A DNA stretch of 64,000 bases from a virus: the IMG/VR virus record IMGVR_UViG_3300020477_001447, positions 1 through 64,000 of that record; one strand, written 5' to 3'. The translations under genes and the position numbers were made by a program. The notes beneath the pieces were generated by a model that saw only the letters and a program-made list of their open reading frames with translations, was not told where the DNA came from and made no database searches. This document shows, piece after piece, positions 1 through 64,000 of this stretch. Every line of letters starts with the position of its first letter. The stretch's first letter is position 1.

Positions 1-1
1 T

Positions 2-217
2 CATGTTATACCAAAGTCTCGCGGTGGGGGTAAAGACTGGAGCAACATTGTTGCTTGTTGTTTAAAATGTAATCAAAAAAAGGGCGCCCGAACTCCGAAA
101 GAGGCCAATATGAAATTAATAAGAAAACCTCGGCGCCCATCAATGAGAGAATGTTTACATATGTCAATTAGTTTATCTGATATTGCTAGCGACATTTGGA
201 GACCCTATTTAGGATAG
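2..217 (+). CDS. HNH endonuclease, C-terminal part (5' end outside window)
   Basis: The frame is open from the window edge and ends at TAG 215-217, giving 71 residues. It reads [17 protein letters not shown], then a CxxC pair (CLKCN) and QKKGARTP. This is the typical second half of an HNH nuclease: the metal-binding His, the Asn of the middle motif, and a CxxCN..K zinc knuckle. The first CxxC and the start codon must lie upstream of base 1. In phages such genes are usually free-standing homing or packaging-associated nucleases; the missing N-terminus prevents a choice. The AT-rich stretch 3' of it already holds the ribosome-binding site of the next gene. Confidence 0.8.
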
Positions 218-231
218 GAGATAATTGTTCT

Positions 232-657
232 ATGGAAGAAATTTCTATGATAGTATCTGGTAGTTTGGTTTTATTTTCTGTTTTGCTTTTTTTATCGGCT
301 TATTTGTATCGCCGGCGCCAATTAGCAATATTTGACAAACTTGGCGAAGAAGCCCAGGCTCTTCTAGATACCCTTACAAATAAAAAGACAGAATCTGAAA
401 AACAATCTAGTGACTCTAGAGCTGTTCAAAGCGATTTGGCGAGCAGACTACAAACACCAGCATACTTAACGACCCTTTGTACAATTTTAGTAAAGCAGGC
501 CGGCGGCGAAGTAAGACTTTATGAAGAGGATTTTAATGCCTTAGCCGAAGAAGAGTTTGTTTCTGTTTTTGTTGATACGGCTGATAATAGTATCCTACTC
601 CGAATGAATTCTACTCGATTATGGAACACTACTGAAGACGAGTCAATATTCCATTAA
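232..657 (+). CDS. Small single-pass membrane protein, unknown function
   Basis: I chose ATG 232 because GGAG (217-220) lies 11 bases upstream and overlaps the stop of the HNH gene; a TTG at 196 in the same frame is less likely. The 141-residue product begins with a short segment, then a hydrophobic helix (about residues 8-28, rich in V, L, F) followed by a basic RRRQ. This predicts an N-out, C-in anchor. The remainder is a soluble, acidic tail with a charged helix (about 30-75) and a small predicted beta-rich end. I do not recognise the family. Confidence 0.6.
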   Translation: MEEISMIVSGSLVLFSVLLFLSAYLYRRRQLAIFDKLGEEAQALLDTLTNKKTESEKQSSDSRAVQSDLASRLQTPAYLTTLCTILVKQAGGEVRLYEEDFNALAEEEFVSVFVDTADNSILLRMNSTRLWNTTEDESIFH

Positions 658-681
658 CTTCTTTTAGTTAAAGTATTTCTA

Positions 682-697
682 TATACTATAGGAGGTA
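682..697 (+). promoter_or_regulatory. TATACT -10 plus TATAGGAGG ribosome-binding site
   Basis: TATACT (682-687) runs directly into ATAGGAGG, 5-6 bases before ATG 702. The same arrangement, a TA(C/T)TATAGG core merging with the Shine-Dalgarno, recurs before several other genes in the window. No good -35 box is visible, so a promoter is possible but the ribosome-binding site is the firmer reading. Confidence 0.4.
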
Positions 698-701
698 CTT
701 T

Positions 702-1301
702 ATGAAAAAGTTACTACCATTTCTATTATTGATGCTGGTTGCGTGTTCTCCTTCGCAACCGTATAATGAATCCGAAGAGCCAGTAGGATCTGATGATCCT
801 GAAGATATTGCACCGATTTATGACCCAGCTGTTGATTGGGAAATATGTGGATCGAGAGAGAGCGACCATCCTTGCAATATTATAGCAGTTGATCACAATG
901 GGAATACATTTGATTTATATTCCCACTATGGATCCTTAATTGTATTAGATTTATCAACTATGTGGTGTGGGCCCTGCAATCAAGCCGGCGCTAATGCACA
1001 AAATGTACAAGACCAATACGCCTCTGAAGATTTAATTTACGCGACGTTATTAATAGAAAATAGAGAAGGCATGTCACCCAGTGAAGCCGATATACAACAA
1101 TGGGCATCTGATTTTGGAAATACAACGTCTCCTGTCATCCCGGGAGATAGAACAATGTTGACTAGCTCTGGAGGCTCTTGGGAGCTGACTAGTTGGCCAA
1201 CGTTTTGGTATATTGATAGAGAAATGGTTATCCGCGATGTCGATAAAGGATACGCTTCTCAAGAAGTCATATATTCCATTGAGTGGCTATTAACACTATA
1301 A
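702..1301 (+). CDS. Thioredoxin/TlpA-like lipoprotein
   Basis: The 199-residue product starts with a lipoprotein signal: basic KK, a leucine-rich core, and lipobox LVAC with Cys15 as the predicted lipidated residue. A Ser/Glu/Asp/Pro-rich linker (16-45) follows. Residues about 65-199 look like a thioredoxin fold with the redox motif WCGPC (Cys89, Cys92) and a cis-Pro candidate in the SWPTFWY stretch. TlpA-type proteins reduce or oxidise cysteines at the outside of the inner membrane. In a phage it would be made in the host and placed in the envelope; the target is unknown. The start is fixed by AGGAGG. Two further cysteines (about 48 and 57) precede the fold and may form their own disulfide. 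Confidence 0.75.
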   Translation: MKKLLPFLLLMLVACSPSQPYNESEEPVGSDDPEDIAPIYDPAVDWEICGSRESDHPCNIIAVDHNGNTFDLYSHYGSLIVLDLSTMWCGPCNQAGANAQNVQDQYASEDLIYATLLIENREGMSPSEADIQQWASDFGNTTSPVIPGDRTMLTSSGGSWELTSWPTFWYIDREMVIRDVDKGYASQEVIYSIEWLLTL

Positions 1302-1306
1302 AAAGC

Positions 1307-1342
1307 TTGCCTAGGCGCTGGTAATCTGCTAATATACTTATA
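1307..1342 (+). promoter_or_regulatory. Sigma70-type promoter, apparently leaderless
   Basis: TTGCCT (1307-1312), a 17-base spacer and TAATAT (1330-1335) form a good sigma70-type promoter. The distance from the -10 box puts the expected transcription start at 1342, exactly the A of the ATG of the UV endonuclease gene. No Shine-Dalgarno is seen between, so the transcript would be leaderless. Confidence 0.6.
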
Positions 1343-2268
1343 TGAAACAGATTACTAACCTAGGCTATGCCTGCATCAATTCTCAACTGTCGTCCGGACC
1401 AAAAGACCGGCGCGTAACCACCAACCGTTCTATGATCAAGCGAACGTTTAAGCAAAAGGGTCTACCCTACGCTTCGCAGCTAGCTCTTCAGAATTGCAAA
1501 GACCTTAATACGATTCTCAAATGGAATGTACAGCGAGAGATTTATTTCTATCGTATGTCTTCTGATATCTTTCCGTGGGCTAGCGAATATGATCTTTGTG
1601 AATTGCCAGATTATGAAGAGATTTGTTTTCACCTCAAGCGCGCAGGAATCTATGCTACGCAAAATAACGTAAGGTTAACTTTCCACCCGGGTCCATTCAA
1701 TGTATTGACCTCCCCTAGAGATCATGTTGTCAAAAACTGCATCAAAGATTTGAGTATTCATGGTGAAATTCTTGATATTATGGGCATGTCTAGGACGCCT
1801 TATAACAAAATCAATATTCATATTGGCGGCGCATATGGAGACAAAACTTCCGCTATGGAGAGATTTTGTAATAATTTCAACATGTTACCTGACTCTGTTA
1901 AGTCTCGCCTAACCGTCGAGAATGATGACAAGGCTAGTATGTACTCTGTCAAAGACCTTTTCTATGGTGTATACAAGGTTATCGGGATCCCTATTGTTTT
2001 TGATTATCATCATCATAAATTTTGCGATGGCGGCTTAAGCGAGCAAAAAGCTCTAGAGCTAGCACTATCAACATGGGGAGATATTACGCCTGCGGTACAT
2101 TATTCTCAATCACGCGCAGAAGAGCATAACGATCCTAGTATTCGTAAGCAAGCTCACTCAGATTCTTATTGGCTAGCCCCCGATATGTACGATCACACCT
2201 TTGATGTTATGCTAGAATGCAAACACAAAGAGGTTGGTCTTCAAAAAATGCGACTTCTTTTGTCATAA
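1342..2268 (+). CDS. uvsE: UV-damage endonuclease (UvsE/UvdE family)
   Basis: The 308-residue product opens with LGYACIN, the family's typical first strand, and carries the TIM-barrel landmarks: RMSSDIFPW, LTFHPGPFN, INIHIGGAYGDK, LTVENDD and FDYHHHKFC, which supply the His, Glu and Asp metal ligands. The C-terminal HYSQSR and AHSDSYW segment is also typical. Family members nick DNA 5' of pyrimidine dimers and other lesions, starting a light-independent repair route. Length is close to bacterial homologues, so it appears intact. For a phage of sunlit water this would repair the virus genome in the cell. It is probably transcribed alone from the promoter just upstream. Confidence 0.9.
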   Translation: MKQITNLGYACINSQLSSGPKDRRVTTNRSMIKRTFKQKGLPYASQLALQNCKDLNTILKWNVQREIYFYRMSSDIFPWASEYDLCELPDYEEICFHLKRAGIYATQNNVRLTFHPGPFNVLTSPRDHVVKNCIKDLSIHGEILDIMGMSRTPYNKINIHIGGAYGDKTSAMERFCNNFNMLPDSVKSRLTVENDDKASMYSVKDLFYGVYKVIGIPIVFDYHHHKFCDGGLSEQKALELALSTWGDITPAVHYSQSRAEEHNDPSIRKQAHSDSYWLAPDMYDHTFDVMLECKHKEVGLQKMRLLLS

Positions 2269-2305
2269 AACTCGGAATATACTGAATTAATTACCTATTT
2301 AGTGT

Positions 2306-3430
2306 GTGAAAAAAGAACTAGAAATTTGGAAAAAGTTTTTAGAAGAGTCAACCGGGTCTGAATCTAATCTTTCTGAAAAGAAGAAGAAGAAAAAGAAAAA
2401 AGGCAAGAAGGACGCTTGTTACCACAAGGTTCGTTCTCGCTATAAGGTTTGGCCTTCTGCATATGCTTCTGGTGCTCTCGTAAAATGCCGTAAGGTGGGA
2501 GCTAAAAACTGGGGTAATAAGAGTAAAAAGAACGAACAAATTAACCTTTTTGAAGGCGAAGAGGGCCTAGAATCGAAGATCCGGCAAGCACTCATAGACG
2601 AGGGTGGAGCAGCCGGCATGAAGGCACTCAAGGACCATACTGAGGCGTCTGAAAGCGAGATTAAAGATGCTATCAAGAGCATGAAAGACGTAGGTCTGCA
2701 CGAAGATGGCGATTATATCCTTCAAGACGACGATGAAATTGATGTTATAAAAGAAGATCTACGGAAATGGTTCAAAAGAAAAGGAGAAAAAGGTTCCAAA
2801 GGTGGCTGGGTAGACTGTAATGCTCCAGATGGAGATGGAGGCTATAAAGAATGTGCAAGGGGAAAAAGAAAGAAATACCCCGCATGCCGCCCAACAGCTG
2901 CAGCCTGTAAAGATAAGGGCAAAGGCAAATCTTGGGGCAAAAAAGCAAAAAAGAAAAGTGTGAAGGAACAGTCGATGAATATATCTGAAGATAAGCTTAA
3001 AGCTATGATTTTTGAAGAATATCGCAGTTATTTGTATGAAACAACCATTTACCCCTATCTAACAGAAGCCACTCTAGATGATGGAACACCAGTTTGTATC
3101 GCTTGCTTACATGAACTTTTAGATGAAGCTTCCTGTGATTGCCCACATTTAGTTTATGAAGCGGAATATCGAGGTAGAAAAGTTAAGCTCAACAAGCCAA
3201 TGCGCGGAGATGTCAAGAAATTTAAAGTTTATGTCAAGGATCCGAAAACTGGAAACATAAAGAAAGTTAATTTTGGACATGGCGGGACAAGCGCGAAGAA
3301 AAAGGGTGAAAAAACCATGAAGATTCGGAAGAACAACCCTAAAGCTAGAAAAAGTTTTCGGGCCCGACATAATTGCAAAAACCCAGGTCCGAAGACAAAG
3401 GCACGATACTGGTCGTGCAAAAAATGGTAG
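2306..3430 (+). CDS. Basic internal/structural protein with two capsid-targeting-like segments
   Basis: Starts at GTG 2306; 374 residues, very rich in Lys. It begins KKELEIWKKFLEES, matching the WKKFLxE N-terminal tag of the next two genes. Three Cys/aromatic conserved blocks follow: ACYHKVRSRYKVWPSAYASG (about 37-56), GGWVDCNAPDGDGGYKEC with CRPTAAAC (about 165-205), and a C-terminal NPKARKSFRARHNC...TKARYWSCKKW. These blocks are familiar from uncharacterised marine phage proteins. At Met224 a second tag-like stretch begins (NISEDKLKAMIFEE), so the protein could be two fused units or a polyprotein cut by a prohead protease. The strong positive charge suggests DNA binding inside the capsid. 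Function is inferred, not known. Confidence 0.6.
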   Translation: MKKELEIWKKFLEESTGSESNLSEKKKKKKKKGKKDACYHKVRSRYKVWPSAYASGALVKCRKVGAKNWGNKSKKNEQINLFEGEEGLESKIRQALIDEGGAAGMKALKDHTEASESEIKDAIKSMKDVGLHEDGDYILQDDDEIDVIKEDLRKWFKRKGEKGSKGGWVDCNAPDGDGGYKECARGKRKKYPACRPTAAACKDKGKGKSWGKKAKKKSVKEQSMNISEDKLKAMIFEEYRSYLYETTIYPYLTEATLDDGTPVCIACLHELLDEASCDCPHLVYEAEYRGRKVKLNKPMRGDVKKFKVYVKDPKTGNIKKVNFGHGGTSAKKKGEKTMKIRKNNPKARKSFRARHNCKNPGPKTKARYWSCKKW

Positions 3431-3439
3431 GAAATTAAT

Positions 3440-4063
3440 ATGAAGATTATAATGGAAAATTGGAAGAGGTTCTTAAATGAAGAGCAACTTGATCCTAAGT
3501 TAGACAATGAGATTAAGAATAATGTTTTGAAATCTGGAGGGTTCAAGTTGAAAACCCGCATTCAGATGGCAACCAGCGTCCCACAGGGCAAAGATATGTA
3601 TTCTAAAATTTTAGCCGCCTTGCAACAGGGTGCCTACGGAGAGCCCGGTAAAAAGAAAGCCGAAGAGATCGCAGCATTTGAACTTGGACTAGTACCAGCC
3701 GAGGGAGAGTGGACTGCCCCCGAGGGGAATGCTGGGCCACAGGTGGAAGGAAAGCCGGCGAACAAAGAATATTATCGCATGCATATCATGCCATCTTATG
3801 AGGCGTTCCAAGATCTTGGCAGTGACCCGCTTAAGTTTGGGGATTATATTAAAAATCGATTTAAGAATGAATCAGCACCATATATTCAGTTCACAAACGA
3901 GGTGAGAAAGTTGCGTGAGTTTGGACTTGAAGGAGAGGAGAACGCCGGCGTACGATTCAACCGCCTAGGCGCAAACCATCCAGAGCAGAAGCTTCGACAG
4001 CAAGCCCTTAATATGCTTAATGCGCTGCAGAAGTCTGGGTTGAAGACCACAGAGATGCGATAA
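3440..4063 (+). CDS. Putative capsid-targeted protein with ENWKRFLNE tag
   Basis: The 207-residue product starts MKIIMENWKRFLNEEQ. The LNE (FLNE) triplet fits the (L/I)xE rule of T4-type prohead protease sites, and the amphipathic helix before it resembles T4 internal-protein leaders. The rest is mostly predicted helical and polar, with a proline-rich loop around residues 90-115, and gives no known domain. Its stop overlaps the next start (TAATG). It lies in a run of genes carrying related N-termini, which supports a shared destination. Confidence 0.5.
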   Translation: MKIIMENWKRFLNEEQLDPKLDNEIKNNVLKSGGFKLKTRIQMATSVPQGKDMYSKILAALQQGAYGEPGKKKAEEIAAFELGLVPAEGEWTAPEGNAGPQVEGKPANKEYYRMHIMPSYEAFQDLGSDPLKFGDYIKNRFKNESAPYIQFTNEVRKLREFGLEGEENAGVRFNRLGANHPEQKLRQQALNMLNALQKSGLKTTEMR

Positions 4064-4515
4064 TGAAACTCCTACTTGAAAATTGGCGAAAATTTTTAAC
4101 AGAAGTGAAGAAGCTTGTTTGCCCACCGGCAACACAAGATCTTGAATTAAATACAGAAAATAGAAATTCTGCAATTCAAGCTGAACATATTCAATATGGT
4201 CCGTTAAACTTATCGGACGAAGAGTATTGGGAAGGTGCTGCAAAGCACTGGAATACTAAACCAGAGGTAGCTAAAAAGTCTCGTTGTGGCAATTGTGTTG
4301 CATTTGACATATCACCAAGGATGCTAGAATGTTTACCTGGGCCCATATCTGAACCTATTGAGGATAAAGAGGGGCGCCTAGGTTATTGTTGGATGCATCA
4401 CTTCAAGTGTCATAGCGCGCGCTCATGTTACACCTGGGCCGGCGGTGGGCCAATTTCTGTCGATAGCATTTCAGAGGAGTGGCAAAACAAAAACAAATTC
4501 CCAGAAGAGGAATAA
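4063..4515 (+). CDS. Cys-rich putative iron-sulfur/metal protein with ENWRKFLTE tag
   Basis: The 150-residue product starts MKLLLENWRKFLTE, a tag almost the same as in the gene before. The body has seven cysteines: Cys20, then CGNC (75, 78), Cys90, Cys109, Cys116 and Cys122, within LGYCWMHHFKCHSARSC followed by YTW. The CxxC ... C ... C-aromatic spacing resembles high-potential iron-sulfur proteins, so an iron-sulfur cluster or structural zinc is likely. I recognise the PPATQDLELNT and EHIQYGPLN segments as a conserved marine phage protein with no assigned role. Translation is coupled on both sides by TAATG overlaps. Confidence 0.55.
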   Translation: MKLLLENWRKFLTEVKKLVCPPATQDLELNTENRNSAIQAEHIQYGPLNLSDEEYWEGAAKHWNTKPEVAKKSRCGNCVAFDISPRMLECLPGPISEPIEDKEGRLGYCWMHHFKCHSARSCYTWAGGGPISVDSISEEWQNKNKFPEEE

Positions 4516-4694
4516 TGTCGCTATTAAAACATCAAGCTTATGTTAAACTACCGGACTGGGCATGGCCTATAGTCGTAGATGTTTTGTCGAAAGATGAAAA
4601 AAAAGGAACAGTTAAGATATCCTATTACTGTGATCTTCACGAAAGACGGCGTGAGGAAACCATCCCATCTAGTTGGATTTTAAAACAAAGTTAA
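4515..4694 (+). CDS. Small protein, unknown function
   Basis: ATG 4515 overlaps the TAA of the preceding gene (TAATG), so the 59-residue reading is preferred over a longer frame starting at 4479. The product has two Trp-containing stretches (DWAWP, SSWIL) and a Tyr/Cys strand (ISYYCDLHE); it looks like a compact beta barrel or SH3-like fold of the kind that starts with an aromatic loop. No family recognised. The next gene begins after a 56-base gap. Confidence 0.5.
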   Translation: MSLLKHQAYVKLPDWAWPIVVDVLSKDEKKGTVKISYYCDLHERRREETIPSSWILKQS

Positions 4695-4732
4695 TTAATT
4701 ATTGTTAATCTAATAAAGTGTGTTATTCTATA

Positions 4733-4745
4733 TATTATAGGGGGT
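4733..4745 (+). promoter_or_regulatory. TATTATAGGGGG motif before the hydroxylase-like gene
   Basis: TATTAT (4733-4738) merges with AGGGGG ahead of ATG 4751. The gap from 4695 holds only AT-rich DNA with this element. It is one of the recurrent TA(C/T)TATAGG sites in the window; no convincing -35 hexamer is at the right distance. Confidence 0.35.
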
Positions 4746-4750
4746 AGCTA

Positions 4751-5179
4751 ATGCTATTAGATTTGTTTTTTCTTGCACTAGGACATGTTTCTGGGGCATT
4801 TATTCTTTATTTAAATCATCGTTTTGTTTTTCATGGCCGGTTGGGAAAAATCTTTTTTCTTAAACCCGGAAGGCTGCTTCATGCTAGGCACCATGCTCAC
4901 GCTTATGATAGACGAAGAAACAACTATATAAAAGCACCATTGTGGGGAGCATTAGCAATAAGTTCTTTAATCTTATTATCTGGTCTTGCTATCCACTGGT
5001 TTTTTGCTTTAGGCTTACTTACTTTCTCAATGCTCTATTCTCGACGCCATGAAGCCATTCACAATAGGGATAATTATTCTGAATTTTACCATCATCACAA
5101 GATACACCATGAAAACCCAAAAGTGAATTTCTCAGGTATATACCCGACTATCGATAAAATATTTGGCACAAGTAAGTAA
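4751..5179 (+). CDS. Fatty-acid hydroxylase/sterol desaturase-like membrane protein
   Basis: The 142-residue product has the His boxes of the membrane di-iron hydroxylase superfamily: HRFVFH (23-28), HARHH (44-48), HEAIH (100-104) and HHKIHH (115-120), the last followed by NPKVNFSGIYPTIDKIFGT, a classical family ending. Hydrophobic segments lie at about 3-22 and 65-95. Known members hydroxylate or desaturate lipids, carotenoids or sterols using oxygen. This version is short but keeps all boxes, so activity is plausible. Why a phage carries it is open: membrane lipid change or lipid-A modification are guesses. The start is fixed by AGGGGG upstream. Confidence 0.75.
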   Translation: MLLDLFFLALGHVSGAFILYLNHRFVFHGRLGKIFFLKPGRLLHARHHAHAYDRRRNNYIKAPLWGALAISSLILLSGLAIHWFFALGLLTFSMLYSRRHEAIHNRDNYSEFYHHHKIHHENPKVNFSGIYPTIDKIFGTSK

Positions 5180-5203
5180 TTTTTCTTAAGTTTTGGTCTG
5201 AAA

Positions 5204-5221
5204 AACACTAATTATAGTGTT
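5204..5221 (+). repeat. Perfect inverted repeat (7-bp arms)
   Basis: AACACTA (5204-5210), ATTA, TAGTGTT (5215-5221) form a perfect palindrome in the short gap before the gene at 5245. It could be a weak terminator stem for the hydroxylase gene or an operator; there is no T-run after it, and a TTATAGGGG motif follows immediately. Confidence 0.45.
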
Positions 5222-5244
5222 GCACAATTATAGGGGCTAAAACT

Positions 5245-5919
5245 GTGAAAGTTACAATCAATAAAGCAGATCAATTAATCAACGAACTAGGTCCAGCCGA
5301 ACCAGTACGAGATCCGCGCCCGTCGACAGACGAAGAAGGCTTCTTAAGCGCTCAAGAAGAGGATGCTTTAGAGAGAGAAAATGAAGAAATCATTGCTAAA
5401 GCTGATCTAGTAGTACAAGAACTTACTGAAGACGAAGGGTACGAAAGCGTTGCGGCCTTTTTACAAGATTATAAGGCCGACTCCCCAGAAGAGTTTATGA
5501 GAATGCAGCGTGAAGCTCTGGGCCCGTTTGAGTTTCATGAGAGATATTATATTGACGATTACATTTACTTGGAAGAAACAATTAATATTTCGCACACACA
5601 ATTAAATGATATTATTCAAGAAGAAATAAAAGAAGCAACAAAGTTTTCTCCGGAAAAGGCAGTGTATACCACAGATGACGGTGAGAAGAAAGATACTCGG
5701 CGCGTACACCAAAGCCGGCTTACAAACATAAGAAGAGAAGACTTATCAAATCAGATTAAGCAAAGAAGAATGGAAAGACAAAGATTAAAAGAAGAAGCCC
5801 TAGCTGATATTCAAGATTTGGCTTCCCGCATGCGCGGCGACATTGAAAAGTTAGCCAAAGAAGCAGGAATAACTCCTGAAGCGCTTCTTGCTCTTATTGG
5901 CAAAGAATTAACACAATAA
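5245..5919 (+). CDS. Acidic coiled-coil protein with two targeting-like segments
   Basis: GTG start 5245 with AGGGGC upstream; 224 residues. The N-terminus MKVTINKADQLINELG fits the tag pattern (LINE). A second similar stretch, INISHTQLNDIIQEE, occurs in the middle (about residues 112-126) and echoes the NISEDKLKAMIFEE of the protein at 2306. The first half is very acidic; the second half (about 145-215) is a charged helix rich in R, K, E and Q that should form a coiled coil. Scaffold/core or packaged internal protein is the best guess. Confidence 0.5.
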   Translation: MKVTINKADQLINELGPAEPVRDPRPSTDEEGFLSAQEEDALERENEEIIAKADLVVQELTEDEGYESVAAFLQDYKADSPEEFMRMQREALGPFEFHERYYIDDYIYLEETINISHTQLNDIIQEEIKEATKFSPEKAVYTTDDGEKKDTRRVHQSRLTNIRREDLSNQIKQRRMERQRLKEEALADIQDLASRMRGDIEKLAKEAGITPEALLALIGKELTQ

Positions 5920-5933
5920 AAAGGATTTATAAG

Positions 5934-6074
5934 ATGAGAGAATTACTACAAGACGTATTAGAATTATCAAAGCGATTAGTTTTACTTAAGCAGCCTAGAG
6001 AAGCTTACGTTGTATTAGCTGCAACTGGACTTTCCGGTTTTATCGCAGGGCTTATTGCAGCTGCCAGCCTATAG
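5934..6074 (+). CDS. Small membrane protein (46 residues)
   Basis: The frame ATG 5934 to TAG 6072-6074 has an AAGGA-type ribosome-binding site 9-10 bases upstream and fits neatly between two genes. It reads MRELLQDVLELSKRLVLL, then a small-residue hydrophobic helix AATGLSGFIAGLIAAASL at the C-terminus, a clear membrane anchor. It is too small to classify. Holin-like or membrane-anchoring roles are possible but unsupported. Confidence 0.5.
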   Translation: MRELLQDVLELSKRLVLLKQPREAYVVLAATGLSGFIAGLIAAASL

Positions 6075-6084
6075 GAACAATATC

Positions 6085-6130
6085 ATGAAAATCACCAAAC
6101 AAAGACTAAAAGAGATTATCAAGGAAGAAC
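6085..6130 (+). repeat. Direct DNA repeat, copy 1 (tag-coding, about 45 bp)
   Basis: This is the first of four near-identical segments that each form the 5' end of a gene (6085, 6471, 6749, 6985). The shared core is the AGACTAAAAGAGATTATC stretch and its flanks, with only scattered third-position differences, while the sequences after the repeat are unrelated. Confidence 0.85.
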
Positions 6131-6471
6131 TCAGCGAAATGGATCTTCCCACATATAAGGGTGATCCCTTCGGTGAGTACGACCTAGAAGCAGAGAACAA
6201 GAAGGGCCGGCAAGAGGAGCTTGCTAATTATCTGTTAAAAATGTATCAGGATCTCTCCGAAACCGGAGATGTCATGACGATCAGAGAGATTATTCAGGAT
6301 AACTTTAACTCAGCTCTTAAAGACGCAGAGGACGCGTTCTTAGGTGATGACGACGAAGTGAGTGATGAAGATGCTCTTGTTCTTAAAGGCCCGAAGTATG
6401 ATCCACTCGGCGATTCTTTGGCCGCACGACGCTTGCGAGCAATTGCACGCCGAAAAGACGGAGACAAATAA
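6085..6471 (+). CDS. Tagged small acidic protein, copy 1 of the KITKQRLKEIIKEE family
   Basis: ATG 6085 is used because three downstream genes start with the same sequence; an upstream in-frame start at 6055 would lose this. The product is 128 residues: MKITKQRLKEIIKEEL then a variable acidic body with no known domain. The basic amphipathic leader ends in IKE/E, a prohead-protease-like (L/I)xE site. The stop overlaps the next ATG (TAATG), indicating coupled translation. Confidence 0.6.
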   Translation: MKITKQRLKEIIKEELSEMDLPTYKGDPFGEYDLEAENKKGRQEELANYLLKMYQDLSETGDVMTIREIIQDNFNSALKDAEDAFLGDDDEVSDEDALVLKGPKYDPLGDSLAARRLRAIARRKDGDK

Positions 6472-6516
6472 TGAAAATTACAAAGCAAAGACTAAAAGAG
6501 ATTATCAAGGAAGAGC
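6471..6516 (+). repeat. Direct DNA repeat, copy 2
   Basis: This is the most diverged copy of the four at its beginning (ATTACAAAG in place of ATCACCAAA), then identical through AGACTAAAAGAGATTATC and the following AAGGAAGAG. Its distance from copy 1 is 386 bases. Confidence 0.85.
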
Positions 6517-6752
6517 TTTCGAACGTTCTCTCCGAAATGAAGGAAAATGACTATCATGATGACTATCATGCTGTTCGCTTGAGGCTACAAGTAGAATATG
6601 GTGTTGATGATGCCTCGATGGAACTAATAAAGGCTGTCTATAAGATTTGGCCAGATTTTGCAACAGAAGCAGTAGAGGTCCCACACAAGATAGACCAGGC
6701 TATTAAGATGGCCATCCGAGAAACCGAAGCGTCGGGAAGGCTGGTAAAGTGA
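6471..6752 (+). CDS. Tagged small protein, copy 2 of the KITKQRLKEIIKEE family
   Basis: 93 residues starting MKITKQRLKEIIKEEL, followed by SNVLSEMKEN, which adds a second LSE site. The body (YHAVRLRLQVEYG...) is short, mixed alpha/beta and unrelated to the other copies. It overlaps the preceding stop and the following GTG start (GTGA overlap at 6749-6752). Likely a packaged or core-associated protein by its leader; otherwise unknown. Confidence 0.6.
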   Translation: MKITKQRLKEIIKEELSNVLSEMKENDYHDDYHAVRLRLQVEYGVDDASMELIKAVYKIWPDFATEAVEVPHKIDQAIKMAIRETEASGRLVK

Positions 6753-6794
6753 AAATCACCAAACAAAGACTTAAAGAGATTATCAAGGAAGAGC
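6749..6794 (+). repeat. Direct DNA repeat, copy 3
   Basis: Identical to copy 1 except for the GTG start and one or two third-position changes (ACTTAAAG for ACTAAAAG). It lies 278 bases after copy 2. Confidence 0.85.
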
Positions 6795-6985
6795 TTCTGG
6801 AACGTCTGGGTGCGCGCGACAGAGATAAATTGGTATCCCGAATAAAAAGGCTTCTTTTGCATTCCACTATTGATGAGGAAGGGTTTGCAGCTCTAACGAG
6901 ACTGGTTCACAACCTAGAAAAGCAATATCCTATACCTGAAAGAAGGCCCAGGCGAGGCGAAGTTCAGTTTTTTGAGGAAGAATAA
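6749..6985 (+). CDS. Tagged small basic protein, copy 3 of the KITKQRLKEIIKEE family
   Basis: Starts at GTG 6749 inside the stop of the gene before; the downstream sequence reproduces the KITKQRLKEIIKEEL leader exactly, which fixes this unusual start. The 78-residue body is charged and helical (RDRDKLVSRIKRLLL, LTRLVHNLEKQYP) and ends in an acidic FFEEE. Its last base is the first base of the next ATG. Confidence 0.6.
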   Translation: MKITKQRLKEIIKEELLERLGARDRDKLVSRIKRLLLHSTIDEEGFAALTRLVHNLEKQYPIPERRPRRGEVQFFEEE

Positions 6986-7030
6986 TGAAAATCACCAAAC
7001 AAAGACTAAAAGAGATTATCAAGGAAGAGT
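6985..7030 (+). repeat. Direct DNA repeat, copy 4
   Basis: Matches copy 1 base for base through the AAGGAAGAG end of the core; 236 bases after copy 3. Confidence 0.85.
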
Positions 7031-7416
7031 TTCTAAGGGGGTATCTTGAAAATCTAACCGAAGCGCAGCACAAAGAGCTGCCGGCAAAAGTACATGCTAA
7101 AGCGAAAATGCTACAGTCAGAAGAAGGTTATGAAAAAGATCAAGCATATGCAATTGCCATTAGCAAGCTTGGATTAGAACAAGAGGGTAGGTTGGGAGGC
7201 TTTAGAGTAGAAAGAGAGCACCTCATTCGTGCCGGATTACCAGCTAATCTAGTCAATAAAGGGTTTTTTGATCTTCTACAGAACAATCTTCAGCTCGTCA
7301 GTGCTGACCGGGCGATGCGGGCTATTCAAGCCGCGCTGCGGGATCCCAACGGTCGGAAAGCTGCGATGAGCGGTTCTGCGAATACTTTATTACAATTAGT
7401 AAAGGCTAAGTTATAA
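6985..7416 (+). CDS. Tagged protein, copy 4 of the KITKQRLKEIIKEE family
   Basis: 143 residues. After the MKITKQRLKEIIKEEF leader comes ENLTEAQHKELPAKVHAKAKMLQSEEGYEKDQAYAIAISKLG. This second block resembles the short helical domain found at the ends of many phage proteins that contain KVHAKAK...EEGYEKDQAYAIA. The last 70 residues are a separate helical segment. The leader plus a known small domain suggests modular shuffling of tags onto unrelated bodies. Confidence 0.6.
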   Translation: MKITKQRLKEIIKEEFLRGYLENLTEAQHKELPAKVHAKAKMLQSEEGYEKDQAYAIAISKLGLEQEGRLGGFRVEREHLIRAGLPANLVNKGFFDLLQNNLQLVSADRAMRAIQAALRDPNGRKAAMSGSANTLLQLVKAKL

Positions 7417-7420
7417 TATT

Positions 7421-7906
7421 ATGAAATACTCCATGTCAAAGTTGAGAGCTATAGTTAAAGAAGAACTCTTCTATAGAGAGTTTCATCGAAAAACTGAAGA
7501 ATTAACAGAAGCTTCTGAAGAAGAGACTGTCCGTCAAGATACTTTGGCCGTTCACAAACAAAAGCGCGCAGAGAAGGCGGCGAAGCAACATGCAGCTGAC
7601 CGAAAGGTTAAGGCTCAAAAGTTTGCAACAAAAAGCGCAAAATTTGATGCGGAACAAAAAGAAATCAAAAATTCAGGTAAATGGTGGCTAGCAGGTCTAT
7701 CTAGATCCATTTATATTCCCAACAGCATTGACCGTGATCGAATAAAGGATTGGTTAGTATTTTATGCCGGGGACTATATACCTAGTACAGATTTGAATGA
7801 TATATTTTATGTTTACGAGCCAGACCCTGTAGACCTTATCAATCCAGTGTTTAGATGGATCCCCGGGGAAGAAAAAATGTTAGATGTACCGAGCTTAAAG
7901 GATTAA
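7421..7906 (+). CDS. Tagged basic protein, unknown function
   Basis: 161 residues starting MKYSMSKLRAIVKEELFYRE, a diverged relative of the KEEL leader (IVKE site). Residues 35-85 form a strongly basic, Ala/Lys/Gln-rich helix (KRAEKAAKQHAADRKVKAQ), then a folded region containing WWLAGLSRSIYIP and repeated aromatic residues. The basic helix could bind DNA in the capsid. No family recognised. The next ATG follows two bases after the stop. Confidence 0.5.
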   Translation: MKYSMSKLRAIVKEELFYREFHRKTEELTEASEEETVRQDTLAVHKQKRAEKAAKQHAADRKVKAQKFATKSAKFDAEQKEIKNSGKWWLAGLSRSIYIPNSIDRDRIKDWLVFYAGDYIPSTDLNDIFYVYEPDPVDLINPVFRWIPGEEKMLDVPSLKD

Positions 7907-7908
7907 AA

Positions 7909-8376
7909 ATGAAAACTACAAAAGCAAGATTATTACAATTAATTAAAGAAGAACTTGAAGTTATTTTAACAGATGACGAAGCTGTTGAATTATTCGGTGA
8001 TGAAATTAAAGAACAAATTAATGAATTTAACGGCGGAATTATGAGCGCCGATGATGTTCCTTTTGTACCACTTCGTCAGTCCCCACGGGGTGATTTAGAA
8101 GACGAGCGTGTACCAGCAGATGATCTTTATGATGAGGTCTTTGCTGCTAGACAAGCCGTAGACAACGCTGTGCGCCTCTTAGACAACCCAGAATACGATG
8201 CGGTATATGAGATGGTTCAGCAAGCATTCAACTGCCTAGGAAACGCCATGAACGCCCTTATTGAGCACGGAGCCAATCCCCCACAAGATAAAAGAACAGT
8301 AGCTCAAGCTCCTGGGTCTAAGGAAGACTCTGAGATGCGAAAACTTACCTACATTGGAGAAGACGAACAAAAATAA
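7909..8376 (+). CDS. Tagged acidic protein, unknown function
   Basis: ATG 7909 gives MKTTKARLLQLIKEELEV, clearly the same leader type as the genes upstream, so a longer frame from 7855 is rejected. The 155-residue product is acidic, with a helical block (YDEVFAARQAVDNAVRLLDNPEYDAVYEMVQQAFNCLG, about 75-115) that resembles a helical hairpin, and a polar C-terminus. It closes the run of five KEEL-tagged genes. Confidence 0.5.
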   Translation: MKTTKARLLQLIKEELEVILTDDEAVELFGDEIKEQINEFNGGIMSADDVPFVPLRQSPRGDLEDERVPADDLYDEVFAARQAVDNAVRLLDNPEYDAVYEMVQQAFNCLGNAMNALIEHGANPPQDKRTVAQAPGSKEDSEMRKLTYIGEDEQK

Positions 8377-8407
8377 TTTACTTTTTTGTTCTAATTCGTT
8401 TTAGCCA

Positions 8408-8509
8408 ATGATTTCATTTGCTTCCGAACATGCGAATTTAATATTAGTTATATTCCTCTTCTTGCTTTCTCTTTTTTTATTTCCTGAAGATAAAAAGAAC
8501 CATAGTTAA
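8408..8509 (+). CDS. Possible 33-residue membrane peptide
   Basis: ATG 8408 to TAA 8507-8509 in a 161-base gap. The product is one hydrophobic helix (NLILVIFLFLLSLFLF) with an acidic/basic tail. No clear ribosome-binding site is seen, so this is tentative; the composition is not what random AT-rich DNA usually gives. Confidence 0.3.
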   Translation: MISFASEHANLILVIFLFLLSLFLFPEDKKNHS

Positions 8510-8537
8510 ACTGTTAACTCAGGAGGCTTATGGAGAA

Positions 8538-8801
8538 ATGGCCAGACGAAAAATAATGCACCCCTTTAGGATATCACTGGGCGATGTAGTTTCAGATGTT
8601 GCATCAGCATATTTGGGATTACCGGAAAAGGTTGGTATCGTGATTGAACGAAAAGTTAAAAATAAGATAAACTTTTATCATGTGGTCTGGATAGGATATA
8701 CAAACAAGGACAATGAAGCGCAGGTGACAAAAGACCCTGGATCACCAGAATGGATGCCAGAATCTTCATTAGAAGTGCTTGTTTCTGCAATTAACGAATA
8801 G
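8538..8801 (+). CDS. Small protein, unknown function
   Basis: ATG 8538 has AGGAGG 12 bases upstream. A closer ATG at 8530 opens only an 8-codon frame. The 87-residue product starts with basic MARRKIMHPF and has a beta-rich core (VGIVIERKV, INFYHVVWIGY) with conserved-looking aromatics, and an acidic end (PEWMPESSLEVL). This resembles small SH3-like phage proteins of unknown role, as does the product of 4515. Confidence 0.5.
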   Translation: MARRKIMHPFRISLGDVVSDVASAYLGLPEKVGIVIERKVKNKINFYHVVWIGYTNKDNEAQVTKDPGSPEWMPESSLEVLVSAINE

Positions 8802-8814
8802 TTACTATAGGGGG
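8779..8814 (+). promoter_or_regulatory. Candidate promoter TTGTTT-N18-TACTAT with AGGGGG
   Basis: TTGTTT (8779-8784), 18 bases, TACTAT (8803-8808), then AGGGGG and ATG 8822. The -10/SD core GTTACTATAGGG is repeated, in reverse orientation, before the minus-strand lipoprotein gene at 27299. Confidence 0.4.
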
Positions 8815-8821
8815 CCAACGA

Positions 8822-8983
8822 ATGGATAACTTTTACAGCTTTATTATTGAGTACATAAAACGACAAGATAAAGAAAGTAAAAGATTACCGATACAGGTGC
8901 CAGTTGAAGAAGTATTAGATGAGAGAGAAGAAGTAGAAAAAAAGAAAGAGCCCCAGAGAGGCGTGGTAGTAATTGAAATGTAA
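8822..8983 (+). CDS. Small charged protein (53 residues)
   Basis: ATG 8822 follows AGGGGG; the frame ends at TAA 8981-8983. The product starts MDNFYSFIIEYIKRQDKESK and ends in a run of Glu/Lys and VVVIEM. The next gene starts inside its end at TTG 8973, so the two are coupled. Unknown function. Confidence 0.5.
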   Translation: MDNFYSFIIEYIKRQDKESKRLPIQVPVEEVLDEREEVEKKKEPQRGVVVIEM

Positions 8984-9302
8984 GACCGATACTGTTTTTA
9001 AATTTTTAATAATTTTTATTTTAATCGATTTAATCGCAACAACCTACTGGGTCGCCGCTGGCCATGCATCAGAATTTAACCCTTTGATGAACTTTTTCAT
9101 TAAAAATTCGTACGTTAGCTTCTGTATCGCAAAATTACTCATTTCATTTTTTGGAATTCTTGTTTTACGAAAACTTCAATCAAATAATCAAAAATTAGTT
9201 TTTAGACTGAGCATGCTCGCAACTGGAATCTACGCTTCTGTTGTCGTATGGCACATGTACGGGATATTTCTATTGTTAATCGGCAATAGAGTCCTTATTT
9301 AA
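8973..9302 (+). CDS. DUF5658-like small membrane protein
   Basis: TTG start 8973 overlaps the preceding gene by 11 bases. The 109-residue product has three to four hydrophobic helices. The IDLIATTYWVAAGHASEFNP stretch after the first helix is the pattern of DUF5658 proteins (Asp in helix 1, then G-x-A-x-E-x-NP). The function of this family is unknown. In the phage it may alter the host membrane; it sits next to another small membrane gene. Confidence 0.6.
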   Translation: MKCKTDTVFKFLIIFILIDLIATTYWVAAGHASEFNPLMNFFIKNSYVSFCIAKLLISFFGILVLRKLQSNNQKLVFRLSMLATGIYASVVVWHMYGIFLLLIGNRVLI

Positions 9303-9325
9303 AATATAAAACTAATTACTTAGCA

Positions 9326-9565
9326 ATGTTAGAGTCAAATCATTTAAAAAACAATGGTGTTACCTACCTTGAACATGCTTTTTTTGCCATACCTATAGCA
9401 ATTAGGATGCTTCTTTCTTCGTTATTACTGACGATTCATGCGATTTTACCATTTATCAAGATGCCGGAAAGCTTAAGCATCCTAGGAGTGTCTAATTATT
9501 TGTTTGATAGGCATGCAAGAAGCCATGAAAAGGCGATAAAGGCTAAAAATAACAATGAAACATAA
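9326..9565 (+). CDS. DUF6356-like small membrane protein
   Basis: The 79-residue product has the pattern SNHLKNNGVTYLEHAFFA followed by one or two hydrophobic segments ending in HAILPFI. This matches a small family found in many proteobacteria and phages (DUF6356) without known role. The C-terminus is polar (ARSHEKAIKAKNNN). It overlaps the next gene start by 11 bases. There is no strong ribosome-binding site. Confidence 0.55.
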   Translation: MLESNHLKNNGVTYLEHAFFAIPIAIRMLLSSLLLTIHAILPFIKMPESLSILGVSNYLFDRHARSHEKAIKAKNNNET

Positions 9566-10673
9566 AGTAATTAACAATTCTACTGCAAATTTATACCACT
9601 TAGAGCAGTTTGTTGATCATTTTTTTCCCTATTCCCAAGAAAGGCTTAAATTTGATCAGCCAGTGACAATATATTTGCAATCTGACGAAGAAAATGCGCA
9701 AAAAATGCTTGGAAAAACAGCATATTACGACCCACAAGACCTATCTTTGACTCTTTTTGTTGATAATCGCCACCCAAAGGACATTTTACGCTCTTTGTCA
9801 CATGAATTGGTACATCATGCACAAAATTGTCGGGGTGAATTCGGAGGCTGTGACGCTCCGGGGTGGAACCAAGCATGCGTTAAGGACACCGGCCCGGGAT
9901 ATGCTCAAAAAGACCCTCACATGCGAAATATGGAGCTAGAGGCGTATACTAAAGGAAATATTATCTTTAGAGACTTTGAAGACCTAATTAAGTTAGGCAA
10001 AATTAATATAAAAATTGATTTTAATGAAGGAGATGAACAAATGTCGCTCAAAGAGTGGAAAAATAACGAAATTAACAGTTTACTGCTAGAAAAGTGGGGA
10101 CTTACAAAAGAAAAGCGATTCGCTAACGACCCAAAGCTCGATAATGATGGAGACGGGGTACCAAAGTGGGCTGATAAAGACGATAACGACCCTAAAGTTA
10201 AAAAAGAGGGTAATCTTGACGAAGTTGAACATGATTGTGCAAAGCACGTTCGCATGAAAGAAAGTGGCGAAGAAGGTTATGTAGTAGATCATAGTCTCAC
10301 TGAAGATGGCACCGTTGAGCGATACACTGTCAACTTTGATGGCAATGTTGTAGAAGATATCAATGTTGACGATCTTACTGTTTTAGAATCTCGCCATCAC
10401 AACCACCGTGACAGACGATATATGGGTGAGACTGAAGAGCCAGATCTTGATGAAGGACATGGAATGCACGGAACTGACAAGAAAGAGGATGAAGAAGATA
10501 AAAAGAAAAAAGCTTCACCTCAACAGCCAGCAACCATGCATCGAGCAAGGCCAACTCCTCGTAGAGCGCGCCAGAAGGGGCCATCCGTTCGAGGAATGCG
10601 CTTTGAAGAAAGTAAAATTGATGAATTAGTTAACAGAATTGTTGAAAAATTACAAAACACGGAGGAAAACTAA
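9555..10673 (+). CDS. HExxH metallopeptidase-like protein with Asp-rich linker
   Basis: 372 residues. Residues about 1-150 contain SHELVHHAQ, a HExxH zinc site (His83, Glu84, His87), and downstream MELEAYTKGN, which offers a Glu as third ligand. Residues about 195-220 (LDNDGDGVPKWADKDDND) are a calcium-binding thrombospondin-type Asp repeat. A tag-like MSLKEWKNNEINSLLLEKWG lies at about 163-182, between the two. The C-terminus is Lys/Pro/Arg-rich and ends in a helix (SKIDELVNRIVEKLQ). It may be packaged and cleaved at internal sites, or act in lysis. The protease reading is based on the motif only. Confidence 0.6.
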   Translation: MKHKVINNSTANLYHLEQFVDHFFPYSQERLKFDQPVTIYLQSDEENAQKMLGKTAYYDPQDLSLTLFVDNRHPKDILRSLSHELVHHAQNCRGEFGGCDAPGWNQACVKDTGPGYAQKDPHMRNMELEAYTKGNIIFRDFEDLIKLGKINIKIDFNEGDEQMSLKEWKNNEINSLLLEKWGLTKEKRFANDPKLDNDGDGVPKWADKDDNDPKVKKEGNLDEVEHDCAKHVRMKESGEEGYVVDHSLTEDGTVERYTVNFDGNVVEDINVDDLTVLESRHHNHRDRRYMGETEEPDLDEGHGMHGTDKKEDEEDKKKKASPQQPATMHRARPTPRRARQKGPSVRGMRFEESKIDELVNRIVEKLQNTEEN

Positions 10674-10674
10674 A

Positions 10675-10980
10675 ATGACATCACCTAGAAAAAAGAAATT
10701 ATGGCGCCACCAGCAAATGTTAAAGGCCCAACAAGCTGCAGCTGCCACAGCAGACGCTGCCGCTGCAACCGCTGATACAGCGACTGCAACTGCAACTGCA
10801 GAAGCAACTGCCACTACCGCTGCAACTACAGAAACAGCCGATAATGCTGCTGCAGCTGCTGCAGTTACAGAGACTGCTTCTGTTGCCGCTAACGCTACAG
10901 CGACAACTACGTCTACTAGCTCTACCGCTAAAAGAGCAACAAAAAAGGCCACAAAGACAACCACAAAAACAGCCCAATAG
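10675..10980 (+). CDS. Ala/Thr-rich low-complexity basic-ended protein
   Basis: ATG 10675 follows GGAGG at 10661-10665. The 101-residue product starts with basic SPRKKKLWRHQQM, then about 70 residues of Ala/Thr repeats (TADAAAATADTATATATA), and ends KRATKKATKTTTKTAQ. The DNA is correspondingly GCT/GCA/ACT-rich. Such Lys/Ala/Thr tails resemble histone H1-like or packaged DNA-condensing proteins. The repeat is a likely site of length variation. Confidence 0.55.
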   Translation: MTSPRKKKLWRHQQMLKAQQAAAATADAAAATADTATATATAEATATTAATTETADNAAAAAAVTETASVAANATATTTSTSSTAKRATKKATKTTTKTAQ

Positions 10981-10986
10981 ATTAAA

Positions 10987-11235
10987 ATGGATTTAGCTAC
11001 ACTTACAAGACGGTTTTTGATGAATGAAGCACAAGGTCCAAATATACAAAGTTATATTTTGGCATTGGGTGAAGTAATTCAAAATATAAAGCCTGGGACT
11101 CAAAGAGACCAGCGCCGTCTTGAAGTTGCTAAAAGTCACTTAAGAGAAATAAAAAGACACACAAGGCGACTACAGGAGCGAGTCAACGTTTTAGAAGAAC
11201 GTGTTAACGTTTTAGAAGAACAAAAAGGAGATTAA
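10987..11235 (+). CDS. Coiled-coil protein with FLMNE leader
   Basis: 82 residues starting MDLATLTRRFLMNEAQGP; the leader is short, amphipathic and ends in MNE, similar to the other tags. The C-terminal half contains a perfect heptad pair, RVNVLEE repeated twice, which should form a short parallel coiled coil. Basic segment RREVAK-like residues precede it. Probably an oligomeric virion or core component; not recognised beyond marine phage hypothetical proteins. Confidence 0.5.
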   Translation: MDLATLTRRFLMNEAQGPNIQSYILALGEVIQNIKPGTQRDQRRLEVAKSHLREIKRHTRRLQERVNVLEERVNVLEEQKGD

Positions 11236-11237
11236 TT

Positions 11238-13229
11238 ATGGGCGTAACCCATATGATGCACCCGTTCGATCTACCTAACGTTAAAACGGGAAAAGATCTA
11301 TTAAATTTTTTTCAAAAAGCAGAAGAATACCTTAGAAAAAACTCTGCTGCAGTTAAAATTGATGGTACTAATGTGCCCATTAAATTAATTGATGGCGACT
11401 TTGGAAAACAATTTGCTGGAGATCGGGGATCTCTTTTCCCTGCCGATGTTGTTGGTTTAACAAAGAAAAATGTCGAAACAAGATTTAAGGCCGGTCATGG
11501 GTTTATTGATATAATTCCATCAGTAGCTGCAGCCTTCGATGCAGCCTTTCCTAAAATTAAAAAAGAATTACAAGCCTTGGGGATGATGGATGATTCTTCA
11601 ATTTATCTAAATACAGAATTTTTACCTGCATCTGGATTAGGAAATGTTATCCAATATGGAAGTCAAGAAGGCGAAGATCCAATAAACACTATAGCAATTC
11701 ACAATTTAAGCCAGTTTTATTCAAAAGAGGCAAAAACAAAAGGAAAAGTATCAAGGCCAGGGTTACCTAGGCCAACCGATCCTATAACAAAAAAGCCGAT
11801 AACAGACGCTGCAACTGAAATTGCATATGACGAGTCTGTCATGGCTAGTCTAATCCAAAAGATGAATGCAGAGATGAAAAAACAGGGACTACCTTACAAA
11901 GTCTTTGGAAGTGTTCCAACAAATAAGCTAAATATCGACATTAATTTAAGCGAAGTGTTAAACTCTCCTGTTTCTATTTTACTAGACGAAGAAGCTACCA
12001 CAAAGTCATTGGGTGAGTGGTTAAGTTTTGCTATTAATCCAAAAAGAGAAACTATAGAACTGAATAATGGAAACACTGTTGCTGCCGTTAATAAACAAAT
12101 CTATCAGTTGATAATCCCAGAAAATCCAAATGAAGCAACCGCTGTAGCAAAAATTTTAGCAAACCCAGAAAGGGATTATAAAAAAACAATCGATGGCGCT
12201 GTGTTTTATCATGCAACAAGATTACTCGGACAAGCTATATTAGATCCTTTAGATAGTGAACTAGGTCCAATCATGGATCATGAGGGGATTGTCCTCCGTG
12301 ACAAAATATTTGGTGCCAACCCTGTCAAAATTACAGGAAACTTTATTTTGGGAGGTCTAGCCTCCTCGTTTAAACGAAACGAATCATTGTCTGAAGAAGA
12401 ACACCCCGTTGGTGAAAACTCTGTTGTCTTTATACCGGGTGGGTTTAAGCCCCCACACAAAGGTCATATATATCTCATAAAAACAGCAATTGAACAAGCA
12501 AAAGGCTCTAAACCTTACATAGTTACAGGTGAAACTAAAAGAGATGGTATAACTCTAGAACAATCTAAGCGAATTCTCGATCTTTACCTTAAAAATGAAG
12601 AGGTTGGAGTGGGTTTCTCACGTAGTGAGTTAGATATACTATTTGTTCCTGAAAGTGGTGTACCAATGCTTGATGCAGAAGGGCGCGAAAAGCTTAGAAA
12701 AGATGGCAACCCAATACTTACTAACAGCCCCCTTCAAGTAATTTATAATAAATCGATGGAACTACCTCCAGACACAACTATTTTTATTGCATCAAGCACT
12801 GCAGACCCTGCGCATGCATCTGTTGGAAAATCCATTAAACAAGCTAGAGAAGATTTAGATATTAGACCTCTGAGCATAGAAATTCCTGAAGAATATATGG
12901 ATCCAAAAACTGGTGATAAATTAAGTGCTACGGTTCTAAGAAAAGCCATCAAAAATAATGATTTTGAAAGGTTTAAAGACTTTGTGCCCGATTCTTCTCT
13001 GAAGAACGCTGGTTTTATATTTCATGAAGTTTTGGGGGGAGGTCAAAGGTCGTCTCATGACGAACCATTTCAATCTCCCGATCTTTCTGGGGTAGAAGAT
13101 GAAGAGTTAGACGAGATGAGTGTTTCAACTGGTGTTGGTGCTATGGGGTACATGGGCCGGCCAAGAAAAAGAAAGAAGCAGTTAAAAGAACTATTTATTA
13201 ATGATGTTTTAAACTACTTAGTAAAGTAG
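11238..13229 (+). CDS. Ligase-like nucleotidyltransferase fused to an HxGH nucleotidyltransferase
   Basis: The 663-residue product has two enzyme-like halves. Residues about 35-375 carry the covalent nucleotidyltransferase motifs of DNA/RNA ligases: KIDGTN (motif I, Lys40 as the likely AMP-accepting residue), GDRGSL, a YLNTEFLP strand (motif III-like), EGIVLRD (motif IV, Glu349) and PVKITG (motif V). Residues about 390-590 begin FIPGGFKPPHKGH (His407-x-Gly-His410) and have TLEQSKRILDLYL and SATVLRKAI. This is the pattern of NMN adenylyltransferase/cytidylyltransferase domains. A basic RKRKKQLKELF tail closes it. End repair of RNA or DNA combined with NAD synthesis or nucleotide transfer is a reasonable idea, but the substrate is unknown. 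Strong TTAATTATG start after GGAG. Confidence 0.65.
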   Translation: MGVTHMMHPFDLPNVKTGKDLLNFFQKAEEYLRKNSAAVKIDGTNVPIKLIDGDFGKQFAGDRGSLFPADVVGLTKKNVETRFKAGHGFIDIIPSVAAAFDAAFPKIKKELQALGMMDDSSIYLNTEFLPASGLGNVIQYGSQEGEDPINTIAIHNLSQFYSKEAKTKGKVSRPGLPRPTDPITKKPITDAATEIAYDESVMASLIQKMNAEMKKQGLPYKVFGSVPTNKLNIDINLSEVLNSPVSILLDEEATTKSLGEWLSFAINPKRETIELNNGNTVAAVNKQIYQLIIPENPNEATAVAKILANPERDYKKTIDGAVFYHATRLLGQAILDPLDSELGPIMDHEGIVLRDKIFGANPVKITGNFILGGLASSFKRNESLSEEEHPVGENSVVFIPGGFKPPHKGHIYLIKTAIEQAKGSKPYIVTGETKRDGITLEQSKRILDLYLKNEEVGVGFSRSELDILFVPESGVPMLDAEGREKLRKDGNPILTNSPLQVIYNKSMELPPDTTIFIASSTADPAHASVGKSIKQAREDLDIRPLSIEIPEEYMDPKTGDKLSATVLRKAIKNNDFERFKDFVPDSSLKNAGFIFHEVLGGGQRSSHDEPFQSPDLSGVEDEELDEMSVSTGVGAMGYMGRPRKRKKQLKELFINDVLNYLVK

Positions 13230-13242
13230 GGGATCCTGTAAT

Positions 13243-14118
13243 ATGTCAATCAAAAGAGAAACGTTTTTAAAAGAATTAGAACTTCGCGAAAATATTCAGC
13301 GCGCAATTCGGCTTGTTAAAAATAAAAAAATTCAAGAACTTAATGAACAAAAGCAAAACGAAGAACAACTTCGAAAGCTAATTCATAGAACAGTTAAAGA
13401 GCAAAAATTAACAGATATTGAATCTGTATACGCCTTCCTGTTCGAACAAGAGGAGGTTGACCCTGATGAGTCCCCACACCATTCAACAGCTATCAACAAG
13501 CTAGAAACACTTCTCAAAGTAATCATAGACAAGCTAGAGGATGGCTATAAAGCCCTTACAACCGACCCAGAGCAGAGAGTGTCTTATCGGGCACACATCA
13601 TCAATGGTGTTGTTAATGCTTTGGCTGTGGTTGATTCTAGAGACGAGACCCAAAAAGGCATAGCTGAGGCCGTTGATGTAGCTGTTGACGGCGAACCAGA
13701 GGACGATGAATCATTTATTCCAGTGAGAGATGTTGACATTAAAAAATTACAAGATCCAGATCCAGAAGTGGAAAAAGCTGAAAATTTTGACATCCAAGGG
13801 ATGGATGAAACTGGTCGTGATTTTGCCTTAGAGGCATTTGATGAAATTGATTCTCAGATTGTTAATGTCTATGCCAAACTCCGAAACCCAGCAGACAAGA
13901 AAGAGTTTAAGGATTACCTAATAACCAACTTAAAAATCCACTTTGATATTTTCGAAAAAGAATTAGATGCTAAGTTGCCTGAACCAACAACTCCGGAGTA
14001 TGAGAAGGAAAAAGCTAAGATGAGCGATATGGAAGCCGACCCGGTGGCTATGGCCGAAGAGGATATTAGCTTAGACCTGAATGAAATTAAGCAATGGCTA
14101 AAAGAACAAAGAGAATAA
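13243..14118 (+). CDS. Acidic helical protein with FLKE leader
   Basis: 291 residues starting MSIKRETFLKELELRENIQRA, with FLKE in the position of the tag site. A basic helix follows (IRLVKNKKIQELNEQKQNEEQL), then HHSTAINKLETLLKVIIDKL at about 80-99, and several acidic helical blocks. It resembles conserved phage proteins near prohead genes, with a predicted helical hairpin domain; a head-core or scaffold role is plausible. Start chosen from the conserved tag; the gene overlaps the next by 25 bases. Confidence 0.5.
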   Translation: MSIKRETFLKELELRENIQRAIRLVKNKKIQELNEQKQNEEQLRKLIHRTVKEQKLTDIESVYAFLFEQEEVDPDESPHHSTAINKLETLLKVIIDKLEDGYKALTTDPEQRVSYRAHIINGVVNALAVVDSRDETQKGIAEAVDVAVDGEPEDDESFIPVRDVDIKKLQDPDPEVEKAENFDIQGMDETGRDFALEAFDEIDSQIVNVYAKLRNPADKKEFKDYLITNLKIHFDIFEKELDAKLPEPTTPEYEKEKAKMSDMEADPVAMAEEDISLDLNEIKQWLKEQRE

Positions 14119-14453
14119 CAGGAAAAAACGAATCTTATAGCATTTCTAGAAAACTGCGATTAAACAATAAGTCGTCTGATGAATTTGAAATTATGTTAAA
14201 CGCTCTCTCTGTAGAGGAGCTTATTGCCTTAAAATTAGAACTAGCTACAAAGGCAGTTAAAAGTAAAATGTATGGCATACCTCTTTGGAAGAAAATGCCA
14301 GAAATAGCAAGAGATGCCGTATTTAAATACGCAGTATCTGCAACACAATCTAAAACAGAGGCCGCAAAGTTTTTAGGCATATCGCAATTAAGGTTCAATA
14401 AATTACATTGTCGATACGAAATCGATGAATATTTTAAAGAAACAAAAGATTAG
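14094..14453 (+). CDS. Small basic protein with Fis-like helix-turn-helix
   Basis: 119 residues, beginning inside the end of the previous gene. The N-terminal 30 residues are basic (AKRTKRITGKN). Residues about 85-110 (ATQSKTEAAKFLGISQLRF) match the Fis/NtrC-type helix-turn-helix T-x-x-A-A-x-x-L-G-I-S. This suggests a DNA-binding regulator. Its gene is directly upstream of the tmRNA. Confidence 0.5.
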   Translation: MAKRTKRITGKNESYSISRKLRLNNKSSDEFEIMLNALSVEELIALKLELATKAVKSKMYGIPLWKKMPEIARDAVFKYAVSATQSKTEAAKFLGISQLRFNKLHCRYEIDEYFKETKD

Positions 14454-14456
14454 TAG

Positions 14457-14462
14457 TATACT
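14457..14462 (+). promoter_or_regulatory. Possible -10 box of the tmRNA
   Basis: TATACT lies 24 bases before the mature tmRNA 5' end (14486), which would give a short precursor leader. A -35 box is not clear. Confidence 0.3.
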
Positions 14463-14485
14463 TAACTTAACTACAACAACTTAAA

Positions 14486-14803
14486 GGGGGTGACAAGGTA
14501 TCGACAGGGTATAATGTACTGGATAGTGCAAGCTGTGAAACTGCTGACTAAATCACAAAAAAACTTAAGTCAGAATTAATACAACTGCCAATAACGCAGA
14601 TTACGATTTAGCCTTAGCTGCTTAATCCTTGGTTGCTCTTCATACCAAGTGTCCAAGAAGAGCCTAACAAAAAAAACGTTTGTTTTTTAGTTTTGTCGGA
14701 TTGAAAAAAACTAAAACAACTGTCACAAATTGTGACTAAGCTTGTGAACGACTTGATAGTGTATATGCTTTGGACGGCGGTTCGATTCCGCCCACCTCCA
14801 CCA
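14486..14803 (+). ncRNA. ssrA: tmRNA (one-piece)
   Basis: The 5' end GGGGGTG pairs with CACCTCC (14793-14799); discriminator A and encoded CCA (14801-14803) follow. The T-arm is GGCGG-TTCGATT-CCGCC (14776-14792). The 5' part has the tmRNA-typical GGTATCGACAGG. A tag frame starts at GCC 14587 and ends TAA 14623-14625: ANNADYDLALAA, ending in the LAA signal that directs ClpXP/ClpAP degradation. At 318 nt it is shorter than E. coli tmRNA. Role by family: with SmpB, rescue of stalled ribosomes and tagging of nascent chains. The next gene's ATG is only six bases after CCA, so processing from a shared transcript is likely. Confidence 0.92.
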
Positions 14804-14809
14804 AAGATT

Positions 14810-15121
14810 ATGTTTAGTTGGCTAAAAACAAGAATAAACAACAAATTGAGAAACTTCTCAATTGAGCGACTAAAAGCATTTCTCAAAAAGAATGGTTTAG
14901 CTTTTGTTATTATTTTTGTTGGATGGGAAATTATTGAGGATGTTGTTTTTCCTATTATATTTGGAATGTTGGGAAACTATATCCATCCGGCGTTCTACGC
15001 AGGCATTCCAGCCTCTTTAATTTTATGTTTTCATTGGTTGGCCATCCCAATTCTTTGGGGGTTGTGGTTAAAAATAACAAACAAATCAGATACTTATGAT
15101 AATCCTGATTGTTGTGAATGA
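14810..15121 (+). CDS. Membrane protein, unknown function
   Basis: ATG 14810 lies six bases after the tmRNA CCA; upstream in-frame codons belong to the tmRNA and are not counted. The 103-residue product starts with basic MFSWLKTRINNKLRNF. Two or three hydrophobic helices follow (about 30-52, 62-90) with a conserved-looking GWEIIEDVVFP between. It ends in a polar DNPDCCE. No family recognised. Confidence 0.55.
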   Translation: MFSWLKTRINNKLRNFSIERLKAFLKKNGLAFVIIFVGWEIIEDVVFPIIFGMLGNYIHPAFYAGIPASLILCFHWLAIPILWGLWLKITNKSDTYDNPDCCE

Positions 15122-15130
15122 GAGTATATT

Positions 15131-15700
15131 ATGAACAAATTTATTAAAAATATAGCAATATTAGTATCGACCCTTGTTGTGTTGGCAACAATGTCCATTA
15201 CTCAGCTTACATATGCATCTGATTTTATATCAAATTTTGAAAAGGTGCCAGCTATGGCTAAAAGCCCCCTTAAGGTTGGCACATGGGGCCTTACACCAAC
15301 CATAATTGTCTGTGAATATGCTCCAATAAGCCAGACGCAGGTTAATTCAGCAGTCATGTTCTGGAAAGGATTAGGTCACAAGTTTTACTCAACTCAATAT
15401 AAACATGATCCTTTGAATAAGTGTTCGAACCCACAACCAGTTGGTTATATTGTAATACACTTGGTAACAATGGGGGTTCCTATGGAGCAAAATGCTCTAG
15501 CGCAGACACATTTTTTTGTTGAAAACCACAGTAATGAAATAAAATGGGCAATTATTTACATGAGAAGTAATGTTAAAAAAACTGTGCTAGAACATGAAAT
15601 AGGCCACGCTCTAGGTTACCTACATTACAACAAAATTGGTCACTTGATGCATGCAAAGCACATCCAAGGAGGTTGGGACTCCGAAGGTTTAAAAAAATAA
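15131..15700 (+). CDS. Secreted metzincin-like zinc metalloprotease
   Basis: The 189-residue product has a Sec signal peptide (KFIKNIAILVSTLVVLAT ... TYAS, cleavage near residue 30). The zinc site HEIGHALGYLH (155-165) fits the metzincin rule HExxHxxGxxH, and HLMH shortly after can provide the Met-turn. This is the compact catalytic core of matrixin/archaemetzincin-type peptidases. In the host it would be exported to the periplasm or out of the cell. Possible roles are lysis, envelope remodelling or, if packaged, tail-associated digestion. Metzincins are rare in phages. The start is clear and it follows the preceding stop by ten bases. Confidence 0.75.
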   Translation: MNKFIKNIAILVSTLVVLATMSITQLTYASDFISNFEKVPAMAKSPLKVGTWGLTPTIIVCEYAPISQTQVNSAVMFWKGLGHKFYSTQYKHDPLNKCSNPQPVGYIVIHLVTMGVPMEQNALAQTHFFVENHSNEIKWAIIYMRSNVKKTVLEHEIGHALGYLHYNKIGHLMHAKHIQGGWDSEGLKK

Positions 15701-15761
15701 TTTTTAAAGATATTACTTCGCGCTAGAAAAAAAGACACTAGTTATCTGTGGAGAACAGCTG

Positions 15762-16859
15762 GTGTCTAAAAATACTAAAAAAATTAAAGTTGGCTTAACG
15801 TCGAATCATGGTGAAAATATATGGGGTAACGGCCTAGGTCAAAACGTATGGAACTTATACAGGCTTCTTAAGAAAGCCGGCTTTGATGTGTCTTGTGTTT
15901 CAGAAGGTCAAAAGATAGCCGGTAAAAAACTAATATCTACAAAGATTAAACCCCTTATAAAAGAAACTGCTAAAAAATACGATATCATAATAGAGGTAGT
16001 ACATGGCTTGACTACCGATTTTGCAGATTACTATGTCAATACGGGCGGAAAAATTGCTGGAGTTCAATACGGTAATAATTTATTGATTCACACAGAAGAT
16101 TTTCTTTTTAGACCTGAGAAGCTGCCAAAACACGAAACCAGAAGACATGAAATCTGGACATCTCCACATTATGAATTTGCAATACCAGCATATAAAGCTT
16201 TAGAGAAAATACCGGTACATGTGTGTCCTTATATATGGGACTCTGACATATTTGATGTATACTGTAGAGCTAAAAAATATGATCCCTTTTTCAAGCAAGG
16301 GCAAGAGATTAATTCCTTAGCGATGTTTGAGCCAAACTTAAATATGGTGAAAACATCCACAATACCAATATTGATTATAGAAAGCTACTTTGATTCAATT
16401 GGGAAGTATGATAAGGATGTATATGTGTTTGGAGCTTTAAAACTCAAAGACAACAACATGTTTCAAGACTTCATTCAGAAACTGAATGTGTTTAAGCATA
16501 GAAAGATATCGTTTGAAGGGCGTTGGCACACTCCTTATGCCATGCACAAAGGTCTTTCAGATTTGATCGTGTCTCATCAATGGGAAAATCACTTAAACTA
16601 CCTACAACTGGAAACAATGTACACCAACAGACCTTGTGTACATAACAATCCTAGATTAAAAGAATATGGCTTTTACTATGACATGTTCGATGTAGATGCC
16701 GGTCGCGAACAGTTGAGTATAGCACTTGAAACCCATAGTGATAACTTTAAAGAAACTTCTGAAATGAATAAAGAAAAGCTTTGGGATTACAATCCTTTAA
16801 ACCAAAAGAATGTAGATGCATATGCAGAGCTTATAACCAATCTTGTTGAAACAAAATGA
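15762..16859 (+). CDS. DUF2827-like glycosyltransferase
   Basis: GTG start 15762 with GGAG (15750-15753). The 365-residue product begins KVGLTSNHGENIWGNGLGQN, the sequence style of DUF2827, a GT-B fold family encoded in O-antigen/capsule clusters. The second half carries the donor-domain pattern with SDLIVSHQWENHLNYLQLE, HNNPRLKEYGFYY. It overlaps the following aminotransferase by four bases. Predicted to transfer a sugar in glycan synthesis; donor and acceptor unknown. Confidence 0.65.
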   Translation: MSKNTKKIKVGLTSNHGENIWGNGLGQNVWNLYRLLKKAGFDVSCVSEGQKIAGKKLISTKIKPLIKETAKKYDIIIEVVHGLTTDFADYYVNTGGKIAGVQYGNNLLIHTEDFLFRPEKLPKHETRRHEIWTSPHYEFAIPAYKALEKIPVHVCPYIWDSDIFDVYCRAKKYDPFFKQGQEINSLAMFEPNLNMVKTSTIPILIIESYFDSIGKYDKDVYVFGALKLKDNNMFQDFIQKLNVFKHRKISFEGRWHTPYAMHKGLSDLIVSHQWENHLNYLQLETMYTNRPCVHNNPRLKEYGFYYDMFDVDAGREQLSIALETHSDNFKETSEMNKEKLWDYNPLNQKNVDAYAELITNLVETK

Positions 16860-18097
16860 AAAATACGTTTAGTAGGGTACCAAAAACAGGAGTCATTTAT
16901 GTGACACAAAGGGCCACTAATGAGGGCTTTTACAGAGGAAACACTGAATGGTGTAATCTAGGCCAAGGGCAGCCGGAAATAGACAAATTAGATCAAGGTG
17001 TCGACAGAATAACAAATATAGAGCTTGATTTAATGGATTACGAATACTCCCCAGTCGGCGGTTTGAAGAGTTTTCGCGAAGCAATTGCAGAACAATACAA
17101 TTCGTTATACAGAGTAGATAAAGCCTCTAAGTATACATATGAAAATGTTTCAGTTTGCCCGGGCGGGAGATCAGCACTGACCAGGCTGGTGGCATCAATA
17201 GGAAATATTAATTTAGGACATTTTATTCCGGATTATACCGCATATGAAGAACTATTGGCCTCCTTTAAAACATTCAACACAATACCAATTTTATTAGATC
17301 CAGAGAATGGTTACAATATATCATCACAAGAACTAGAAAAAGAAGTGCATGGTAGGGGCCTGGGAGCTTTATTGGTTTCTAACCCCTGCAACCCCACTGG
17401 GAAAGTAATTACTGACTCTGCCCTACAGAAGTGGATAAATATCGGAAATGCCTTTGATTGCACTATGATAATGGATGAGTTTTATAGTAGTTACATATAC
17501 AGTGGTATACCCTCTGGTGAAACTTTAAGTTCTAGTAGGTATGTTGATGATGTAAATAAAGATCCTGTTGTTATTATTAACGGCATGTCAAAAAACTGGC
17601 GTTATCCTGGGTGGAGAATTGCTTGGATTGTTGGCCCAAAACATATCATAAGTTCTATCAATAGTGCTGGTAGTTTTTTAGATGGTGGTCCTAGCAGACC
17701 TTTACAAAAAGCTAGCTTATCTTTATTTAATAATAAATTATATAATATAGAAACAAAAGCAATACAAACTGAATTTAGAAAGAAGAGAAGAGTTCTATTA
17801 GATGGTTTACAAAATGTTGGTGTCTTTTTCGAAAGAGAACCTGAAGGAGCCTTCTATGCCTGGGGTAATATATCTAATCTACCTTCTTCAATCAATACAG
17901 GTCAAAACTTTCTAGAAGCATGTTTAAAAGAAAAAGTAATAGTAGTCCCAGGTGAATACTTTGATGTTAACCCAGGTAAAAGAAGAGATAATAATTCTAG
18001 GTTTAAAAATCATATAAGATTTTCTTTTGGTCCTAAGACTGAAGTTTTAACAGAAGCAATGTACAGATTGGAAAAAGTTGTAGATCAGCATAAATGA
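16856..18097 (+). CDS. PLP-dependent aminotransferase, class I/II
   Basis: 413 residues with the fold-type I signatures: LGQGQPEID, YSPVGGLKSFREAIAEQY (substrate loop), SNPCNPTGKV (Asn contacting PLP), MIMDEFYSSY (Asp-x-x-Tyr) and GMSKNWRYPGWRIAW, with the Schiff-base Lys. Length and order match aspartate/aromatic aminotransferases rather than sugar aminotransferases of the DegT type. ATGA overlap with the gene before. Its joint placement with a glycosyltransferase hints at modification of a glycan or an amino-acid linked sugar; this is inference. Enzyme appears complete. Confidence 0.85.
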   Translation: MKNTFSRVPKTGVIYVTQRATNEGFYRGNTEWCNLGQGQPEIDKLDQGVDRITNIELDLMDYEYSPVGGLKSFREAIAEQYNSLYRVDKASKYTYENVSVCPGGRSALTRLVASIGNINLGHFIPDYTAYEELLASFKTFNTIPILLDPENGYNISSQELEKEVHGRGLGALLVSNPCNPTGKVITDSALQKWINIGNAFDCTMIMDEFYSSYIYSGIPSGETLSSSRYVDDVNKDPVVIINGMSKNWRYPGWRIAWIVGPKHIISSINSAGSFLDGGPSRPLQKASLSLFNNKLYNIETKAIQTEFRKKRRVLLDGLQNVGVFFEREPEGAFYAWGNISNLPSSINTGQNFLEACLKEKVIVVPGEYFDVNPGKRRDNNSRFKNHIRFSFGPKTEVLTEAMYRLEKVVDQHK

Positions 18098-18192
18098 TAC
18101 AAAAGGTTTTCTTTACAGTTTCTATTTTACTTGTTATTATAACTTTTATAAGCATGATCACTGATACTGGATCACCAAAGAAATGGAGCTAA
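18094..18192 (+). CDS. Possible 32-residue membrane peptide
   Basis: ATG 18094 overlaps the aminotransferase stop (ATGA) and the frame ends at TAA 18190-18192, overlapping the next gene. The product is a single hydrophobic helix (VFFTVSILLVIITFISM) with a polar end (TDTGSPKKWS). The tight coupling on both sides supports it. Confidence 0.45.
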   Translation: MIQKVFFTVSILLVIITFISMITDTGSPKKWS

Positions 18193-18443
18193 CATTGGAA
18201 AACGAACAAGAAGAACAAGTGCATGAAGAGGGGCTTCCGTGGAAAGTAGTAGCAAAGTATCCGACATATGAATTGGCAGATCAGGAAAGACATATTTTGT
18301 CAAAAGAGCCAAATTTGCAAGTAAAAGTAAAGTACATGTCTCCCAGCAAAAAAAAGGATTATTTTGCGGTAAAAACTAGAGTTGATCCAGAGGTTCAGCT
18401 AGCAGAGCGAAAAACCAATAAAAAAAAGAAACGAAAGTCTTGA
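18183..18443 (+). CDS. Small protein, unknown function
   Basis: 86 residues, starting inside the tail of the small peptide gene. Acidic N-terminus (ELTLENEQEEQ), then a probable beta-alpha-beta unit (WKVVAKYPTYELADQERHIL, LQVKVKYM) and a Lys-rich end (TNKKKKRKS). This looks like a small SPOR- or ferredoxin-like fold of unknown role. It is followed at once by the promoter for the SpoU-type gene. Confidence 0.45.
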   Translation: MELTLENEQEEQVHEEGLPWKVVAKYPTYELADQERHILSKEPNLQVKVKYMSPSKKKDYFAVKTRVDPEVQLAERKTNKKKKRKS

Positions 18444-18475
18444 CACATCGTCAATAGTCTAGTATTATTGGTGTA
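18440..18475 (+). promoter_or_regulatory. Strong sigma70-type promoter, leaderless
   Basis: TTGACA (18440-18445, perfect), 17-base spacer, TATTAT (18463-18468). The predicted start point falls at 18475, the A of the ATG of the methylase gene, so no leader and no Shine-Dalgarno exist. The same geometry occurs before the UV endonuclease gene (1307-1342). Confidence 0.7.
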
Positions 18476-18999
18476 TGATTCGAGCCGAAACAAGACTTCA
18501 GAGATATAACAAAAAATTAATTAATGCTAAGGTTTATCCAGTCTCGATTTGCGCAATAAATTTTACGTTTGATGAGAATATTGGGTATATTATACGTGCT
18601 GCAGCCTGTTTTGGAGCAGAGAAAATACACCTGATAGGTAGGATACCCTCTAGGAGCGCCGTAAAGGCCACTTCCGGCTCGTTATATGATTTTGTGAGTA
18701 TTGAGTCGCATAGCTCACCTCGCGCATTTCTACAGCGCATGAGAGAGGAAAAAGTACAATTAATATCAGCAGAATTAACTGATCAGTCAAATTCTATAGA
18801 AAATTACAAATTTTCATTCGAAAAAAGACTCTGTATTGTTGTCGGAAATGAATCATATGGAATACCAGAAGAGATACTGCACAATAGTGAAAAAGTCTAC
18901 ATTCCAATGCCGGGAATTGGATTTTGTTTAAACACGGCACAAGCAGCTAATATAATGTTGTATGAAACAGTTAAGCAATATGAAAGGTTGAGTAAATGA
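18475..18999 (+). CDS. SpoU/TrmH-family RNA 2'-O-methyltransferase (SPOUT)
   Basis: 174 residues with the three SPOUT knot motifs: NFTFDENIGYIIRAAACFGA (motif 1, Asn/Arg), IVVGNESYGIPEEIL (motif 2) and IPMPGIGFCLNTAQAANIML (motif 3). Proteins of this family methylate riboses in tRNA (e.g. Gm18) or rRNA with SAM. There is no extra RNA-binding N-terminal domain, so it is of the short type. Its neighbourhood of tmRNA and tRNA genes suggests a role in modifying phage or host tRNA. It is read from its own promoter; the next gene overlaps by four bases. Confidence 0.85.
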   Translation: MIRAETRLQRYNKKLINAKVYPVSICAINFTFDENIGYIIRAAACFGAEKIHLIGRIPSRSAVKATSGSLYDFVSIESHSSPRAFLQRMREEKVQLISAELTDQSNSIENYKFSFEKRLCIVVGNESYGIPEEILHNSEKVYIPMPGIGFCLNTAQAANIMLYETVKQYERLSK

Positions 19000-19241
19000 A
19001 CATATCAATTGAGAGAGTTAGGAACGGATGGCTAGCGACCATAGACAAGAACGTATGGATCTTCCAAGATGAAGAGTGTGACGCTGAGAAAGATGGTGAC
19101 TATTTGTCAGAAGCAGATGCTTTAAAGAGATTGCTTGAATTTGTTTTTTCAGATTATTTAGAATCAGAAGTGAGTGGCGGTATAGTTTTGGATTTCGTAT
19201 CTGAAGGTACCAACCCGAAAGAAGAAAATGAAGAAGCTTAG
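18996..19241 (+). CDS. Small acidic protein, unknown function
   Basis: 81 residues; ATGA overlap with the methylase. Starts NISIERVRNGWLATIDKNVWIF, a beta-hairpin-like stretch with two Trp, then acidic helices (EADALKRLLEFVFSDYLES) and a Glu-rich end. Similar short proteins with an N-terminal RVRNGWL strand occur in other phages without assigned function. Confidence 0.45.
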   Translation: MNISIERVRNGWLATIDKNVWIFQDEECDAEKDGDYLSEADALKRLLEFVFSDYLESEVSGGIVLDFVSEGTNPKEENEEA

Positions 19242-19491
19242 TATTATAATTTGTGGTTGTCTTTTGTTAACATCTTGTGCGCACTTAAAGTTTGTTAGTT
19301 TGCCACAATCAGGTGGCAAGTGTACATCTGACTTTCCAGTGAAAGGAAACGATGGGAACAATGGTTGGATTTATCATACGTTTGATAGCCCTTACTATAA
19401 CAAGGTTGTAGCAGAGTGGTGTTTTAAAGATGAAGATGCTGCATTGAATTTTGGATATCGAAAGTTTAAAACAAAGAGGAGATACCGGTAG
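19228..19491 (+). CDS. Small lipoprotein
   Basis: 87 residues with a lipoprotein signal: MKKLSIIICGCLLLTSC with lipobox LTSC and Cys17 predicted lipidated. The mature part has two further cysteines (CTSDF and the C of EWCFKDE) and a basic end (FKTKRRYR). No family recognised. It overlaps the gene before by 14 bases. Phage lipoproteins are often made early and block superinfection; that is a guess here. Confidence 0.6.
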   Translation: MKKLSIIICGCLLLTSCAHLKFVSLPQSGGKCTSDFPVKGNDGNNGWIYHTFDSPYYNKVVAEWCFKDEDAALNFGYRKFKTKRRYR

Positions 19492-19506
19492 AGGTTGTGA
19501 AAATTA

Positions 19507-19583
<77 letters not shown>

Positions 19584-19594
19584 TGAATTAATTT

Positions 19595-19915
19595 ATGAAA
19601 AATAAAATTTTAACATTTATATTTTGTTTGATTGTGGCCACCTTCATGAAGCTAGCTTGTGTACAGGGTCAGGAAACATCAAAAGAAGATTGTTTTGCCT
19701 TATTTCAAGAAATAATAGAAAAACAGAATTTAAGAAGAGCATATCAGCTTGGTTATGAGGAAATGCTACATCGCCACACTAATGGCGAAATTTCTAAAGA
19801 AAAATATGAAGTATTTCGAAATGTTTGGTTTATAAAGGAAAACGAGTTGAAAAGCGAGGTAACGGCATTGTATGATGTTGCATATGCCGGTGGCTGTTTT
19901 GATTATAAAAAGTAG
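19595..19915 (+). CDS. Secreted or lipid-anchored small protein
   Basis: 106 residues with a signal sequence (KNKILTFIFCLIVATF). Either a lipobox KLAC (Cys22) or ordinary cleavage after VQG is possible. The mature part has a helical repeat-like segment (EIIEKQNLRRAYQLGYEEML) and two cysteines (SKEDC, GGCFDY) that may pair. Not recognised. The ATG follows tRNA-Arg by eleven bases, with no strong ribosome-binding site. Confidence 0.5.
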   Translation: MKNKILTFIFCLIVATFMKLACVQGQETSKEDCFALFQEIIEKQNLRRAYQLGYEEMLHRHTNGEISKEKYEVFRNVWFIKENELKSEVTALYDVAYAGGCFDYKK

Positions 19916-19957
19916 ATTTGGTTGGTAGAAAACTAATCTAGTTATGGAGAAACAATC

Positions 19958-20215
19958 ATGCAGTTAACAGAAAAACGTAAAAGAGAAATAATCCTTCAAG
20001 CAATGGTTGAATTCGGATCAGAGCCAGAATGGTATATACAAAATAGCTCAGATATGGGTTTAACCTTGTATGCTGATTGTTGGGAAAACACCACTCTCTC
20101 TAGAGAACTTCGAAAAACTCTACCTCACCGTTATCATGGTCTAAGGACGGTTGTACTTCACAGGACTCCGGAGCCAGTAGACCCCGAAGAAGAAAATAAA
20201 AAATTTACAGTTTAG
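19958..20215 (+). CDS. Small protein, unknown function
   Basis: 85 residues, with GGAG a few bases upstream of ATG 19958. Starts MQLTEKRKREIILQAMVEFG (basic helix). It continues with EPEWYIQNSSDMGLTLYADCW and an HRYHGLRTVVLHRTP strand. No domain recognised. Confidence 0.45.
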   Translation: MQLTEKRKREIILQAMVEFGSEPEWYIQNSSDMGLTLYADCWENTTLSRELRKTLPHRYHGLRTVVLHRTPEPVDPEEENKKFTV

Positions 20216-20216
20216 A

Positions 20217-20245
20217 TTCACAAACTGCAAAAAAACATTTATACT
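20217..20245 (+). promoter_or_regulatory. Sigma70-type promoter
   Basis: TTCACA (20217-20222), 17-base spacer, TATACT (20240-20245). The expected start is about 20252, giving a 14-base leader with a purine-rich stretch before ATG 20266. Confidence 0.55.
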
Positions 20246-20265
20246 AAAGAAAAGAGAGTGTTGTG

Positions 20266-20766
20266 ATGAGTAAGAAAACAATTATTGTTAGTGGGGGATT
20301 CGATCCCGTTCATGTTGGTCATGTAAGAATGATACAGGAAGCCGCCAAACATGGTGATGTGACTGTCGTAATTAACAGCGATGCATGGCTCCTGCGAAAA
20401 AAAGGATATATATTTATGCCGTGGGAACAACGTCGTGAAATAATCCAGTCAATAACTGGAGTACACTCAGTGGAACCAGTAGACGATTCTGATGGTAGTG
20501 TTTGTGAAGCACTAATAAGGCTCAAGCCTGACATATTCGGTAATGGTGGGGATAGGACAAATAAAAATACTCCGGAAAAAGCCATATGCAATGAATTAGG
20601 AATTGAAATGCTCTGGGCCCTTGGAGGCGATAAAATACAGAGTAGTTCCACGTTGGTACAATCAGCCACAGGATTAAAAGCTAGGTCATATGGAGAAAAT
20701 GATTTGACAGCACCCTCAGAATCATATATACTAACTCCAGATCATATGATTGGAGATAAAAAATGA
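20266..20766 (+). CDS. Cytidylyltransferase-family nucleotidyltransferase (RfaE2/TagD-like)
   Basis: ATG 20266 gives SKKTIIVSGGFDPVHVGH, with the HxGH motif (16-19) of nucleotide-binding alpha/beta phosphodiesterases. Further family landmarks are VINSDAWLLRKKGYIFMPW, RREIIQSI, FGNGGDR and the KIQSSST near the C-terminus, where the usual SS-T-x-x-R lacks the final Arg. Members make ADP-heptose, CDP-glycerol or similar activated sugars. At 166 residues it is a stand-alone domain. A role with the surface-glycan genes of this genome is likely, but the substrate cannot be told. Own promoter upstream. Confidence 0.8.
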   Translation: MSKKTIIVSGGFDPVHVGHVRMIQEAAKHGDVTVVINSDAWLLRKKGYIFMPWEQRREIIQSITGVHSVEPVDDSDGSVCEALIRLKPDIFGNGGDRTNKNTPEKAICNELGIEMLWALGGDKIQSSSTLVQSATGLKARSYGENDLTAPSESYILTPDHMIGDKK

Positions 20767-21119
20767 TTGTGAATGTGGATGACAAGCCGGCCCCCGGTGC
20801 TTACTTTATTGATTTTACTTATGCAAGGGAGGGAAATTTCTATCATGCTTATGTAAAGTTAGATGACGTTGTATCTTGGGAATCTGAAATTGTTACGACA
20901 GCCGATGCGCCAGAGAAGAGAGAATCTAATCGGCAACCCGGACAACGAAATTGGATTTTGTGTACAACACACAAGACGTACAGGACAGTTGAAAACTTTC
21001 ACACTATTATGAAAACGTGCAGATGGTATGCTGCTCCTGAAGTAGGATCCCCTCGTTATTCTGGTCGGCTAGATGACATGGCTGTAGTCAGACTAAAGGA
21101 AAGTGAAAAAAATGCTTAG
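20763..21119 (+). CDS. Protein of unknown function
   Basis: 118 residues; ATGA overlap with the nucleotidyltransferase. A beta-rich first half (AYFIDFTYAREGNFYHAYVKL) precedes a basic middle (KRESNRQPGQRNW). A CTTHKTYRTVENFH motif with Cys/His, and a polar end, follow. No known domain. The gene also overlaps the next by 17 bases. Confidence 0.45.
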   Translation: MIVNVDDKPAPGAYFIDFTYAREGNFYHAYVKLDDVVSWESEIVTTADAPEKRESNRQPGQRNWILCTTHKTYRTVENFHTIMKTCRWYAAPEVGSPRYSGRLDDMAVVRLKESEKNA

Positions 21120-21357
21120 TGAATATCTTAAGGTTGCTAAAGAGTTTATCATCGGTGTAGTTGTTTGGTTTTTATTGGTAGTATTGATGTTGTGTTACTT
21201 AACTACAGTTGGTACTGCGATATCGTATGTCTTTAATTCATACAATATGGAAGGTTATGTGGACACCTCTTTTGGTTTGGCTGTGTTCTTTGTTGTAATT
21301 GGCACAGTCTGGATCCCATACCATATTAAGTCAATATTTAAGTTTATGTTCAAGTAG
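21103..21357 (+). CDS. Two-helix membrane protein
   Basis: 84 residues with two hydrophobic segments (about 13-36 and 53-73) joined by a short polar loop (FNSYNMEGYVDTSFG); basic ends. Its TAG stop (21355-21357) is formed together with the first two bases of tRNA-Val, so gene and tRNA overlap by two bases. Unknown role. Confidence 0.5.
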   Translation: MKKMLSEYLKVAKEFIIGVVVWFLLVVLMLCYLTTVGTAISYVFNSYNMEGYVDTSFGLAVFFVVIGTVWIPYHIKSIFKFMFK

Positions 21358-21431
21358 GCAGGTAGCTCAGTTGGCAGAGCAGCGCCTTTACACGGCGCGG
21401 GTCGCAGGTTCGAATCCTGTCCTGCCTACCA
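21356..21431 (+). tRNA. tRNA-Val (anticodon TAC)
   Basis: Acceptor AGGCAGG/CCTGCCT; D-arm GCTCAGTTGGCAGAGC; anticodon stem GCGCC/GGCGC with loop TTTACAC; T-arm GCAGG-TTCGAAT-CCTGT; A and encoded CCA. The 3' end abuts the convergent minus-strand gene. Confidence 0.95.
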
Positions 21432-21815
21432 CTATAGAACAGATGTAGAAATTCCAGCTTTTTTTGCATCTAAGTGTAGCCGCAATGTATCGGCATATTC
21501 TTTAAATACAGCTGAGGTATTGAGTGTTATTCTCATCTTGTTAAGAATAAGTTGGGTTGTTGGTGGATAGTAGGCTTTTTGTCGACCAATTAATTGATTA
21601 AGTTCTTGAACTTTATCATATGCATAGTAGAAAGCCCTCCCGGGTTCTTTTTGATTAACAAAGTCTAAACCTCGCTGAGCCTCATCTAAAAAATCTAAAA
21701 CTCTTTTGTTCTGAACATCAGTAGGTTCAGGCGCATTATTAAAATATCTTAGGTAATTAAAGAGGGTTTGAACGTTGTTCGCCATATATTTTCTCATGCT
21801 TTCCCAGTGTGACAT
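21432..21815 (-). CDS. Minus-strand helical protein, unknown function
   Basis: 127 residues on the minus strand, starting at 21815 and ending one base after tRNA-Val. Predominantly helical and charged (ESMRKYMANNVQTLFNYL, VLDFLDEAQRGLDFV) with an AYDKVQELNQLI block. The sense assignment is supported by codon structure, and no + strand frame covers it. It is divergent from the fibre gene downstream, with the 223-base gap between holding regulatory signals. No family recognised. Confidence 0.5.
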   Translation of the reverse strand: MSHWESMRKYMANNVQTLFNYLRYFNNAPEPTDVQNKRVLDFLDEAQRGLDFVNQKEPGRAFYYAYDKVQELNQLIGRQKAYYPPTTQLILNKMRITLNTSAVFKEYADTLRLHLDAKKAGISTSVL

Positions 21816-22038
21816 AACTGTGACATTAGGGTAAAGGTCGTGCTATAAATATTTTAAAAAAAATCCAACAGCCATTTTTTTGTATGTTGTTGAAATGTAA
21901 CGATATTATTTTTTCTGTAAAAAACCTTTAAAAAAAATAAAAGGAAATGCATTTTTATGCGTCTATGTACGTGATGAGTGGCCCGAGTTCTTGCGGGCAC
22001 GGGTACACTTATAACCATAAAATAAGGAGAAATAAATT
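21816..22038 (+). other. Intergenic region before the fibre gene
   Basis: A 223-base gap between divergent genes. It holds the late promoter (21844), AT-rich tracts, a small GCAT-TTTT-ATGC stem near 21947, a GCCCG/CGGGC hairpin (about 21981-21998), and the ribosome-binding site AAGGAG ahead of ATG 22039. The hairpins would sit in the 5' leader of the late transcript and could stabilise it. Confidence 0.5.
21844..21851 (+). promoter_or_regulatory. T4-type late promoter TATAAATA
   Basis: TATAAATA is the exact octamer recognised by T4-type late sigma gp55 together with the sliding clamp. It stands alone in the 223-base gap before the fibre gene, with no -35 box, as expected for this class. A gp55-like gene is in the same window (51329). 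Confidence 0.65.
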
Positions 22039-24033
22039 ATGGCTTTTGAATTAGGACAAGTAGTTCAGGGACGGCACCTCGTTGCAGGTGACCTGTCCGG
22101 TGAATTACAGGTATCCGCCGTTGGTGGACATAGCGGTGACCTCGACGCCGTACTCGCTGGATTAAACAGTGATGTAGAAGCCGAGGAAGCAGCCCGATTG
22201 GCAGGAGATCAGCAGTTAGCTGCTGCTCACTCTGCTCTTTCTGGTGGTGTGATCGCAGACAAATATGCAATCAACACAAGAGTTACTGCAGAAGAAGGTG
22301 CTCGCGCAGCTGCTGATGCATCTATTGAGGCTCGCCTCGGTGTTGAAGAAGCAGCTGCTTCGGGCTCCGCTGCGTCTTTGACAACTCGTGTTGGCGCAGC
22401 AGAGAACGCGATGGCTTCCGCCGTCAGCTCTTTGGTAACTGACATCGAAGACCTTGACGAAATGGCAGGTGATGCTATAGCTTCTATCGACGCCGGATTC
22501 GGCGTCTACGTGGGTGATCAAGCTAACTTGAACGGCTCCCAAGACGCACGAATTGGTGCATTGGAAGTATTGCGTGGACAGAAGGATGTTTCCCTCCAGA
22601 CTCGCCTTGCTGCTGAAGAAACCAACCGAGAAGCTAACCGAGCTTCTTTAACAACACGGATTGGTCAAGAAGAAGGCATTCGTGCTAACCAGACAAGTTC
22701 TTTACAGACTCGTTTGGGTCTTGCCGAAGCACAAGCAAACACTGATCGTGGCGACCGAATGGACGCTGTATCCTCTATCGATGTTCGATGGGGTGAAGAC
22801 GATCTTGCTGACGCATCTCTTGAGTCTCGCTTAGCAGCTGAAGAGACAGGACGTTCTGCAGGCCAGGGTTCTTTGGACACTCGCGTTGCAGCAGCTGAAG
22901 CACAAGCAAACACTGATCGTGGCAACCGAATGGATGCCGTATCCTCTATCGATGTTCGATGGGGTGAAGATGATCTTGCTGATGCGTCTCTTGAAGCTCG
23001 TGTTGGTGTTGAAGAAGCAGCTCGTGCAGCTGACGTTGGATCTCTCGAAACTCGTCTTGGTGTTGAAGAGGCTGCTCTTGCAGCTGAAATCGCAGCAACA
23101 GACGCTGAGGTCACTGCTCTCGGTAACCAGACACTTTCTTTAAGTGTACGGGCACTTGCTGAAGAGACTAATCGTGCAGCTGACATTGCATCTGTTGATG
23201 CATACAACGCTGCATTTAAGACTAGCTACGATGCTGATATTGCGTCTATCGACACATACAACTCTGGATTTAAGACCGCATATGATGCTGATCTTCTTTC
23301 CGTTGATAACCGTGTCGCCGCTGACGAAGCAGCTCTTGCAGCTGAGATCGCAGCAACAAACGCTGATGTATCTTCTATCGATCTTCGCGTTGCAGGTGAA
23401 GAGTCTACCCGAGCGGGTGCAGACTCTTCCTTGACAACTCGTCTCGGTGATGAAGAAGCAGCACGCGCAGCTGACATTGCATCTGTTGATGCTAAGTCTG
23501 CCGCCGACAAGACGGCTTGGACCGCAGGGTTCGCCTCTTCCGACACTCGATTGGGTGCTGAAGAAAATGCGCGCGCAGCAGATTCTGCTTCTTTGGCAAC
23601 AAAGATTGATGCAGACATTGCAGCGTTAATTGATGCAGCTCCAGCACAGCTTGACACACTCAAGGAAATCGCTGATTCCCTCAACTCCGACGCAAGTGCG
23701 TTTAACACCCTTAAGGGTCTTATCGACGCTGCAGCTGTTGTTGAGGACGGCGTTAAGGTATCTACCGATGCCCGAATGACTGCGGAGGAAGGCGCTCGCG
23801 CCGCCGCAGACAGTTCTCTTGAGACCCGTCTTGCAGCAGCAGAGGCTGAAGAAGCAGCTGATATGATCAGCTCCGACGCACGAGTTCTTGCAGTAGAAAA
23901 CACTGGTGTTCAGAAGGTTGCCTTCGATGACGCTGGTGATGTATACAGCATGAGCTTCGGCGCAGGTAAGCCAATCATGGAGATGTCCATCGAAGGTGGT
24001 CAGATCAAGGTTGAGTTCAAGGTTGCTAGCTAA
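22039..24033 (+). CDS. Repetitive tail-fibre/virion fibre protein
   Basis: 664 residues. The N-terminus (FELGQVVQGRHLVAGDLSG) is a compact attachment-like domain. Residues about 45-620 are a long run of variants of the pattern S-L-x-T-R-x-x-x-x-E-E-x-A-R-A-A, typical of a trimeric coiled-coil fibre. A 57-residue unit, EAQANTDRG to DLADASLE, occurs twice, almost identically at DNA level. The C-terminus (DDAGDVYSMSF ... GGQIKVEFKVAS) is a small beta tip. Codon use is more GC-rich and biased to GCT/GCA and GTT than its neighbours, consistent with high expression. It has its own late promoter and downstream hairpin, so it is probably a major virion protein. Confidence 0.7.
   Translation: MAFELGQVVQGRHLVAGDLSGELQVSAVGGHSGDLDAVLAGLNSDVEAEEAARLAGDQQLAAAHSALSGGVIADKYAINTRVTAEEGARAAADASIEARLGVEEAAASGSAASLTTRVGAAENAMASAVSSLVTDIEDLDEMAGDAIASIDAGFGVYVGDQANLNGSQDARIGALEVLRGQKDVSLQTRLAAEETNREANRASLTTRIGQEEGIRANQTSSLQTRLGLAEAQANTDRGDRMDAVSSIDVRWGEDDLADASLESRLAAEETGRSAGQGSLDTRVAAAEAQANTDRGNRMDAVSSIDVRWGEDDLADASLEARVGVEEAARAADVGSLETRLGVEEAALAAEIAATDAEVTALGNQTLSLSVRALAEETNRAADIASVDAYNAAFKTSYDADIASIDTYNSGFKTAYDADLLSVDNRVAADEAALAAEIAATNADVSSIDLRVAGEESTRAGADSSLTTRLGDEEAARAADIASVDAKSAADKTAWTAGFASSDTRLGAEENARAADSASLATKIDADIAALIDAAPAQLDTLKEIADSLNSDASAFNTLKGLIDAAAVVEDGVKVSTDARMTAEEGARAAADSSLETRLAAAEAEEAADMISSDARVLAVENTGVQKVAFDDAGDVYSMSFGAGKPIMEMSIEGGQIKVEFKVAS
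22726..22995 (+). repeat. Tandem 171-bp repeat inside the fibre gene
   Basis: The segment from 22726 is repeated from 22897 (171-base period). The first about 95 bases of each, including AACACTGATCGTGGC and GATGTTCGATGGGG, are nearly identical. It encodes the 57-residue fibre unit; unequal recombination here would change fibre length. Confidence 0.75.
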
Positions 24034-24080
24034 TTTAGCTTAGTTCTCATGAACTACTTAATCTTTTAGATTAAAAATTT

Positions 24081-24110
24081 GAAGGGGGTGGTCTTTAGGC
24101 CACCCCCTTC
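24081..24110 (+). terminator. Strong hairpin after the fibre gene
   Basis: GAAGGGGGTGG and CCACCCCCTTC form an 11-bp stem, extended by T-G/C-G pairs around a small TTTA loop. It is followed by ATCTAT rather than a T-run. It lies 47 bases after the fibre stop and is the most stable hairpin seen in the window; a transcription terminator or 3' end stabiliser. Confidence 0.65.
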
Positions 24111-24115
24111 ATCTA

Positions 24116-24121
24116 TATAAT
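24116..24121 (+). promoter_or_regulatory. -10 box TATAAT downstream of the hairpin
   Basis: Perfect TATAAT 30 bases before the J-domain gene, with AAGG near 24140. No -35 box is apparent, because the hairpin occupies that position. Confidence 0.35.
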
Positions 24122-24150
24122 ATGATATTGCTGCGCTAAGGAACAATAAT

Positions 24151-24738
24151 ATGAACAAGAATTATAGAAAATTAATATTGAAATACAGGTACCTTATGGA
24201 AGAGGTCCAAGACACTGAAGACCAGATGCAGGATGTACAGACGCTCTTTAATGAAGCAATTGAAGGTGATCTCCGCGCAGATAATTGGAACAAGCATGCT
24301 AAAAAAGAAAACCTTAAAGAAGCTCAAGAAGAGCAGGAGGTTAGCGAAGAAGAGGCCGAGGAAGAATCAATTGATCACCCGCATATTATGAAAGTAATTT
24401 ACAGAAGGTTATCGAGAAAGTGTCATCCCGATGTGGCCCAGTGGCCATCAGAAGCAGCTTTATTTACAGAGTTGGCTGCAGCTTATCGAGAACAAAATTA
24501 TCTTGTAATGCTTATGATTGCAGAAGATCTAGAAGTGAACATTCAGGATCTTAAAAAACAAATTTCAAAAAAGCATTTTAAATATTTTAATAAAACCCTG
24601 AAAGAATTAGAGGGTAAAATATCTAATTATCATGGAAGCTTTGCTTGGATGTGGTACCACGAAGAAGACGAAAAAAGAAAAAAAGCTATCAAAGAACTGT
24701 TTTTACAAACAATCGACAATATGAGAAAAGAGGAGTGA
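24151..24738 (+). CDS. J-domain (DnaJ-like) protein
   Basis: 195 residues. Residues 1-65 are a charged coiled coil (LMEEVQDTEDQMQDVQTL), 70-125 hold a J-domain-like helical unit with RRLSRKCHPDVAQW, the HPD tripeptide (92-94) at the expected place, and ALFTELAAAYREQNY as helix III. The C-terminal 70 residues are helical and charged. J-domains stimulate DnaK ATPase; a phage version could recruit host DnaK for folding of fibres or capsid, and T4 itself uses host chaperones. The gene is directly after the fibre and before another structural-like gene, which supports such a link. Confidence 0.65.
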   Translation: MNKNYRKLILKYRYLMEEVQDTEDQMQDVQTLFNEAIEGDLRADNWNKHAKKENLKEAQEEQEVSEEEAEEESIDHPHIMKVIYRRLSRKCHPDVAQWPSEAALFTELAAAYREQNYLVMLMIAEDLEVNIQDLKKQISKKHFKYFNKTLKELEGKISNYHGSFAWMWYHEEDEKRKKAIKELFLQTIDNMRKEE

Positions 24739-24742
24739 TAAA

Positions 24743-25198
24743 ATGTCGACAGAAGATAATGAAATAAAGAATTATATTTTAGAACACATGGAATATGTAG
24801 ACGTAACTTTGCGCGTCCGAGCAGATGACGCTAAACTGCTTTGTAGGTCTCGTTTGGCCATGATAGTCAATAACTATGAAAAAGAACACTCGATGTATGC
24901 AGTTAAGATCAATAATCTGCTAACTGAAGGAAAAACAAAACAAATTAAAAAAAACATAGTAGAATATATTGGGTTTATTGATGAGTATCGACAGGCCCTA
25001 GTAGAACTTTCAGAGGCGGTAACACTTTTTGTAGAGAGAGAAGCAGACTCTGTAGCCGCACATTTTCCAATTGGAGAGAAGATCGACATGGAAGATTTTA
25101 ATGCCAAATTAGCTGAAGCCTCAGAAGAACAAGCTGCAGAACTCGCTGAAGAAAATGCAAAAATCAAAAAAGTTAAAAGAAAATCAAAAAAGAAATAA
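24743..25198 (+). CDS. Coiled-coil protein, unknown function
   Basis: 151 residues, starting four bases after the J-domain gene. Helical throughout, with charged heptad patterns (ILEHMEYVDVTLRVRADDAK, EKIDMEDFNAKLAEASEEQA) and a very basic end (KKVKRKSKKK). It may be a structural partner or tape-like small protein; no family recognised. Confidence 0.45.
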   Translation: MSTEDNEIKNYILEHMEYVDVTLRVRADDAKLLCRSRLAMIVNNYEKEHSMYAVKINNLLTEGKTKQIKKNIVEYIGFIDEYRQALVELSEAVTLFVEREADSVAAHFPIGEKIDMEDFNAKLAEASEEQAAELAEENAKIKKVKRKSKKK

Positions 25199-25216
25199 AT
25201 AGTATAGGAGTATAGT

Positions 25217-25651
25217 ATGCCAGGAGGAAAATCAAATTCATCACCAGTCGGGACAAGCTTCTTGTCTCATAATGTAGGGTTGTACAATGTTGGATCATAT
25301 CAGGTTAGTAGTGAGCCTTTTTTGACAAGTTCAATAATTGCCCCTGCGAGTTTAGATGTTATATCTGTTGAATTTCCAAAAGTAACAAAGTTTATAGTAA
25401 TTAGAAATTTAAGACCCGGTTCACAAACCTCAGCACCTCTTAGGTTTGGTTTTTCAGAAAATGGTGTCGGTCGGGCCCAATATATTACTCTGTTTAACGA
25501 TGAATCATTTACAGCAGATTATAAAGTAACAAAAATGTTTATTCGGGCAGATATTGCACACGCCGCTACAGGCGCAATATATGCAGGTATGACAGGAATT
25601 CCTGCTTCACAACTTACACACAACTGGACAGGATCCAAGGGTGTTGGATAG
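25217..25651 (+). CDS. Probable virion beta-structured protein
   Basis: 144 residues; AGTATAGGAG precedes ATG 25217. Gly/Ser-rich N-terminus (PGGKSNSSPVGTSFLSHN), then beta-strands (FTKVFKVIRNLRPGSQTSAP-like, PLRFGFSENGVG) and a compact end (GIPASQLTHNWTGSKGVG). It has the features of small head-decoration or fibre-base proteins and sits directly before another fibre-like gene. Not recognised further. Confidence 0.45.
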   Translation: MPGGKSNSSPVGTSFLSHNVGLYNVGSYQVSSEPFLTSSIIAPASLDVISVEFPKVTKFIVIRNLRPGSQTSAPLRFGFSENGVGRAQYITLFNDESFTADYKVTKMFIRADIAHAATGAIYAGMTGIPASQLTHNWTGSKGVG

Positions 25652-25653
25652 AA

Positions 25654-26817
25654 ATGAGCTTTGGAGCATTCAGATCGAGGCTACCTCGTGATTATTTAGA
25701 TTCTTTAGAAAACACAAAAAAAGAAGCTAAAGAACATGCAGATGCAAAGGTTACAGAAATGTCTGGTGCCTTCATCACAGACATGCGCGCGATTGAATTA
25801 GAAACCCTGGCATTTGCAGAGGCGAAAGTTAATGAATTTTCTGGTGCTTTGGCTACTGAAATTCTTCCAAATCTAGCTGTTTCTGGGGGTATATCCCCTG
25901 CAGAATTTGCTGCCCTTAGTGCATCTTTTAATTATGACATGCGCGCAATCGAAACAGAAACTTTAGCATTTGCAGAAAGCAAAGTTAATGAATTCTCTGG
26001 TGCTCTGGCTACTGAAATTCTACCAAACTTAACCGTTTCCGGTGGCATATCCGCTGCAGAGTTTGCCGCTCTTAGTGCTTCTTTTAACTATGATATGCGA
26101 GCAATCGAAACAGAAACTTTGGCATATGCAGAAGCAAAAGTTAACGAATTCTCTGGGGCCCTTGCTACTGATGTTCTTCCAACCCTAGGTGCTGCCGGCG
26201 GAATATCTGCAGTTGAGTTTGCAGCCCTCAGCGCATCAATTGCTTATGATATGGCTATGATGGAACAAGAAACGTTCGCGTATGCAGATACAGTAGTGCA
26301 GGCAGCAACGGGGTCAATGATTACTTCTGGCGCCGTCGATACAACTAGTTTAAATACATTAAGTGGCTCTATGGCGGCTGCTATGGCCGCGATGGAGATG
26401 CAGCTAGCTACTCAGATTACCAATGTACCAACAGGGGCTTCAACAGCCGAACTGGCCGGTCTAAGTGGCTCTGTGGGGACAGAGATTGATGAGCTTTTTA
26501 TGGCAGTGACCTCATTACAGGATATAGCAGCTAAACTACAATCTCGTGTTTCATATAATGAAGCAATCATCGGCATGCCAGAACATATTGTTCTCAAAAA
26601 TGACATGGGTGCAGAATACTCTCTTCATGTTAATGATGATGGTGACTTGTTGTTTGATGCATACACTCTTACAGGCTCAACATGCGATAGGCAGCTAGTG
26701 TCACTAGAATATTTAACTCTTAAAGCTCCAAACGGACAGCTATACGAACTAAGTGTTATGCCCAATGGTGGATTAACTTTTAACGTAAGTACTCGCCCTA
26801 CTGGTAGCGAGTGTTAG
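25654..26817 (+). CDS. Fibre/neck-like protein with three 52-residue repeats
   Basis: 387 residues. Residues 43-94, 95-146 and 147-198 are three near-identical 52-residue units of the type DMRAIETETLAFAEAKVNEF then SGALATE and GGISPAEFAALSASF. Two further helical segments follow. The C-terminus holds two copies of a beta-strand motif (HIVLKNDMGAEYSLHV at about 307, and YLTLKAPNGQLYELSV at about 349). It looks like a trimeric fibre with a beta tip, a smaller relative in architecture of the protein at 22039. Its stop overlaps the convergent minus-strand gene by four bases. Confidence 0.6.
   Translation: MSFGAFRSRLPRDYLDSLENTKKEAKEHADAKVTEMSGAFITDMRAIELETLAFAEAKVNEFSGALATEILPNLAVSGGISPAEFAALSASFNYDMRAIETETLAFAESKVNEFSGALATEILPNLTVSGGISAAEFAALSASFNYDMRAIETETLAYAEAKVNEFSGALATDVLPTLGAAGGISAVEFAALSASIAYDMAMMEQETFAYADTVVQAATGSMITSGAVDTTSLNTLSGSMAAAMAAMEMQLATQITNVPTGASTAELAGLSGSVGTEIDELFMAVTSLQDIAAKLQSRVSYNEAIIGMPEHIVLKNDMGAEYSLHVNDDGDLLFDAYTLTGSTCDRQLVSLEYLTLKAPNGQLYELSVMPNGGLTFNVSTRPTGSEC
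25780..26247 (+). repeat. Three tandem 156-bp coding repeats
   Basis: The 52-residue units of the fibre-like protein are reflected in three DNA repeats of 156 bases, diverged mostly at third positions. Such an array can gain or lose units. Confidence 0.7.
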
Positions 26818-27299
26818 ATTGGTTTTTCAAAGTAGTAAGCACTCCCTGTTGTTAAAAGCTCTGCTTCTCGATGGTCAATAATTAAATTAATATACTTTTC
26901 GCTGTCTCCCTCTGGCCTCCATGCTAAGAGCAGCCTGTACTCGTCGTTATACCAGATCCAATCAAACTCGTTTCCAAGATTAGTTTCTCGCGAGAAAATA
27001 CAATTGTAATGATTATTCGTTAAGCTGGTGACTAAACTGTCATGAAGTTCGTGTCCTGTATTTAATGTTAGGTTTTCTCCACAAAAAGCTAACTCATCTA
27101 CACTTGACAGTTCTAAAAATATATATCCCTTCATTAGCTCTGTATCAACTTCTGCATCACACCACCAGAATGAACTTTCATTATCGTGGGATATCCACGA
27201 ACAGTGCATTGGAAATAGAAGTTCTCCAAATTCATTTTCTTCTTCTATTTGCCCCCCACACCCTAGCATAAACATTAATATAAATAAATACTTGTACAT
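26814..27299 (-). CDS. Minus-strand lipoprotein
   Basis: 161 residues read from 27299 down to 26814. It begins MYKYLFILMFMLGCGG, with lipobox MLGC and Cys14 predicted lipidated. The mature part is acidic and aromatic with Cys residues (FPMHC, WWCDAE, AFCGEN, YNCIF) that could form two disulfides, and a WIWYNDEYRLLLAW segment. It overlaps the fibre gene tail-to-tail (TTAG). GTTACTATAGGG lies before its ATG, the same element as on the + strand at 8802. A host-envelope protein, perhaps for exclusion; function unknown. Confidence 0.65.
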   Translation of the reverse strand: MYKYLFILMFMLGCGGQIEEENEFGELLFPMHCSWISHDNESSFWWCDAEVDTELMKGYIFLELSSVDELAFCGENLTLNTGHELHDSLVTSLTNNHYNCIFSRETNLGNEFDWIWYNDEYRLLLAWRPEGDSEKYINLIIDHREAELLTTGSAYYFEKPI

Positions 27300-27314
27300 T
27301 GTAACCCTATAGTA
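27300..27314 (-). promoter_or_regulatory. GTTACTATAGGG element before minus-strand lipoprotein
   Basis: Read on the minus strand, GTTACTATAGGGTTAC stands directly before ATG 27299. It copies the + strand element at 8801-8812 and supports a common promoter/RBS signal. Confidence 0.4.
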
Positions 27315-27397
27315 ACTATGATAGCTGGATATTTTATTTGTTTAAATAACTTTGCAATTTTAAAAATATATGTTATTATGTGTTCAAATGATTCCTT

Positions 27398-27472
27398 GCT
27401 CCCTTAGTTTAATGGTTAGAATTCTGGGTTTTCATCCCGGCGGCAGCGGTTCGACTCCGCTAGGGAGTACCA
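27398..27472 (+). tRNA. tRNA-Glu (anticodon TTC)
   Basis: Acceptor GCTCCCT/AGGGAGT; anticodon stem CTGGG/CCCGG with loop TTTTCAT; T-arm with TTCGACT; A and encoded CCA. Starts the seven-gene tRNA cluster. Confidence 0.93.
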
Positions 27473-27478
27473 AAAAAG

Positions 27479-27554
27479 TGAGGTGTAGTTCAACTGGCAG
27501 AGCGCCAGACTTTGAATCTGGTTGTTGCAGGTTCGAGTCCTGCCACCTCAACCA
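27479..27554 (+). tRNA. tRNA-Gln (anticodon TTG)
   Basis: Acceptor TGAGGTG/CACCTCA; anticodon stem CCAGA/TCTGG with loop CTTTGAA; T-arm GCAGG-TTCGAGT-CCTGC; A and encoded CCA. Confidence 0.94.
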
Positions 27555-27561
27555 TTCATCA

Positions 27562-27637
<76 letters not shown>

Positions 27638-27646
27638 TATAATATT

Positions 27647-27892
27647 ATGAAACCACAAAACGATTTAGATATTTTAGATGAACTAGTAGTAGATACAATT
27701 CTATCAAATGTAAAACATGAGTTTGATGCCATAATTGGACAAATATATTTTCTTTATAGGAAACGAGATAATACATATTTTGTATCGATGGTTGAACCAG
27801 AATATTGGACAAAGTATAATTTTGATCTAATATCCCAGGTTAAATTCACTCATGAACAATCATGGATGAGCGTAGATGGAACGGGGATGTAG
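27647..27892 (+). CDS. Small protein between tRNA genes
   Basis: ATG 27647 is ten bases after tRNA-Thr; an upstream start would lie in the tRNA. The 81-residue product starts KPQNDLDILDELVVDTILSN and contains a YFLYRKRDNTYFVSMVEPEYW beta region. Its TAG stop is bases 8-10 of tRNA-Ala, so gene and tRNA overlap by ten bases. No family recognised. Confidence 0.5.
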   Translation: MKPQNDLDILDELVVDTILSNVKHEFDAIIGQIYFLYRKRDNTYFVSMVEPEYWTKYNFDLISQVKFTHEQSWMSVDGTGM

Positions 27893-27958
27893 CTCAGTTG
27901 GGAGAGCAGCTGCCTTGCACGCAGCAGGTCGCAGGTTCGACTCCTGTCGTCTCCACCA
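27883..27958 (+). tRNA. tRNA-Ala (anticodon TGC)
   Basis: Acceptor GGGGATG/CGTCTCC; anticodon stem GCTGC/GCAGC with loop CTTGCAC; T-arm GCAGG-TTCGACT-CCTGT; encoded CCA. The conserved T8-A9-G10 is the stop codon of the overlapping gene. Confidence 0.93.
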
Positions 27959-27979
27959 TTGTTTTCCTTTAAATAATCA

Positions 27980-27987
27980 TATAAATA
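27980..27987 (+). promoter_or_regulatory. TATAAATA before tRNA-Pro
   Basis: A second TATAAATA octamer in the 47-base gap upstream of tRNA-Pro. It may be a T4-type late promoter for the end of the tRNA cluster and the genes after it, or a chance AT-rich match. Confidence 0.35.
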
Positions 27988-28005
27988 GACTATAATTATA
28001 TTGGA

Positions 28006-28083
28006 CGGGGTATGGCGCAGTCTGGCTAGCGCACTCGCTTTGGGAGCGAGGGGTCGTAGGTTCGAATCCTACTACCCCGACCA
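28006..28083 (+). tRNA. tRNA-Pro (anticodon TGG)
   Basis: Acceptor CGGGGTA/TACCCCG; anticodon stem CTCGC/GCGAG with loop TTTGGGA; encoded CCA. Confidence 0.94.
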
Positions 28084-28104
28084 TTTAATGAGAGACACCA
28101 TTTT

Positions 28105-28193
28105 GGAAGCGTGTCCGAGAGGCCGAAGGAGCACGATTGGAAATCGTGTGTGGTTCATAGCTACCGTAGGTTCGAATCCTACCGCTTCCGCCA
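28105..28193 (+). tRNA. tRNA-Ser (anticodon GGA)
   Basis: Acceptor GGAAGCG/CGCTTCC; anticodon stem CACGA/TCGTG with loop TTGGAAA; a long variable arm typical of class II tRNA; T-arm GTAGG-TTCGAAT-CCTAC; discriminator G and encoded CCA. Confidence 0.94.
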
Positions 28194-28206
28194 TATATGG
28201 GATTTT

Positions 28207-28464
28207 ATGGAGAATATTGAGTTAGTTATAGCAGCTTGTTCTTTTTTAATGTGCGTCATGATTATGATCGGCACATGGATTCGTTTTACACGTTATCATT
28301 TTACTATAGAAAATCTATGGTCTAGAATAGTTAGACTAGAAATGATTATGTCATATAATAATTTACACCCCCCAGAATGGGACATAGATTATTTAGAAGA
28401 ACAGAGGCAAAGGTATTATCAATCCGACAATGTTGTCTATATAAACTATGATGAAGAACAATAA
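28207..28464 (+). CDS. Small membrane-anchored protein between tRNA genes
   Basis: ATG 28207 follows tRNA-Ser by 13 bases. The 85-residue product has an N-terminal hydrophobic helix (IELVIAACSFLMCVMIMIG), then a charged, Tyr-rich cytoplasmic tail. Its stop ends exactly one base before tRNA-Asn. Unknown function. Confidence 0.5.
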   Translation: MENIELVIAACSFLMCVMIMIGTWIRFTRYHFTIENLWSRIVRLEMIMSYNNLHPPEWDIDYLEEQRQRYYQSDNVVYINYDEEQ

Positions 28465-28539
<75 letters not shown>

Positions 28540-28602
28540 AATTGAGATTAATAAAGAACGCATTGCTCGTCCGGACCTATATAGTAATAAGGAGCCCCTA
28601 CG

Positions 28603-29841
28603 ATGAGCGTCTTTAGAGAACACAAGTCTAACGTAGATAGAAGTGCTACAGATCGAAAACGACATAAAGAAAAAATTGAAAAAGCCATAAAGGAAAGCAT
28701 CAAAGATGTTGTAGCCGAAGAAAGCATTATTGGTCAAAACGGGAAAAAGAAGATAAAAATACCGGTAAAGGGAATAAAAGAGTACCGGTTTGTTTATGGT
28801 AAAAATGATAAAAATAAAACAGTTGGATCCGCTGGTGACATTAATGTAAAAAAGGGGCAAAAGGTTGGTCGCTCTACAGCCAACAGAATTTCAAAAGGAA
28901 ACAAACCATCAGATAAAGCTGGTGAAGAAAAGTACGAAGTAGAAATAAGTCTAGAAGAATTAGCTAGTTATCTGTTCGATAGCCTCCAGTTGCCGGAACT
29001 AGAAAAGAAAAGATTTAAATTTATAAATCAAGAGAAGTTAAGAAGAAAAGGACACAGGCTACAAGGCATAAGGTCCAGACTTTCAAAGAAAGAAACTCTT
29101 AAAAGAAAAATCAAACGAAAAAAGCAGGCAATTGCTGCAGGTACTCACGATCCGGACAGTGGTGAACGTTTTCCATTTCATAAAAATGACTTGAAATATC
29201 ACCACGTTAAGCCTAAAAACAAAGAAAATACAGCGGCTGTTATATTTTTTATAATGGATGTGTCTGGTTCTATGGATCAGGACAAAAAGTTTCTAGCAAG
29301 AAGCTTTTGTTTCCTGTTATATCAGTTTATTAGACATAAGTATGAAAATGTTGAAGTTGTATTTATTGCACACACAACAAAAGCGAAACAAGTAAATGAA
29401 AATGAGTTTTTCACACGGATAACTTCCGGAGGAACAATTATGTCCTCAGCATTAGAGCTAGAAAAGGAACTAATTGAAAAACAATATCATCCAAGTTCTT
29501 GGAATATATACACTTTTTATGCTGGTGATGGTGAAAACTGGCCAAGTGATATTAGAAAATCTACAAATATATTAAATGAAATGAAACAGTTTAATCAACT
29601 AATTGCATACACTGAAATCACACCGTGGGATACCAATGGTTGGCAAGATCCAAACTGGCCAGATTCAATTACAAAAACACCATATCACGCTAGAAGGACA
29701 AATCACAATCCTATGGGTATATCAATGTGGGAAGAGCTAAAGTTAATAGAAGATTCAACGTTGAAACGAGTGAAGATAGTAAACACAGAATCAATCTGGC
29801 CAGCATTTTCTAGATTGTTTGGAGGAAAAACTGATGGATGA
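28603..29841 (+). CDS. yeaH: YeaH/YhbH-family protein (DUF444) with vWA domain
   Basis: 412 residues, close to the bacterial family (about 380-430). The N-terminus SVFREHKSNVDRSATDRKRH is the family opening. A basic middle follows (KLRRKGHRLQGIRSRLSKKE), and the C-terminal half is a von Willebrand A domain with MIDAS DVSGSMDQ (about 219-226) and the SGGTIMSSALEL and TFYAGDGENW stretches. In bacteria YeaH works with the kinase YeaG/PrkA and SpoVR under starvation. The phage keeps all three genes in a row. GAGGAG is upstream. The gene overlaps the SpoVR gene by eight bases. Confidence 0.88.
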   Translation: MSVFREHKSNVDRSATDRKRHKEKIEKAIKESIKDVVAEESIIGQNGKKKIKIPVKGIKEYRFVYGKNDKNKTVGSAGDINVKKGQKVGRSTANRISKGNKPSDKAGEEKYEVEISLEELASYLFDSLQLPELEKKRFKFINQEKLRRKGHRLQGIRSRLSKKETLKRKIKRKKQAIAAGTHDPDSGERFPFHKNDLKYHHVKPKNKENTAAVIFFIMDVSGSMDQDKKFLARSFCFLLYQFIRHKYENVEVVFIAHTTKAKQVNENEFFTRITSGGTIMSSALELEKELIEKQYHPSSWNIYTFYAGDGENWPSDIRKSTNILNEMKQFNQLIAYTEITPWDTNGWQDPNWPDSITKTPYHARRTNHNPMGISMWEELKLIEDSTLKRVKIVNTESIWPAFSRLFGGKTDG

Positions 29842-31150
29842 GTGGAACATCAAGGATCTAGAAGAGTGGGATAAAAAAATATGTGAATTAGGAGAGTCTT
29901 ATGGGCTGGACTGGTTTGATATTGATTATGAGATAATTGACTATCATGAAATGATTGGCGCTATGTCCTATGTTGGTATGCCAACCCATTATCGCCATTG
30001 GTCTTTTGGAAAATTATTTGAGATAACGCATGCAAAATATACAATGGGGCAAACTGGCCTACCATACGAGATGATTATTAATTCAAATCCAAGCATCGCC
30101 TATCTAATGAAAGAAAACCCAATGAGCACACACTTGTTAACAATGTCTCACTGTGTCGGTCACAGTGATTTCTTTAAAAACAATAGGATGTTCAAGCACA
30201 CTGATCCAGACAATGTAATATCTAAATTTAAATTAGGTTCAAAGAGAATACAACAATATCTTGAAGATCCATCAATAGGCGTCAACAAGGTAGAGAGAAT
30301 AATTGATGCCTGCCATGCGATAAAATACCAGATTCCACGCACACCGGGAATCAAAAGAAGAAGCCAAGAGGAACTTAAGGGCATCTATGTGCAAAAAATG
30401 TTAGATTCTACGGATGGTATCTTTGATGATATAGATTTAGATAAGTTTCCCTTAGAAAGAGATTATAATTTATTAGCCTTCATTCGCGAAAACTCTAGAA
30501 ATCTTAAAGATTGGGAGCGCGACGTTATTTCTATTGTTGAAGAAAATTCTAAATATTTCTTACCACAAGCGTATACTAAGATAATGAATGAGGGTTGGGC
30601 AGTCATGATGCATGAAAAGATTATGAAAGATTTGAATTTGCCCCATGCCTACCATTTGGCTTTTATAAAATTACATAATCAAGTTGTCAGGCCACACCTT
30701 GGTGGTGTTAACCCATATCACTTAGGATATACAATCTTTAAGAAGATCGAAGAAGAAAAAGGATTTGATGAATGCTTAATGGTGCGCGAGGTTCATAATG
30801 ACGTAACATTTTTAAGAAAATATTTAGATGAGCAATTGGCTAGAGACTTGAATTTATTTGCCTTTTCTTACAAAAAGAAGCAAAATGTACACACTATAGA
30901 TGATGTTTCTAACGAAGATGGGTGGGAGAACGTCCGCGATGCTCTAATTAGTACAGTAGGGTTAAACTCAGTACCGGTTGTGTATGTGGAGGAACTAATG
31001 AAAGATAACAGCTTGCACATCGTTCATGACCACGATGGTAGAGATTTAAATTTACAACATGGCCATAAAGTTTATGATCACATAAAAGAGTTATGGGGCG
31101 ACAACGTGATATTTACAACAATAATTGAAGAGGAACTGTGGGAATTCTAA
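29834..31150 (+). CDS. spoVR: SpoVR (YcgB)-family protein
   Basis: ATG 29834 with GGAGG at 29821-29825 is preferred over a TTG at 29819. 438 residues, a little shorter than YcgB (about 510). Family stretches: GLDWFDIDYEIIDYHEM near the N-terminus, GMPTHYRHWSFGK, MSHCVGHSDFFKNN, NEGWAVMMHEKIM (Glu-Gly-Trp block) and LGGVNPYHLGYTIF. SpoVR was named for spore cortex formation in Bacillus, but its homologues in non-sporing bacteria act in stress responses; the biochemical role is unknown. Overlap with the YeaH gene and one-base spacing to PrkA show one operon. Confidence 0.88.
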   Translation: MDEWNIKDLEEWDKKICELGESYGLDWFDIDYEIIDYHEMIGAMSYVGMPTHYRHWSFGKLFEITHAKYTMGQTGLPYEMIINSNPSIAYLMKENPMSTHLLTMSHCVGHSDFFKNNRMFKHTDPDNVISKFKLGSKRIQQYLEDPSIGVNKVERIIDACHAIKYQIPRTPGIKRRSQEELKGIYVQKMLDSTDGIFDDIDLDKFPLERDYNLLAFIRENSRNLKDWERDVISIVEENSKYFLPQAYTKIMNEGWAVMMHEKIMKDLNLPHAYHLAFIKLHNQVVRPHLGGVNPYHLGYTIFKKIEEEKGFDECLMVREVHNDVTFLRKYLDEQLARDLNLFAFSYKKKQNVHTIDDVSNEDGWENVRDALISTVGLNSVPVVYVEELMKDNSLHIVHDHDGRDLNLQHGHKVYDHIKELWGDNVIFTTIIEEELWEF

Positions 31151-31151
31151 A

Positions 31152-33086
31152 ATGAAAAAAACAACAAAATTTCTTAAAGAAATAGATAAACATAAGAGTC
31201 TCAAAAAGGCTGATAAATTTCAAGGTACTTTAGAAGATTATATTAACCTTTTGGAAGAAGATTCCTCTATTTGCAATTTAGCACATAAGAGGTTGTACGA
31301 TGCGCTGTCCAGCTATGGTATTACAGCGATGAAAGAGTCTGACTCTAGATGCAATAAGCTTTTCGGAGGCGAACAGCTAAAAACATACGATTATTTTCAA
31401 GATAAGTTTTTTGGAATGGAACGATCTTTAGCAAAAATCATGCGGTTTTTGAGATCAGCATCGCTCAAAGGCGAAGAGAGTCGACAAGTTTTACTTCTTT
31501 TAGGCCCCGTTGGAGCCGGCAAGTCAGCACTAGTTGAGCATATTAAGCGCGCCTTAGAAGCCTCCGCGCCAATTTATCATATTGAAGGTTGTCCTATACA
31601 GGAGGAGCCTCTTCACTTGGTACCAAGAAGTTTAAGGGAAAAATTTCAAGAAATTTACGGCATAAAAATAGAGGGTGATCTGTGTCCGGTTTGCCGACAC
31701 AATCTCTTAAATGAATATGGTGGCGATTATATGAAAGTACCTGTTGTACAAACAACCTTCTCTATTAGAGGCCGTCGAGGCGTTGGTGTTGTTCCACCAA
31801 TGGATGCTAACACACAAGACACTTCCATACTTATTGGTACAGAAGACATATCTAAACTGGATCTATATCCAGAGGATGATCCTCGCGTATTAAGTCTTAA
31901 TGGTGCTTTTAACGTTGGCAACCGCGGTATTGTAGAGTTTGTTGAGGTCTTCAAAAACGAAATTGAATTCTTACATACAATGATTACAGCAACACAGGAA
32001 AAAGCAATTCCATCTCCAGGCAAGCAAGCCATGATTTATTTTGATGGCGTGATTCTTTCACACTGCAATGAGGCTGAGTGGAATAAGTTTAAATCTGAAC
32101 ACACTAATGAAGCTATTTTAGATAGAATTGTACGAGTTAACGTACCGTATTGTTTAGAATATTCAGAAGAACAGAAAATCTATAAAAAACTTCTAGATGA
32201 GTCTGATTTTGAGTGCCACTTTGCCCCTCACACTTTAGAGTTTGCCTCTATGTTCGCGGTATTATCTCGCCTTAAGCCAACAAATAAGATCGATCTTCTT
32301 ACAAAGATGAAGATGTATAATGGTGAAGAGATAATTGAAAAAGGTTCCGTTCGTAAAATTGATATCGAAGACCTCCGTGAAGAGGTGATAGACGAAGGTA
32401 TGACAGGGATTTCCACTCGGTTTATTATGAAAGCAATCGACAACGCTCTTTCCGATTCAGAAAGGAACATGATTACTCCTATTTCCATTCGAGATTCTTT
32501 AGTTAAGCAAGTTAAAGAACAGATTGTAGATCAGGAAGCCAGAGAAAACTATTTGATTTTCTTACAGAAAGTTCTACACGAGGAATACTTAAGAATTCTA
32601 GAAAGAGAAATTACAAAAGCTTTTGTTTCTGCATATGATGAACAGGCAGAGTCTTTATTTAATAATTACTTAGATCATGCCGAGGCTTATGTGAATGCAA
32701 CAAAGGTCAAGGATCGGGTTACAAAAGAAGAGATTAATCCGGATGAAAACTTCATGGTGTCAATTGAACAACAGATTGGCATCCAGGGTAGTGCTAAGGA
32801 TAACTTTAGAAGTGATATCACAGCATATATGTTTGCAATGTTACGCCGCGGCGAAACTATTGACTGGAGGAGTTATGGCCCGCTTAGAGAGGCAATCGAA
32901 AACAAGCTAGTTGCTTCAGTCAAAGATATATCCCGCATTATTACAAAGAGTAAAAGCAGAGATAATAAGCAAAAAGGCAAATACAATGATATGGTTAGAA
33001 CACTAATAGATGACTACGGCTATAGTGAGGATTCAGCCGCAGAAATTATTAAGTTTGCCGCTAACAATCTCTGGAGAGATTCATAA
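31152..33086 (+). CDS. prkA: PrkA/YeaG-family serine protein kinase
   Basis: 644 residues, the same length as E. coli YeaG (644). N-terminal AAA-like core: GPVGAGKSAL (Walker A, residues 118-127), LIGTEDISKL, ALNGAFNVGNRG-like and TATQEKAIPSPGKQ. Then come the long helical and C-terminal kinase-like portion typical of the family. In E. coli the kinase is needed in long nitrogen starvation; in Bacillus it phosphorylates proteins in sporulation. Catalytic details are debated. All parts are present, so an active kinase is likely. The start codon follows the SpoVR stop by one base; an in-frame start 27 bases earlier is less likely. Confidence 0.9.
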   Translation: MKKTTKFLKEIDKHKSLKKADKFQGTLEDYINLLEEDSSICNLAHKRLYDALSSYGITAMKESDSRCNKLFGGEQLKTYDYFQDKFFGMERSLAKIMRFLRSASLKGEESRQVLLLLGPVGAGKSALVEHIKRALEASAPIYHIEGCPIQEEPLHLVPRSLREKFQEIYGIKIEGDLCPVCRHNLLNEYGGDYMKVPVVQTTFSIRGRRGVGVVPPMDANTQDTSILIGTEDISKLDLYPEDDPRVLSLNGAFNVGNRGIVEFVEVFKNEIEFLHTMITATQEKAIPSPGKQAMIYFDGVILSHCNEAEWNKFKSEHTNEAILDRIVRVNVPYCLEYSEEQKIYKKLLDESDFECHFAPHTLEFASMFAVLSRLKPTNKIDLLTKMKMYNGEEIIEKGSVRKIDIEDLREEVIDEGMTGISTRFIMKAIDNALSDSERNMITPISIRDSLVKQVKEQIVDQEARENYLIFLQKVLHEEYLRILEREITKAFVSAYDEQAESLFNNYLDHAEAYVNATKVKDRVTKEEINPDENFMVSIEQQIGIQGSAKDNFRSDITAYMFAMLRRGETIDWRSYGPLREAIENKLVASVKDISRIITKSKSRDNKQKGKYNDMVRTLIDDYGYSEDSAAEIIKFAANNLWRDS

Positions 33087-33089
33087 ATA
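33082..33089 (+). promoter_or_regulatory. CATAAATA late-promoter-like site before phoH
   Basis: One mismatch to TATAAATA, 10 bases before ATG 33100 and overlapping the prkA stop. The site would give a nearly leaderless message. Confidence 0.25.
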
Positions 33090-33099
33090 TAAGTGATAT

Positions 33100-34437
33100 A
33101 TGACAAAAAAGATATATGTGTTAGATACTAGTGTCTATTTAACAAATGCTGAGTCGATTTTTTCTTTTGATGACAATGATATAATCATTCCTTTAAAAGT
33201 CTTAGAAGAAGTAGACAAGCACAAAAAGCGCCAAGATGGTGCTGGGTTAAATGCTAGAACTATAATTAGAATTTTAGATATTCTTAGAGAAAGTGGAAGC
33301 CTTTATGAAGGCGTGTCTCTCGGTAGAGAATATGGTACTGTCCGTGCTCGTGGGATAGAAACACTACACACAGAGGAATTCCCAGTAGATCTAAATTTAC
33401 AAATTCCAGATCATATGATTATTGCAACGGCTTTGTCGGAAAAAATTGATAATCCCGAAAAGCAGGTAATCATGGTTACTAGGGATATCAACATGAGGGT
33501 TATATGCGACTCTTTGGGCCTATTGTGTGAAGATTTTGTTGATAACAAGATTGTTAAAAGTGGCGACAGTATTTTTACTGGTCACTTAACACACACGATT
33601 GCAGATTGTGAAATAGAAGCATTATATGCAAATGATGATATATATTTGGATCCCTCCGAAATTGACTTGCAACCAAATCAATTTGTAATGTTGACATCAG
33701 ATTTAAATCCGAAGAAAACTGTTTTGACAAGATTTTCTAACTATGTTACCCCACTAAAGAGAGTTGTGGCGTTTAAGAATGGTGTGTGGGGAGTCCGAGC
33801 TAGAAATAAAGAGCAAGCATATGCATTAGATCTGCTAATGAATCCAGATATATCATTAGTGACTTTGATAGGTAAAGCCGGCTCCGGTAAAACTCTTTGT
33901 GCTATAGCTGCCGGCATTCAGCAGATATTAGATATTCCATCCGATGGGAAAGAACCAAGGTATACCAGAATGATAGTCTCAAGACCAGTTCAACCGCTGG
34001 GGAAGGATATTGGCTTTTTACCTGGCACTATGGAAGAAAAGATGCATCCGTGGCTGATGCCAATTCAAGATAATTTACAATTCTTAATGGGTAATGATAA
34101 AGCTACGTTAGAAATGTACATGGAAAACGGTACAATAGAGATAGAGGCTTTGACATATATTCGTGGACGCTCCATCGCGAACGCTTTTATTATAATTGAT
34201 GAAGCTCAAAACTTAACAACTCACGAATTAAAGACTATCATTACAAGAGTTGGTGAAGGAACTAAGATTGTGTTGACGGGAGATGTTGAGCAGATTGACA
34301 ATACTTATATTGATGCCACAACTAACGGGCTAACACACGCTGTTGAAAAATTCAAAGAAACTGACCTAGCTGGTCACATTACTTTGTCCAAGGGCGAAAG
34401 ATCAAAAGTTGCGACACTAGCAGCAAAAATTTTATAG
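33100..34437 (+). CDS. phoH: PhoH-family protein with N-terminal PIN domain
   Basis: 445 residues. Residues 1-130 are a PIN ribonuclease domain (KKIYVLDTSVYLT, IIPLKVLEEVDKHKK, MIIATALS, VTRDINMRV) with the acidic residues in place. Residues 240-445 are the PhoH ATPase: GKAGSGKT (258-265), PVQPLGKDIGFLPG, IIDEAQN and LTGDVEQID. This PIN-PhoH (PhoH2-type) architecture is known to have RNase/helicase activity in bacteria. phoH itself is very common in marine phages. Here it follows the kinase operon and may belong to the same stress-linked block. Confidence 0.93.
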   Translation: MTKKIYVLDTSVYLTNAESIFSFDDNDIIIPLKVLEEVDKHKKRQDGAGLNARTIIRILDILRESGSLYEGVSLGREYGTVRARGIETLHTEEFPVDLNLQIPDHMIIATALSEKIDNPEKQVIMVTRDINMRVICDSLGLLCEDFVDNKIVKSGDSIFTGHLTHTIADCEIEALYANDDIYLDPSEIDLQPNQFVMLTSDLNPKKTVLTRFSNYVTPLKRVVAFKNGVWGVRARNKEQAYALDLLMNPDISLVTLIGKAGSGKTLCAIAAGIQQILDIPSDGKEPRYTRMIVSRPVQPLGKDIGFLPGTMEEKMHPWLMPIQDNLQFLMGNDKATLEMYMENGTIEIEALTYIRGRSIANAFIIIDEAQNLTTHELKTIITRVGEGTKIVLTGDVEQIDNTYIDATTNGLTHAVEKFKETDLAGHITLSKGERSKVATLAAKIL

Positions 34438-34445
34438 GGGAAAAA

Positions 34446-34787
34446 ATGAGTTTAGGCGAAAATCCAACCTTAAATGAGGTTGTAGAAAAAAATACCCAAC
34501 TTAAAGAGTTGGTAGTCAATTATGTTGGCAATGCGCATAATCCAGAAAGTGGTGAAGTTACAGTCGAGATGATTGTTGAAACAATGGCAAAAGAATTCCC
34601 AGAGTTTTTAATGGTTATTGCAGAGGAAAATTGGATTAGAGGATATCATCAGGCTTTAAATGATGTTGAGCATGGTGAAAAATTAGCAAAAGAAGGCCAA
34701 ACTACTGCTACTGAACAGGGATCGGCCCACGCGCAACTTTCTGCCTTGGCAGAAAATAAGCAGAGTTCAACAACGGCAACAGAATAA
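34446..34787 (+). CDS. Protein of unknown function
   Basis: 113 residues; AGGGG before ATG 34446, and the last base of its stop is the A of the next ATG. N-terminal helix (LNEVVEKNTQLKELVVNYVG), a central block EMIVETMAKEFPEFLMVIAEENWIRGYHQAL and a low-complexity Ala/Thr/Gln tail. Marine phages often carry such a gene after phoH, but no role is known to me. Confidence 0.5.
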   Translation: MSLGENPTLNEVVEKNTQLKELVVNYVGNAHNPESGEVTVEMIVETMAKEFPEFLMVIAEENWIRGYHQALNDVEHGEKLAKEGQTTATEQGSAHAQLSALAENKQSSTTATE

Positions 34788-35452
34788 TGAGAGATTTCGT
34801 CAAAGAGTCAGCTACAAAACAGCGGCGGGAATATCACTTGTATGATGATATTACCATGCTAGTGAAAGATTTTCCAGACTCTGACGAAATTGACTTATTA
34901 TCCTTTATATCAGAAGTTGAATCAGTAATACCTCGTCATTATTTTAATAATATTGATGTCGTCTATATTGGAGATTTTGATGATTTAAGCGGGCGTAATG
35001 CTGCTTATTTAGATGGTGCAATATACATGACTAATTCTGAGCCAACTATTTTTGATATGCTGGAAAATATTGTTCACGAAGTTGCGCACTCTCTAGAGGC
35101 ACCCTACAGTGACGTTATTTATGCTGATGGTAAAATTGCAAATGAATTTTTAGGTAAACGTAGAAGACTGCAGTCAATATTAGAGCAAGAGGGATATGAT
35201 ATCCCAGCCAGTTACTATGAGAATGTTGAGTATGATGAATCTTTTGATCATTTTTTAATGGATACGGTTGGATACCCTCTTTTAACTTCCTTAACGATGG
35301 GCCTGTTTATAAATCCATATGCAGCTACATCACTGAGAGAGTATTTTGCTTCTGGGTTTGAAAGCTTTTATCTTTTAGAATCGGACGATGTTAAGAAAAT
35401 AAGTCCTCAGCTTTCTCTTAAAATCAACTATTTACATAAATTGGGAGAGTAA
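34787..35452 (+). CDS. HExxH metallopeptidase-like protein
   Basis: 221 residues. ENIVHEVAHSLE gives HExxH (His97, Glu98, His101). A later LREYFASGFESFYLLES has the E-F-A-x-x-F-E form of the third-ligand helix of lethal-factor-type (ATLF) peptidases. The remaining sequence is mixed alpha/beta. The order and length match phage proteins that I have seen near phoH and that are annotated only as hypothetical. Peptidase activity is inferred from the motif; no signal peptide, so cytoplasmic or virion. Confidence 0.6.
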   Translation: MRDFVKESATKQRREYHLYDDITMLVKDFPDSDEIDLLSFISEVESVIPRHYFNNIDVVYIGDFDDLSGRNAAYLDGAIYMTNSEPTIFDMLENIVHEVAHSLEAPYSDVIYADGKIANEFLGKRRRLQSILEQEGYDIPASYYENVEYDESFDHFLMDTVGYPLLTSLTMGLFINPYAATSLREYFASGFESFYLLESDDVKKISPQLSLKINYLHKLGE

Positions 35453-35453
35453 A

Positions 35454-35852
35454 ATGTTAAAATTTTTTAGTGAATTAAAGAAAGAACTGTCTTTAGACGA
35501 TACAACAAATTTATTAACCGCAACGGTTAAGGTACCTAAAAAGACAAGAAGGAACTCTTTGATCCACGTTAAAGAAAAAACAGTTAGGACTTGGGTTGAA
35601 GGTTCTGGCTACAATATTGTAAATGTTGTTAAACACAATCATATCGATAATAGCCAGGATGTATCAGATAATACTTGGGTTTTTGAGGTCGAAAAATTAA
35701 TTGAAGCTACAACGGAACAAACAAAAAATAAAAAAGTAGTTGACAATTCTGAATCGGAGGATATAATAGAGAGTAAGCCGGTTCAACGACAGAAAAAAAC
35801 TCGCACCACGAGAAAGACAAAATCGAATACGAGCCGCAGAAATGAGGATTAG
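35454..35852 (+). CDS. Small basic-ended protein, unknown function
   Basis: 132 residues. Beta-rich core (LLTATVKVPKK, VRTWVEGSGYNIVNVVK, NTWVFEVEKLI) and a Lys/Arg-rich unstructured tail (RQKKTRTTRKTKSNTSRR). The tail suggests nucleic-acid contact. The last base of its TAG stop is the first base of the next GTG start. Confidence 0.45.
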   Translation: MLKFFSELKKELSLDDTTNLLTATVKVPKKTRRNSLIHVKEKTVRTWVEGSGYNIVNVVKHNHIDNSQDVSDNTWVFEVEKLIEATTEQTKNKKVVDNSESEDIIESKPVQRQKKTRTTRKTKSNTSRRNED

Positions 35853-36628
35853 TGTCTGCAAGAGCGCATATATCTTTTAGTGAGCTAAAGGATTGGAAAT
35901 TTTGTCCGTTTTATCATAACCTAGTTTGGGTACAAAAACTAAAATCATTTGAGGGTAATGAATATACTGCCTTTGGTACTGCTATTCATGATACTTGTGA
36001 AAAGAAACTACTAGGGGAAACCTTTGACGAAGGAAAGCATTTTCTAGCTTCCTTCAAGAAAGGTCTTAATGTATTAGAAGAGAAATCTATAGATTTAGAC
36101 ATGTCTCTTGTAGAAAAGATGATAGGTCAAGGTGTAAGTCTTCTTCCAGATATTGCACCGGCAGTTGATGAGTATTTCAAAGAATACGAGGTGGTTTCCA
36201 CAGAAGAACAACTTTATGAGCCCATCGAAGGCGTTGAAGATCTCCGATTTAAGGGATTCATCGATGCGACAATCAAAACACCAGATGGAAAATATCATAT
36301 TATTGATTGGAAAACTTGCTCTTGGGGTTGGGATGCCCGCCGCCGCCAGGATCCGATGGTCACATACCAGTTGACTTTGTATAAGAAATACTTTTGCGCA
36401 AAGCACAATATCGATCCTAAAAATGTAGAGACTTATTTTGCTTTACTTAAGCGTACAGCTAAGAATGATAAGGTTGAAATTTTCCGTGTGACTAGTGGTG
36501 CAAGAAAAACTGAAAATGCCTTTAAACTTTTGATGAAGGCTGTTTATAATATAAAAAATAAGAAGACGATCAAAAATCGTCTGTCTTGCACAAAATGCAC
36601 GTTTAGGAAAACTGAACACTGCCCTTAA
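35852..36628 (+). CDS. Cas4/RecB-like PD-(D/E)XK nuclease with Cys cluster
   Basis: GTG start 35852. 258 residues with the RecB/Cas4 core: SFSELKDWKFCPF (Cys18), FGTAIHDTCE (His of motif I), LRFKGFIDATIK (Asp of motif II), HIIDWKTCSW (motif III D-x-K) and the QLTLYKKYF Gln-x-x-x-Tyr motif. C-terminal Cys246, Cys249 and Cys257, with Cys18, make the four ligands of a 4Fe-4S cluster as in Cas4/AddB. Likely a single-strand DNA exonuclease for recombination or host DNA breakdown. No Cas genes or CRISPR are near, so it is not a CRISPR adaptation protein. Confidence 0.85.
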   Translation: MSARAHISFSELKDWKFCPFYHNLVWVQKLKSFEGNEYTAFGTAIHDTCEKKLLGETFDEGKHFLASFKKGLNVLEEKSIDLDMSLVEKMIGQGVSLLPDIAPAVDEYFKEYEVVSTEEQLYEPIEGVEDLRFKGFIDATIKTPDGKYHIIDWKTCSWGWDARRRQDPMVTYQLTLYKKYFCAKHNIDPKNVETYFALLKRTAKNDKVEIFRVTSGARKTENAFKLLMKAVYNIKNKKTIKNRLSCTKCTFRKTEHCP

Positions 36629-36636
36629 GGAACAGT

Positions 36637-37908
36637 ATGGACAAAAAAATTAAGATTTTTACTTTGAGCGATCACCCTTTATCTCCATCGGGTGTCGGTA
36701 CTCAGACTCGATATATGATCGAGGAAATGCTTAAAACTGGTAAATATCAGTTTGTAAGTTTTGGTGGAGCAATCAAACATCACGATTATAGACCTACGAG
36801 GACTGAAGAGTTTGGCGATGATTGGATTATATATCCAGTTGATGGTTATGGAGATCAAGATTCTATTAGATCGGTAATCTGGACAGAGAAGCCAGACGTT
36901 TTATGGTTTATGACAGACCCTAGGTTTTGGGGCTGGCTTTGGCAGATTGAAAATGAGATTAGAGCAAACGTGCCGATGGTCTATTACCACGTTTGGGATA
37001 ATAGGCCCTATCCTAATTTTAATAAAAGTTTCTACGACTCTAATGACAACATAGCGTGCATATCAAAGCTTACATATGAGGTTGTGCAAAATGTTTCACC
37101 GGATGTAGAATCGTCATACTTACCACACACTGTGAACACCGAAATCTTTAAAAAGCTCGATCCGGAGGTCATTGAACAATTCAGAGAAACTAGTATACCA
37201 CTTGAATACGAGCCAAACCGGGACAGAGTTTTGTTTTTTTGGAACAATCGAAATGCTAGAAGGAAACAGTCTGGCACTGTAGTCTGGTGGTTTAAAGAAT
37301 TTCTAGACATTGTTGGTCACAATAATGCTGCGCTTATAATGCACACAGAAACTGACGATGTACATGGTCAAGACTTGGAAGCTATTTCCCGCGAGCTTGG
37401 GTTAAACAATGGTCAGTTGGTTTTCTCCAGACAAAAGGTGCCAGCAGAAAACTTAGCCTTGGCTTACAACATGTGTGATTGTACTATTAATATTGCCGAT
37501 GCGGAAGGTTTTGGTTTAGCGACTTTAGAGTCTTTAGCCTGCGAAGTGCCAATTATTGTGACAATGACTGGTGGCCTACAGGAGCAAGTTACTGACGGAG
37601 AGAACTGGTTTGGTTTTGGTCTTGAGCCTGCAGCAAAAGCTATAATTGGCTCCCAGGAGGTGCCATACATCTATGAAGATCGTGTATCAAAAGAGGACTT
37701 TTTAGATGCAATGGTTAAGTTTTATAATATGACTAAAGAAGAAAGAGCGAAAATGGGTGCTGCTGGTAGAAATCACGTACTAACAAATTATTCTTTTGAA
37801 AAATATAGAACCAATTGGGACAACCTTTTTACCAAAGTGCATGAGGAATGTGGCTCCTGGGCTACGCGAAAGAATTACCAGTCTTGGGAGATGAAGGAAA
37901 TAAAATGA
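36637..37908 (+). CDS. GT4-type glycosyltransferase
   Basis: 423 residues with a GT-B fold: N-terminal acceptor domain (LSDHPLSPSGVGTQTRYM with Gly-rich loop), then RVLFFWNNRNARRKQSG and EGFGLATLESLACEVPIIV, the E-x(7)-E nucleotide-sugar signature (Glu-Gly-Phe...Glu-Ser). This is family GT4. It opens the glycan block. ATGA-type overlap with the next gene. Confidence 0.85.
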   Translation: MDKKIKIFTLSDHPLSPSGVGTQTRYMIEEMLKTGKYQFVSFGGAIKHHDYRPTRTEEFGDDWIIYPVDGYGDQDSIRSVIWTEKPDVLWFMTDPRFWGWLWQIENEIRANVPMVYYHVWDNRPYPNFNKSFYDSNDNIACISKLTYEVVQNVSPDVESSYLPHTVNTEIFKKLDPEVIEQFRETSIPLEYEPNRDRVLFFWNNRNARRKQSGTVVWWFKEFLDIVGHNNAALIMHTETDDVHGQDLEAISRELGLNNGQLVFSRQKVPAENLALAYNMCDCTINIADAEGFGLATLESLACEVPIIVTMTGGLQEQVTDGENWFGFGLEPAAKAIIGSQEVPYIYEDRVSKEDFLDAMVKFYNMTKEERAKMGAAGRNHVLTNYSFEKYRTNWDNLFTKVHEECGSWATRKNYQSWEMKEIK

Positions 37909-39989
37909 GAAAAAAGATATTAGTTAAAGGCCCAGCCTTATCTCGTTCTGGGTATGGAGAGCAAACACGGTTTGCACTACGCTCCCTTCGCAGTCAAGAA
38001 GAAAAATATGATATTTATCTACAAAATATTCCGTGGGGTCAAACTGGGTGGATTTTTGATGATAACGAAGAGCGCACTTGGATTGATGCTTGTTTGGCTA
38101 AAAGTGTAGAATATGTTGCAGCAGGCGGCAAGTTCGACATGTCATTACAGGTTACAATACCAAATGAGTGGGAAAAATTAGCACCAGTGAACATAGGATA
38201 TACTGCCGGGATAGAAACAAATCAAATTTCACCAGCATGGATTGAAAAGACTGAAGTAGTTGATAAGATCATAACAATTTCAGAACACTCTAAGGATGGA
38301 TTCCTAAACACAGTATATGATGTACAAAATAAAGAAACTGGCCAAGTAGTAAAGGGTTACAGGTGTGAAACACCAGTAGAGGTGGTACACTATCCAGTAC
38401 GAAACGTTAAGCCGGCGAAACTAGATCTAGAACTAGAAAATGATTTTAACTTTTTAGTTTTAGCTCAGTGGGGTGTTAGAAAAAACCTAGAAAATACAAT
38501 ACGTTGGTTTGTTGAAGAGTTTATTGATAGAGATGTTGGCTTGGTTATTAAGACTAATGCCGCAAATGACTCTATTATGGACAGAGACCACTGCGAAAAA
38601 AGATTACAAGAGCTTTTGAGTGAGTATGAAAATAGGCAGTGCAAGGTTTATATGATCCACGGCACAATGAAAGAAGATGAGCTGGCTGGTCTTTACAATC
38701 ATCCTAAAATAAAAGCACTAATATCACTGACGCACGGTGAAGGCTACGGCTTGCCAATTTTTGAAGCCGCGTATTATGGTCTTCCAGTTATAACCGCTGG
38801 TTGGTCCGGACACGTTGATTTCTTATCAGCTCCGGTTAAAGAGAAGAACAAAAAAGTTAAAGTTAAGCCACTTTATGCAAAGGTAGACTTTGATGTAAAA
38901 CGTATTCAAAAAGAAGCTCGCTGGGAAGGTGTTATTGAGAAAAGGTCTGAATGGTGTTACCCGCGAGAAGGCAGCGCAAAGATGCGCATGCGCGAGGTTT
39001 ATAAAAGTCATGGAAGATTTAAGAGCAATGCACGAAAACTACAATCGTGGATCTTAGAAAATTTCACAGAAGAACAGAAGTATGAGCAATTTGCTAATGC
39101 TGTTTGTGACGAGAAGATTGATTTAGACTGTGATTATGTTTTTGTTAGTGACAGATTTGCTGATCAGGCCCCTGGCGGCGCAGAGTTAAGTTTTCAGGCT
39201 GTTATAGATACAGCCCCCGGAAAACATCTAAAACTAAACGCCTCAGATGTTAGTGAAAGCTTAATAGATACATTAAAAGATAAAACTTGGATTTTCTCTA
39301 ATTTTACAGCGATGGATAAATCCCTCGTTCCAAAGATCGCAGAAAACCTGAAGTATTACTTTATAGAATCAGATTATAAATACTGTGAACATAGATTACC
39401 ACAGCTGTGTCAGATCTTCAATGGTGGAGAGGACTGCGTTTGTGTCGAAAAGGACTCAGGTCAGTTGATTAAATTGTTCTGTGATAACGCACAGTTGTTG
39501 TTTTTCCGTTCCGAGAACCAACGCGCACATCACTTAAGTGCTCTGGATCTAAAAAAGAAGGACACTAGGATCATGTCTGCGGTCTTTACGGACGATGTAT
39601 TAAATTATATTCAAGCATTGCGCAAGGAATTTCTTAATAAGAAAGTAGATGTGTGGGTTGTCAGTTCTTCGCCTTCGTGGGTTAAGGGACATCAGGCTTC
39701 GAAGAAGTGGTGTGAAGAAAACAACAAACAAGTATTTGAGCTACATGGTAAGTCTTATAAGGAATCCCTTGCTTGTTTAGCACAGGCCCGCGGCCTCTGC
39801 GCACTCCCGCCAGGGTATGATACTTGTCCACGAATGGTTATTGAAGCGAAGTTGTTGGGTTGTGAACTGCAGTTAAACGAGAACGTTTTGCATGCTGATG
39901 AAAAGTGGTTCGCTACAGATGACATTGAAGCAATAGAAGCACACTTAAGATCAGTGGTGCCAACATTCTGGAAGGAAGTTTCAGTTTAA
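37905..39989 (+). CDS. Two-domain glycosyltransferase (fused GT-B units)
   Basis: ATG 37905 (ATGA with the previous stop) is used instead of an upstream frame. 694 residues: residues about 1-400 are a GT4-like unit (GPALSRSGYGEQTRFAL, LVLAQWGVRKNLENTI, HGEGYGLPIFEAAYYGLPVI with the E-x(7)-E). Residues about 410-694 are a second GT-B-like unit (VFVSDRFADQAPGGAELSFQ, then VVSSSPSWVKG, LPPGYDTCPRMVIEAKLLGC). Such fusions can make two linkages in one chain. Function is predicted glycan synthesis, specificity unknown. Confidence 0.75.
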   Translation: MRKKILVKGPALSRSGYGEQTRFALRSLRSQEEKYDIYLQNIPWGQTGWIFDDNEERTWIDACLAKSVEYVAAGGKFDMSLQVTIPNEWEKLAPVNIGYTAGIETNQISPAWIEKTEVVDKIITISEHSKDGFLNTVYDVQNKETGQVVKGYRCETPVEVVHYPVRNVKPAKLDLELENDFNFLVLAQWGVRKNLENTIRWFVEEFIDRDVGLVIKTNAANDSIMDRDHCEKRLQELLSEYENRQCKVYMIHGTMKEDELAGLYNHPKIKALISLTHGEGYGLPIFEAAYYGLPVITAGWSGHVDFLSAPVKEKNKKVKVKPLYAKVDFDVKRIQKEARWEGVIEKRSEWCYPREGSAKMRMREVYKSHGRFKSNARKLQSWILENFTEEQKYEQFANAVCDEKIDLDCDYVFVSDRFADQAPGGAELSFQAVIDTAPGKHLKLNASDVSESLIDTLKDKTWIFSNFTAMDKSLVPKIAENLKYYFIESDYKYCEHRLPQLCQIFNGGEDCVCVEKDSGQLIKLFCDNAQLLFFRSENQRAHHLSALDLKKKDTRIMSAVFTDDVLNYIQALRKEFLNKKVDVWVVSSSPSWVKGHQASKKWCEENNKQVFELHGKSYKESLACLAQARGLCALPPGYDTCPRMVIEAKLLGCELQLNENVLHADEKWFATDDIEAIEAHLRSVVPTFWKEVSV

Positions 39990-39990
39990 T

Positions 39991-40743
39991 ATGACAGATC
40001 CTCATTTTAAAATTGTTACATCGATGTACAATGTTGAAAGCTGGATCAAAAGAACAGCGTTGAGCGTCAAGAATCAAAATTATACAAACTTTCAATGTGT
40101 GTTTGTTGATGACGCCTCCACTGACAAAACTGTTGAGATCTTAGAGGAGCTTGTTGGGGACGATGACAGATTCGCAATTCTTAAGAATTCGGATAAGAAA
40201 TATTCCCTAGGAAGAATATACGAGGGTATAGAACACGCTAAGCCACAAGATGAAGATATTATTCTCAGTGTAGACGGGGATGACTGGTTAGCAACAAAGA
40301 ACGTTTTAACTTACCTTAAGGACTTCTACGAGAAGGAACAATGCTGGATGACCTACGGAAGCTACATGGAGTTTCCAACTGGTATGAAGGGAATTGAAGC
40401 TTCTGCCTACTCTCCTGCGGTTATTCAAAGTAACACATATCGTACTGATCGTTGGCGAGCATCCCATTTAAGAACATTTAAATACAAGCTTTGGAAGAAT
40501 ATCAAGAAAGAAGATCTCTTAGATTGGAATGGGGATTTCTTTAAAACAACTATTGACAAAGCATTTATGTACCCTATGTTAGAGATGTCGGGTGACCGCG
40601 CCAAGTATATCGATGAGATACTTTATGTGTATAACTTGACCAATCCGCTTAATGTCCACAAAGCGCGCAGAGATCTGCAATTAAAAACAAATGATTATTT
40701 GAGAGGTAAAAAGGCATATGACCGCAAAGACGTACTGCATTAA
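39991..40743 (+). CDS. GT2-type glycosyltransferase
   Basis: 250 residues. GT-A fold start: FKIVTSMYNVESWIKRTALS, then FVDDASTDKTVEIL and SVDGDDWLA (the DxD metal site), as in GT2 enzymes such as SpsA. It ends in a variable helical tail. It overlaps the following methyltransferase by 26 bases. Confidence 0.85.
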   Translation: MTDPHFKIVTSMYNVESWIKRTALSVKNQNYTNFQCVFVDDASTDKTVEILEELVGDDDRFAILKNSDKKYSLGRIYEGIEHAKPQDEDIILSVDGDDWLATKNVLTYLKDFYEKEQCWMTYGSYMEFPTGMKGIEASAYSPAVIQSNTYRTDRWRASHLRTFKYKLWKNIKKEDLLDWNGDFFKTTIDKAFMYPMLEMSGDRAKYIDEILYVYNLTNPLNVHKARRDLQLKTNDYLRGKKAYDRKDVLH

Positions 40744-41338
40744 AGAAGGATATGTTACGAGAGACGAATATATCCAGAATATACAAATAGGATCTGGAGA
40801 CAAGTTTCAAGATCGAGTATACGCAAAGGCTCGCGAAGTTTGTGAGCGCAATAACTGCATGACTGTTTTAGATATTGGATGCGGATCTGGCTATAAACTG
40901 ATAAAATATTTTAGTGATAAAATTTTTTTAGGATTAGAACTAGAGCCAAACTTAAGTTGGCTCAAAGAAACTTACCCACACTATCACTTTCAACTCTCTG
41001 ACTTCGACAACCCTCCCGGTGGTCGTTTTGATTTGGTTATTTGCTCTGATGTTATTGAACACCTTTTAGATCCGGATCAATTATTAGAGTTTGTACAAAA
41101 ATTAAATTTTGGTACGTTTGTAGTTTCCACTCCGGAGAGGGATAACATGCAGTTATTACAAAAAGGATTTACCTGGGATGGACCTCCTCATAACCAGTAT
41201 CACGTTAGAGAGTGGACAGAGGATGAATTTGAACAGTACATTTCTGAAACATTTAACATACAAGAACAAGTATTAACAAAAGGCGAAGAGGTCAGCACAG
41301 TAAATGAATGTCAGATCGTTGTTGCAACTAGAAAATGA
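40718..41338 (+). CDS. SAM-dependent methyltransferase (class I)
   Basis: 206 residues. Motif I VLDIGCGSGYKL, acidic motif II GLELEP, and FDLVICSDVIEHLLDPD (post-II/motif III). A typical Rossmann methyltransferase for small molecules or sugars, often found in O-antigen clusters. Substrate unknown. The gene starts inside the end of the GT2 gene and the next starts inside its own stop, so translation is coupled. Confidence 0.8.
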   Translation: MTAKTYCIKEGYVTRDEYIQNIQIGSGDKFQDRVYAKAREVCERNNCMTVLDIGCGSGYKLIKYFSDKIFLGLELEPNLSWLKETYPHYHFQLSDFDNPPGGRFDLVICSDVIEHLLDPDQLLEFVQKLNFGTFVVSTPERDNMQLLQKGFTWDGPPHNQYHVREWTEDEFEQYISETFNIQEQVLTKGEEVSTVNECQIVVATRK

Positions 41339-42243
41339 AAATCTTTTTAGATAATGTAAATCTGAATTCAACTAGTGGGCCAAACCACTTTGGTACAAAA
41401 CTAAACAAGTATATTAGTCGTCTTGGTGCGACTTGCACAACTAATCTTGATGAATCAAGTTTGGATGTACAGCTGTCATTTATTGAATCAATTCAAAATT
41501 CTAATTTGCCATTAGTTCAAAGATTAGATGGTATCTATTTTGATATTGATACTGATAACAAACTCATGAATTCAAATTTACAGAAAACATACGAGAATTC
41601 TGCAGGTGTTATATTCCAGTCTGAATACTGCAGAGACTTATGTTTTAAATATTTAGGTGCGCATGATAACCATACTGTCATTCATAATGGCGCAGACTAT
41701 GAGTTGATTGATGAGATAGAACCTCTTCAAGATTCGCTCCTTGATAAGTTTGATACAGTTTGGACCTGTGCCAGCCGTTGGCGACCTTGGAAGCGATTAA
41801 GGCAAAATGTTGAATATTTTATTAATTTTTCTGGAGAGAACGATTGCTTAGTAGTTGCCGGTAACCCCCCCGACGATGAGGTGGTAAAGCACAACAGAGT
41901 GTTCTATGTGGGGCGCTTACCTGTTGACATACTGTTTTCTTTATATAAGAGGTCTAAGTATTTTATACACTTAGCAAGATATGACGCTTGTCCAAACGTT
42001 GTTGTTGACGCAAGAGCTAGTGGGTGTCAGATTATTTGTTCTTCGCTGGCTGGAACTAAAGAGGTCGCCGGCCCAAATGCTTTGGTAGTTGAAGATGTGC
42101 CGTGGGACTTAGAGCCCGTCAGCACATCACGAATACCAGATATTAAGTTTGATAATGTAACAAAGAACACATACAATACAAATATTGATATGACCTTTGT
42201 TGCAAAAAATTACTTAAACTTTTTACAAAAAACTTTACAATAG
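41335..42243 (+). CDS. Glycosyltransferase (GT4-like)
   Basis: 302 residues. Gly-rich acceptor loop (LNSTSGPNHFGTKLNKY), FQSEYCRDLCFKY and VIHNGADYELI typical of GT4 starts, then the donor domain with RWRPWKRLRQ and ARYDACPNVVVDARASGCQI in place of the usual E-x(7)-E. It may use an unusual donor. Part of the glycan operon with overlapping borders. Confidence 0.7.
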   Translation: MKIFLDNVNLNSTSGPNHFGTKLNKYISRLGATCTTNLDESSLDVQLSFIESIQNSNLPLVQRLDGIYFDIDTDNKLMNSNLQKTYENSAGVIFQSEYCRDLCFKYLGAHDNHTVIHNGADYELIDEIEPLQDSLLDKFDTVWTCASRWRPWKRLRQNVEYFINFSGENDCLVVAGNPPDDEVVKHNRVFYVGRLPVDILFSLYKRSKYFIHLARYDACPNVVVDARASGCQIICSSLAGTKEVAGPNALVVEDVPWDLEPVSTSRIPDIKFDNVTKNTYNTNIDMTFVAKNYLNFLQKTLQ

Positions 42244-42250
42244 GATTATT

Positions 42251-43099
42251 ATGTTACTACAAAAACAAGTTGATAAATTTATCATGAATTTGAATGTCGC
42301 TGATGGCGGCATTTCTAATGTTCTCTATCACGTTGGTGAGAGAGAATTGGCATTTATGTCTCTTTTGCGCGAAACCGTTGAAGAGGGAATGACATGCGTG
42401 GACCTAGGAAGCAATATTGGTTATACAACCCTTTTTATGCTAGACAAGGTGGGTGAAACGGGCAGGGTGTATGCTATTGAACCCGATCCAAACAACCTAG
42501 GGCTTCTGCAAAGCAACATACGCCAAAATAATTACACCTCTATATGCGAGGTTACGCAGTGTGCAATATCAGATACAGATGGTCAGTTAGATTTCTGGCA
42601 GGCTAGTGCTCCAAACTTGAGCAGTATTACTAAGCACAAGAACAGCACCCATAAGATTACAGTTGATTCATTCTGTCTTAACACTTTCTTATCTAGTCGT
42701 GAATATCCAAACTTTCTTAAGATGGATGTTGAAGGCGGGGAAGTTAAGATCTTTGAAGGAGGTTTAGACTATTTTACCAAAAATAGAGGTACAACTCATT
42801 TCTTGGTGGAGGTCCACCCAGCAACTTATAATGAAGAGAATGATTTTGAAGCAATCCTAAAAAAGTATTTCGAAATAGGATTTAGCCCAAAGTATGTTGT
42901 AACAACTCCAGTTCCGCAACCTACCTTGTTCGCAGAGGCCGGATACACACCTGCCCGTACTGTAGAAACAGATGGATTTCATCGTGGAGTATATGACGAT
43001 ATATCAAATGAGCACTTGTTAGAGTTTGCCTGCAGGGAGCACCAAGAGGGTCGCAGTAAGAAGATCGTTAGAAGTTTCATGCTTTCACGCGAGGAATAG
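42251..43099 (+). CDS. FkbM-family methyltransferase
   Basis: 282 residues. CVDLGSNIGYTTLFML (motif I of FkbM), VYAIEPDPNNL (motif II), ITVDSFCLNTFL, and FLKMDVEGGEVKIFEG, the family's DVEGxE hallmark. Members O-methylate sugars and other hydroxyls. In this block it would cap or decorate the glycan. Confidence 0.85.
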   Translation: MLLQKQVDKFIMNLNVADGGISNVLYHVGERELAFMSLLRETVEEGMTCVDLGSNIGYTTLFMLDKVGETGRVYAIEPDPNNLGLLQSNIRQNNYTSICEVTQCAISDTDGQLDFWQASAPNLSSITKHKNSTHKITVDSFCLNTFLSSREYPNFLKMDVEGGEVKIFEGGLDYFTKNRGTTHFLVEVHPATYNEENDFEAILKKYFEIGFSPKYVVTTPVPQPTLFAEAGYTPARTVETDGFHRGVYDDISNEHLLEFACREHQEGRSKKIVRSFMLSREE

Positions 43100-43105
43100 C
43101 TTTAA

Positions 43106-43798
43106 ATGTATTTTGAAAAAGGCTTGAATGATTTTGGTATTGTTCTGAAGGGGGCTAGTGTAGCGAGGTTACCAAAGATAGTTGATAACTATCAAGATTG
43201 CTACATGGTTAATAATTTTGATCGCAATGCGGACAACAATGACTCTGAGTGGACCTTAGTAGCCCCCTTGCTCTCTGGTAAGAACGTTGCTCATTTTGTC
43301 AATAGACTAGAGACAGCACCGCTTTTAAAAGAACATTATGAAGAATTAAATATTAAGCACATTCAATTTACAAAAACCCAACTAGATCAGCGCCTATCCG
43401 ACATGAAAGGTTTGTACGAAAGTTATAACCTAACCTGTCACACACTCCCAGAGGAACTGTTAGAATATAACAGTTTCTTTACGGACAAATACTATATGCG
43501 ACCCGGGGACTCCAACTACGCGGAGAAGCATCCAAATACTGGTGTACTATCAATTATTTACGCAGCTCATATTTTAAAACCTAAAAACTTATGGATAGCT
43601 GGTTTAGATTTTTATCAAAACGATTATCTTTTCCGACGACCGTGGATTGCACCATTGAAAAATCAGCAGTTAAAAATGAGAAATACTCAAATGGTAGAAC
43701 ATTTTGTAGAGGTAATAAAAAAGCATCCAGACATCAATTTTAAAATGATTACAAATGCGAATCTGCCTCCATTGCAAAATTTGGAGATTATAGAATGA
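43106..43798 (+). CDS. Sialyltransferase-like protein (GT42/CstI-like)
   Basis: 230 residues. IVLKGASVARLPKI and CYMVNNFD at the start, and NTGVLSIIYAAHILKPKNLWIAGLDFYQND near the end, follow the arrangement of Campylobacter Cst-type sialyltransferases (GNGPSL..., SGVYM...GYKEIYLSGIDFYQ). This makes transfer of a CMP-activated nonulosonic acid a fair prediction. The next gene is of a second sialyltransferase type. Identification is by motif reading and deserves a profile search. Confidence 0.6.
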   Translation: MYFEKGLNDFGIVLKGASVARLPKIVDNYQDCYMVNNFDRNADNNDSEWTLVAPLLSGKNVAHFVNRLETAPLLKEHYEELNIKHIQFTKTQLDQRLSDMKGLYESYNLTCHTLPEELLEYNSFFTDKYYMRPGDSNYAEKHPNTGVLSIIYAAHILKPKNLWIAGLDFYQNDYLFRRPWIAPLKNQQLKMRNTQMVEHFVEVIKKHPDINFKMITNANLPPLQNLEIIE

Positions 43799-44571
43799 CA
43801 ATTCAAAATTTTTTAGAAAAGATTAAGCCGAATAAAGAATACAATGATTATCTTAGTGGTAAGCGGGTGGCGATTGTCGGCCCATCAAAACATATGTTGG
43901 CTTATGATGCCGGCACCTTAATTGATGATTATGATGTGGTTATTCGAATGAAGTGGGTAGATATCCTACCTTTGGCAGAACACTGTGATGGAAAATATGT
44001 CAAGCATGTTGGCAGCAAGACAGACGTTGTTTATGGCAACAGGTTCTTAATTGTCAACAATATGATGCAGGAGTATTTGGAATACTTTAAAAAATCAGGC
44101 ATTGATCATTATAGGATCCCTGATAATAAAATTTCAAATCACTTCTTTTCGAAAGACTTAGCTTGCGGAACAACATATACAGAGTATTCTTGCGGAGAGT
44201 TTGGTGTACAATACCAGCAATCACTAGGAACTTCAGATACAAGATATTGGCCGCAAACAGGAACAGTAGCGATCATGGAAGCAATTGCTAGTGATGCCGC
44301 CGAGGTTTTTATTAGTGGCATAACAATGTATCATGGCGGGGGTCACATTTTTCAAAAGAATAAAAACCCAACTCACAATCAACCGATAGTTGGAAAACAT
44401 CACGGCGTGCTAGAATTATCAATGTTGATAGATTGTTTTGATCTGCCAGAAAATCAGGGGAGAATAAGGGTTGATGAATTTTTGTACAATATTATGAACT
44501 TTCATAAGCAAGGCACCCCAACAAAAGAGATTACAAAGATTATAAATAAGCGTGTAAATGATTTGGTATGA
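43795..44571 (+). CDS. Sialyltransferase-like protein (GT29-like)
   Basis: 258 residues. RVAIVGPSKHML (the G-x-S/GPS loop), DYDVVIRMKW and then PQTGTVAIMEAIASDAAEVFISGITMY match GT29-like bacterial and phage proteins with the sialyl-motif style L-x-x-x-x-D-V-V-I-R. It sits directly between the Cst-like gene and the CMP-sugar synthetase with ATGA overlaps. Use of a CMP-nonulosonate donor is predicted. Confidence 0.65.
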   Translation: MTIQNFLEKIKPNKEYNDYLSGKRVAIVGPSKHMLAYDAGTLIDDYDVVIRMKWVDILPLAEHCDGKYVKHVGSKTDVVYGNRFLIVNNMMQEYLEYFKKSGIDHYRIPDNKISNHFFSKDLACGTTYTEYSCGEFGVQYQQSLGTSDTRYWPQTGTVAIMEAIASDAAEVFISGITMYHGGGHIFQKNKNPTHNQPIVGKHHGVLELSMLIDCFDLPENQGRIRVDEFLYNIMNFHKQGTPTKEITKIINKRVNDLV

Positions 44572-45245
44572 TAGGCAACAAAAAAGTTTTAGCAGTCACC
44601 CTCGCCCGCGGTGGCTCGAAAAAGATTCCAAGAAAAAACATAATAGATATTAATGGAAAGCCTCTGTTGGGCTACACAACAGAAGTAGTACAAAAAAGCA
44701 AGTATGTTGATGCGCATATCGTGTCGACAGATGATACAGAAATATCTATTGTAGCACAATTGTGTGGAGCCTCAGTACATATGAGAGATCCATCTTTAGC
44801 CTTAGACACTACAACTTCTGCTGCAGCACTTTTAGATGTGGCAAAAAAACATCCAGATTACGACTATGTGGTTGAAGTAATGGCAACAAATCCATTAAAA
44901 ACCACAGAAGACCTTGACAACGTAATAAAAAAGCTTTATGATACTGGTGCAGACTCTGTTGTGTCGGTGGTTAGAATATGGGACCAGCACCCTTCTAGAG
45001 TTAAATATATTAAGGACGATAAGCTAATGGACTTTTATCCAGAAATACCAGAGTCCCGCCGGCAGGATTTGACACCAGCAGCGTATGTTCGCAATGGCAG
45101 TATCTATGCAACAACTATGAAATCATTTTTGGAGCACAAAGTTCGTTTAGGTCCGGACACGCGACCACATATTATGTCAGAAGAGAACACAATTAACATT
45201 GATGAGCCTAGGGATTTAGAATTAGCGAGAATTTTATTAAAATGA
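44568..45245 (+). CDS. neuA: CMP-nonulosonate (sialic acid) cytidylyltransferase, copy 1
   Basis: 225 residues. Begins KVLAVTLARGGSKKIPRKNI, the P-loop-like start of NeuA/KdsB-type cytidylyltransferases. It contains STDDTEISIVAQ, LALDTTTSA, VVEVMATNPLKTTEDLD and YVRNGSIYATT with the INIDEPRDLELA ending. These match NeuA/PseF/LegF. The product would be CMP-sialic, pseudaminic or legionaminic acid, which the two transferases upstream could use. Confidence 0.85.
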   Translation: MIGNKKVLAVTLARGGSKKIPRKNIIDINGKPLLGYTTEVVQKSKYVDAHIVSTDDTEISIVAQLCGASVHMRDPSLALDTTTSAAALLDVAKKHPDYDYVVEVMATNPLKTTEDLDNVIKKLYDTGADSVVSVVRIWDQHPSRVKYIKDDKLMDFYPEIPESRRQDLTPAAYVRNGSIYATTMKSFLEHKVRLGPDTRPHIMSEENTINIDEPRDLELARILLK

Positions 45246-46174
45246 AAATTATATGCATAACTCCAATCACAGACACGATGATGGAAAACCTCCAGAGCCG
45301 CGGCAGCGTAACATATTGTCCAAATATTAACAAAAACGACCTGTCAGTTGCTCTACAAGAGGGTTATGACGTAATCTTTACCAACCCTAACAAGCAGGGG
45401 TTTATGCTCGATAAAGAGCTTCTGGGGCCCTCTAGCGTGTCTGTTATATGTACAGCATCCACTGGGACGAACCATATTGACAAAAAATACTGCGAAAGTA
45501 ACGATATTACTGTGCTTTCCATAACGACTGATTATCACTTACTCAGGAAAATTACATCTACAGCTGAGCACTCTTTTGGGCTTATGTTATCGTTATTGAG
45601 AAATGTCCCCCGCGCACAGCAGTCTGTATTAGATGGTGGCTGGAACTGGGAGCCCTTTTTGGGCCGACAAATTAATTCATTAAAAGTTGGAATTGTTGGC
45701 TTTGGCCGCCTAGGCGAAATGATGGCTCACTACTGTGACTCATTCGGCGCCGGCGTTTATATACATGATCCTTATAAGAGTTCTAAATTTAGATATATGC
45801 AGTCTCAGTCGTTGGAATCTTTGTTTAAAACATGCGACGTTGTTTCTTTACATGTACATGTCACAGATGAGACGCGACATTTTATTAACAAAGAGCTATT
45901 GCAAAATATAACATCTCCTGTATACTTGATTAACACCTCTCGCGGAGAAGTTGTTGATGAAAAAGATATTGTATCTATGTTAGAATCAGGTAAACTAGCC
46001 GGCTATGCTACAGATGTTGTTGAAAACGAATTTGACAATATTAACGATAGCCCGATCATCCAACGAATGGATGATCTAAACATCATTGTAACTCCACATA
46101 TTGGTGGAATGACTAGTGACGCAAGAGAGTTGGCTTATAATGGAGCGATTAACAAATTGGAGAATTTAACATGA
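45242..46174 (+). CDS. D-2-hydroxyacid dehydrogenase
   Basis: 310 residues. NAD-binding Rossmann motif VGIVGFGRLGEMMAHY, VVSLHVHVTDETRHFI, INTSRGEVVDEKDI (Arg), and VTPHIGGMTSDA (His of the catalytic pair) are all in place. Family includes SerA and glyoxylate reductases. Within a sugar cluster it may make a hydroxyacid substituent or reduce a keto acid precursor. Overlaps both neighbours, so it is co-translated with the sialic-acid genes. Confidence 0.85.
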   Translation: MKIICITPITDTMMENLQSRGSVTYCPNINKNDLSVALQEGYDVIFTNPNKQGFMLDKELLGPSSVSVICTASTGTNHIDKKYCESNDITVLSITTDYHLLRKITSTAEHSFGLMLSLLRNVPRAQQSVLDGGWNWEPFLGRQINSLKVGIVGFGRLGEMMAHYCDSFGAGVYIHDPYKSSKFRYMQSQSLESLFKTCDVVSLHVHVTDETRHFINKELLQNITSPVYLINTSRGEVVDEKDIVSMLESGKLAGYATDVVENEFDNINDSPIIQRMDDLNIIVTPHIGGMTSDARELAYNGAINKLENLT

Positions 46175-46974
46175 CAGAAATTATTGCTGAAATTGGTTGG
46201 AACCATATGGGAGATTTAGAACTAGCAGAAACTATGATCCGCGCCGCTGCAGAAAATGGTGCGACGTATGCTAAGTTTCAAACTTGGTCTGTTTCGAGAC
46301 TAAAAGATGGTGAGTGGAATCTAGATGGCCGTCGCCAAATCTACGAGAATGCAGAGCTGTCTGCAGACGACCATGTTAGTTTGATTAACCTTTGCGATAA
46401 GCATGGGATTAAATTTCTATCTTCAGTATTTAGCGTGCCTGATGCGGAGTTGTTAGTCGGTTTAAACCAAACTCATGCTGTTAAAATTCCAAGCTTTGAG
46501 TGTAGGAACGTCGAGCTAGTTGATTATTGTAATGAGCACTTTGAGAAGGTTTATATGTCCACAGGTACATCAAAGTGGGCAGAGTTGAGGGAGATGGTAC
46601 CTAGGATTAATAAAGCTGAGCTTGTTTTACTTCATTGTGTATCATCCTACCCATGTGAGCCAAACATGGCAAACATTTCAAAGTTGACAGATTTGAAGGA
46701 ACTGTGTCCACGAATTGGCTATAGCGATCATATTATGGGTGTTGAGTCTGCAAAGGTTGCTTTGGCTTATGGTTTGAATGTAGTTGAGAAACACTTTACA
46801 GTAGACCATGATCTTCCAGGCAGGGATAATAAATTTGCGATATTGCCCGAGGAGTTAGGTGATTTGTCAAGTTTTATTAAGCTGGTTGACCAGATGCATG
46901 AGTATCATGGTCTAGACTATCAGCCGGCTGAAGAGGGTGCAAGAAATGAATACTCAGGTAGGTTCAATGGCTGA
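46171..46974 (+). CDS. neuB: NeuB-like nonulosonic acid synthase (no SAF domain)
   Basis: 267 residues. Starts TEIIAEIGWNHMGDLELAETM, then AAAENGATYAKFQTW (metal and substrate loop), STGTSKWAEL and LLHCVSSYPC, IGYSDHIMGVESAKVALAYG and VVEKHFTVDHDLPGRDNKFAI. These are the NeuB barrel signatures. The usual C-terminal antifreeze-like SAF domain (about 60-70 residues) is absent, as the frame ends at the barrel and a GT2 gene follows. Condenses phosphoenolpyruvate with a 6-carbon sugar to make a nine-carbon acid. Activity without SAF is uncertain. Confidence 0.8.
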   Translation: MTEIIAEIGWNHMGDLELAETMIRAAAENGATYAKFQTWSVSRLKDGEWNLDGRRQIYENAELSADDHVSLINLCDKHGIKFLSSVFSVPDAELLVGLNQTHAVKIPSFECRNVELVDYCNEHFEKVYMSTGTSKWAELREMVPRINKAELVLLHCVSSYPCEPNMANISKLTDLKELCPRIGYSDHIMGVESAKVALAYGLNVVEKHFTVDHDLPGRDNKFAILPEELGDLSSFIKLVDQMHEYHGLDYQPAEEGARNEYSGRFNG

Positions 46975-47611
46975 CAATCTTTCTATTATTATTCGAAATA
47001 GAAATGAAGAAAACTGGATAGGTTATGCGATCCAGTCTTGTTTGGACACGTTTAATGATCCGGAGATCATAATTGTTGATAACAACTCAATTGATCAATC
47101 TATGGAAATCGTTAATGAATTCTGTTTTTCAAACATCAAAATAATGCAAATTGATAATTATTCTCCGGGGCGGTCACTTAACATGGCAGTTCGCGCTGCA
47201 TCGAATGATACAATCTTAGTTTTATCTGCACATAGCGTTATTACAAGGCCCATTAATTTAGATCGAGTTAAATCGAACTTAAGACAGCATGCCGCTGTAT
47301 TTGGAAAGCAGACGCCCGTATATAGGGGCCGTAAGATTACAAAACGGTATGTGTGGTCCCACTTCACAGATGAATCTGTAGTCAACATGTGGTCTGATGC
47401 AGAGGAAAGACACTTTTTACACAATGCTTTTTGTTTTTATGATAAAAGCGTTCTATTAGAGAATAAATTTGATGAGAGACTTTCTGGTAAAGAAGACCGC
47501 TATTGGGCTAACAAGGTTGTTTCTCGTGGTTTCACGTATTTGTATGATGTTGAATTGCAGTGTGACCACCACTGGACCCCAGCCGGAAACACATGGAAGG
47601 GCTTAGGCTAG
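46967..47611 (+). CDS. GT2-type glycosyltransferase
   Basis: ATG 46967 has AGGTAGG just upstream and overlaps the NeuB stop by eight bases; an upstream GTG at 46937 is less likely. 214 residues. GT2 pattern: LSIIIRNRNEENWIGYAIQS, IIIVDNNSIDQSMEI, SPGRSLNMAVRAASND and VLSAHSVI. The Asp in the usual DxD is replaced by SAH, so the metal site is unusual. In the sialic acid block it likely adds another sugar. Confidence 0.75.
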   Translation: MADNLSIIIRNRNEENWIGYAIQSCLDTFNDPEIIIVDNNSIDQSMEIVNEFCFSNIKIMQIDNYSPGRSLNMAVRAASNDTILVLSAHSVITRPINLDRVKSNLRQHAAVFGKQTPVYRGRKITKRYVWSHFTDESVVNMWSDAEERHFLHNAFCFYDKSVLLENKFDERLSGKEDRYWANKVVSRGFTYLYDVELQCDHHWTPAGNTWKGLG

Positions 47612-48174
47612 TGAGAATAGTCGCTTTTATTCCAGCTAAAGGCAACTCGCGTAGGCTAAAGGGTAAAAACATATACCCTTTGAAGGAAAAACCTCTTATA
47701 TGTTGGACTTTGGACGCAATAAAACAGTCAAAGTATCTAAATGAGACTTATATTTCAACAAATAGTGAGGAAATTGCTAATATTTCTTTACTTTATGGGT
47801 TTAATGTTATTCATCGACCGGATAGCCTAGCCTTAGAAAGTGTTGGAAAACAACAGGTTTTAGAACATGCATTGTCGGAAATAGAGAAGTCTGGAAAAGT
47901 AGACTATATTTGCATGTTACAGGCCAACTCTCCACAGATTGAAGCTTGTAAAATAGACGAAGCTATTGAAAAAGTAGCACATTCAAACGGAGAAGTTTGG
48001 GAATGCTTGTCAATTAACAAGGAAACTTTGTTCACTGATGGCGCTATAAGAGTTTTTAATACAGATTGTGTATCCCGCCTAGGGTTGGGAATGTACATAA
48101 GTGCAGTTCTTACAGATTATATTGATGTACACACAATCGAAGATATTAACACCCTAGAAAAGATGGATTTCTAA
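47611..48174 (+). CDS. CMP-sugar cytidylyltransferase, copy 2 (NeuA-like)
   Basis: GTG 47611 overlaps the preceding TAG by one base; an in-frame ATG at 47593 is possible. 187 residues. IVAFIPAKGNSRRLKGKNI is the NeuA P-loop start, followed by YISTNSEEIANISLLYG, LALESVGKQQVLEHAL and YICMLQANSPQIEACKIDEA. It is shorter than copy 1 and less similar to NeuA in the middle. A second nucleotide-activated acid sugar could be made. Confidence 0.75.
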   Translation: MRIVAFIPAKGNSRRLKGKNIYPLKEKPLICWTLDAIKQSKYLNETYISTNSEEIANISLLYGFNVIHRPDSLALESVGKQQVLEHALSEIEKSGKVDYICMLQANSPQIEACKIDEAIEKVAHSNGEVWECLSINKETLFTDGAIRVFNTDCVSRLGLGMYISAVLTDYIDVHTIEDINTLEKMDF

Positions 48175-48177
48175 AGA

Positions 48178-48837
48178 ATGTATAAAGTAACAGTTGGCAT
48201 ATGTTGCTATCGACAAGATGATTGGGTGTATCGATGCCTTCGAAGTTTAGCATCCCAGACCTTGAGCAAAGACCATTTTGAGGTTGTTCTAGTCGATGAC
48301 AACGAAGTGCCGAGTCAAAAATTACAAGATGTTTGTACAGCAATGGGTGATGTACTTAATGTAAGGCTTATACAGAACAAGAAAAATATGGGCTTACCCA
48401 CATCATTAAATAATATTTTAAAGACTGCTCGTGGCAAGTATTTTGTTAGAGTTGATTCAGATGACTATGTTTCTAGACACTTTCTATACATGCTATCAAC
48501 CATGTTGGAAATGAACAGGAGCTATCAAGCGGTTTGCTGTGATTATATGAAAGTAGATCATGTTGGCCAGAAGCTAGGGTATTATGATTCTTTTTCAGAA
48601 CCAATTGCTTGTGGCGTTATGTTTAGTTATGAAGCTTTGTGTTCGTTAAATTTTTACAATGAAGAATACAAAATGCGCGAGGGCCATGAGCTATTGGAGA
48701 GGTTCCAAAAAAAATATTCTATGTATCACTTAAAAGCTCCGCTATATCGGTATAGAATACATGAAGAAAACAGAACAAACAACGTTGATAAAGTAGCTTA
48801 TTACGATTCAAAACTTAAGGGAGAACAAGATGGCTAG
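48178..48837 (+). CDS. GT2-type glycosyltransferase
   Basis: 219 residues. VTVGICCYRQDDWVYRCLRS, VVLVDDNEVPSQKL and RVDSDDYVSRHFLYML (DxD site) identify a GT2 enzyme. It ends with KYSMYHLKAPLYRYRIHEEN, a common end of this family. Overlap of eight bases with the epimerase gene. Confidence 0.85.
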   Translation: MYKVTVGICCYRQDDWVYRCLRSLASQTLSKDHFEVVLVDDNEVPSQKLQDVCTAMGDVLNVRLIQNKKNMGLPTSLNNILKTARGKYFVRVDSDDYVSRHFLYMLSTMLEMNRSYQAVCCDYMKVDHVGQKLGYYDSFSEPIACGVMFSYEALCSLNFYNEEYKMREGHELLERFQKKYSMYHLKAPLYRYRIHEENRTNNVDKVAYYDSKLKGEQDG

Positions 48838-49705
48838 ATGTTTAGTGACCGGACACCGCGGTTATATTGGTACAAAATTGGTACAAGAGTTAGAGCGCCA
48901 AGGACACGAAGTCTTAGGTATTGATCTACAGGATGGTAAAGATGTAATAGATGAGCTGCAAGAACACACGGATGGAAAGTTTCACCCACATTACACTAAT
49001 TTTAAACCAGAGTATTTGTTTCATTTAGCTTGTATCCCTAGGGTTGCATATAGTGTAGAGCAGCCAGTGGAGACGATGCAAAACAACGTGATGGCAACAA
49101 GTGTTGCTTTAAACTTCGCGCGCAAGAATGGAGTAAAGAGGTTTATTTATTCTAGTTCATCTTCTGTTCGGGGCAACGGGAACGGCCCAGTCAGCCCATA
49201 TGCATTACAGAAATACACATCAGAGCTAGAAGTGGGAATGTATAGTGCTCTTTATGGCACGATGGACACTGTGTCTCTTCGATATTTTAATGTTTATTCT
49301 CACGATCAGGAAGCATCTGGCCCATATGCAACTGCAGTTGCGGCATACATGAAAGCTGTCCGTGATGGTACCACTCCTCATATTACTGGAGACGGAGAGC
49401 AGCGGAGAGATATGTCTCATGTCTTAGATGTTGTTTCTGCGAACATATTTGCTATGAATTTCGATATGAATTTTTGTGGCCAATTTTTTGATGTAGGCAC
49501 CGGAGACAATATCTCCTTGAATCAAATAAAAAATATTGTACAAAAGCATCATCCTCATGTAAAATTTGATTATGTCGAAGAACGCGCTGGAGATGTTCGC
49601 TTAACGAAGGCTGATATGACACCACTAGAAGAGCTAGGGTGGACGCCCGACTGGAACATCTATGACGGTATTGAGGACTGTTTTGAGAGAACAAAAGTAG
49701 GATAA
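48830..49705 (+). CDS. NAD-dependent nucleotide-sugar epimerase/dehydratase (SDR)
   Basis: 291 residues. GHRGYIGTKLVQEL (Gly-rich NAD loop), DLQDGKDVID, LACIPRVAYSVEQP, IYSSSSSVRG and YALQK (the Tyr-x-x-x-Lys catalytic pair), as in GalE/RfbB-type enzymes. Together with the sugar dehydrogenase behind it, it could prepare UDP-glucuronate or UDP-N-acetylmannosaminuronate-like precursors. Confidence 0.88.
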   Translation: MARCLVTGHRGYIGTKLVQELERQGHEVLGIDLQDGKDVIDELQEHTDGKFHPHYTNFKPEYLFHLACIPRVAYSVEQPVETMQNNVMATSVALNFARKNGVKRFIYSSSSSVRGNGNGPVSPYALQKYTSELEVGMYSALYGTMDTVSLRYFNVYSHDQEASGPYATAVAAYMKAVRDGTTPHITGDGEQRRDMSHVLDVVSANIFAMNFDMNFCGQFFDVGTGDNISLNQIKNIVQKHHPHVKFDYVEERAGDVRLTKADMTPLEELGWTPDWNIYDGIEDCFERTKVG

Positions 49706-49706
49706 G

Positions 49707-50570
49707 ATGAAAGAAGAAATTGGTATAATAGGAAACGGATTTGTTGGCTCCGCAATTGCTGCCGGCTTTAGTTTGCATGCAGATGTGAAAGTTTACGATG
49801 TAGATCCAACGAGGTCAACGCACAATATGCGAGACACTATCAATGAATCCAATGTCATCTTTGTTTCTGTTCCAACGCCTATGACGACTGCCTTGGGTGG
49901 CGAGATTGATACATCAATCATGGATGGCGTTTTCGAACAAATCTCTTTGTTAAATAAGCGAAAAGACAATATTTTTGTTGTAAAATCTACAGTTATTCCG
50001 GGTACTGTTGAACGATATATTGATAAGTATCCCGAGTTGAATATTGTGTTCAGCCCAGAGTTTTTAACAGAACGCGCCGCCCGATTTGATTTTATTAACT
50101 CATCCAGGGTTATTTTAGGTGGAACAAAAGAACTAACTGAACGAGTTGAGATGGCAATGAGGACTCGGTTCCCATATGTTAGAATTATCCACACAGATGT
50201 TACAACCGCGCAGTTTATCAAATATATGGCGAACTGCTTTTTTGCTACAAAGGTATCCTTTATGAATGAAATGAGGCAAGGTGCTGACAAATTAAATGTT
50301 AATTGGCAAGATGCCATGCTTGGTTTTATTACAGATGGAAGAATTGGAAACTCCCACATAGATGTCCCAGGCCATGACGGGAGTCTTGGCTTCGGAGGGA
50401 AATGCTTTCCAAAAGACTTGAATGCATTTATTGAAATGTTTCACGAAAATGAAGTGGAGCCAACAGTTATGAAAGCTGTTTGGAACAAGAATTTAGAAGT
50501 TAGAGATGATTTGGACTGGACTAAGATTGAAGGTGCGGTCACTAAAAAAAAGAAAAGGAATTCAAAATGA
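49707..50570 (+). CDS. UDP-sugar 6-dehydrogenase (short form)
   Basis: 287 residues. IGIIGNGFVGSAIAAGFS (NAD loop), FVSVPTPM, VKSTVIPGTVE, FSPEFLTERAA, IKYMANCFFATKVSFMNEM and GLGFGGKCFPKD with the catalytic Cys match UDP-glucose and UDP-ManNAc dehydrogenases. The C-terminal UDP-binding domain (about 100-130 residues) is largely missing. The last gene of the glycan block; a Lys-rich tail ends it. Dimerisation or UDP binding may differ from the usual enzyme. Confidence 0.82.
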   Translation: MKEEIGIIGNGFVGSAIAAGFSLHADVKVYDVDPTRSTHNMRDTINESNVIFVSVPTPMTTALGGEIDTSIMDGVFEQISLLNKRKDNIFVVKSTVIPGTVERYIDKYPELNIVFSPEFLTERAARFDFINSSRVILGGTKELTERVEMAMRTRFPYVRIIHTDVTTAQFIKYMANCFFATKVSFMNEMRQGADKLNVNWQDAMLGFITDGRIGNSHIDVPGHDGSLGFGGKCFPKDLNAFIEMFHENEVEPTVMKAVWNKNLEVRDDLDWTKIEGAVTKKKKRNSK

Positions 50571-50791
50571 AATTAAGTAAGCAAGCGTTAGGCGCAATTA
50601 TGATGACTTTACAAAAGTCTTTAATGGAGCAGAGTGACATTGTTCCGATGTTGGAGAATTTTAACTTGGCCACCGATGAGAATGATTCAACCTTGTTGCA
50701 CGTTGTTAATCCTCCTGTTGTTAGTTTTGAGGGCGTTAAGATCGAAGAGACTTTCGATGCCGATGGCGACTCAGAAGACTCTGAGGAGTAA
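50567..50791 (+). CDS. Small acidic protein, unknown function
   Basis: 74 residues, ATGA overlap with the dehydrogenase. Starts MKLSKQALGAIMMTLQKSLMEQ, a short amphipathic helix, then a Val/Pro middle and an acidic end (DADGDSEDSEE). This resembles small phage proteins often found before the FmdB-like gene. It might also be a late-transcription cofactor of the gp33 type by position only. Confidence 0.45.
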   Translation: MKLSKQALGAIMMTLQKSLMEQSDIVPMLENFNLATDENDSTLLHVVNPPVVSFEGVKIEETFDADGDSEDSEE

Positions 50792-51037
50792 ATGCCGAGA
50801 TACACATATCAGTGTCGCTCCTGTGAGGGTGTATTGAATGTGTATCATTCTATCAAAGAAACTTTGCACGATTGTACTTTGTGTCATATAACTGGTTCTT
50901 TAGGTAGGATGTTGAGTACACCTTTGCTCACAAAAAAAATAGGGTCAACTAAAGTTGGCGAGGTGACAGAGAACTTTATCGAAGATGCGAAAAAGGAATT
51001 ATCTCTGCAAAAGAAAGCTTTAAAAAAGAAAAGATGA
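50792..51037 (+). CDS. FmdB-type zinc ribbon protein
   Basis: 81 residues. MPRYTYQCRSC (Cys8, Cys11) and DCTLC (Cys28, Cys31) with an H-x-x-K between form a zinc ribbon of the FmdB regulatory type. A basic tail follows. Such genes are common in T4-like marine phages near baseplate and late-transcription genes; role unknown, possibly transcription. Confidence 0.75.
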   Translation: MPRYTYQCRSCEGVLNVYHSIKETLHDCTLCHITGSLGRMLSTPLLTKKIGSTKVGEVTENFIEDAKKELSLQKKALKKKR

Positions 51038-51366
51038 CAATTGCTCTAATATTGCTGAGTATATCAGTGTTACTAAATGTTGTTCTTGTTTGGTACTTGC
51101 TCAAGGTGCTAGCTAAACTACTATACACATCTGACAATCTTGGTGATCTATACATAGTGGCGGCTTCTTATTCTAAATTTGTTGAGGAACTCTATGGCAT
51201 GGATATGTTTTATGGGGAACCGACAATACAAGAATTAGTTTTAAGATCTAAGGAGTTAGTTGCCGAAATACAAAACTTTGAATCTATTTATGAGCTTACA
51301 ACAGATCTTGAAGATGGAATGGAACTAGATGACGAAAATAGTGAAGAAAAGACGGAAGAGGACTAA
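51034..51366 (+). CDS. Membrane-anchored small protein
   Basis: 110 residues with an N-terminal hydrophobic helix (IALILLSISVLLNVVLVWYL), then a helical acidic cytoplasmic part. ATGA overlap with the zinc ribbon gene and 38-base overlap with gp55. Unknown function. Confidence 0.5.
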   Translation: MTIALILLSISVLLNVVLVWYLLKVLAKLLYTSDNLGDLYIVAASYSKFVEELYGMDMFYGEPTIQELVLRSKELVAEIQNFESIYELTTDLEDGMELDDENSEEKTEED

Positions 51367-52030
51367 GAATTTATATTTCACCAAAGAGCACGAACTGGCT
51401 ATAATTGAATATACAAACACGAATTCTCGGGAGAAAAGAACAGAGTTATATATAAATTGGATCCAGCCGGCGTTCGATCAAATGGTGGATAAAATCATAT
51501 ATACTTATCGTTTTAGTAATTTACCAAACATTGATTATCTTAAGCAAGATTGCAAAGTTTGGCTAACAACAATATTAGACAAGTACGATCCCTCTAAGGG
51601 TTCGAAAGCTTTCTCTTATTTTTCTGTTGTTACTAAAAACTGGTTTATTCACAAGGTCAAGAAGAATGCTAGCAGAAGCAGGAAAGAAGTTTTCTTAGAC
51701 GACCTGACAAACGATGCTATTATAGAGCAAATAACAGATGACTATTCTTACATTAAGGAAAGACAGTCTAGAGAATTCTGGCTTCATTTTTACCATGAGA
51801 TGAATTCTTGGACTAACGCAAACTTAAAACCCAATGAGAGAAAGGTCTTAGAAGCAATCAGAATTTTATTTGAAAGCTCTGAAGATATAGAGATTTTCAA
51901 TAAAAAAGCTATTTACTTATACTTAAGAGAACTTACCGGCCTAAACACAAAGCAGGTTGTAAACATCTTAAATAAGTTAAGAATTAAATATAGGAATTTT
52001 AGAAACAAATGGGACTCAGGGGAAGTTTAG
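51329..52030 (+). CDS. 55: Late transcription sigma factor, gp55-like
   Basis: 233 residues. Begins with a basic helix (TKIVKKRRKRTKNLYF), then YINWIQPAFDQMVDKIIYTY, NIDYLKQDCKVWLTTILDKYDPSKGSKAFSYFSVVTKNW, and LDDLTNDAIIEQ. The YDPSKGSKAFSYF-type segment is the region 2-like core of T4-like late sigma factors. T4 gp55 (185 residues) directs RNA polymerase to TATAAATA promoters with the sliding clamp; here an octamer stands before the fibre gene. The longer C-terminus carries helices that may bind co-activator. Confidence 0.85.
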   Translation: MTKIVKKRRKRTKNLYFTKEHELAIIEYTNTNSREKRTELYINWIQPAFDQMVDKIIYTYRFSNLPNIDYLKQDCKVWLTTILDKYDPSKGSKAFSYFSVVTKNWFIHKVKKNASRSRKEVFLDDLTNDAIIEQITDDYSYIKERQSREFWLHFYHEMNSWTNANLKPNERKVLEAIRILFESSEDIEIFNKKAIYLYLRELTGLNTKQVVNILNKLRIKYRNFRNKWDSGEV

Positions 52031-52314
52031 AAGATTATCTAGAAGAGGTTACAAGAAATGTTAGAGACGACAGAGCTTTAGCAAAAACTCTTTTAATTGA
52101 TGCAATGCATGAGATGAAAAACTCTGATGCTGCCAAGAAGGAGTATGGACCCCTTGCTGCTAAATATATTGAAAATCTTCAACGATCAAACGAACAGTTA
52201 GTAAAATTATCGACAATTGTGCAAAGAGTCAGCAACACTAATGCTGGTTTATCTGCAGAAGATAAGTCTGATATATATGACATGATTAAGGATAAGAAAG
52301 ATGAGCGCGATTGA
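52009..52314 (+). CDS. Possible small terminase subunit (gp16-like)
   Basis: 101 residues, overlapping gp55 by 22 bases and the next gene by 14. Helical; KTLLIDAMHEMKNSDAAKKEYGPLAAKYIENLQRSNEQLVKLSTIVQ recalls the central helical hairpin of T4 gp16 (DAAKIFLETA ... LMGQMTTTNREILKLHKDM). It is shorter than T4 gp16 (164). A gp33-like late-transcription cofactor is the other option by its place beside gp55. The identity is tentative. Confidence 0.35.
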   Translation: MGLRGSLEDYLEEVTRNVRDDRALAKTLLIDAMHEMKNSDAAKKEYGPLAAKYIENLQRSNEQLVKLSTIVQRVSNTNAGLSAEDKSDIYDMIKDKKDERD

Positions 52315-53536
52315 GGATTTCATCGCGCGATGGCCAAAAACACTAAATTATAATTCAGCATCTACACCTCTAGACACTAGAAGATCAAAGAGTTTAAAAG
52401 CATTAAGTGATGCGATAGAAGATCGGCATACTTTAAATACTAGAGAGGCCGTCGTAGAACACGAAGCACTGGTTTTAAAAGTAAAGCCATATTCTCCCCC
52501 TCCTGGCACAGCCCTAGATCCAGATATGGGCTTTTTTTCAACAACCCCTCCAAACGTTGAGCTAAAATGTGTACTTCTAACAGATCCAGAATCTCAGGTC
52601 AGATCGACCCTCCCAAAAAACATCCCAGCGCCCCCGGGCACTATGGACGATCTTATAATTGAAACATCTTTTCCTTCTTTTGTGGGAAGAGTTTTTCACG
52701 ATCACCCCGTTGAGGTGGGTGACATTGTTATAGTACATAAGACAGAAGCTACCGATGCCGAAGGGGTGTATATTAAAAAACTAGGCGTAAAGTGGCTTCC
52801 GACCGGAGGAGGGGCGTTTACAAGTCCAGAAGAAGTTCATAGAAATTTAACCTCTGGGCCTATAACTATGGGCAGCTATACTGGTGGGTTGAGCAGCTAT
52901 AGCGGCGGAAAAAATACAGCACTAATTTTTGGAGACAGCCAAATACAGGGCGCAATAGGCCGAAATTTTGAGAAGCTATTGCCGAAAAATGGCTGGACTT
53001 TAGTTGGTGGAAATCGACTAGGAAAGGTTGGCGCCAAACCTTCATTTTGGGTAAAAGACGGAAATCAGAGCGCAGATTTAAAACAAAGATTACAGGCCCA
53101 GCCCGGGCTTATCGTAATTAACTTGGGCGGGAATGGCATCGCAGGTACAAAAAGCTTGTTAGATTTAATTAATGAAACAACCCCGGCCTCCAAGGTTATA
53201 TGGCTAGGTCCACCCCCCGCGGTTAAACCAACTAGTGCCCCATCTGATGTACAGTTGGTATATGCCACCCCAGCACCCCCCGGAACTGCAACTAGTGCCT
53301 CAAGATACAAAAGATATTATGTTAATTATAGAGAATACAGGGAAGGGTTAGCAAATAGGCTATTTGATACGGTAGCCAGCCACCCCGGCGCAAATCCAGT
53401 TATTACGATTAACGCAACTGCAGCGTTTGATTCGCTGGGGATGACCTCTTCTCCAGATGGTGTACACGTTGTTGATCCATATGCTAGGCAATATGTGGAA
53501 AAATTGATTGAAATGCACAACATGAAGGTTGTTTAA
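52301..53536 (+). CDS. Baseplate-associated protein with SGNH esterase domain
   Basis: 411 residues. Residues 1-175 form a domain shared with the next gene: DTRRSKSLKAL, PPPGTALDPDMGFFS, FPSFVGRVF, VEVGDIVIVHKTE and KWLPTGGG, probably an OB-fold baseplate module. Residues about 205-405 are an SGNH hydrolase: GDSQ (Ser213), NLGGNG (Asn) and DGVH (Asp386, His389) give the catalytic set. The fold deacetylates or cuts ester groups on glycans. A tail-mounted esterase could trim the host surface before injection. Confidence 0.72.
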   Translation: MSAIEDFIARWPKTLNYNSASTPLDTRRSKSLKALSDAIEDRHTLNTREAVVEHEALVLKVKPYSPPPGTALDPDMGFFSTTPPNVELKCVLLTDPESQVRSTLPKNIPAPPGTMDDLIIETSFPSFVGRVFHDHPVEVGDIVIVHKTEATDAEGVYIKKLGVKWLPTGGGAFTSPEEVHRNLTSGPITMGSYTGGLSSYSGGKNTALIFGDSQIQGAIGRNFEKLLPKNGWTLVGGNRLGKVGAKPSFWVKDGNQSADLKQRLQAQPGLIVINLGGNGIAGTKSLLDLINETTPASKVIWLGPPPAVKPTSAPSDVQLVYATPAPPGTATSASRYKRYYVNYREYREGLANRLFDTVASHPGANPVITINATAAFDSLGMTSSPDGVHVVDPYARQYVEKLIEMHNMKVV

Positions 53537-53572
53537 AATTTAAAATGTTTCTAATTATTTACGAGGTATACA

Positions 53573-54874
53573 ATGGCTGAACAAACACCTATAGAACTTT
53601 TTATTGCAAAATATAGAAAAAATATGTCGACAGCTATCGATCAACCCGTTATCGATACTCGACGGCCTAGGACTCTTAAAAAAGCAAAGGACTTAATAGA
53701 ATCTCAATCCACACTAGACATAACGGCAGGAATTCACGAGCACGATGCTTGGGTGATGAGAGTGGATCCCTGGTCCCCGGACCCCGGAACAGCCCTAGAC
53801 CCAAATATGGGTTTCTTTTCAATGCCAGGTACAAACTATACAGTTTATTGCGTAATCCTCTGTTGTCCATTGACAATTGGCCTACCCTTGCCGGGTACTG
53901 ACCAACTGGGAGCACCAAGCAACACTTTAGGTGGTTTTCTGATAGAGCAATTTCCAAGCTTTGATGGCCGAGTGTTTGATGGATCAGAAGGGCTTCCAGA
54001 GGTGGGTGACATTGTTAAAGTAACATACAATGGTGTAAACAAAACAAGAGGTGTGTGTACCGGTCGCACTGGCCTTCGTTGGCTACCAATTGTGGGCGGA
54101 AGCTACACTCCAGCATTGTCTTCTTTTGGTTCTATGGCATTTCAGCCTGGAATGATGGGAAATGTAAGCTGTAATGAATCTGCCGGCACTGGAACAACTA
54201 ATGTACCTAGGTTTTCCTATAGTGAGTTGAAAACAATGAGAGCACCACTTCAACCTCTTTTAGAATATATCGCAGCCCATGAATCTAGAGGAAATTACAA
54301 TGCAGTAAACAGAGGCGTTGGGGGAGACACTCCCGGTGGAGCAAAAGCTGTTGTTGGCAAAAACCTAACAGAAATGACAATTCAAGAGGTCTTGGACTTT
54401 ATGAAAGGTGGCTCTAGAGCAGCCGAAACAGGACCCGGAGGGCAAGGTTCCGTTGGGTTCTTGGCTACAGGAAAGTATCAATTAATCCCTGTCACTCTTA
54501 ACGCTGCAATCAATAGCACTGGTATATCTAAAAGCACACTGTACAATGTAGAAACCCAAGAAACTCTAGGAGTTTATCTGCTATTAAAGAAGAGAAGAAA
54601 GCTTGGAAGCTATTTAATAGGTGCTAATAACGATTCCTGTGAGGCAGCCCAGGCAGCTGCTCTAGAGTGGGCATCTCTTCCTCTCCAGTATGGCAGATCA
54701 AATGGTTGCCAACGTGGGTACAGCGCATATTGCGTTGGGGGAGCAAACGCAACAGGAAGACTGAGTAGATCTCCAGAAGAGGTTATACAAAAATTACAAT
54801 CTGCTCGCAGTGCTGTGACAACTAACCCTGTAGCATTGCAACTTATAACAAGTAAAGGCTCTGTGGTGGTTTAA
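53573..54874 (+). CDS. Baseplate-associated protein with muramidase-like domain
   Basis: 433 residues. Residues 1-180 are paralogous to the gene before (DTRRPRTLKKA, DPGTALDPNMGFFS, FPSFDGRVF, VGDIVKV, RWLPIVGG). Residues about 225-410 carry EYIAAHESRGNYNAV (Glu237 candidate catalytic), GSVGFLATGKYQLIP and the rest of a lysozyme/transglycosylase-like fold ('ESRGNYNA' plus 'GKYQ'), similar in concept to T4 gp5 lysozyme. Probably a hub or tail-tip enzyme that opens peptidoglycan during injection. It has GAGG upstream of ATG 53573. Confidence 0.75.
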   Translation: MAEQTPIELFIAKYRKNMSTAIDQPVIDTRRPRTLKKAKDLIESQSTLDITAGIHEHDAWVMRVDPWSPDPGTALDPNMGFFSMPGTNYTVYCVILCCPLTIGLPLPGTDQLGAPSNTLGGFLIEQFPSFDGRVFDGSEGLPEVGDIVKVTYNGVNKTRGVCTGRTGLRWLPIVGGSYTPALSSFGSMAFQPGMMGNVSCNESAGTGTTNVPRFSYSELKTMRAPLQPLLEYIAAHESRGNYNAVNRGVGGDTPGGAKAVVGKNLTEMTIQEVLDFMKGGSRAAETGPGGQGSVGFLATGKYQLIPVTLNAAINSTGISKSTLYNVETQETLGVYLLLKKRRKLGSYLIGANNDSCEAAQAAALEWASLPLQYGRSNGCQRGYSAYCVGGANATGRLSRSPEEVIQKLQSARSAVTTNPVALQLITSKGSVVV

Positions 54875-54875
54875 A

Positions 54876-55856
54876 ATGGGCGAAGAAAACAAATATACAA
54901 TACCAAAATCTGTTCGCAAGGCCGTCGATCAAGCCGGCCTTCCTAAGCCTGAAAGAGATTTGCTGGAAAATCTAGATAATATGGTTTTAAAGCATATGCA
55001 TTCTGGAATAGGTGGTGGCAGGCAAACAGAAGCTATACCTGAATTTAATTCCTCTCCCTCTGAGCATATAATTTCTGCAAGGGATCTAGGTAGAAATGCC
55101 TCTATTGTTCTTGGATATGATAGGGAATCAACAAAAACAACAGGTTATGGTGGAAGAGGTCACACACATGCCGCCGCCATCGATATAGTTGTCGGTCGAA
55201 TGGGCCCGTATGCAGTAGAAGCAGATAACAATGGTAACAAGGTGAAAGCCAATATTGGATTTAAAGTCGATTCTGCGCGCATATATATAAGTCAAAAAAC
55301 TGATATTGATGAATATTTTGGAATCAACGAAGGTAAGGTCGGAAGTCCAAAAGGTAGATCTGCTATAGCTCTCAAAGCTGACAGTGTTCGTTTAGTCGCT
55401 CGAAAAGGAGTGAAAATAGTCACAGGGGTTGATACAAGAGAGTCAGCTGGTTTTAGGCAGCTAGCCACAGACGGCATTGATTTGATGGCTGGAAACCCAG
55501 AGGATGAAACCGCTTTGCAGCCTCTAGTTAAAGGCGATAACTTACGACAAGCTCTTTCGGATCTTTCAGAGCAGATCGCCAAACTAAGAGGAGTTCTTTA
55601 CGGATTTTTAAAATCACAAAGGGATTTTAATACAGACATACTTAACCACCAACACAATTCTCCATTTATGGGAATACCAACATCTCAGCCTTTTGTTTTA
55701 GCAGCTAAAGGTATCAGAACAATAATAGAACAGGTTGCAACGTCAGAAAAAGATATTAATGCACATGCTGCCACGCTTACAGCATGGGAACAAAATTATT
55801 TAAATCCACTAAAAACAGATACTTATATTAATAGCAACTACAATAGGACAAACTAA
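54876..55856 (+). CDS. Baseplate hub/puncturing-like protein
   Basis: 326 residues, two bases after the muramidase gene. N-terminal helix (KVRKAVDQAGLPKPERDLLENL), then MHSGIGGGRQTEAIP, a beta-rich middle (GHTHAAAIDIVVGRMGP, VDSARIYISQKTD, SVRLVARKGVKIVTG) and a helical end (LRQALSDLSEQIAKLRGVLYGFLK). Arrangement and location between the hydrolase genes and gp25 are those of a hub or spike protein in marine T4-like phages. No detailed homology claimed. Confidence 0.55.
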   Translation: MGEENKYTIPKSVRKAVDQAGLPKPERDLLENLDNMVLKHMHSGIGGGRQTEAIPEFNSSPSEHIISARDLGRNASIVLGYDRESTKTTGYGGRGHTHAAAIDIVVGRMGPYAVEADNNGNKVKANIGFKVDSARIYISQKTDIDEYFGINEGKVGSPKGRSAIALKADSVRLVARKGVKIVTGVDTRESAGFRQLATDGIDLMAGNPEDETALQPLVKGDNLRQALSDLSEQIAKLRGVLYGFLKSQRDFNTDILNHQHNSPFMGIPTSQPFVLAAKGIRTIIEQVATSEKDINAHAATLTAWEQNYLNPLKTDTYINSNYNRTN

Positions 55857-55862
55857 TTTAAA

Positions 55863-58800
55863 ATGGCATCTCCTCCAATTACAACCCCTCCACCCACAAC
55901 TAATGGTACCATGCCAGAAGTTAGATGGAGTCTTAAAAGCGTTAATCAGCCATACGAGGAAGCTGGTTTATACAAGGTTATTGTTCGCTCAACATCGAGA
56001 GACAAAGAGGGCACCCTTGAAGATTTTGTTACAATGTCCACTTTAGAGAGGGCGATTGATTTAGTTTATAATTTTTATGGCAAGATAGATATACCCGGAA
56101 CCGATAGTTCCGGTGGTTCTGGGCATGCATCTAAAACTTTAAAAGAGAAAATTACACCAGAAAGTGCTATGGCCGGCTCAAACGTTGTAGCTATGACAGT
56201 GGTGGATCATTTTATTGATGATCGGCCAAACTCTGCTATAAAGCTTTTAATAACTTTTAGCAAGATGGCTATAGATCGAAAAGCCGATTATACTTTTGAT
56301 CCATCTCAGATAGTCCATCAAAAACACTTTGAGTTTCAATCTTTAGAGAGACAGGTTAAGAAACTAAAAAAACTATTTATGGATTACCATAATGTTGCAA
56401 AATTTTTTGATGGAAGAATAAGCCCGTATATTAATTTTAAAAAAGAATATGAAAGGTTAGCGTCTTGGTATGACTCTCTTGTTGAGTTTGTCGAGTTTAA
56501 CAACATAAGAAAAACATCAGATGAGAATGACACAATCATACTCAGCTTAGATGAAAATTATGGTCTATTACAAGTAGAGGTAATCCAGCAAGGGATAGCA
56601 AGCACCCTGCTTAGAGGGTACGATCATTATAAATCAAAAACTGCTCTAGGGAATGCAAGAACAAACGCACTTTCTTTGAATATTACAGAAATATCTAAAG
56701 TTCGTAAAGATCCTATAACTTGGAGTGAGTTTATAAAAAGGTATTTTATCGCTGGATCATCAACAGAACAAATAAAGATTACTCACACGGGTCGCTCAAG
56801 AACACCGTCAGTGAGTGATGAAATGGCTGCGGAAGCTAATGACAAAAATAAACTTTTTCAAACAGAGGCCGACGCGGAAGAAGAAAGGCGACAGATTAGG
56901 CTCAACACACAAAGGTCGCAGCGAATGTACAATGAAGCTGCATCAGAAGCCGAAACAAGCCTTGAACAAGATCTAAGAAAAATTGCAAAAGAAATTAAGA
57001 AAATAAACAGTGCTGAAAAGCTAGTCCGTGACTTTATCATGAGGTACGGTATTGACAATCTTATTTCCGCTGGCTTAGAGTGTCTTGCTAGCCGCGCAGG
57101 AATAGATCCAGATAGTATTCCACCAATTCCGGGTATTGATCCATATTCACTACCAACCCCCCCAACAGAGATTAAATTTCCAAAATTTCCAATGGAAATT
57201 CCAACATTTGATCCGGCTGCAGAAATACAAAAAGGAATAAAGGAGGGCATGAAAAAGGCCCTGGAGGAAGCTATCAAGGCAATGGTTAATGCAGTTGCAG
57301 ACATGATTAGTGATATGTGTGCTGATAAGGATTATGGACAAGCAGAGCCATTATCATTGGCAATAACTGGTAATTTAACTCCAATAGAGGAAGACAAGGG
57401 CCCCGGCGCTTTAGATTCCTGTTTTGAAGATCACGGCATGACAAGAAACGAAGGAATCATGTTTGTTGATTCAGTATCTGATGTGCTGTCTCCAACGGAA
57501 GTTTGTGACTTGTTAAATGGCTCTCCCTCCACTAGTGTGATGGAAGCTATACTTGATATTGTTGGCCAGCAAAACTTAGAACTTAATTTTATGACAGAAG
57601 AGTCTGTTCTTGATTTCTTTGGCTGTCTCGGTGACTTAATAGATCCGAGCTATTGCGATGCAATTTATAATCCTCCGATACTCCCAGCAGAGGTGGATCC
57701 TTGTTTGTTTGAAGATTCCCTCATTGATGCTCTCGGAGACGAACAGGCATTTAATGATCTAAATGATCTATTAGATTTAATAAATAACGATGAACCAGTA
57801 ACCGACCCAATGTCAATCTGTGAATCCGGTATAATTCCAGCACTCAGTGGTATGCCTGCTATGGCTCACTCGATGGGCAAAGCTCTAGACGGAGTTTTGG
57901 GCCCCGCTCAGACTTCATTTATAAATGACGTTAGTGGGTTAAAGAGCCTGTATTTGAGGGTTGATAGAAGTCAACCTAATTTTGAATTGATTGAGCAGCT
58001 CGTTGCCGCTGGAGCCCTTAATACACCATCGGAAGAGGAGGAAGCAGCCCGAGAAGAAAAGATGAACTCTTTAAACAATTTCTTTGCGTTAGATGCTTTT
58101 GCTGGAAATGAAGACTTAGCCAACATTGCTTCTTTGGTGGAACGTGGAAATAATGCAGTCATGGCTGGCGCAAAATTTGTGGTGCAAGCTCCAATACGAA
58201 GAACATTGCTAAACTTTGTAGAGGAAATTCAAACGCCTTGGAATCCTGAGATTCCAAATTCATTTAATTGGGCCTTCTCTATCGGTACCGATTCTGATGA
58301 TATTCATTTTGGTTCTCCAAACCTGATAGCAATACAGGACACTCAAAGCGGCGATACGATGTCTCATCCCGAAGGCATAGAGATTCCAGAGTTATACAAC
58401 GCTAGCTACACAACCGCCAGAAATTTAACCGCTATGGAATTCGGTCAAAAGATTCGGGATTCATTATCTTCCCTTGGTGGCTCTTCCAGCGCAGCAGTGA
58501 TGAATGATTTGGCAAATGTTGAATATTTCAATACAGTTTTATACATGGCAGAGAGCGCAGCAGAAGGTATTCTTAATTCAGACCTGTTCGATTCAGAGGA
58601 GTTTAGAAAGTTTTCACTTGTTCCTGTGCCATGTCAAGACGGCACAGAATTAAACGCTGCAGATCTTCTAGATATAGAGAATATTAAGCAGACAGCCTTA
58701 AACGACTTTTTTCAAGGCGCTTGTATTGAAGGGGATTATGAAATTGGCCCCCTTGAAGATGCGATGATGTTCGCAGTGACAAATGTTTACATTCAGGTTT

Positions 58801-61250
58801 ATGTTGTGGAGCAGTTGTTAAAGAACATATTCTTGTTTAACACATATGGAACAGCCGAAGTGCTGTCAGATCCGGTGTTATTAAAGAAGATGGTCGAAGA
58901 TATAAAAAACAGCTTCTCTATCGAAGCAGAAAGAATATCACCAGAAGACCCGTCCTCAGTTGAGCCCTCTCTTCATACAACGATTGAAGAACTAAGCAAG
59001 ATATATGTTAGAAAATTACTAGCTGCTCCACCAGAAAATAGTTTACCAGATTTAATTAACGAAGGGCAGTTTATTTTAATGGAACCATCCGAGGTCACAG
59101 CAGCCTTCGCGCTGGAATACATTGTTCAGAAAAGATTAAAGGATGCTTCAGAGACAATAGGTGCTATCCTAACTGGTGGCTCTACCGCATCTTTTCATGG
59201 TCAATATTTAGCCAATGGTTTACCAACATCTGAGTTGTGGACCCCTAGAGACGGCACTTTAGAACTACAACAATCTTCAGGTGGCAATGGATACACTTAC
59301 AAATACCTTCTTGATGTACCAATTGGGGCTGCTGACGAAGATTACAGCCCTGAACTTCCAGCAGTGCCATCTTCTGGTTTGGGAATTGAAAGATACGTGT
59401 TGATGCACTTAAATGAAACACTTGTCTCTACACTGTCTGGGTTAGAACAATATATCATTAATAATATTATAATACCTGAACTTGGCCCTCACTTCCAACA
59501 ACAGGCTGATCGCCGTCGTTATATTCTGTCTTTTGATGAATTTAGCACGTTTTTAACTCGCAGTGCTCAGTTCGCAGATGTTTCTGAAATATTAGATGAA
59601 CTGCCGCCGGTAACCTTAGCCGCGGCTAATGGCTCTGGTGTTTCTAGAAAAGATATTAAGATTGACGAGAACAATTATGAAGCATTAAGGTTTATGTCAA
59701 ATCTTATATCACACGAGATGGATGGCTCTACAGCGTTAATCGGACCATTGAGAGATGCTACACAAACAGGCGATCAATACCCAGATCCCCTGACAGATCA
59801 TGCAGAAAAATTATTCATACCAGAGAGTTTTTGGACAACCACATATGGTCAACCGCGCGCAGACTGGACTGCCCCTCATTATATATACAACGATGATTTT
59901 GATGAAATGTCCGTTGGCTTCCCAGATAGTTGGGGAGAATATAATCCATCTCTCGGCGCCGATCCTGCCACACCGAATGTACCAAGGAGGATTTACTTAA
60001 CTCCTCCAAATAATGGAAACTGGGTCTCTAACGGCGTTGTTCAGTATAATCAGTTTAAATATTATTCCCCACAAGGACACGCAGAACAGGTGGACCCAAA
60101 CGAAACCCAGCCTGCTGGCATTTTAAATTTCTGGTCTGCTGTAGAAAACTTCCCAGTCTTTTTAAGGGAAATTCCACTATCGGTCCTTCGCGATCTTAAC
60201 AATCAGCCATCTATCGCGCCCAGTGGAGATTATCAGTTCTCTCAGACAGCGCCACCATTCTCAACTGTGTTCGAAAATATTCGTTTAGGCGCCAGATTAA
60301 TTTATTATACGCCATACAAACAGTTCTCTGAATTAGAACCCCGCGGTTACTTTGAAACATATGGTCAAGATTTGACTCAGCAAGAACAGAAGTGGTTAGA
60401 GTATAGAACAGGTCCACCAATAAGGGGTGGCAATAACAAATACATTTTCCCAGTAGATATAGGGGCGTATGGTGCTATTCAGATTGCTGAAAACAGACAG
60501 GAGTTACTTGGCTCTTCATCAAATTACATATATGCCAAGTTTAGATCATCAAAGTCAGAACTGTATGAATCTTTAGCCTCGTCTGCTGGCTATCGAGATT
60601 TGTTTGTTAATGACTTGTATGGGTCTCCGATACTACCGGCAAGAGAAATAATTGCATTCTTTGCGTTACTAAGTCAAGCTGTGTCCGACAATAAATCTGC
60701 CGACATCAATAAAATGTTTGATGATACTAAGTTAAATTTAAGATTTGTAATGCGCGCCTTATTAGCCGGCAATGATTATGCGTTTGAAGATCCGGAAGAC
60801 CGATCTTCTGCGCAAGCAGCTCGCGATGCAGTTTTAGGCATTGTAGGCGCCGGCGCAGCTCCGTTTGCGCAAATGGGCGCGTCTTTTGTACTTAAAATGT
60901 TGATAGAAACTCCAAAAATGATTGTTAAAGGGTTGGCTGAAATATTAGACCCTCACGTTGTAATAGGTACACAGATAAGAAATATAACAGGTCCAATATT
61001 ACAATCAATACCATCCTCTTTGCCGTTTGATGAACTGCTGCAGCTGCTGCAAGAGGAGATAGAGACGAAAGCAGACCAAGATGGAATTCCAGGGCCGCTA
61101 GTACCTCAAATTAAAAAGACGGGTATAGACATGGTTGGCAAATTACCATTACTGTTTTTGCCGCCACCAACACCGCTTGGGATACTTTATATCTTGTTAA
61201 ATATGAATTTAGAAGACCTAATTGAATTGCCAGATTGTGATTCGGAGTAA
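55863..61250 (+). CDS. Very large structural (baseplate/tail) protein
   Basis: 1,795 residues. The N-terminus (PPITTPPPTTNGTMPEV) is proline-rich. Charged coiled-coil stretches occur at about 320-390 (ETDAEEERRQIRLN-type, ASEAETSLEQDLRKIAKEI), then a Pro-rich linker (IPPIPGIDPYSLPTPP) and Cys-containing acidic blocks. The remainder is a mixed alpha/beta sequence with no clear repeat. It sits between hub-like and wedge genes. Such giant proteins between hub and gp25 are seen in marine myoviruses and are usually annotated only as structural. Role (baseplate periphery or fibre) unknown. Confidence 0.5.
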   Translation: MASPPITTPPPTTNGTMPEVRWSLKSVNQPYEEAGLYKVIVRSTSRDKEGTLEDFVTMSTLERAIDLVYNFYGKIDIPGTDSSGGSGHASKTLKEKITPESAMAGSNVVAMTVVDHFIDDRPNSAIKLLITFSKMAIDRKADYTFDPSQIVHQKHFEFQSLERQVKKLKKLFMDYHNVAKFFDGRISPYINFKKEYERLASWYDSLVEFVEFNNIRKTSDENDTIILSLDENYGLLQVEVIQQGIASTLLRGYDHYKSKTALGNARTNALSLNITEISKVRKDPITWSEFIKRYFIAGSSTEQIKITHTGRSRTPSVSDEMAAEANDKNKLFQTEADAEEERRQIRLNTQRSQRMYNEAASEAETSLEQDLRKIAKEIKKINSAEKLVRDFIMRYGIDNLISAGLECLASRAGIDPDSIPPIPGIDPYSLPTPPTEIKFPKFPMEIPTFDPAAEIQKGIKEGMKKALEEAIKAMVNAVADMISDMCADKDYGQAEPLSLAITGNLTPIEEDKGPGALDSCFEDHGMTRNEGIMFVDSVSDVLSPTEVCDLLNGSPSTSVMEAILDIVGQQNLELNFMTEESVLDFFGCLGDLIDPSYCDAIYNPPILPAEVDPCLFEDSLIDALGDEQAFNDLNDLLDLINNDEPVTDPMSICESGIIPALSGMPAMAHSMGKALDGVLGPAQTSFINDVSGLKSLYLRVDRSQPNFELIEQLVAAGALNTPSEEEEAAREEKMNSLNNFFALDAFAGNEDLANIASLVERGNNAVMAGAKFVVQAPIRRTLLNFVEEIQTPWNPEIPNSFNWAFSIGTDSDDIHFGSPNLIAIQDTQSGDTMSHPEGIEIPELYNASYTTARNLTAMEFGQKIRDSLSSLGGSSSAAVMNDLANVEYFNTVLYMAESAAEGILNSDLFDSEEFRKFSLVPVPCQDGTELNAADLLDIENIKQTALNDFFQGACIEGDYEIGPLEDAMMFAVTNVYIQVYVVEQLLKNIFLFNTYGTAEVLSDPVLLKKMVEDIKNSFSIEAERISPEDPSSVEPSLHTTIEELSKIYVRKLLAAPPENSLPDLINEGQFILMEPSEVTAAFALEYIVQKRLKDASETIGAILTGGSTASFHGQYLANGLPTSELWTPRDGTLELQQSSGGNGYTYKYLLDVPIGAADEDYSPELPAVPSSGLGIERYVLMHLNETLVSTLSGLEQYIINNIIIPELGPHFQQQADRRRYILSFDEFSTFLTRSAQFADVSEILDELPPVTLAAANGSGVSRKDIKIDENNYEALRFMSNLISHEMDGSTALIGPLRDATQTGDQYPDPLTDHAEKLFIPESFWTTTYGQPRADWTAPHYIYNDDFDEMSVGFPDSWGEYNPSLGADPATPNVPRRIYLTPPNNGNWVSNGVVQYNQFKYYSPQGHAEQVDPNETQPAGILNFWSAVENFPVFLREIPLSVLRDLNNQPSIAPSGDYQFSQTAPPFSTVFENIRLGARLIYYTPYKQFSELEPRGYFETYGQDLTQQEQKWLEYRTGPPIRGGNNKYIFPVDIGAYGAIQIAENRQELLGSSSNYIYAKFRSSKSELYESLASSAGYRDLFVNDLYGSPILPAREIIAFFALLSQAVSDNKSADINKMFDDTKLNLRFVMRALLAGNDYAFEDPEDRSSAQAARDAVLGIVGAGAAPFAQMGASFVLKMLIETPKMIVKGLAEILDPHVVIGTQIRNITGPILQSIPSSLPFDELLQLLQEEIETKADQDGIPGPLVPQIKKTGIDMVGKLPLLFLPPPTPLGILYILLNMNLEDLIELPDCDSE

Positions 61251-61298
61251 GAATGAGTAAATTAATTCAACCTTTAACTAAATATAACAGGTAAAGTT

Positions 61299-61694
61299 AT
61301 GAAAGGTTTATCACCAAAATTTCCACTTGTTTTGAACACGGCTGAAATTACATATCAGCTTAATGTCTCGTACAAGGAGATGATCGCACAAAATTTAAAG
61401 AATTTATTGTTAACAAGTCCAGGCGAACGAGTCATGGAGCCAAACTTCGGTGTTGGTTTAAGAAATTACTTTTTCGAACCTCTGTTACCAGAAACTCTCA
61501 TCCAGATAAGAGAAAATGTATACTCTCAGGTAGGAACGTACATGCCGTTTGTTGAGATAATAGATGTTGAGTTTTTTGAATCAGATGATGTTGGAGCGAA
61601 CCCTAATATGCTTTCTGTAAAAATTATGTATGCAATAACTCCTTTACAAGAGGTGGACACGCTTAGCATAAATAATGATTTTTTAACTTCTTAA
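61299..61694 (+). CDS. 25: Baseplate wedge protein gp25-like
   Basis: 131 residues. SPKFPLVLNTAEITYQLN, LKNLLLTSPGERVMEPNFGVGLRNYFFEPL, with the E-R-V-M-x-P-x-F-G-x-G-L motif of GPW/gp25-family proteins. T4 gp25 is a 132-residue wedge subunit next to gp6 in the sheath-initiating part of the baseplate. The following gene is gp6-like, matching the usual order. AGGTAAAG precedes ATG 61299. Confidence 0.92.
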   Translation: MKGLSPKFPLVLNTAEITYQLNVSYKEMIAQNLKNLLLTSPGERVMEPNFGVGLRNYFFEPLLPETLIQIRENVYSQVGTYMPFVEIIDVEFFESDDVGANPNMLSVKIMYAITPLQEVDTLSINNDFLTS

Positions 61695-61708
61695 CGGGAA
61701 ACTAACTT

Positions 61709-63505
61709 ATGGCTAAAAAAATTAAATCAATTGATTATACAAGCAGAGACTTTGAGTCTATTAGGCAAGACTTAATCAATTATACAAAAAAATACTATCC
61801 TGACTCTTTTAAGGACTTTAATGAGGCTGGGTTTGGAGCATTGATGCTCGATAGTGTTGCTTATGTTGGCGATATGCTTTCTTTCTACTTGGATTATCAA
61901 GCAAATGAAAGCTTTCTAGAAACATCGATGGAATATGCGAACATTGTCAAACACGGAAGACAGATGGGGTACAAATACCCAGGAGTACCTTCTTCTTCTG
62001 GGTTAGTTTCTTTGTATATTACAGTACCGGCCAACGCAGACGGCACCGGCCCAGACATGTCATATGTCCCAACTCTTCTTAAAGGAACCCAGTTTACGTC
62101 TTTAAATGGTAGCATTTATACATTAATGGAAGATGTTTATTTTGGAAATGCGACCAACGAAGTGGTTGTATCAACTGTGGACTCCTCCACTGGCGTACCG
62201 ACAAATTTTGCTATTAAAACATCAGGCTTAGCCATTTCTGGTCGTTTAATATCGCAAGAAGAGACAGTGGGTGATTTTCAAAAATTCTTGCGCATAGGAT
62301 TGAACAACCCAAATGCTACTGAAATTGTTTCATGTGTTGACTCCGAAGGTCATGAATATTTTGAAGTGGATCATCTTTCTCAAAATGTTATTTACAAAGC
62401 AATACGAAACAACAATCAACATAGAAAATCCACACCATCAATCCTCAAAGCAGTCCCTGTACCTAGAAGGTTTGTTTTAGAGAGATCCCCAGGTGTAGCA
62501 TTCCTTCAGTTTGGCTACGGTAGTGATAATGAATTAGTAAATTCCAGTGTTGTTGATCCAGCAAACATTGTAATGAACATTCATGGTCGCGACTATTCTG
62601 TAGATGAAGCTTTTGACCCAACAAAACTTACTGCTACTGATAAGTTTGGAATAGTTCCATCGAACACAACGCTTAATATAGTTTTTAGAGCTAACGCATC
62701 AACAGATGTTAATGCTAGTGTTGGCACAATTAACGGAGTTTCTTTGCCGCTATTTAAATTTACAAACCAGGGCGCCCTAAATGCAGGTTTAAGAACTACA
62801 GTTCGTGGTTCTTTGGAGGTTTTGAATGAGGAACCTTTTGTTGGGGACGTTGCTGTGCCTAGTGGTACAGAACTTAAACAAAGAATGTATAGTTTTTATG
62901 CAACTCAGAATCGCGCAGTCACTGCTGAAGACTACAAGAGCATGGTTTATGCAATGCCCGGACGTTTCGGGGCTGTAAAGAAATGCTCTGTTTCTCGGGA
63001 TTTTGATTCTTTTAAGAGAAACTTAAACTTGTATGTTGTCTCTGTTGATTCGAATAATAAATTAAGTCTAGCCAACACAACAATAAAAAATAATATTAAA
63101 ACTTGGCTAAATCGGTATAAAATGATAAATGACACTGTTGACATATTAGATGCTAAGATTGTTAATTTTGGTATCAAGTTTATTGTTGTCGCAGACTATG
63201 AAGAAAACAAGTATGATGTTTTGAATCGGGCAACTGCAGCTTTGAAAGAACACTTTTTAACAAATAGCTTTGATATTGGAGAGCCTATTTATATTACAGA
63301 CATTTATAAGGCCCTACAAAAAGTGAAAGGTGTCGTAGATGTGGTTGACGTTATAGTTGTGCAGAAGCGTGGTGGTGTATATTCAAACACAACCTATGAC
63401 TTCGAAGCAGCAATATCCAACGACGGAAGAAAGATTTTAGCAGAAGAGGATCTTGTGTTTGAATTGAAATATAGAAATACAGACATTGTAGGAAGCGTTT
63501 CATAA
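61709..63505 (+). CDS. 6: Baseplate wedge protein gp6-like (J-family)
   Basis: 598 residues. Opens KKIKSIDYTSRDFESIRQDLI, a hallmark of gp6/J proteins, with DFNEAGFGALMLDSVAYVGDMLSFYLDYQANESFLETS, and later VPSGTELKQRMYSFYATQNRAVTAEDYKSMVYAMPGRFGAV. The length is near T4 gp6 (660). These proteins form the iris ring of the baseplate that controls contraction. Starts 14 bases after gp25; the last base is the A of the next gene's ATG. Confidence 0.92.
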   Translation: MAKKIKSIDYTSRDFESIRQDLINYTKKYYPDSFKDFNEAGFGALMLDSVAYVGDMLSFYLDYQANESFLETSMEYANIVKHGRQMGYKYPGVPSSSGLVSLYITVPANADGTGPDMSYVPTLLKGTQFTSLNGSIYTLMEDVYFGNATNEVVVSTVDSSTGVPTNFAIKTSGLAISGRLISQEETVGDFQKFLRIGLNNPNATEIVSCVDSEGHEYFEVDHLSQNVIYKAIRNNNQHRKSTPSILKAVPVPRRFVLERSPGVAFLQFGYGSDNELVNSSVVDPANIVMNIHGRDYSVDEAFDPTKLTATDKFGIVPSNTTLNIVFRANASTDVNASVGTINGVSLPLFKFTNQGALNAGLRTTVRGSLEVLNEEPFVGDVAVPSGTELKQRMYSFYATQNRAVTAEDYKSMVYAMPGRFGAVKKCSVSRDFDSFKRNLNLYVVSVDSNNKLSLANTTIKNNIKTWLNRYKMINDTVDILDAKIVNFGIKFIVVADYEENKYDVLNRATAALKEHFLTNSFDIGEPIYITDIYKALQKVKGVVDVVDVIVVQKRGGVYSNTTYDFEAAISNDGRKILAEEDLVFELKYRNTDIVGSVS

Positions 63506-64000
63506 TGGCCATTAAAAGATATAAAGCAAGTAAAGATACAACCATATCAAACTCATATGATTTTTCCCTCTTGCCTAGAAATAGAGCAACTGGTTCGAAC
63601 ATGGGTGCTGCAGACACTCTAGAAATCTTTTCGATATATGGCCAAGTATCTTCATCGGGCAAGCAAGAGGCAGTTGGCCTGTCGTCAGAACTTTCCAGAG
63701 TTTTGATTGGCTTCCCAGTTAGTGGATCAACAGAAACAATTGGGTCTGACCGAAATGCTGGAAAAATTCCTGTCTCTGGGAACGTAAAGTTCTTTTTGCG
63801 AATGTTTAATGCAAAGCATGCAGCCACAACTCCAAGAAACATTAAATTAGTTGTTGCAGCTGTATCAGCCAGTGCCGACTGGGAAGAGGGAACTGGCATA
63901 GATTTAGATGAGTATAAAGACAAAACTCATGACGAAGAGGGCGCAAACTGGATTAGATACGCATCTAATAAATCTTGGGACCGCCCCGGCGGAACATTTT
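63505..64000 (+). CDS. Structural protein, 5' part (runs off window)
   Basis: ATG 63505 overlaps the gp6 stop (TAATG) and the frame is open to the window end (165 codons). It starts AIKRYKASKDTTISNSYDFS, then LLPRNRATGSNMGAADTLEIFSIYG, with LSRVLIGFPVSG, a beta-rich repeat-like region and a SADWEEGTGIDLDEYKDKT. This resembles secreted/adhesin or phage structural proteins with DNRLRE-type beta-sandwich domains and follows gp6 in other marine T4-like phages. The C-terminus is missing. Confidence 0.6.
   Translation, partial: MAIKRYKASKDTTISNSYDFSLLPRNRATGSNMGAADTLEIFSIYGQVSSSGKQEAVGLSSELSRVLIGFPVSGSTETIGSDRNAGKIPVSGNVKFFLRMFNAKHAATTPRNIKLVVAAVSASADWEEGTGIDLDEYKDKTHDEEGANWIRYASNKSWDRPGGTF

What the first reader, a model, noticed from the sequence alone, without database searches (positions are those of the whole stretch)
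28603..33086. Complete YeaH-SpoVR-PrkA stress-kinase module carried by a phage
Three overlapping or abutting genes encode full-length homologues of the vWA protein YeaH (MIDAS DVSGSMDQ), SpoVR/YcgB and the 644-residue kinase PrkA/YeaG (Walker A GPVGAGKSAL). In bacteria the three are linked to starvation and stationary-phase survival. All conserved motifs appear intact and translation is coupled, so the module is probably used. It may switch an infected, nutrient-starved cell into a state that favours the phage, perhaps by phosphorylating host proteins. I know of no described function for this trio in a virus.
Basis: partly seen in the sequence, partly recalled or inferred. Interest (0 to 1): 0.87.

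Follow-up and report, generated by a model that had tools for sequence, protein, structure and literature searches.

The report
Virus-specific PrkA–YeaH–SpoVR gene cassette
Large T4-like environmental phages carry their own long-established version of a three-gene bacterial stress operon, always complete and in a phage-specific order, and it looks more like an ATP-driven protein-remodelling machine than a kinase.

Summary
The trio is real and intact: YeaH/YhbH 28603-29841, SpoVR 29834-31150 and PrkA 31152-33086, on a phage contig with a T4-type baseplate. It is not unique. I found 114 distinct complete trios in viral contigs. All 139 loci with a complete trio keep the order YeaH-SpoVR-PrkA, and the five incomplete ones are cut by a contig end. 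Bacterial relatives usually have PrkA-YeaH-SpoVR. In trees all three proteins form a virus-only group; dN/dS is mostly 0.02-0.06. Thermus phages and 600-kb phages carry separate versions. 'Stress kinase' is the weak part: kinase motifs are absent, the C-terminus models as all-helical (low confidence), and a Bacillus homologue showed no kinase activity (PMC13001217). The parts fit an AAA+ motor with a vWA/MIDAS partner. In one lineage the trio lies between capsid and tail-sheath genes; in Thermus phage Lalka8 between portal/minor head and terminase; in 57 of 99 loci a GroEL-like gene accompanies it. Best guess: a phage protein-remodelling machine, probably for phage proteins; host-physiology control is the main rival. 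It is an accessory cassette, patchy among relatives. Phage PrkA and SpoVR genes were known; this virus-only clade seems undescribed.

The parts
28603..29841 (+). YeaH/YhbH (DUF444, vWA/MIDAS protein), 412 aa
   Evidence: Pfam PF04285 E 6e-104; MIDAS DxSxS, G276-T278 and D309 invariant in 139 viral sequences
29834..31150 (+). SpoVR/YcgB-like protein, 438 aa from the ATG at 29834
   Evidence: Pfam PF04293 E 6e-115; H106, H110, E253, H260 invariant in 141 viral sequences; confident model (pLDDT 86) with no known fold in the PDB
31152..33086 (+). PrkA/YeaG-like AAA+ protein, 644 aa
   Evidence: Pfam PF08298 E 4e-142 and PF06798 E 5e-81; Walker A, N306, R325 invariant in 143 viral sequences; PDB relative 9xip
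33100..34437 (+). PIN-PhoH protein immediately downstream; found 3-7 kb downstream in many other trio contigs; not shown to be part of the module
   Evidence: PF02562 and PF13638; family 4 in 56 of 99 loci
27398..28539 (+). Cluster of seven tRNA genes directly upstream (context only)
   Evidence: ARAGORN, Rfam

Best explanation
The three genes are a virus-specific lineage of the bacterial PrkA-YeaH-SpoVR cassette. Their products most likely form one ATP-driven protein-remodelling machine: PrkA as a ring-forming AAA+ motor, YeaH as the vWA/MIDAS partner that engages the target or couples it to the motor, and SpoVR as a third, possibly metal-binding, substrate or effector subunit. During infection I think it acts mainly as an assembly or refolding factor for phage proteins (head-neck-tail morphogenesis), comparable in logic to AAA+/vWA chaperone pairs. 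Shown here: gene content, order, conservation, selection, co-inheritance, AAA+ and MIDAS residues, linkage to structural and GroEL-like genes in some lineages. Inferred: complex formation, remodelling activity. Inferred weakly: that phage rather than host proteins are the target.
For: All 139 loci with a complete trio have it in one order and the five incomplete ones are cut by contig ends (114 distinct sequences). Gaps are small (median -4 and 12 bases). dN/dS is mostly 0.02-0.06, highest 0.13 in a nearly saturated pair. The distances of the three proteins co-vary (Spearman 0.57-0.77, permutation maximum 0.09) and PrkA co-varies with the baseplate gp6-like protein (0.77, 0 of 1000 permutations). 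AAA+ and MIDAS residues are invariant. Foldseek top hits of the PrkA model are Clp, Lon, ORC and RuvBL AAA+ proteins, no kinase, though not significant. Protein-kinase motifs are absent. Context: Gp23 capsid - adaptor - 2 genes - trio - 2 genes - sheath - tube - baseplate hub in L041; in eight of nine such loci YeaH overlaps or directly abuts the preceding gene. Thermus phage Lalka8: portal - minor head - trio - TerL. A GroEL-like gene is linked in 57 of 99 loci, nearly always downstream on the same strand (profile E 1e-36 against chaperonins). AAA+/vWA precedents: NorQD (PMC13036017) and MoxR-vWA pairs proposed for virion assembly in jumbo phages (PMC7824862). B. anthracis PrkA oligomerises with ATP but showed no kinase or protease activity (PMC13001217).
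Against: Adjacency to head or tail genes holds for one marine lineage and the Lalka phages only. In the window the trio lies between a tRNA cluster and PhoH; in another group it lies alone among opposite-strand genes; in several long contigs the capsid gene is tens of kb away. Many phages with a related baseplate lack PrkA in the contig held (1 of 26 has it, and none of three contigs of 128-203 kb), so it is not required for that virion type. PrkA is not demonstrably MoxR-class (hhalign with RavA weak; Lon somewhat better). T4-type late promoters were not found before the trio, but neither before these phages' capsid genes, so timing is unknown.
Confidence: 0.45

Rival explanations
1. Host-physiology control: the phage supplies its own copy of the bacterial starvation/stress trio to keep a nutrient-poor host in a state that supports phage replication, by remodelling or phosphorylating host proteins.
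For: The bacterial operon is induced by starvation and other stresses and yeaG/yeaH mutants alter recovery from nitrogen starvation (PMC4664914); YeaG has reported in vitro kinase activity and needs K426 (PMC4664914), which is K in 143/143 phage proteins; viral spoVR was common in an oxygen-minimum-zone virome (PMC8940887); the patchy, accessory distribution and self-contained insertion in some genomes suit an auxiliary gene set; a phage PhoH gene is nearby in many loci.
Against: No kinase motifs; B. anthracis PrkA inactive as kinase (PMC13001217); Thermus phages have D at the K426 position; linkage to head/tail and chaperonin-like genes in some lineages; no host target known.
Confidence: 0.35
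2. Sporulation or persistence genes: the phage manipulates host sporulation, as proposed for spoVR in marine viromes.
For: Names and Bacillus phenotypes; interpretation in PMC8940887.
Against: The family is widespread in non-spore-forming bacteria such as E. coli, and the nearest cellular relatives are mostly Myxococcota, Binatota and Pseudomonadota MAGs; no other sporulation genes seen in the loci examined.
Confidence: 0.05
3. Recent host-derived hitchhikers or assembly artefacts (host DNA on the viral contig).
For: Enterobacter phage LAU1 carries host-like yeaG-yeaH at its very end.
Against: Virus-only clades for all three proteins, more than 100 distinct trios, same flanks in independent metagenomes, capsid and baseplate genes on the same contigs, purifying selection.
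Confidence: 0.02

Closest known systems
Bacterial PrkA-YhbH/YeaH-SpoVR/YcgB cassette (E. coli yeaG-yeaH + ycgB)
   Same: Same three protein families, same domains, key residues conserved; nearest cellular PrkA 55-60% identical
   Different: Phage order is YeaH-SpoVR-PrkA instead of PrkA-YeaH-SpoVR; separate virus-only clades; shorter SpoVR; 11 fixed PrkA differences such as C305 (phage) for S (bacteria)
Thermus phage trio (phiYS40, TMA, YS40_Isch, phiLo, MN1, Lalka)
   Same: Same three genes in the same order in a phage
   Different: Only about 32% PrkA identity to the window and a separate branch; phiYS40 has an extra ORF between SpoVR and PrkA; lacks the K427 lysine
Huge-phage copies (LR745206, LR756502, LR756504, LR756511) and Ralstonia phage RsoM2USA
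   Same: PrkA plus SpoVR and/or YeaH in large phages (PMC8504454)
   Different: Bacterial gene order where readable; most group with the E. coli type in the tree, so separate acquisitions; RsoM2USA known from the paper only
AAA+/vWA chaperone pairs (NorQ-NorD, RavA-ViaA, MoxR-vWA of jumbo phages)
   Same: An AAA+ ATPase encoded with a vWA/MIDAS partner; in jumbo phages proposed for virion assembly (PMC7824862)
   Different: PrkA is not shown to be MoxR-class; SpoVR has no counterpart there

Membership tests
PrkA/YeaG family | PrkA AAA domain plus PrkA C-terminal domain in one ~640-aa protein | tested here: met
   PF08298 and PF06798 together cover nearly the whole protein; full-length PDB match 9xip E 5e-121
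PrkA/YeaG family | Walker A and AAA+ sensor/arginine residues | tested here: met
   GPVG[AS]GKS, N306, R325 invariant, 143 of 143
Serine/threonine protein kinase | Kinase fold and motifs (Gly loop, HRD, DFG) | tested here: not met
   No HRD in the C-terminal part of any of 47 phage sequences, no Gly loop in the window; C-terminal domain modelled all-helical, but model pLDDT only 65
Serine/threonine protein kinase | Phosphotransfer activity | not testable with these tools
   Contested for cellular homologues: reported for YeaG (cited in PMC4664914), not detected for B. anthracis PrkA (PMC13001217)
YeaH/YhbH (DUF444) | DUF444 with vWA MIDAS DxSxS...T...D | tested here: met
   PF04285 E 6e-104; residues invariant in 139 of 139
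SpoVR family | SpoVR domain; C-terminal SpoVR_C domain | tested here: inconclusive
   Main domain met, E 6e-115; SpoVR_C 25.7 bits, just under the 27.6 cut-off
MoxR-class AAA+/vWA chaperone pair | MoxR-class AAA+ protein encoded next to a vWA protein | tested here: inconclusive
   AAA+ plus vWA gene pairing met; MoxR relationship of PrkA not shown (hhalign probability 16% with RavA, 87% with Lon)
Core gene of the T4-like phage group | Present in most members | tested here: not met
   PrkA found in 1 of 26 contigs chosen by the window's baseplate protein, and in none of the three longest (128-203 kb); fragments, so a rough test

The most novel reading that the evidence does not exclude
The phage PrkA-YeaH-SpoVR trio is a dedicated virion-morphogenesis chaperone machine, a new class of AAA+/vWA-driven assembly factor in T4-like phages, working with a phage GroEL-like protein in some lineages, and it reveals that the cellular 'stress kinase' trio is itself a protein-remodelling machine.
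Probability: 0.25. Interest if true: 0.85.

Novelty: new variant of a known kind. Interest (0 to 1): 0.6.

Why it matters
PrkA, YeaH and SpoVR are widespread in bacteria, yet their biochemical role is unsettled: kinase, protease and AAA+ activities have each been claimed or denied. A large, old, streamlined phage version that is always complete, and close to head/tail or chaperonin-like genes in some lineages, gives an independent handle on what the trio does and makes 'remodelling machine or stress kinase' directly testable in a phage. It also gives a new reading of viral spoVR, now counted in viromes as a sporulation gene.

Tried and rejected
T4-type late promoter search (TATAAATA) to time expression: no signal before the trio, but none before the capsid or sheath genes of these phages either, so uninformative. 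Sigma-70 promoter scan no better than shuffles. SpoVR fold search: no significant match. PrkA model too weak (pLDDT 65) for a firm fold statement. A Walker B problem (FDG instead of IDE at 297-299) was considered; E. coli has NG there too, and the stretch reads like the sensor-1 strand, with GIVEFVE (259-265) the likelier Walker B (my inference). PADLOC: the three trio proteins match no defence family. Host of the phage: not determined. Virion proteomics of Thermus phages: the Lalka paper (PMC11437467) has no passage on SpoVR, vWA or AAA proteins; the TMA paper is not held. One record, L226, groups with bacteria and has PrkA before YeaH, so it was not counted as part of the virus clade.

Full report
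OBSERVATION. YeaH/YhbH is 28603-29841 (412 aa), SpoVR 29834-31150 (438 aa from its ATG) and PrkA 31152-33086 (644 aa). Pfam gives DUF444 E 6e-104, SpoVR E 6e-115, AAA_PrkA E 4e-142 and PrkA C-terminal E 5e-81. YeaH and SpoVR overlap by 8 bases, and SpoVR and PrkA are 1 base apart. A PIN-PhoH gene follows at 33100 and seven tRNA genes precede. The record is a linear virus contig of 100,743 bp. It carries T4-type baseplate wedge proteins at 61299-63505 and a weak match to the late sigma factor family at 51329-52030.

NOT A SINGLE CASE. In annotated phage records full-length PrkA occurs in 16, mostly Thermus phages, plus four ~600-kb uncultured phages and one Enterobacter record whose yeaG-yeaH sits at the record's end and looks like host flank. 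In IMG/VR, 142 stretches encode relatives of PrkA (the best 80 were kept, 63-100% identical), and further scans added more. Of 144 viral-clade loci with PrkA, 139 hold all three genes, always YeaH-SpoVR-PrkA on one strand; the five others are cut by a contig end. Because scans overlap I also counted distinct DNA: 114 complete trios. Of 32 contigs searched, mostly long ones, 18 carry the T4-type capsid protein Gp23, and 14 of 16 carry a relative of the window's own gp6-like baseplate protein, the window's record included.

VIRUS-SPECIFIC LINEAGE. Nearest cellular relatives, 55-60% identical, come from Myxococcota, Binatota, Pseudomonadota and others. Where the three can be read they are mostly in the order PrkA-YeaH-SpoVR (50 of 80 loci; most of the rest show fewer than three genes). 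Two 'bacterial' hits with the phage order (L108, L109) fall inside the phage clade; L109 lies on a contig of the same length, 101,404 bp, as the viral record of L225 and gives the same scores, so it is evidently a phage contig binned into a MAG. In the PrkA tree the viral rows, with L108 and L109, form one group (SH-aLRT 100, branch 0.78); one odd record, L226, groups with bacteria. SpoVR and YeaH give the same split (98 and 97). Trees are quick searches with long outgroup branches, so deep placement of Thermus and huge phages is unsure, but they are outside the clade and most huge-phage copies join the E. coli type. The trio was therefore probably acquired by phages several times.

USED. dN/dS is mostly 0.02-0.06 in pairs with unsaturated dS, highest 0.13. 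Walker A, N306 and R325 of PrkA, the MIDAS residues of YeaH and H106/H110/E253/H260 of SpoVR are invariant in 139-143 viral sequences. The proteins' distances co-vary (0.57-0.77), and PrkA distances follow the baseplate protein (0.77; 0 of 1000 permutations; 14 genomes). The cassette is thus inherited largely with the phage backbone. It is still not universal: of 26 contigs chosen by the baseplate protein only one had PrkA, and none of the three contigs of 128-203 kb did. Contigs are fragments, but one in 26 is fewer than I would expect for a core gene.

KINASE OR MACHINE. Kinase motifs are missing. The PrkA model is weak (pLDDT 65) but its C-terminal part is almost all helix, and its best PDB matches are Clp, Lon, ORC and RuvBL proteins, none significant. 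A solved relative exists, 9xip. B. anthracis PrkA showed neither kinase nor protease activity but formed oligomers with ATP (PMC13001217). Against this, E. coli YeaG K426A fails to complement (PMC4664914) and that lysine is kept in all phage proteins. It lies four residues after an invariant arginine in a GxSxR motif that I read as the AAA+ lid (sensor 2); that reading is from memory and untested. An AAA+ protein encoded with a vWA/MIDAS protein is the plan of NorQ-NorD (PMC13036017) and of MoxR-vWA pairs proposed for virion assembly in jumbo phages (PMC7824862), but a MoxR relation of PrkA is not shown.

CONTEXT. In one lineage (nine loci: L006, L008, L010, L013, L015, L033, L035, L041, L043) the trio follows Gp23 and three genes; in L041 two genes, then sheath, tube and baseplate hub follow. 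In eight of these nine YeaH overlaps or directly abuts the gene before it, in five of them by a 4-base overlap. In Thermus phage Lalka8 the order is portal, minor head, YeaH, SpoVR, PrkA, two short ORFs, TerL. In the largest marine group a GroEL-like protein (apical and intermediate domains; profile E 1e-36) is encoded downstream on the same strand, often as the next gene; the family is found in 57 of 99 loci. The window's own record has no match to it. Elsewhere the trio lies beside tRNAs and PhoH (this window), metabolic genes, or alone among opposite-strand genes. The first three settings favour a role with phage proteins; the last ones show a cassette that can stand alone.

VERDICT. A real, old, virus-specific variant of a known bacterial trio. 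The 'stress kinase' label is doubtful; an AAA+/vWA remodelling machine is more likely (about 0.75 on my judgement), with phage proteins as somewhat more likely targets than host proteins. Earlier reports of single genes exist (PMC8504454, PMC8940887, Thermus records). In the literature I could search I found no description of this clade or of the conserved trio in it.

Noticed in passing
window 2306-8376: Nine successive or near-successive ORFs share one of two related N-terminal peptides (for example MKITKQRLKEIIKEEL at 6471, 6749, 6985; xENWxxFLxE at 3440, 4063) on otherwise different proteins; resembles a capsid-targeting or propeptide signal.
   Followed up: no
window 14486-14803: Phage tmRNA gene with tag ANNADYDLALAA, besides nine tRNA genes in the window.
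   Followed up: no
window 36637-50570: Block of glycosyltransferase, NeuB-like and NeuA-like genes suggesting a phage nonulosonic-acid (sialic-acid type) pathway; read from sequence only.
   Followed up: no
L068:12292-13602 and 56 relatives: GroEL-like proteins matching chaperonin apical and intermediate domains (profile E 1e-36) encoded near the trio, nearly always downstream on the same strand; the equatorial ATPase domain does not align.
   Followed up: partly
L238 (MN688132, 1-3308): Enterobacter phage LAU1 record begins with yeaG-yeaH, probably flanking host DNA rather than phage genes.
   Followed up: partly
L099:3255-5816: SpoVR reading frame of 853 aa, a possible fusion with a further domain.
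   Followed up: no
record of L073 (293,409 bp), 176509-180120: Two adjacent Gp23 capsid-protein genes.
   Followed up: no
L232:4136-5986: phiYS40 and YS40_Isch have an extra ~616-aa hypothetical protein between SpoVR and PrkA.
   Followed up: no
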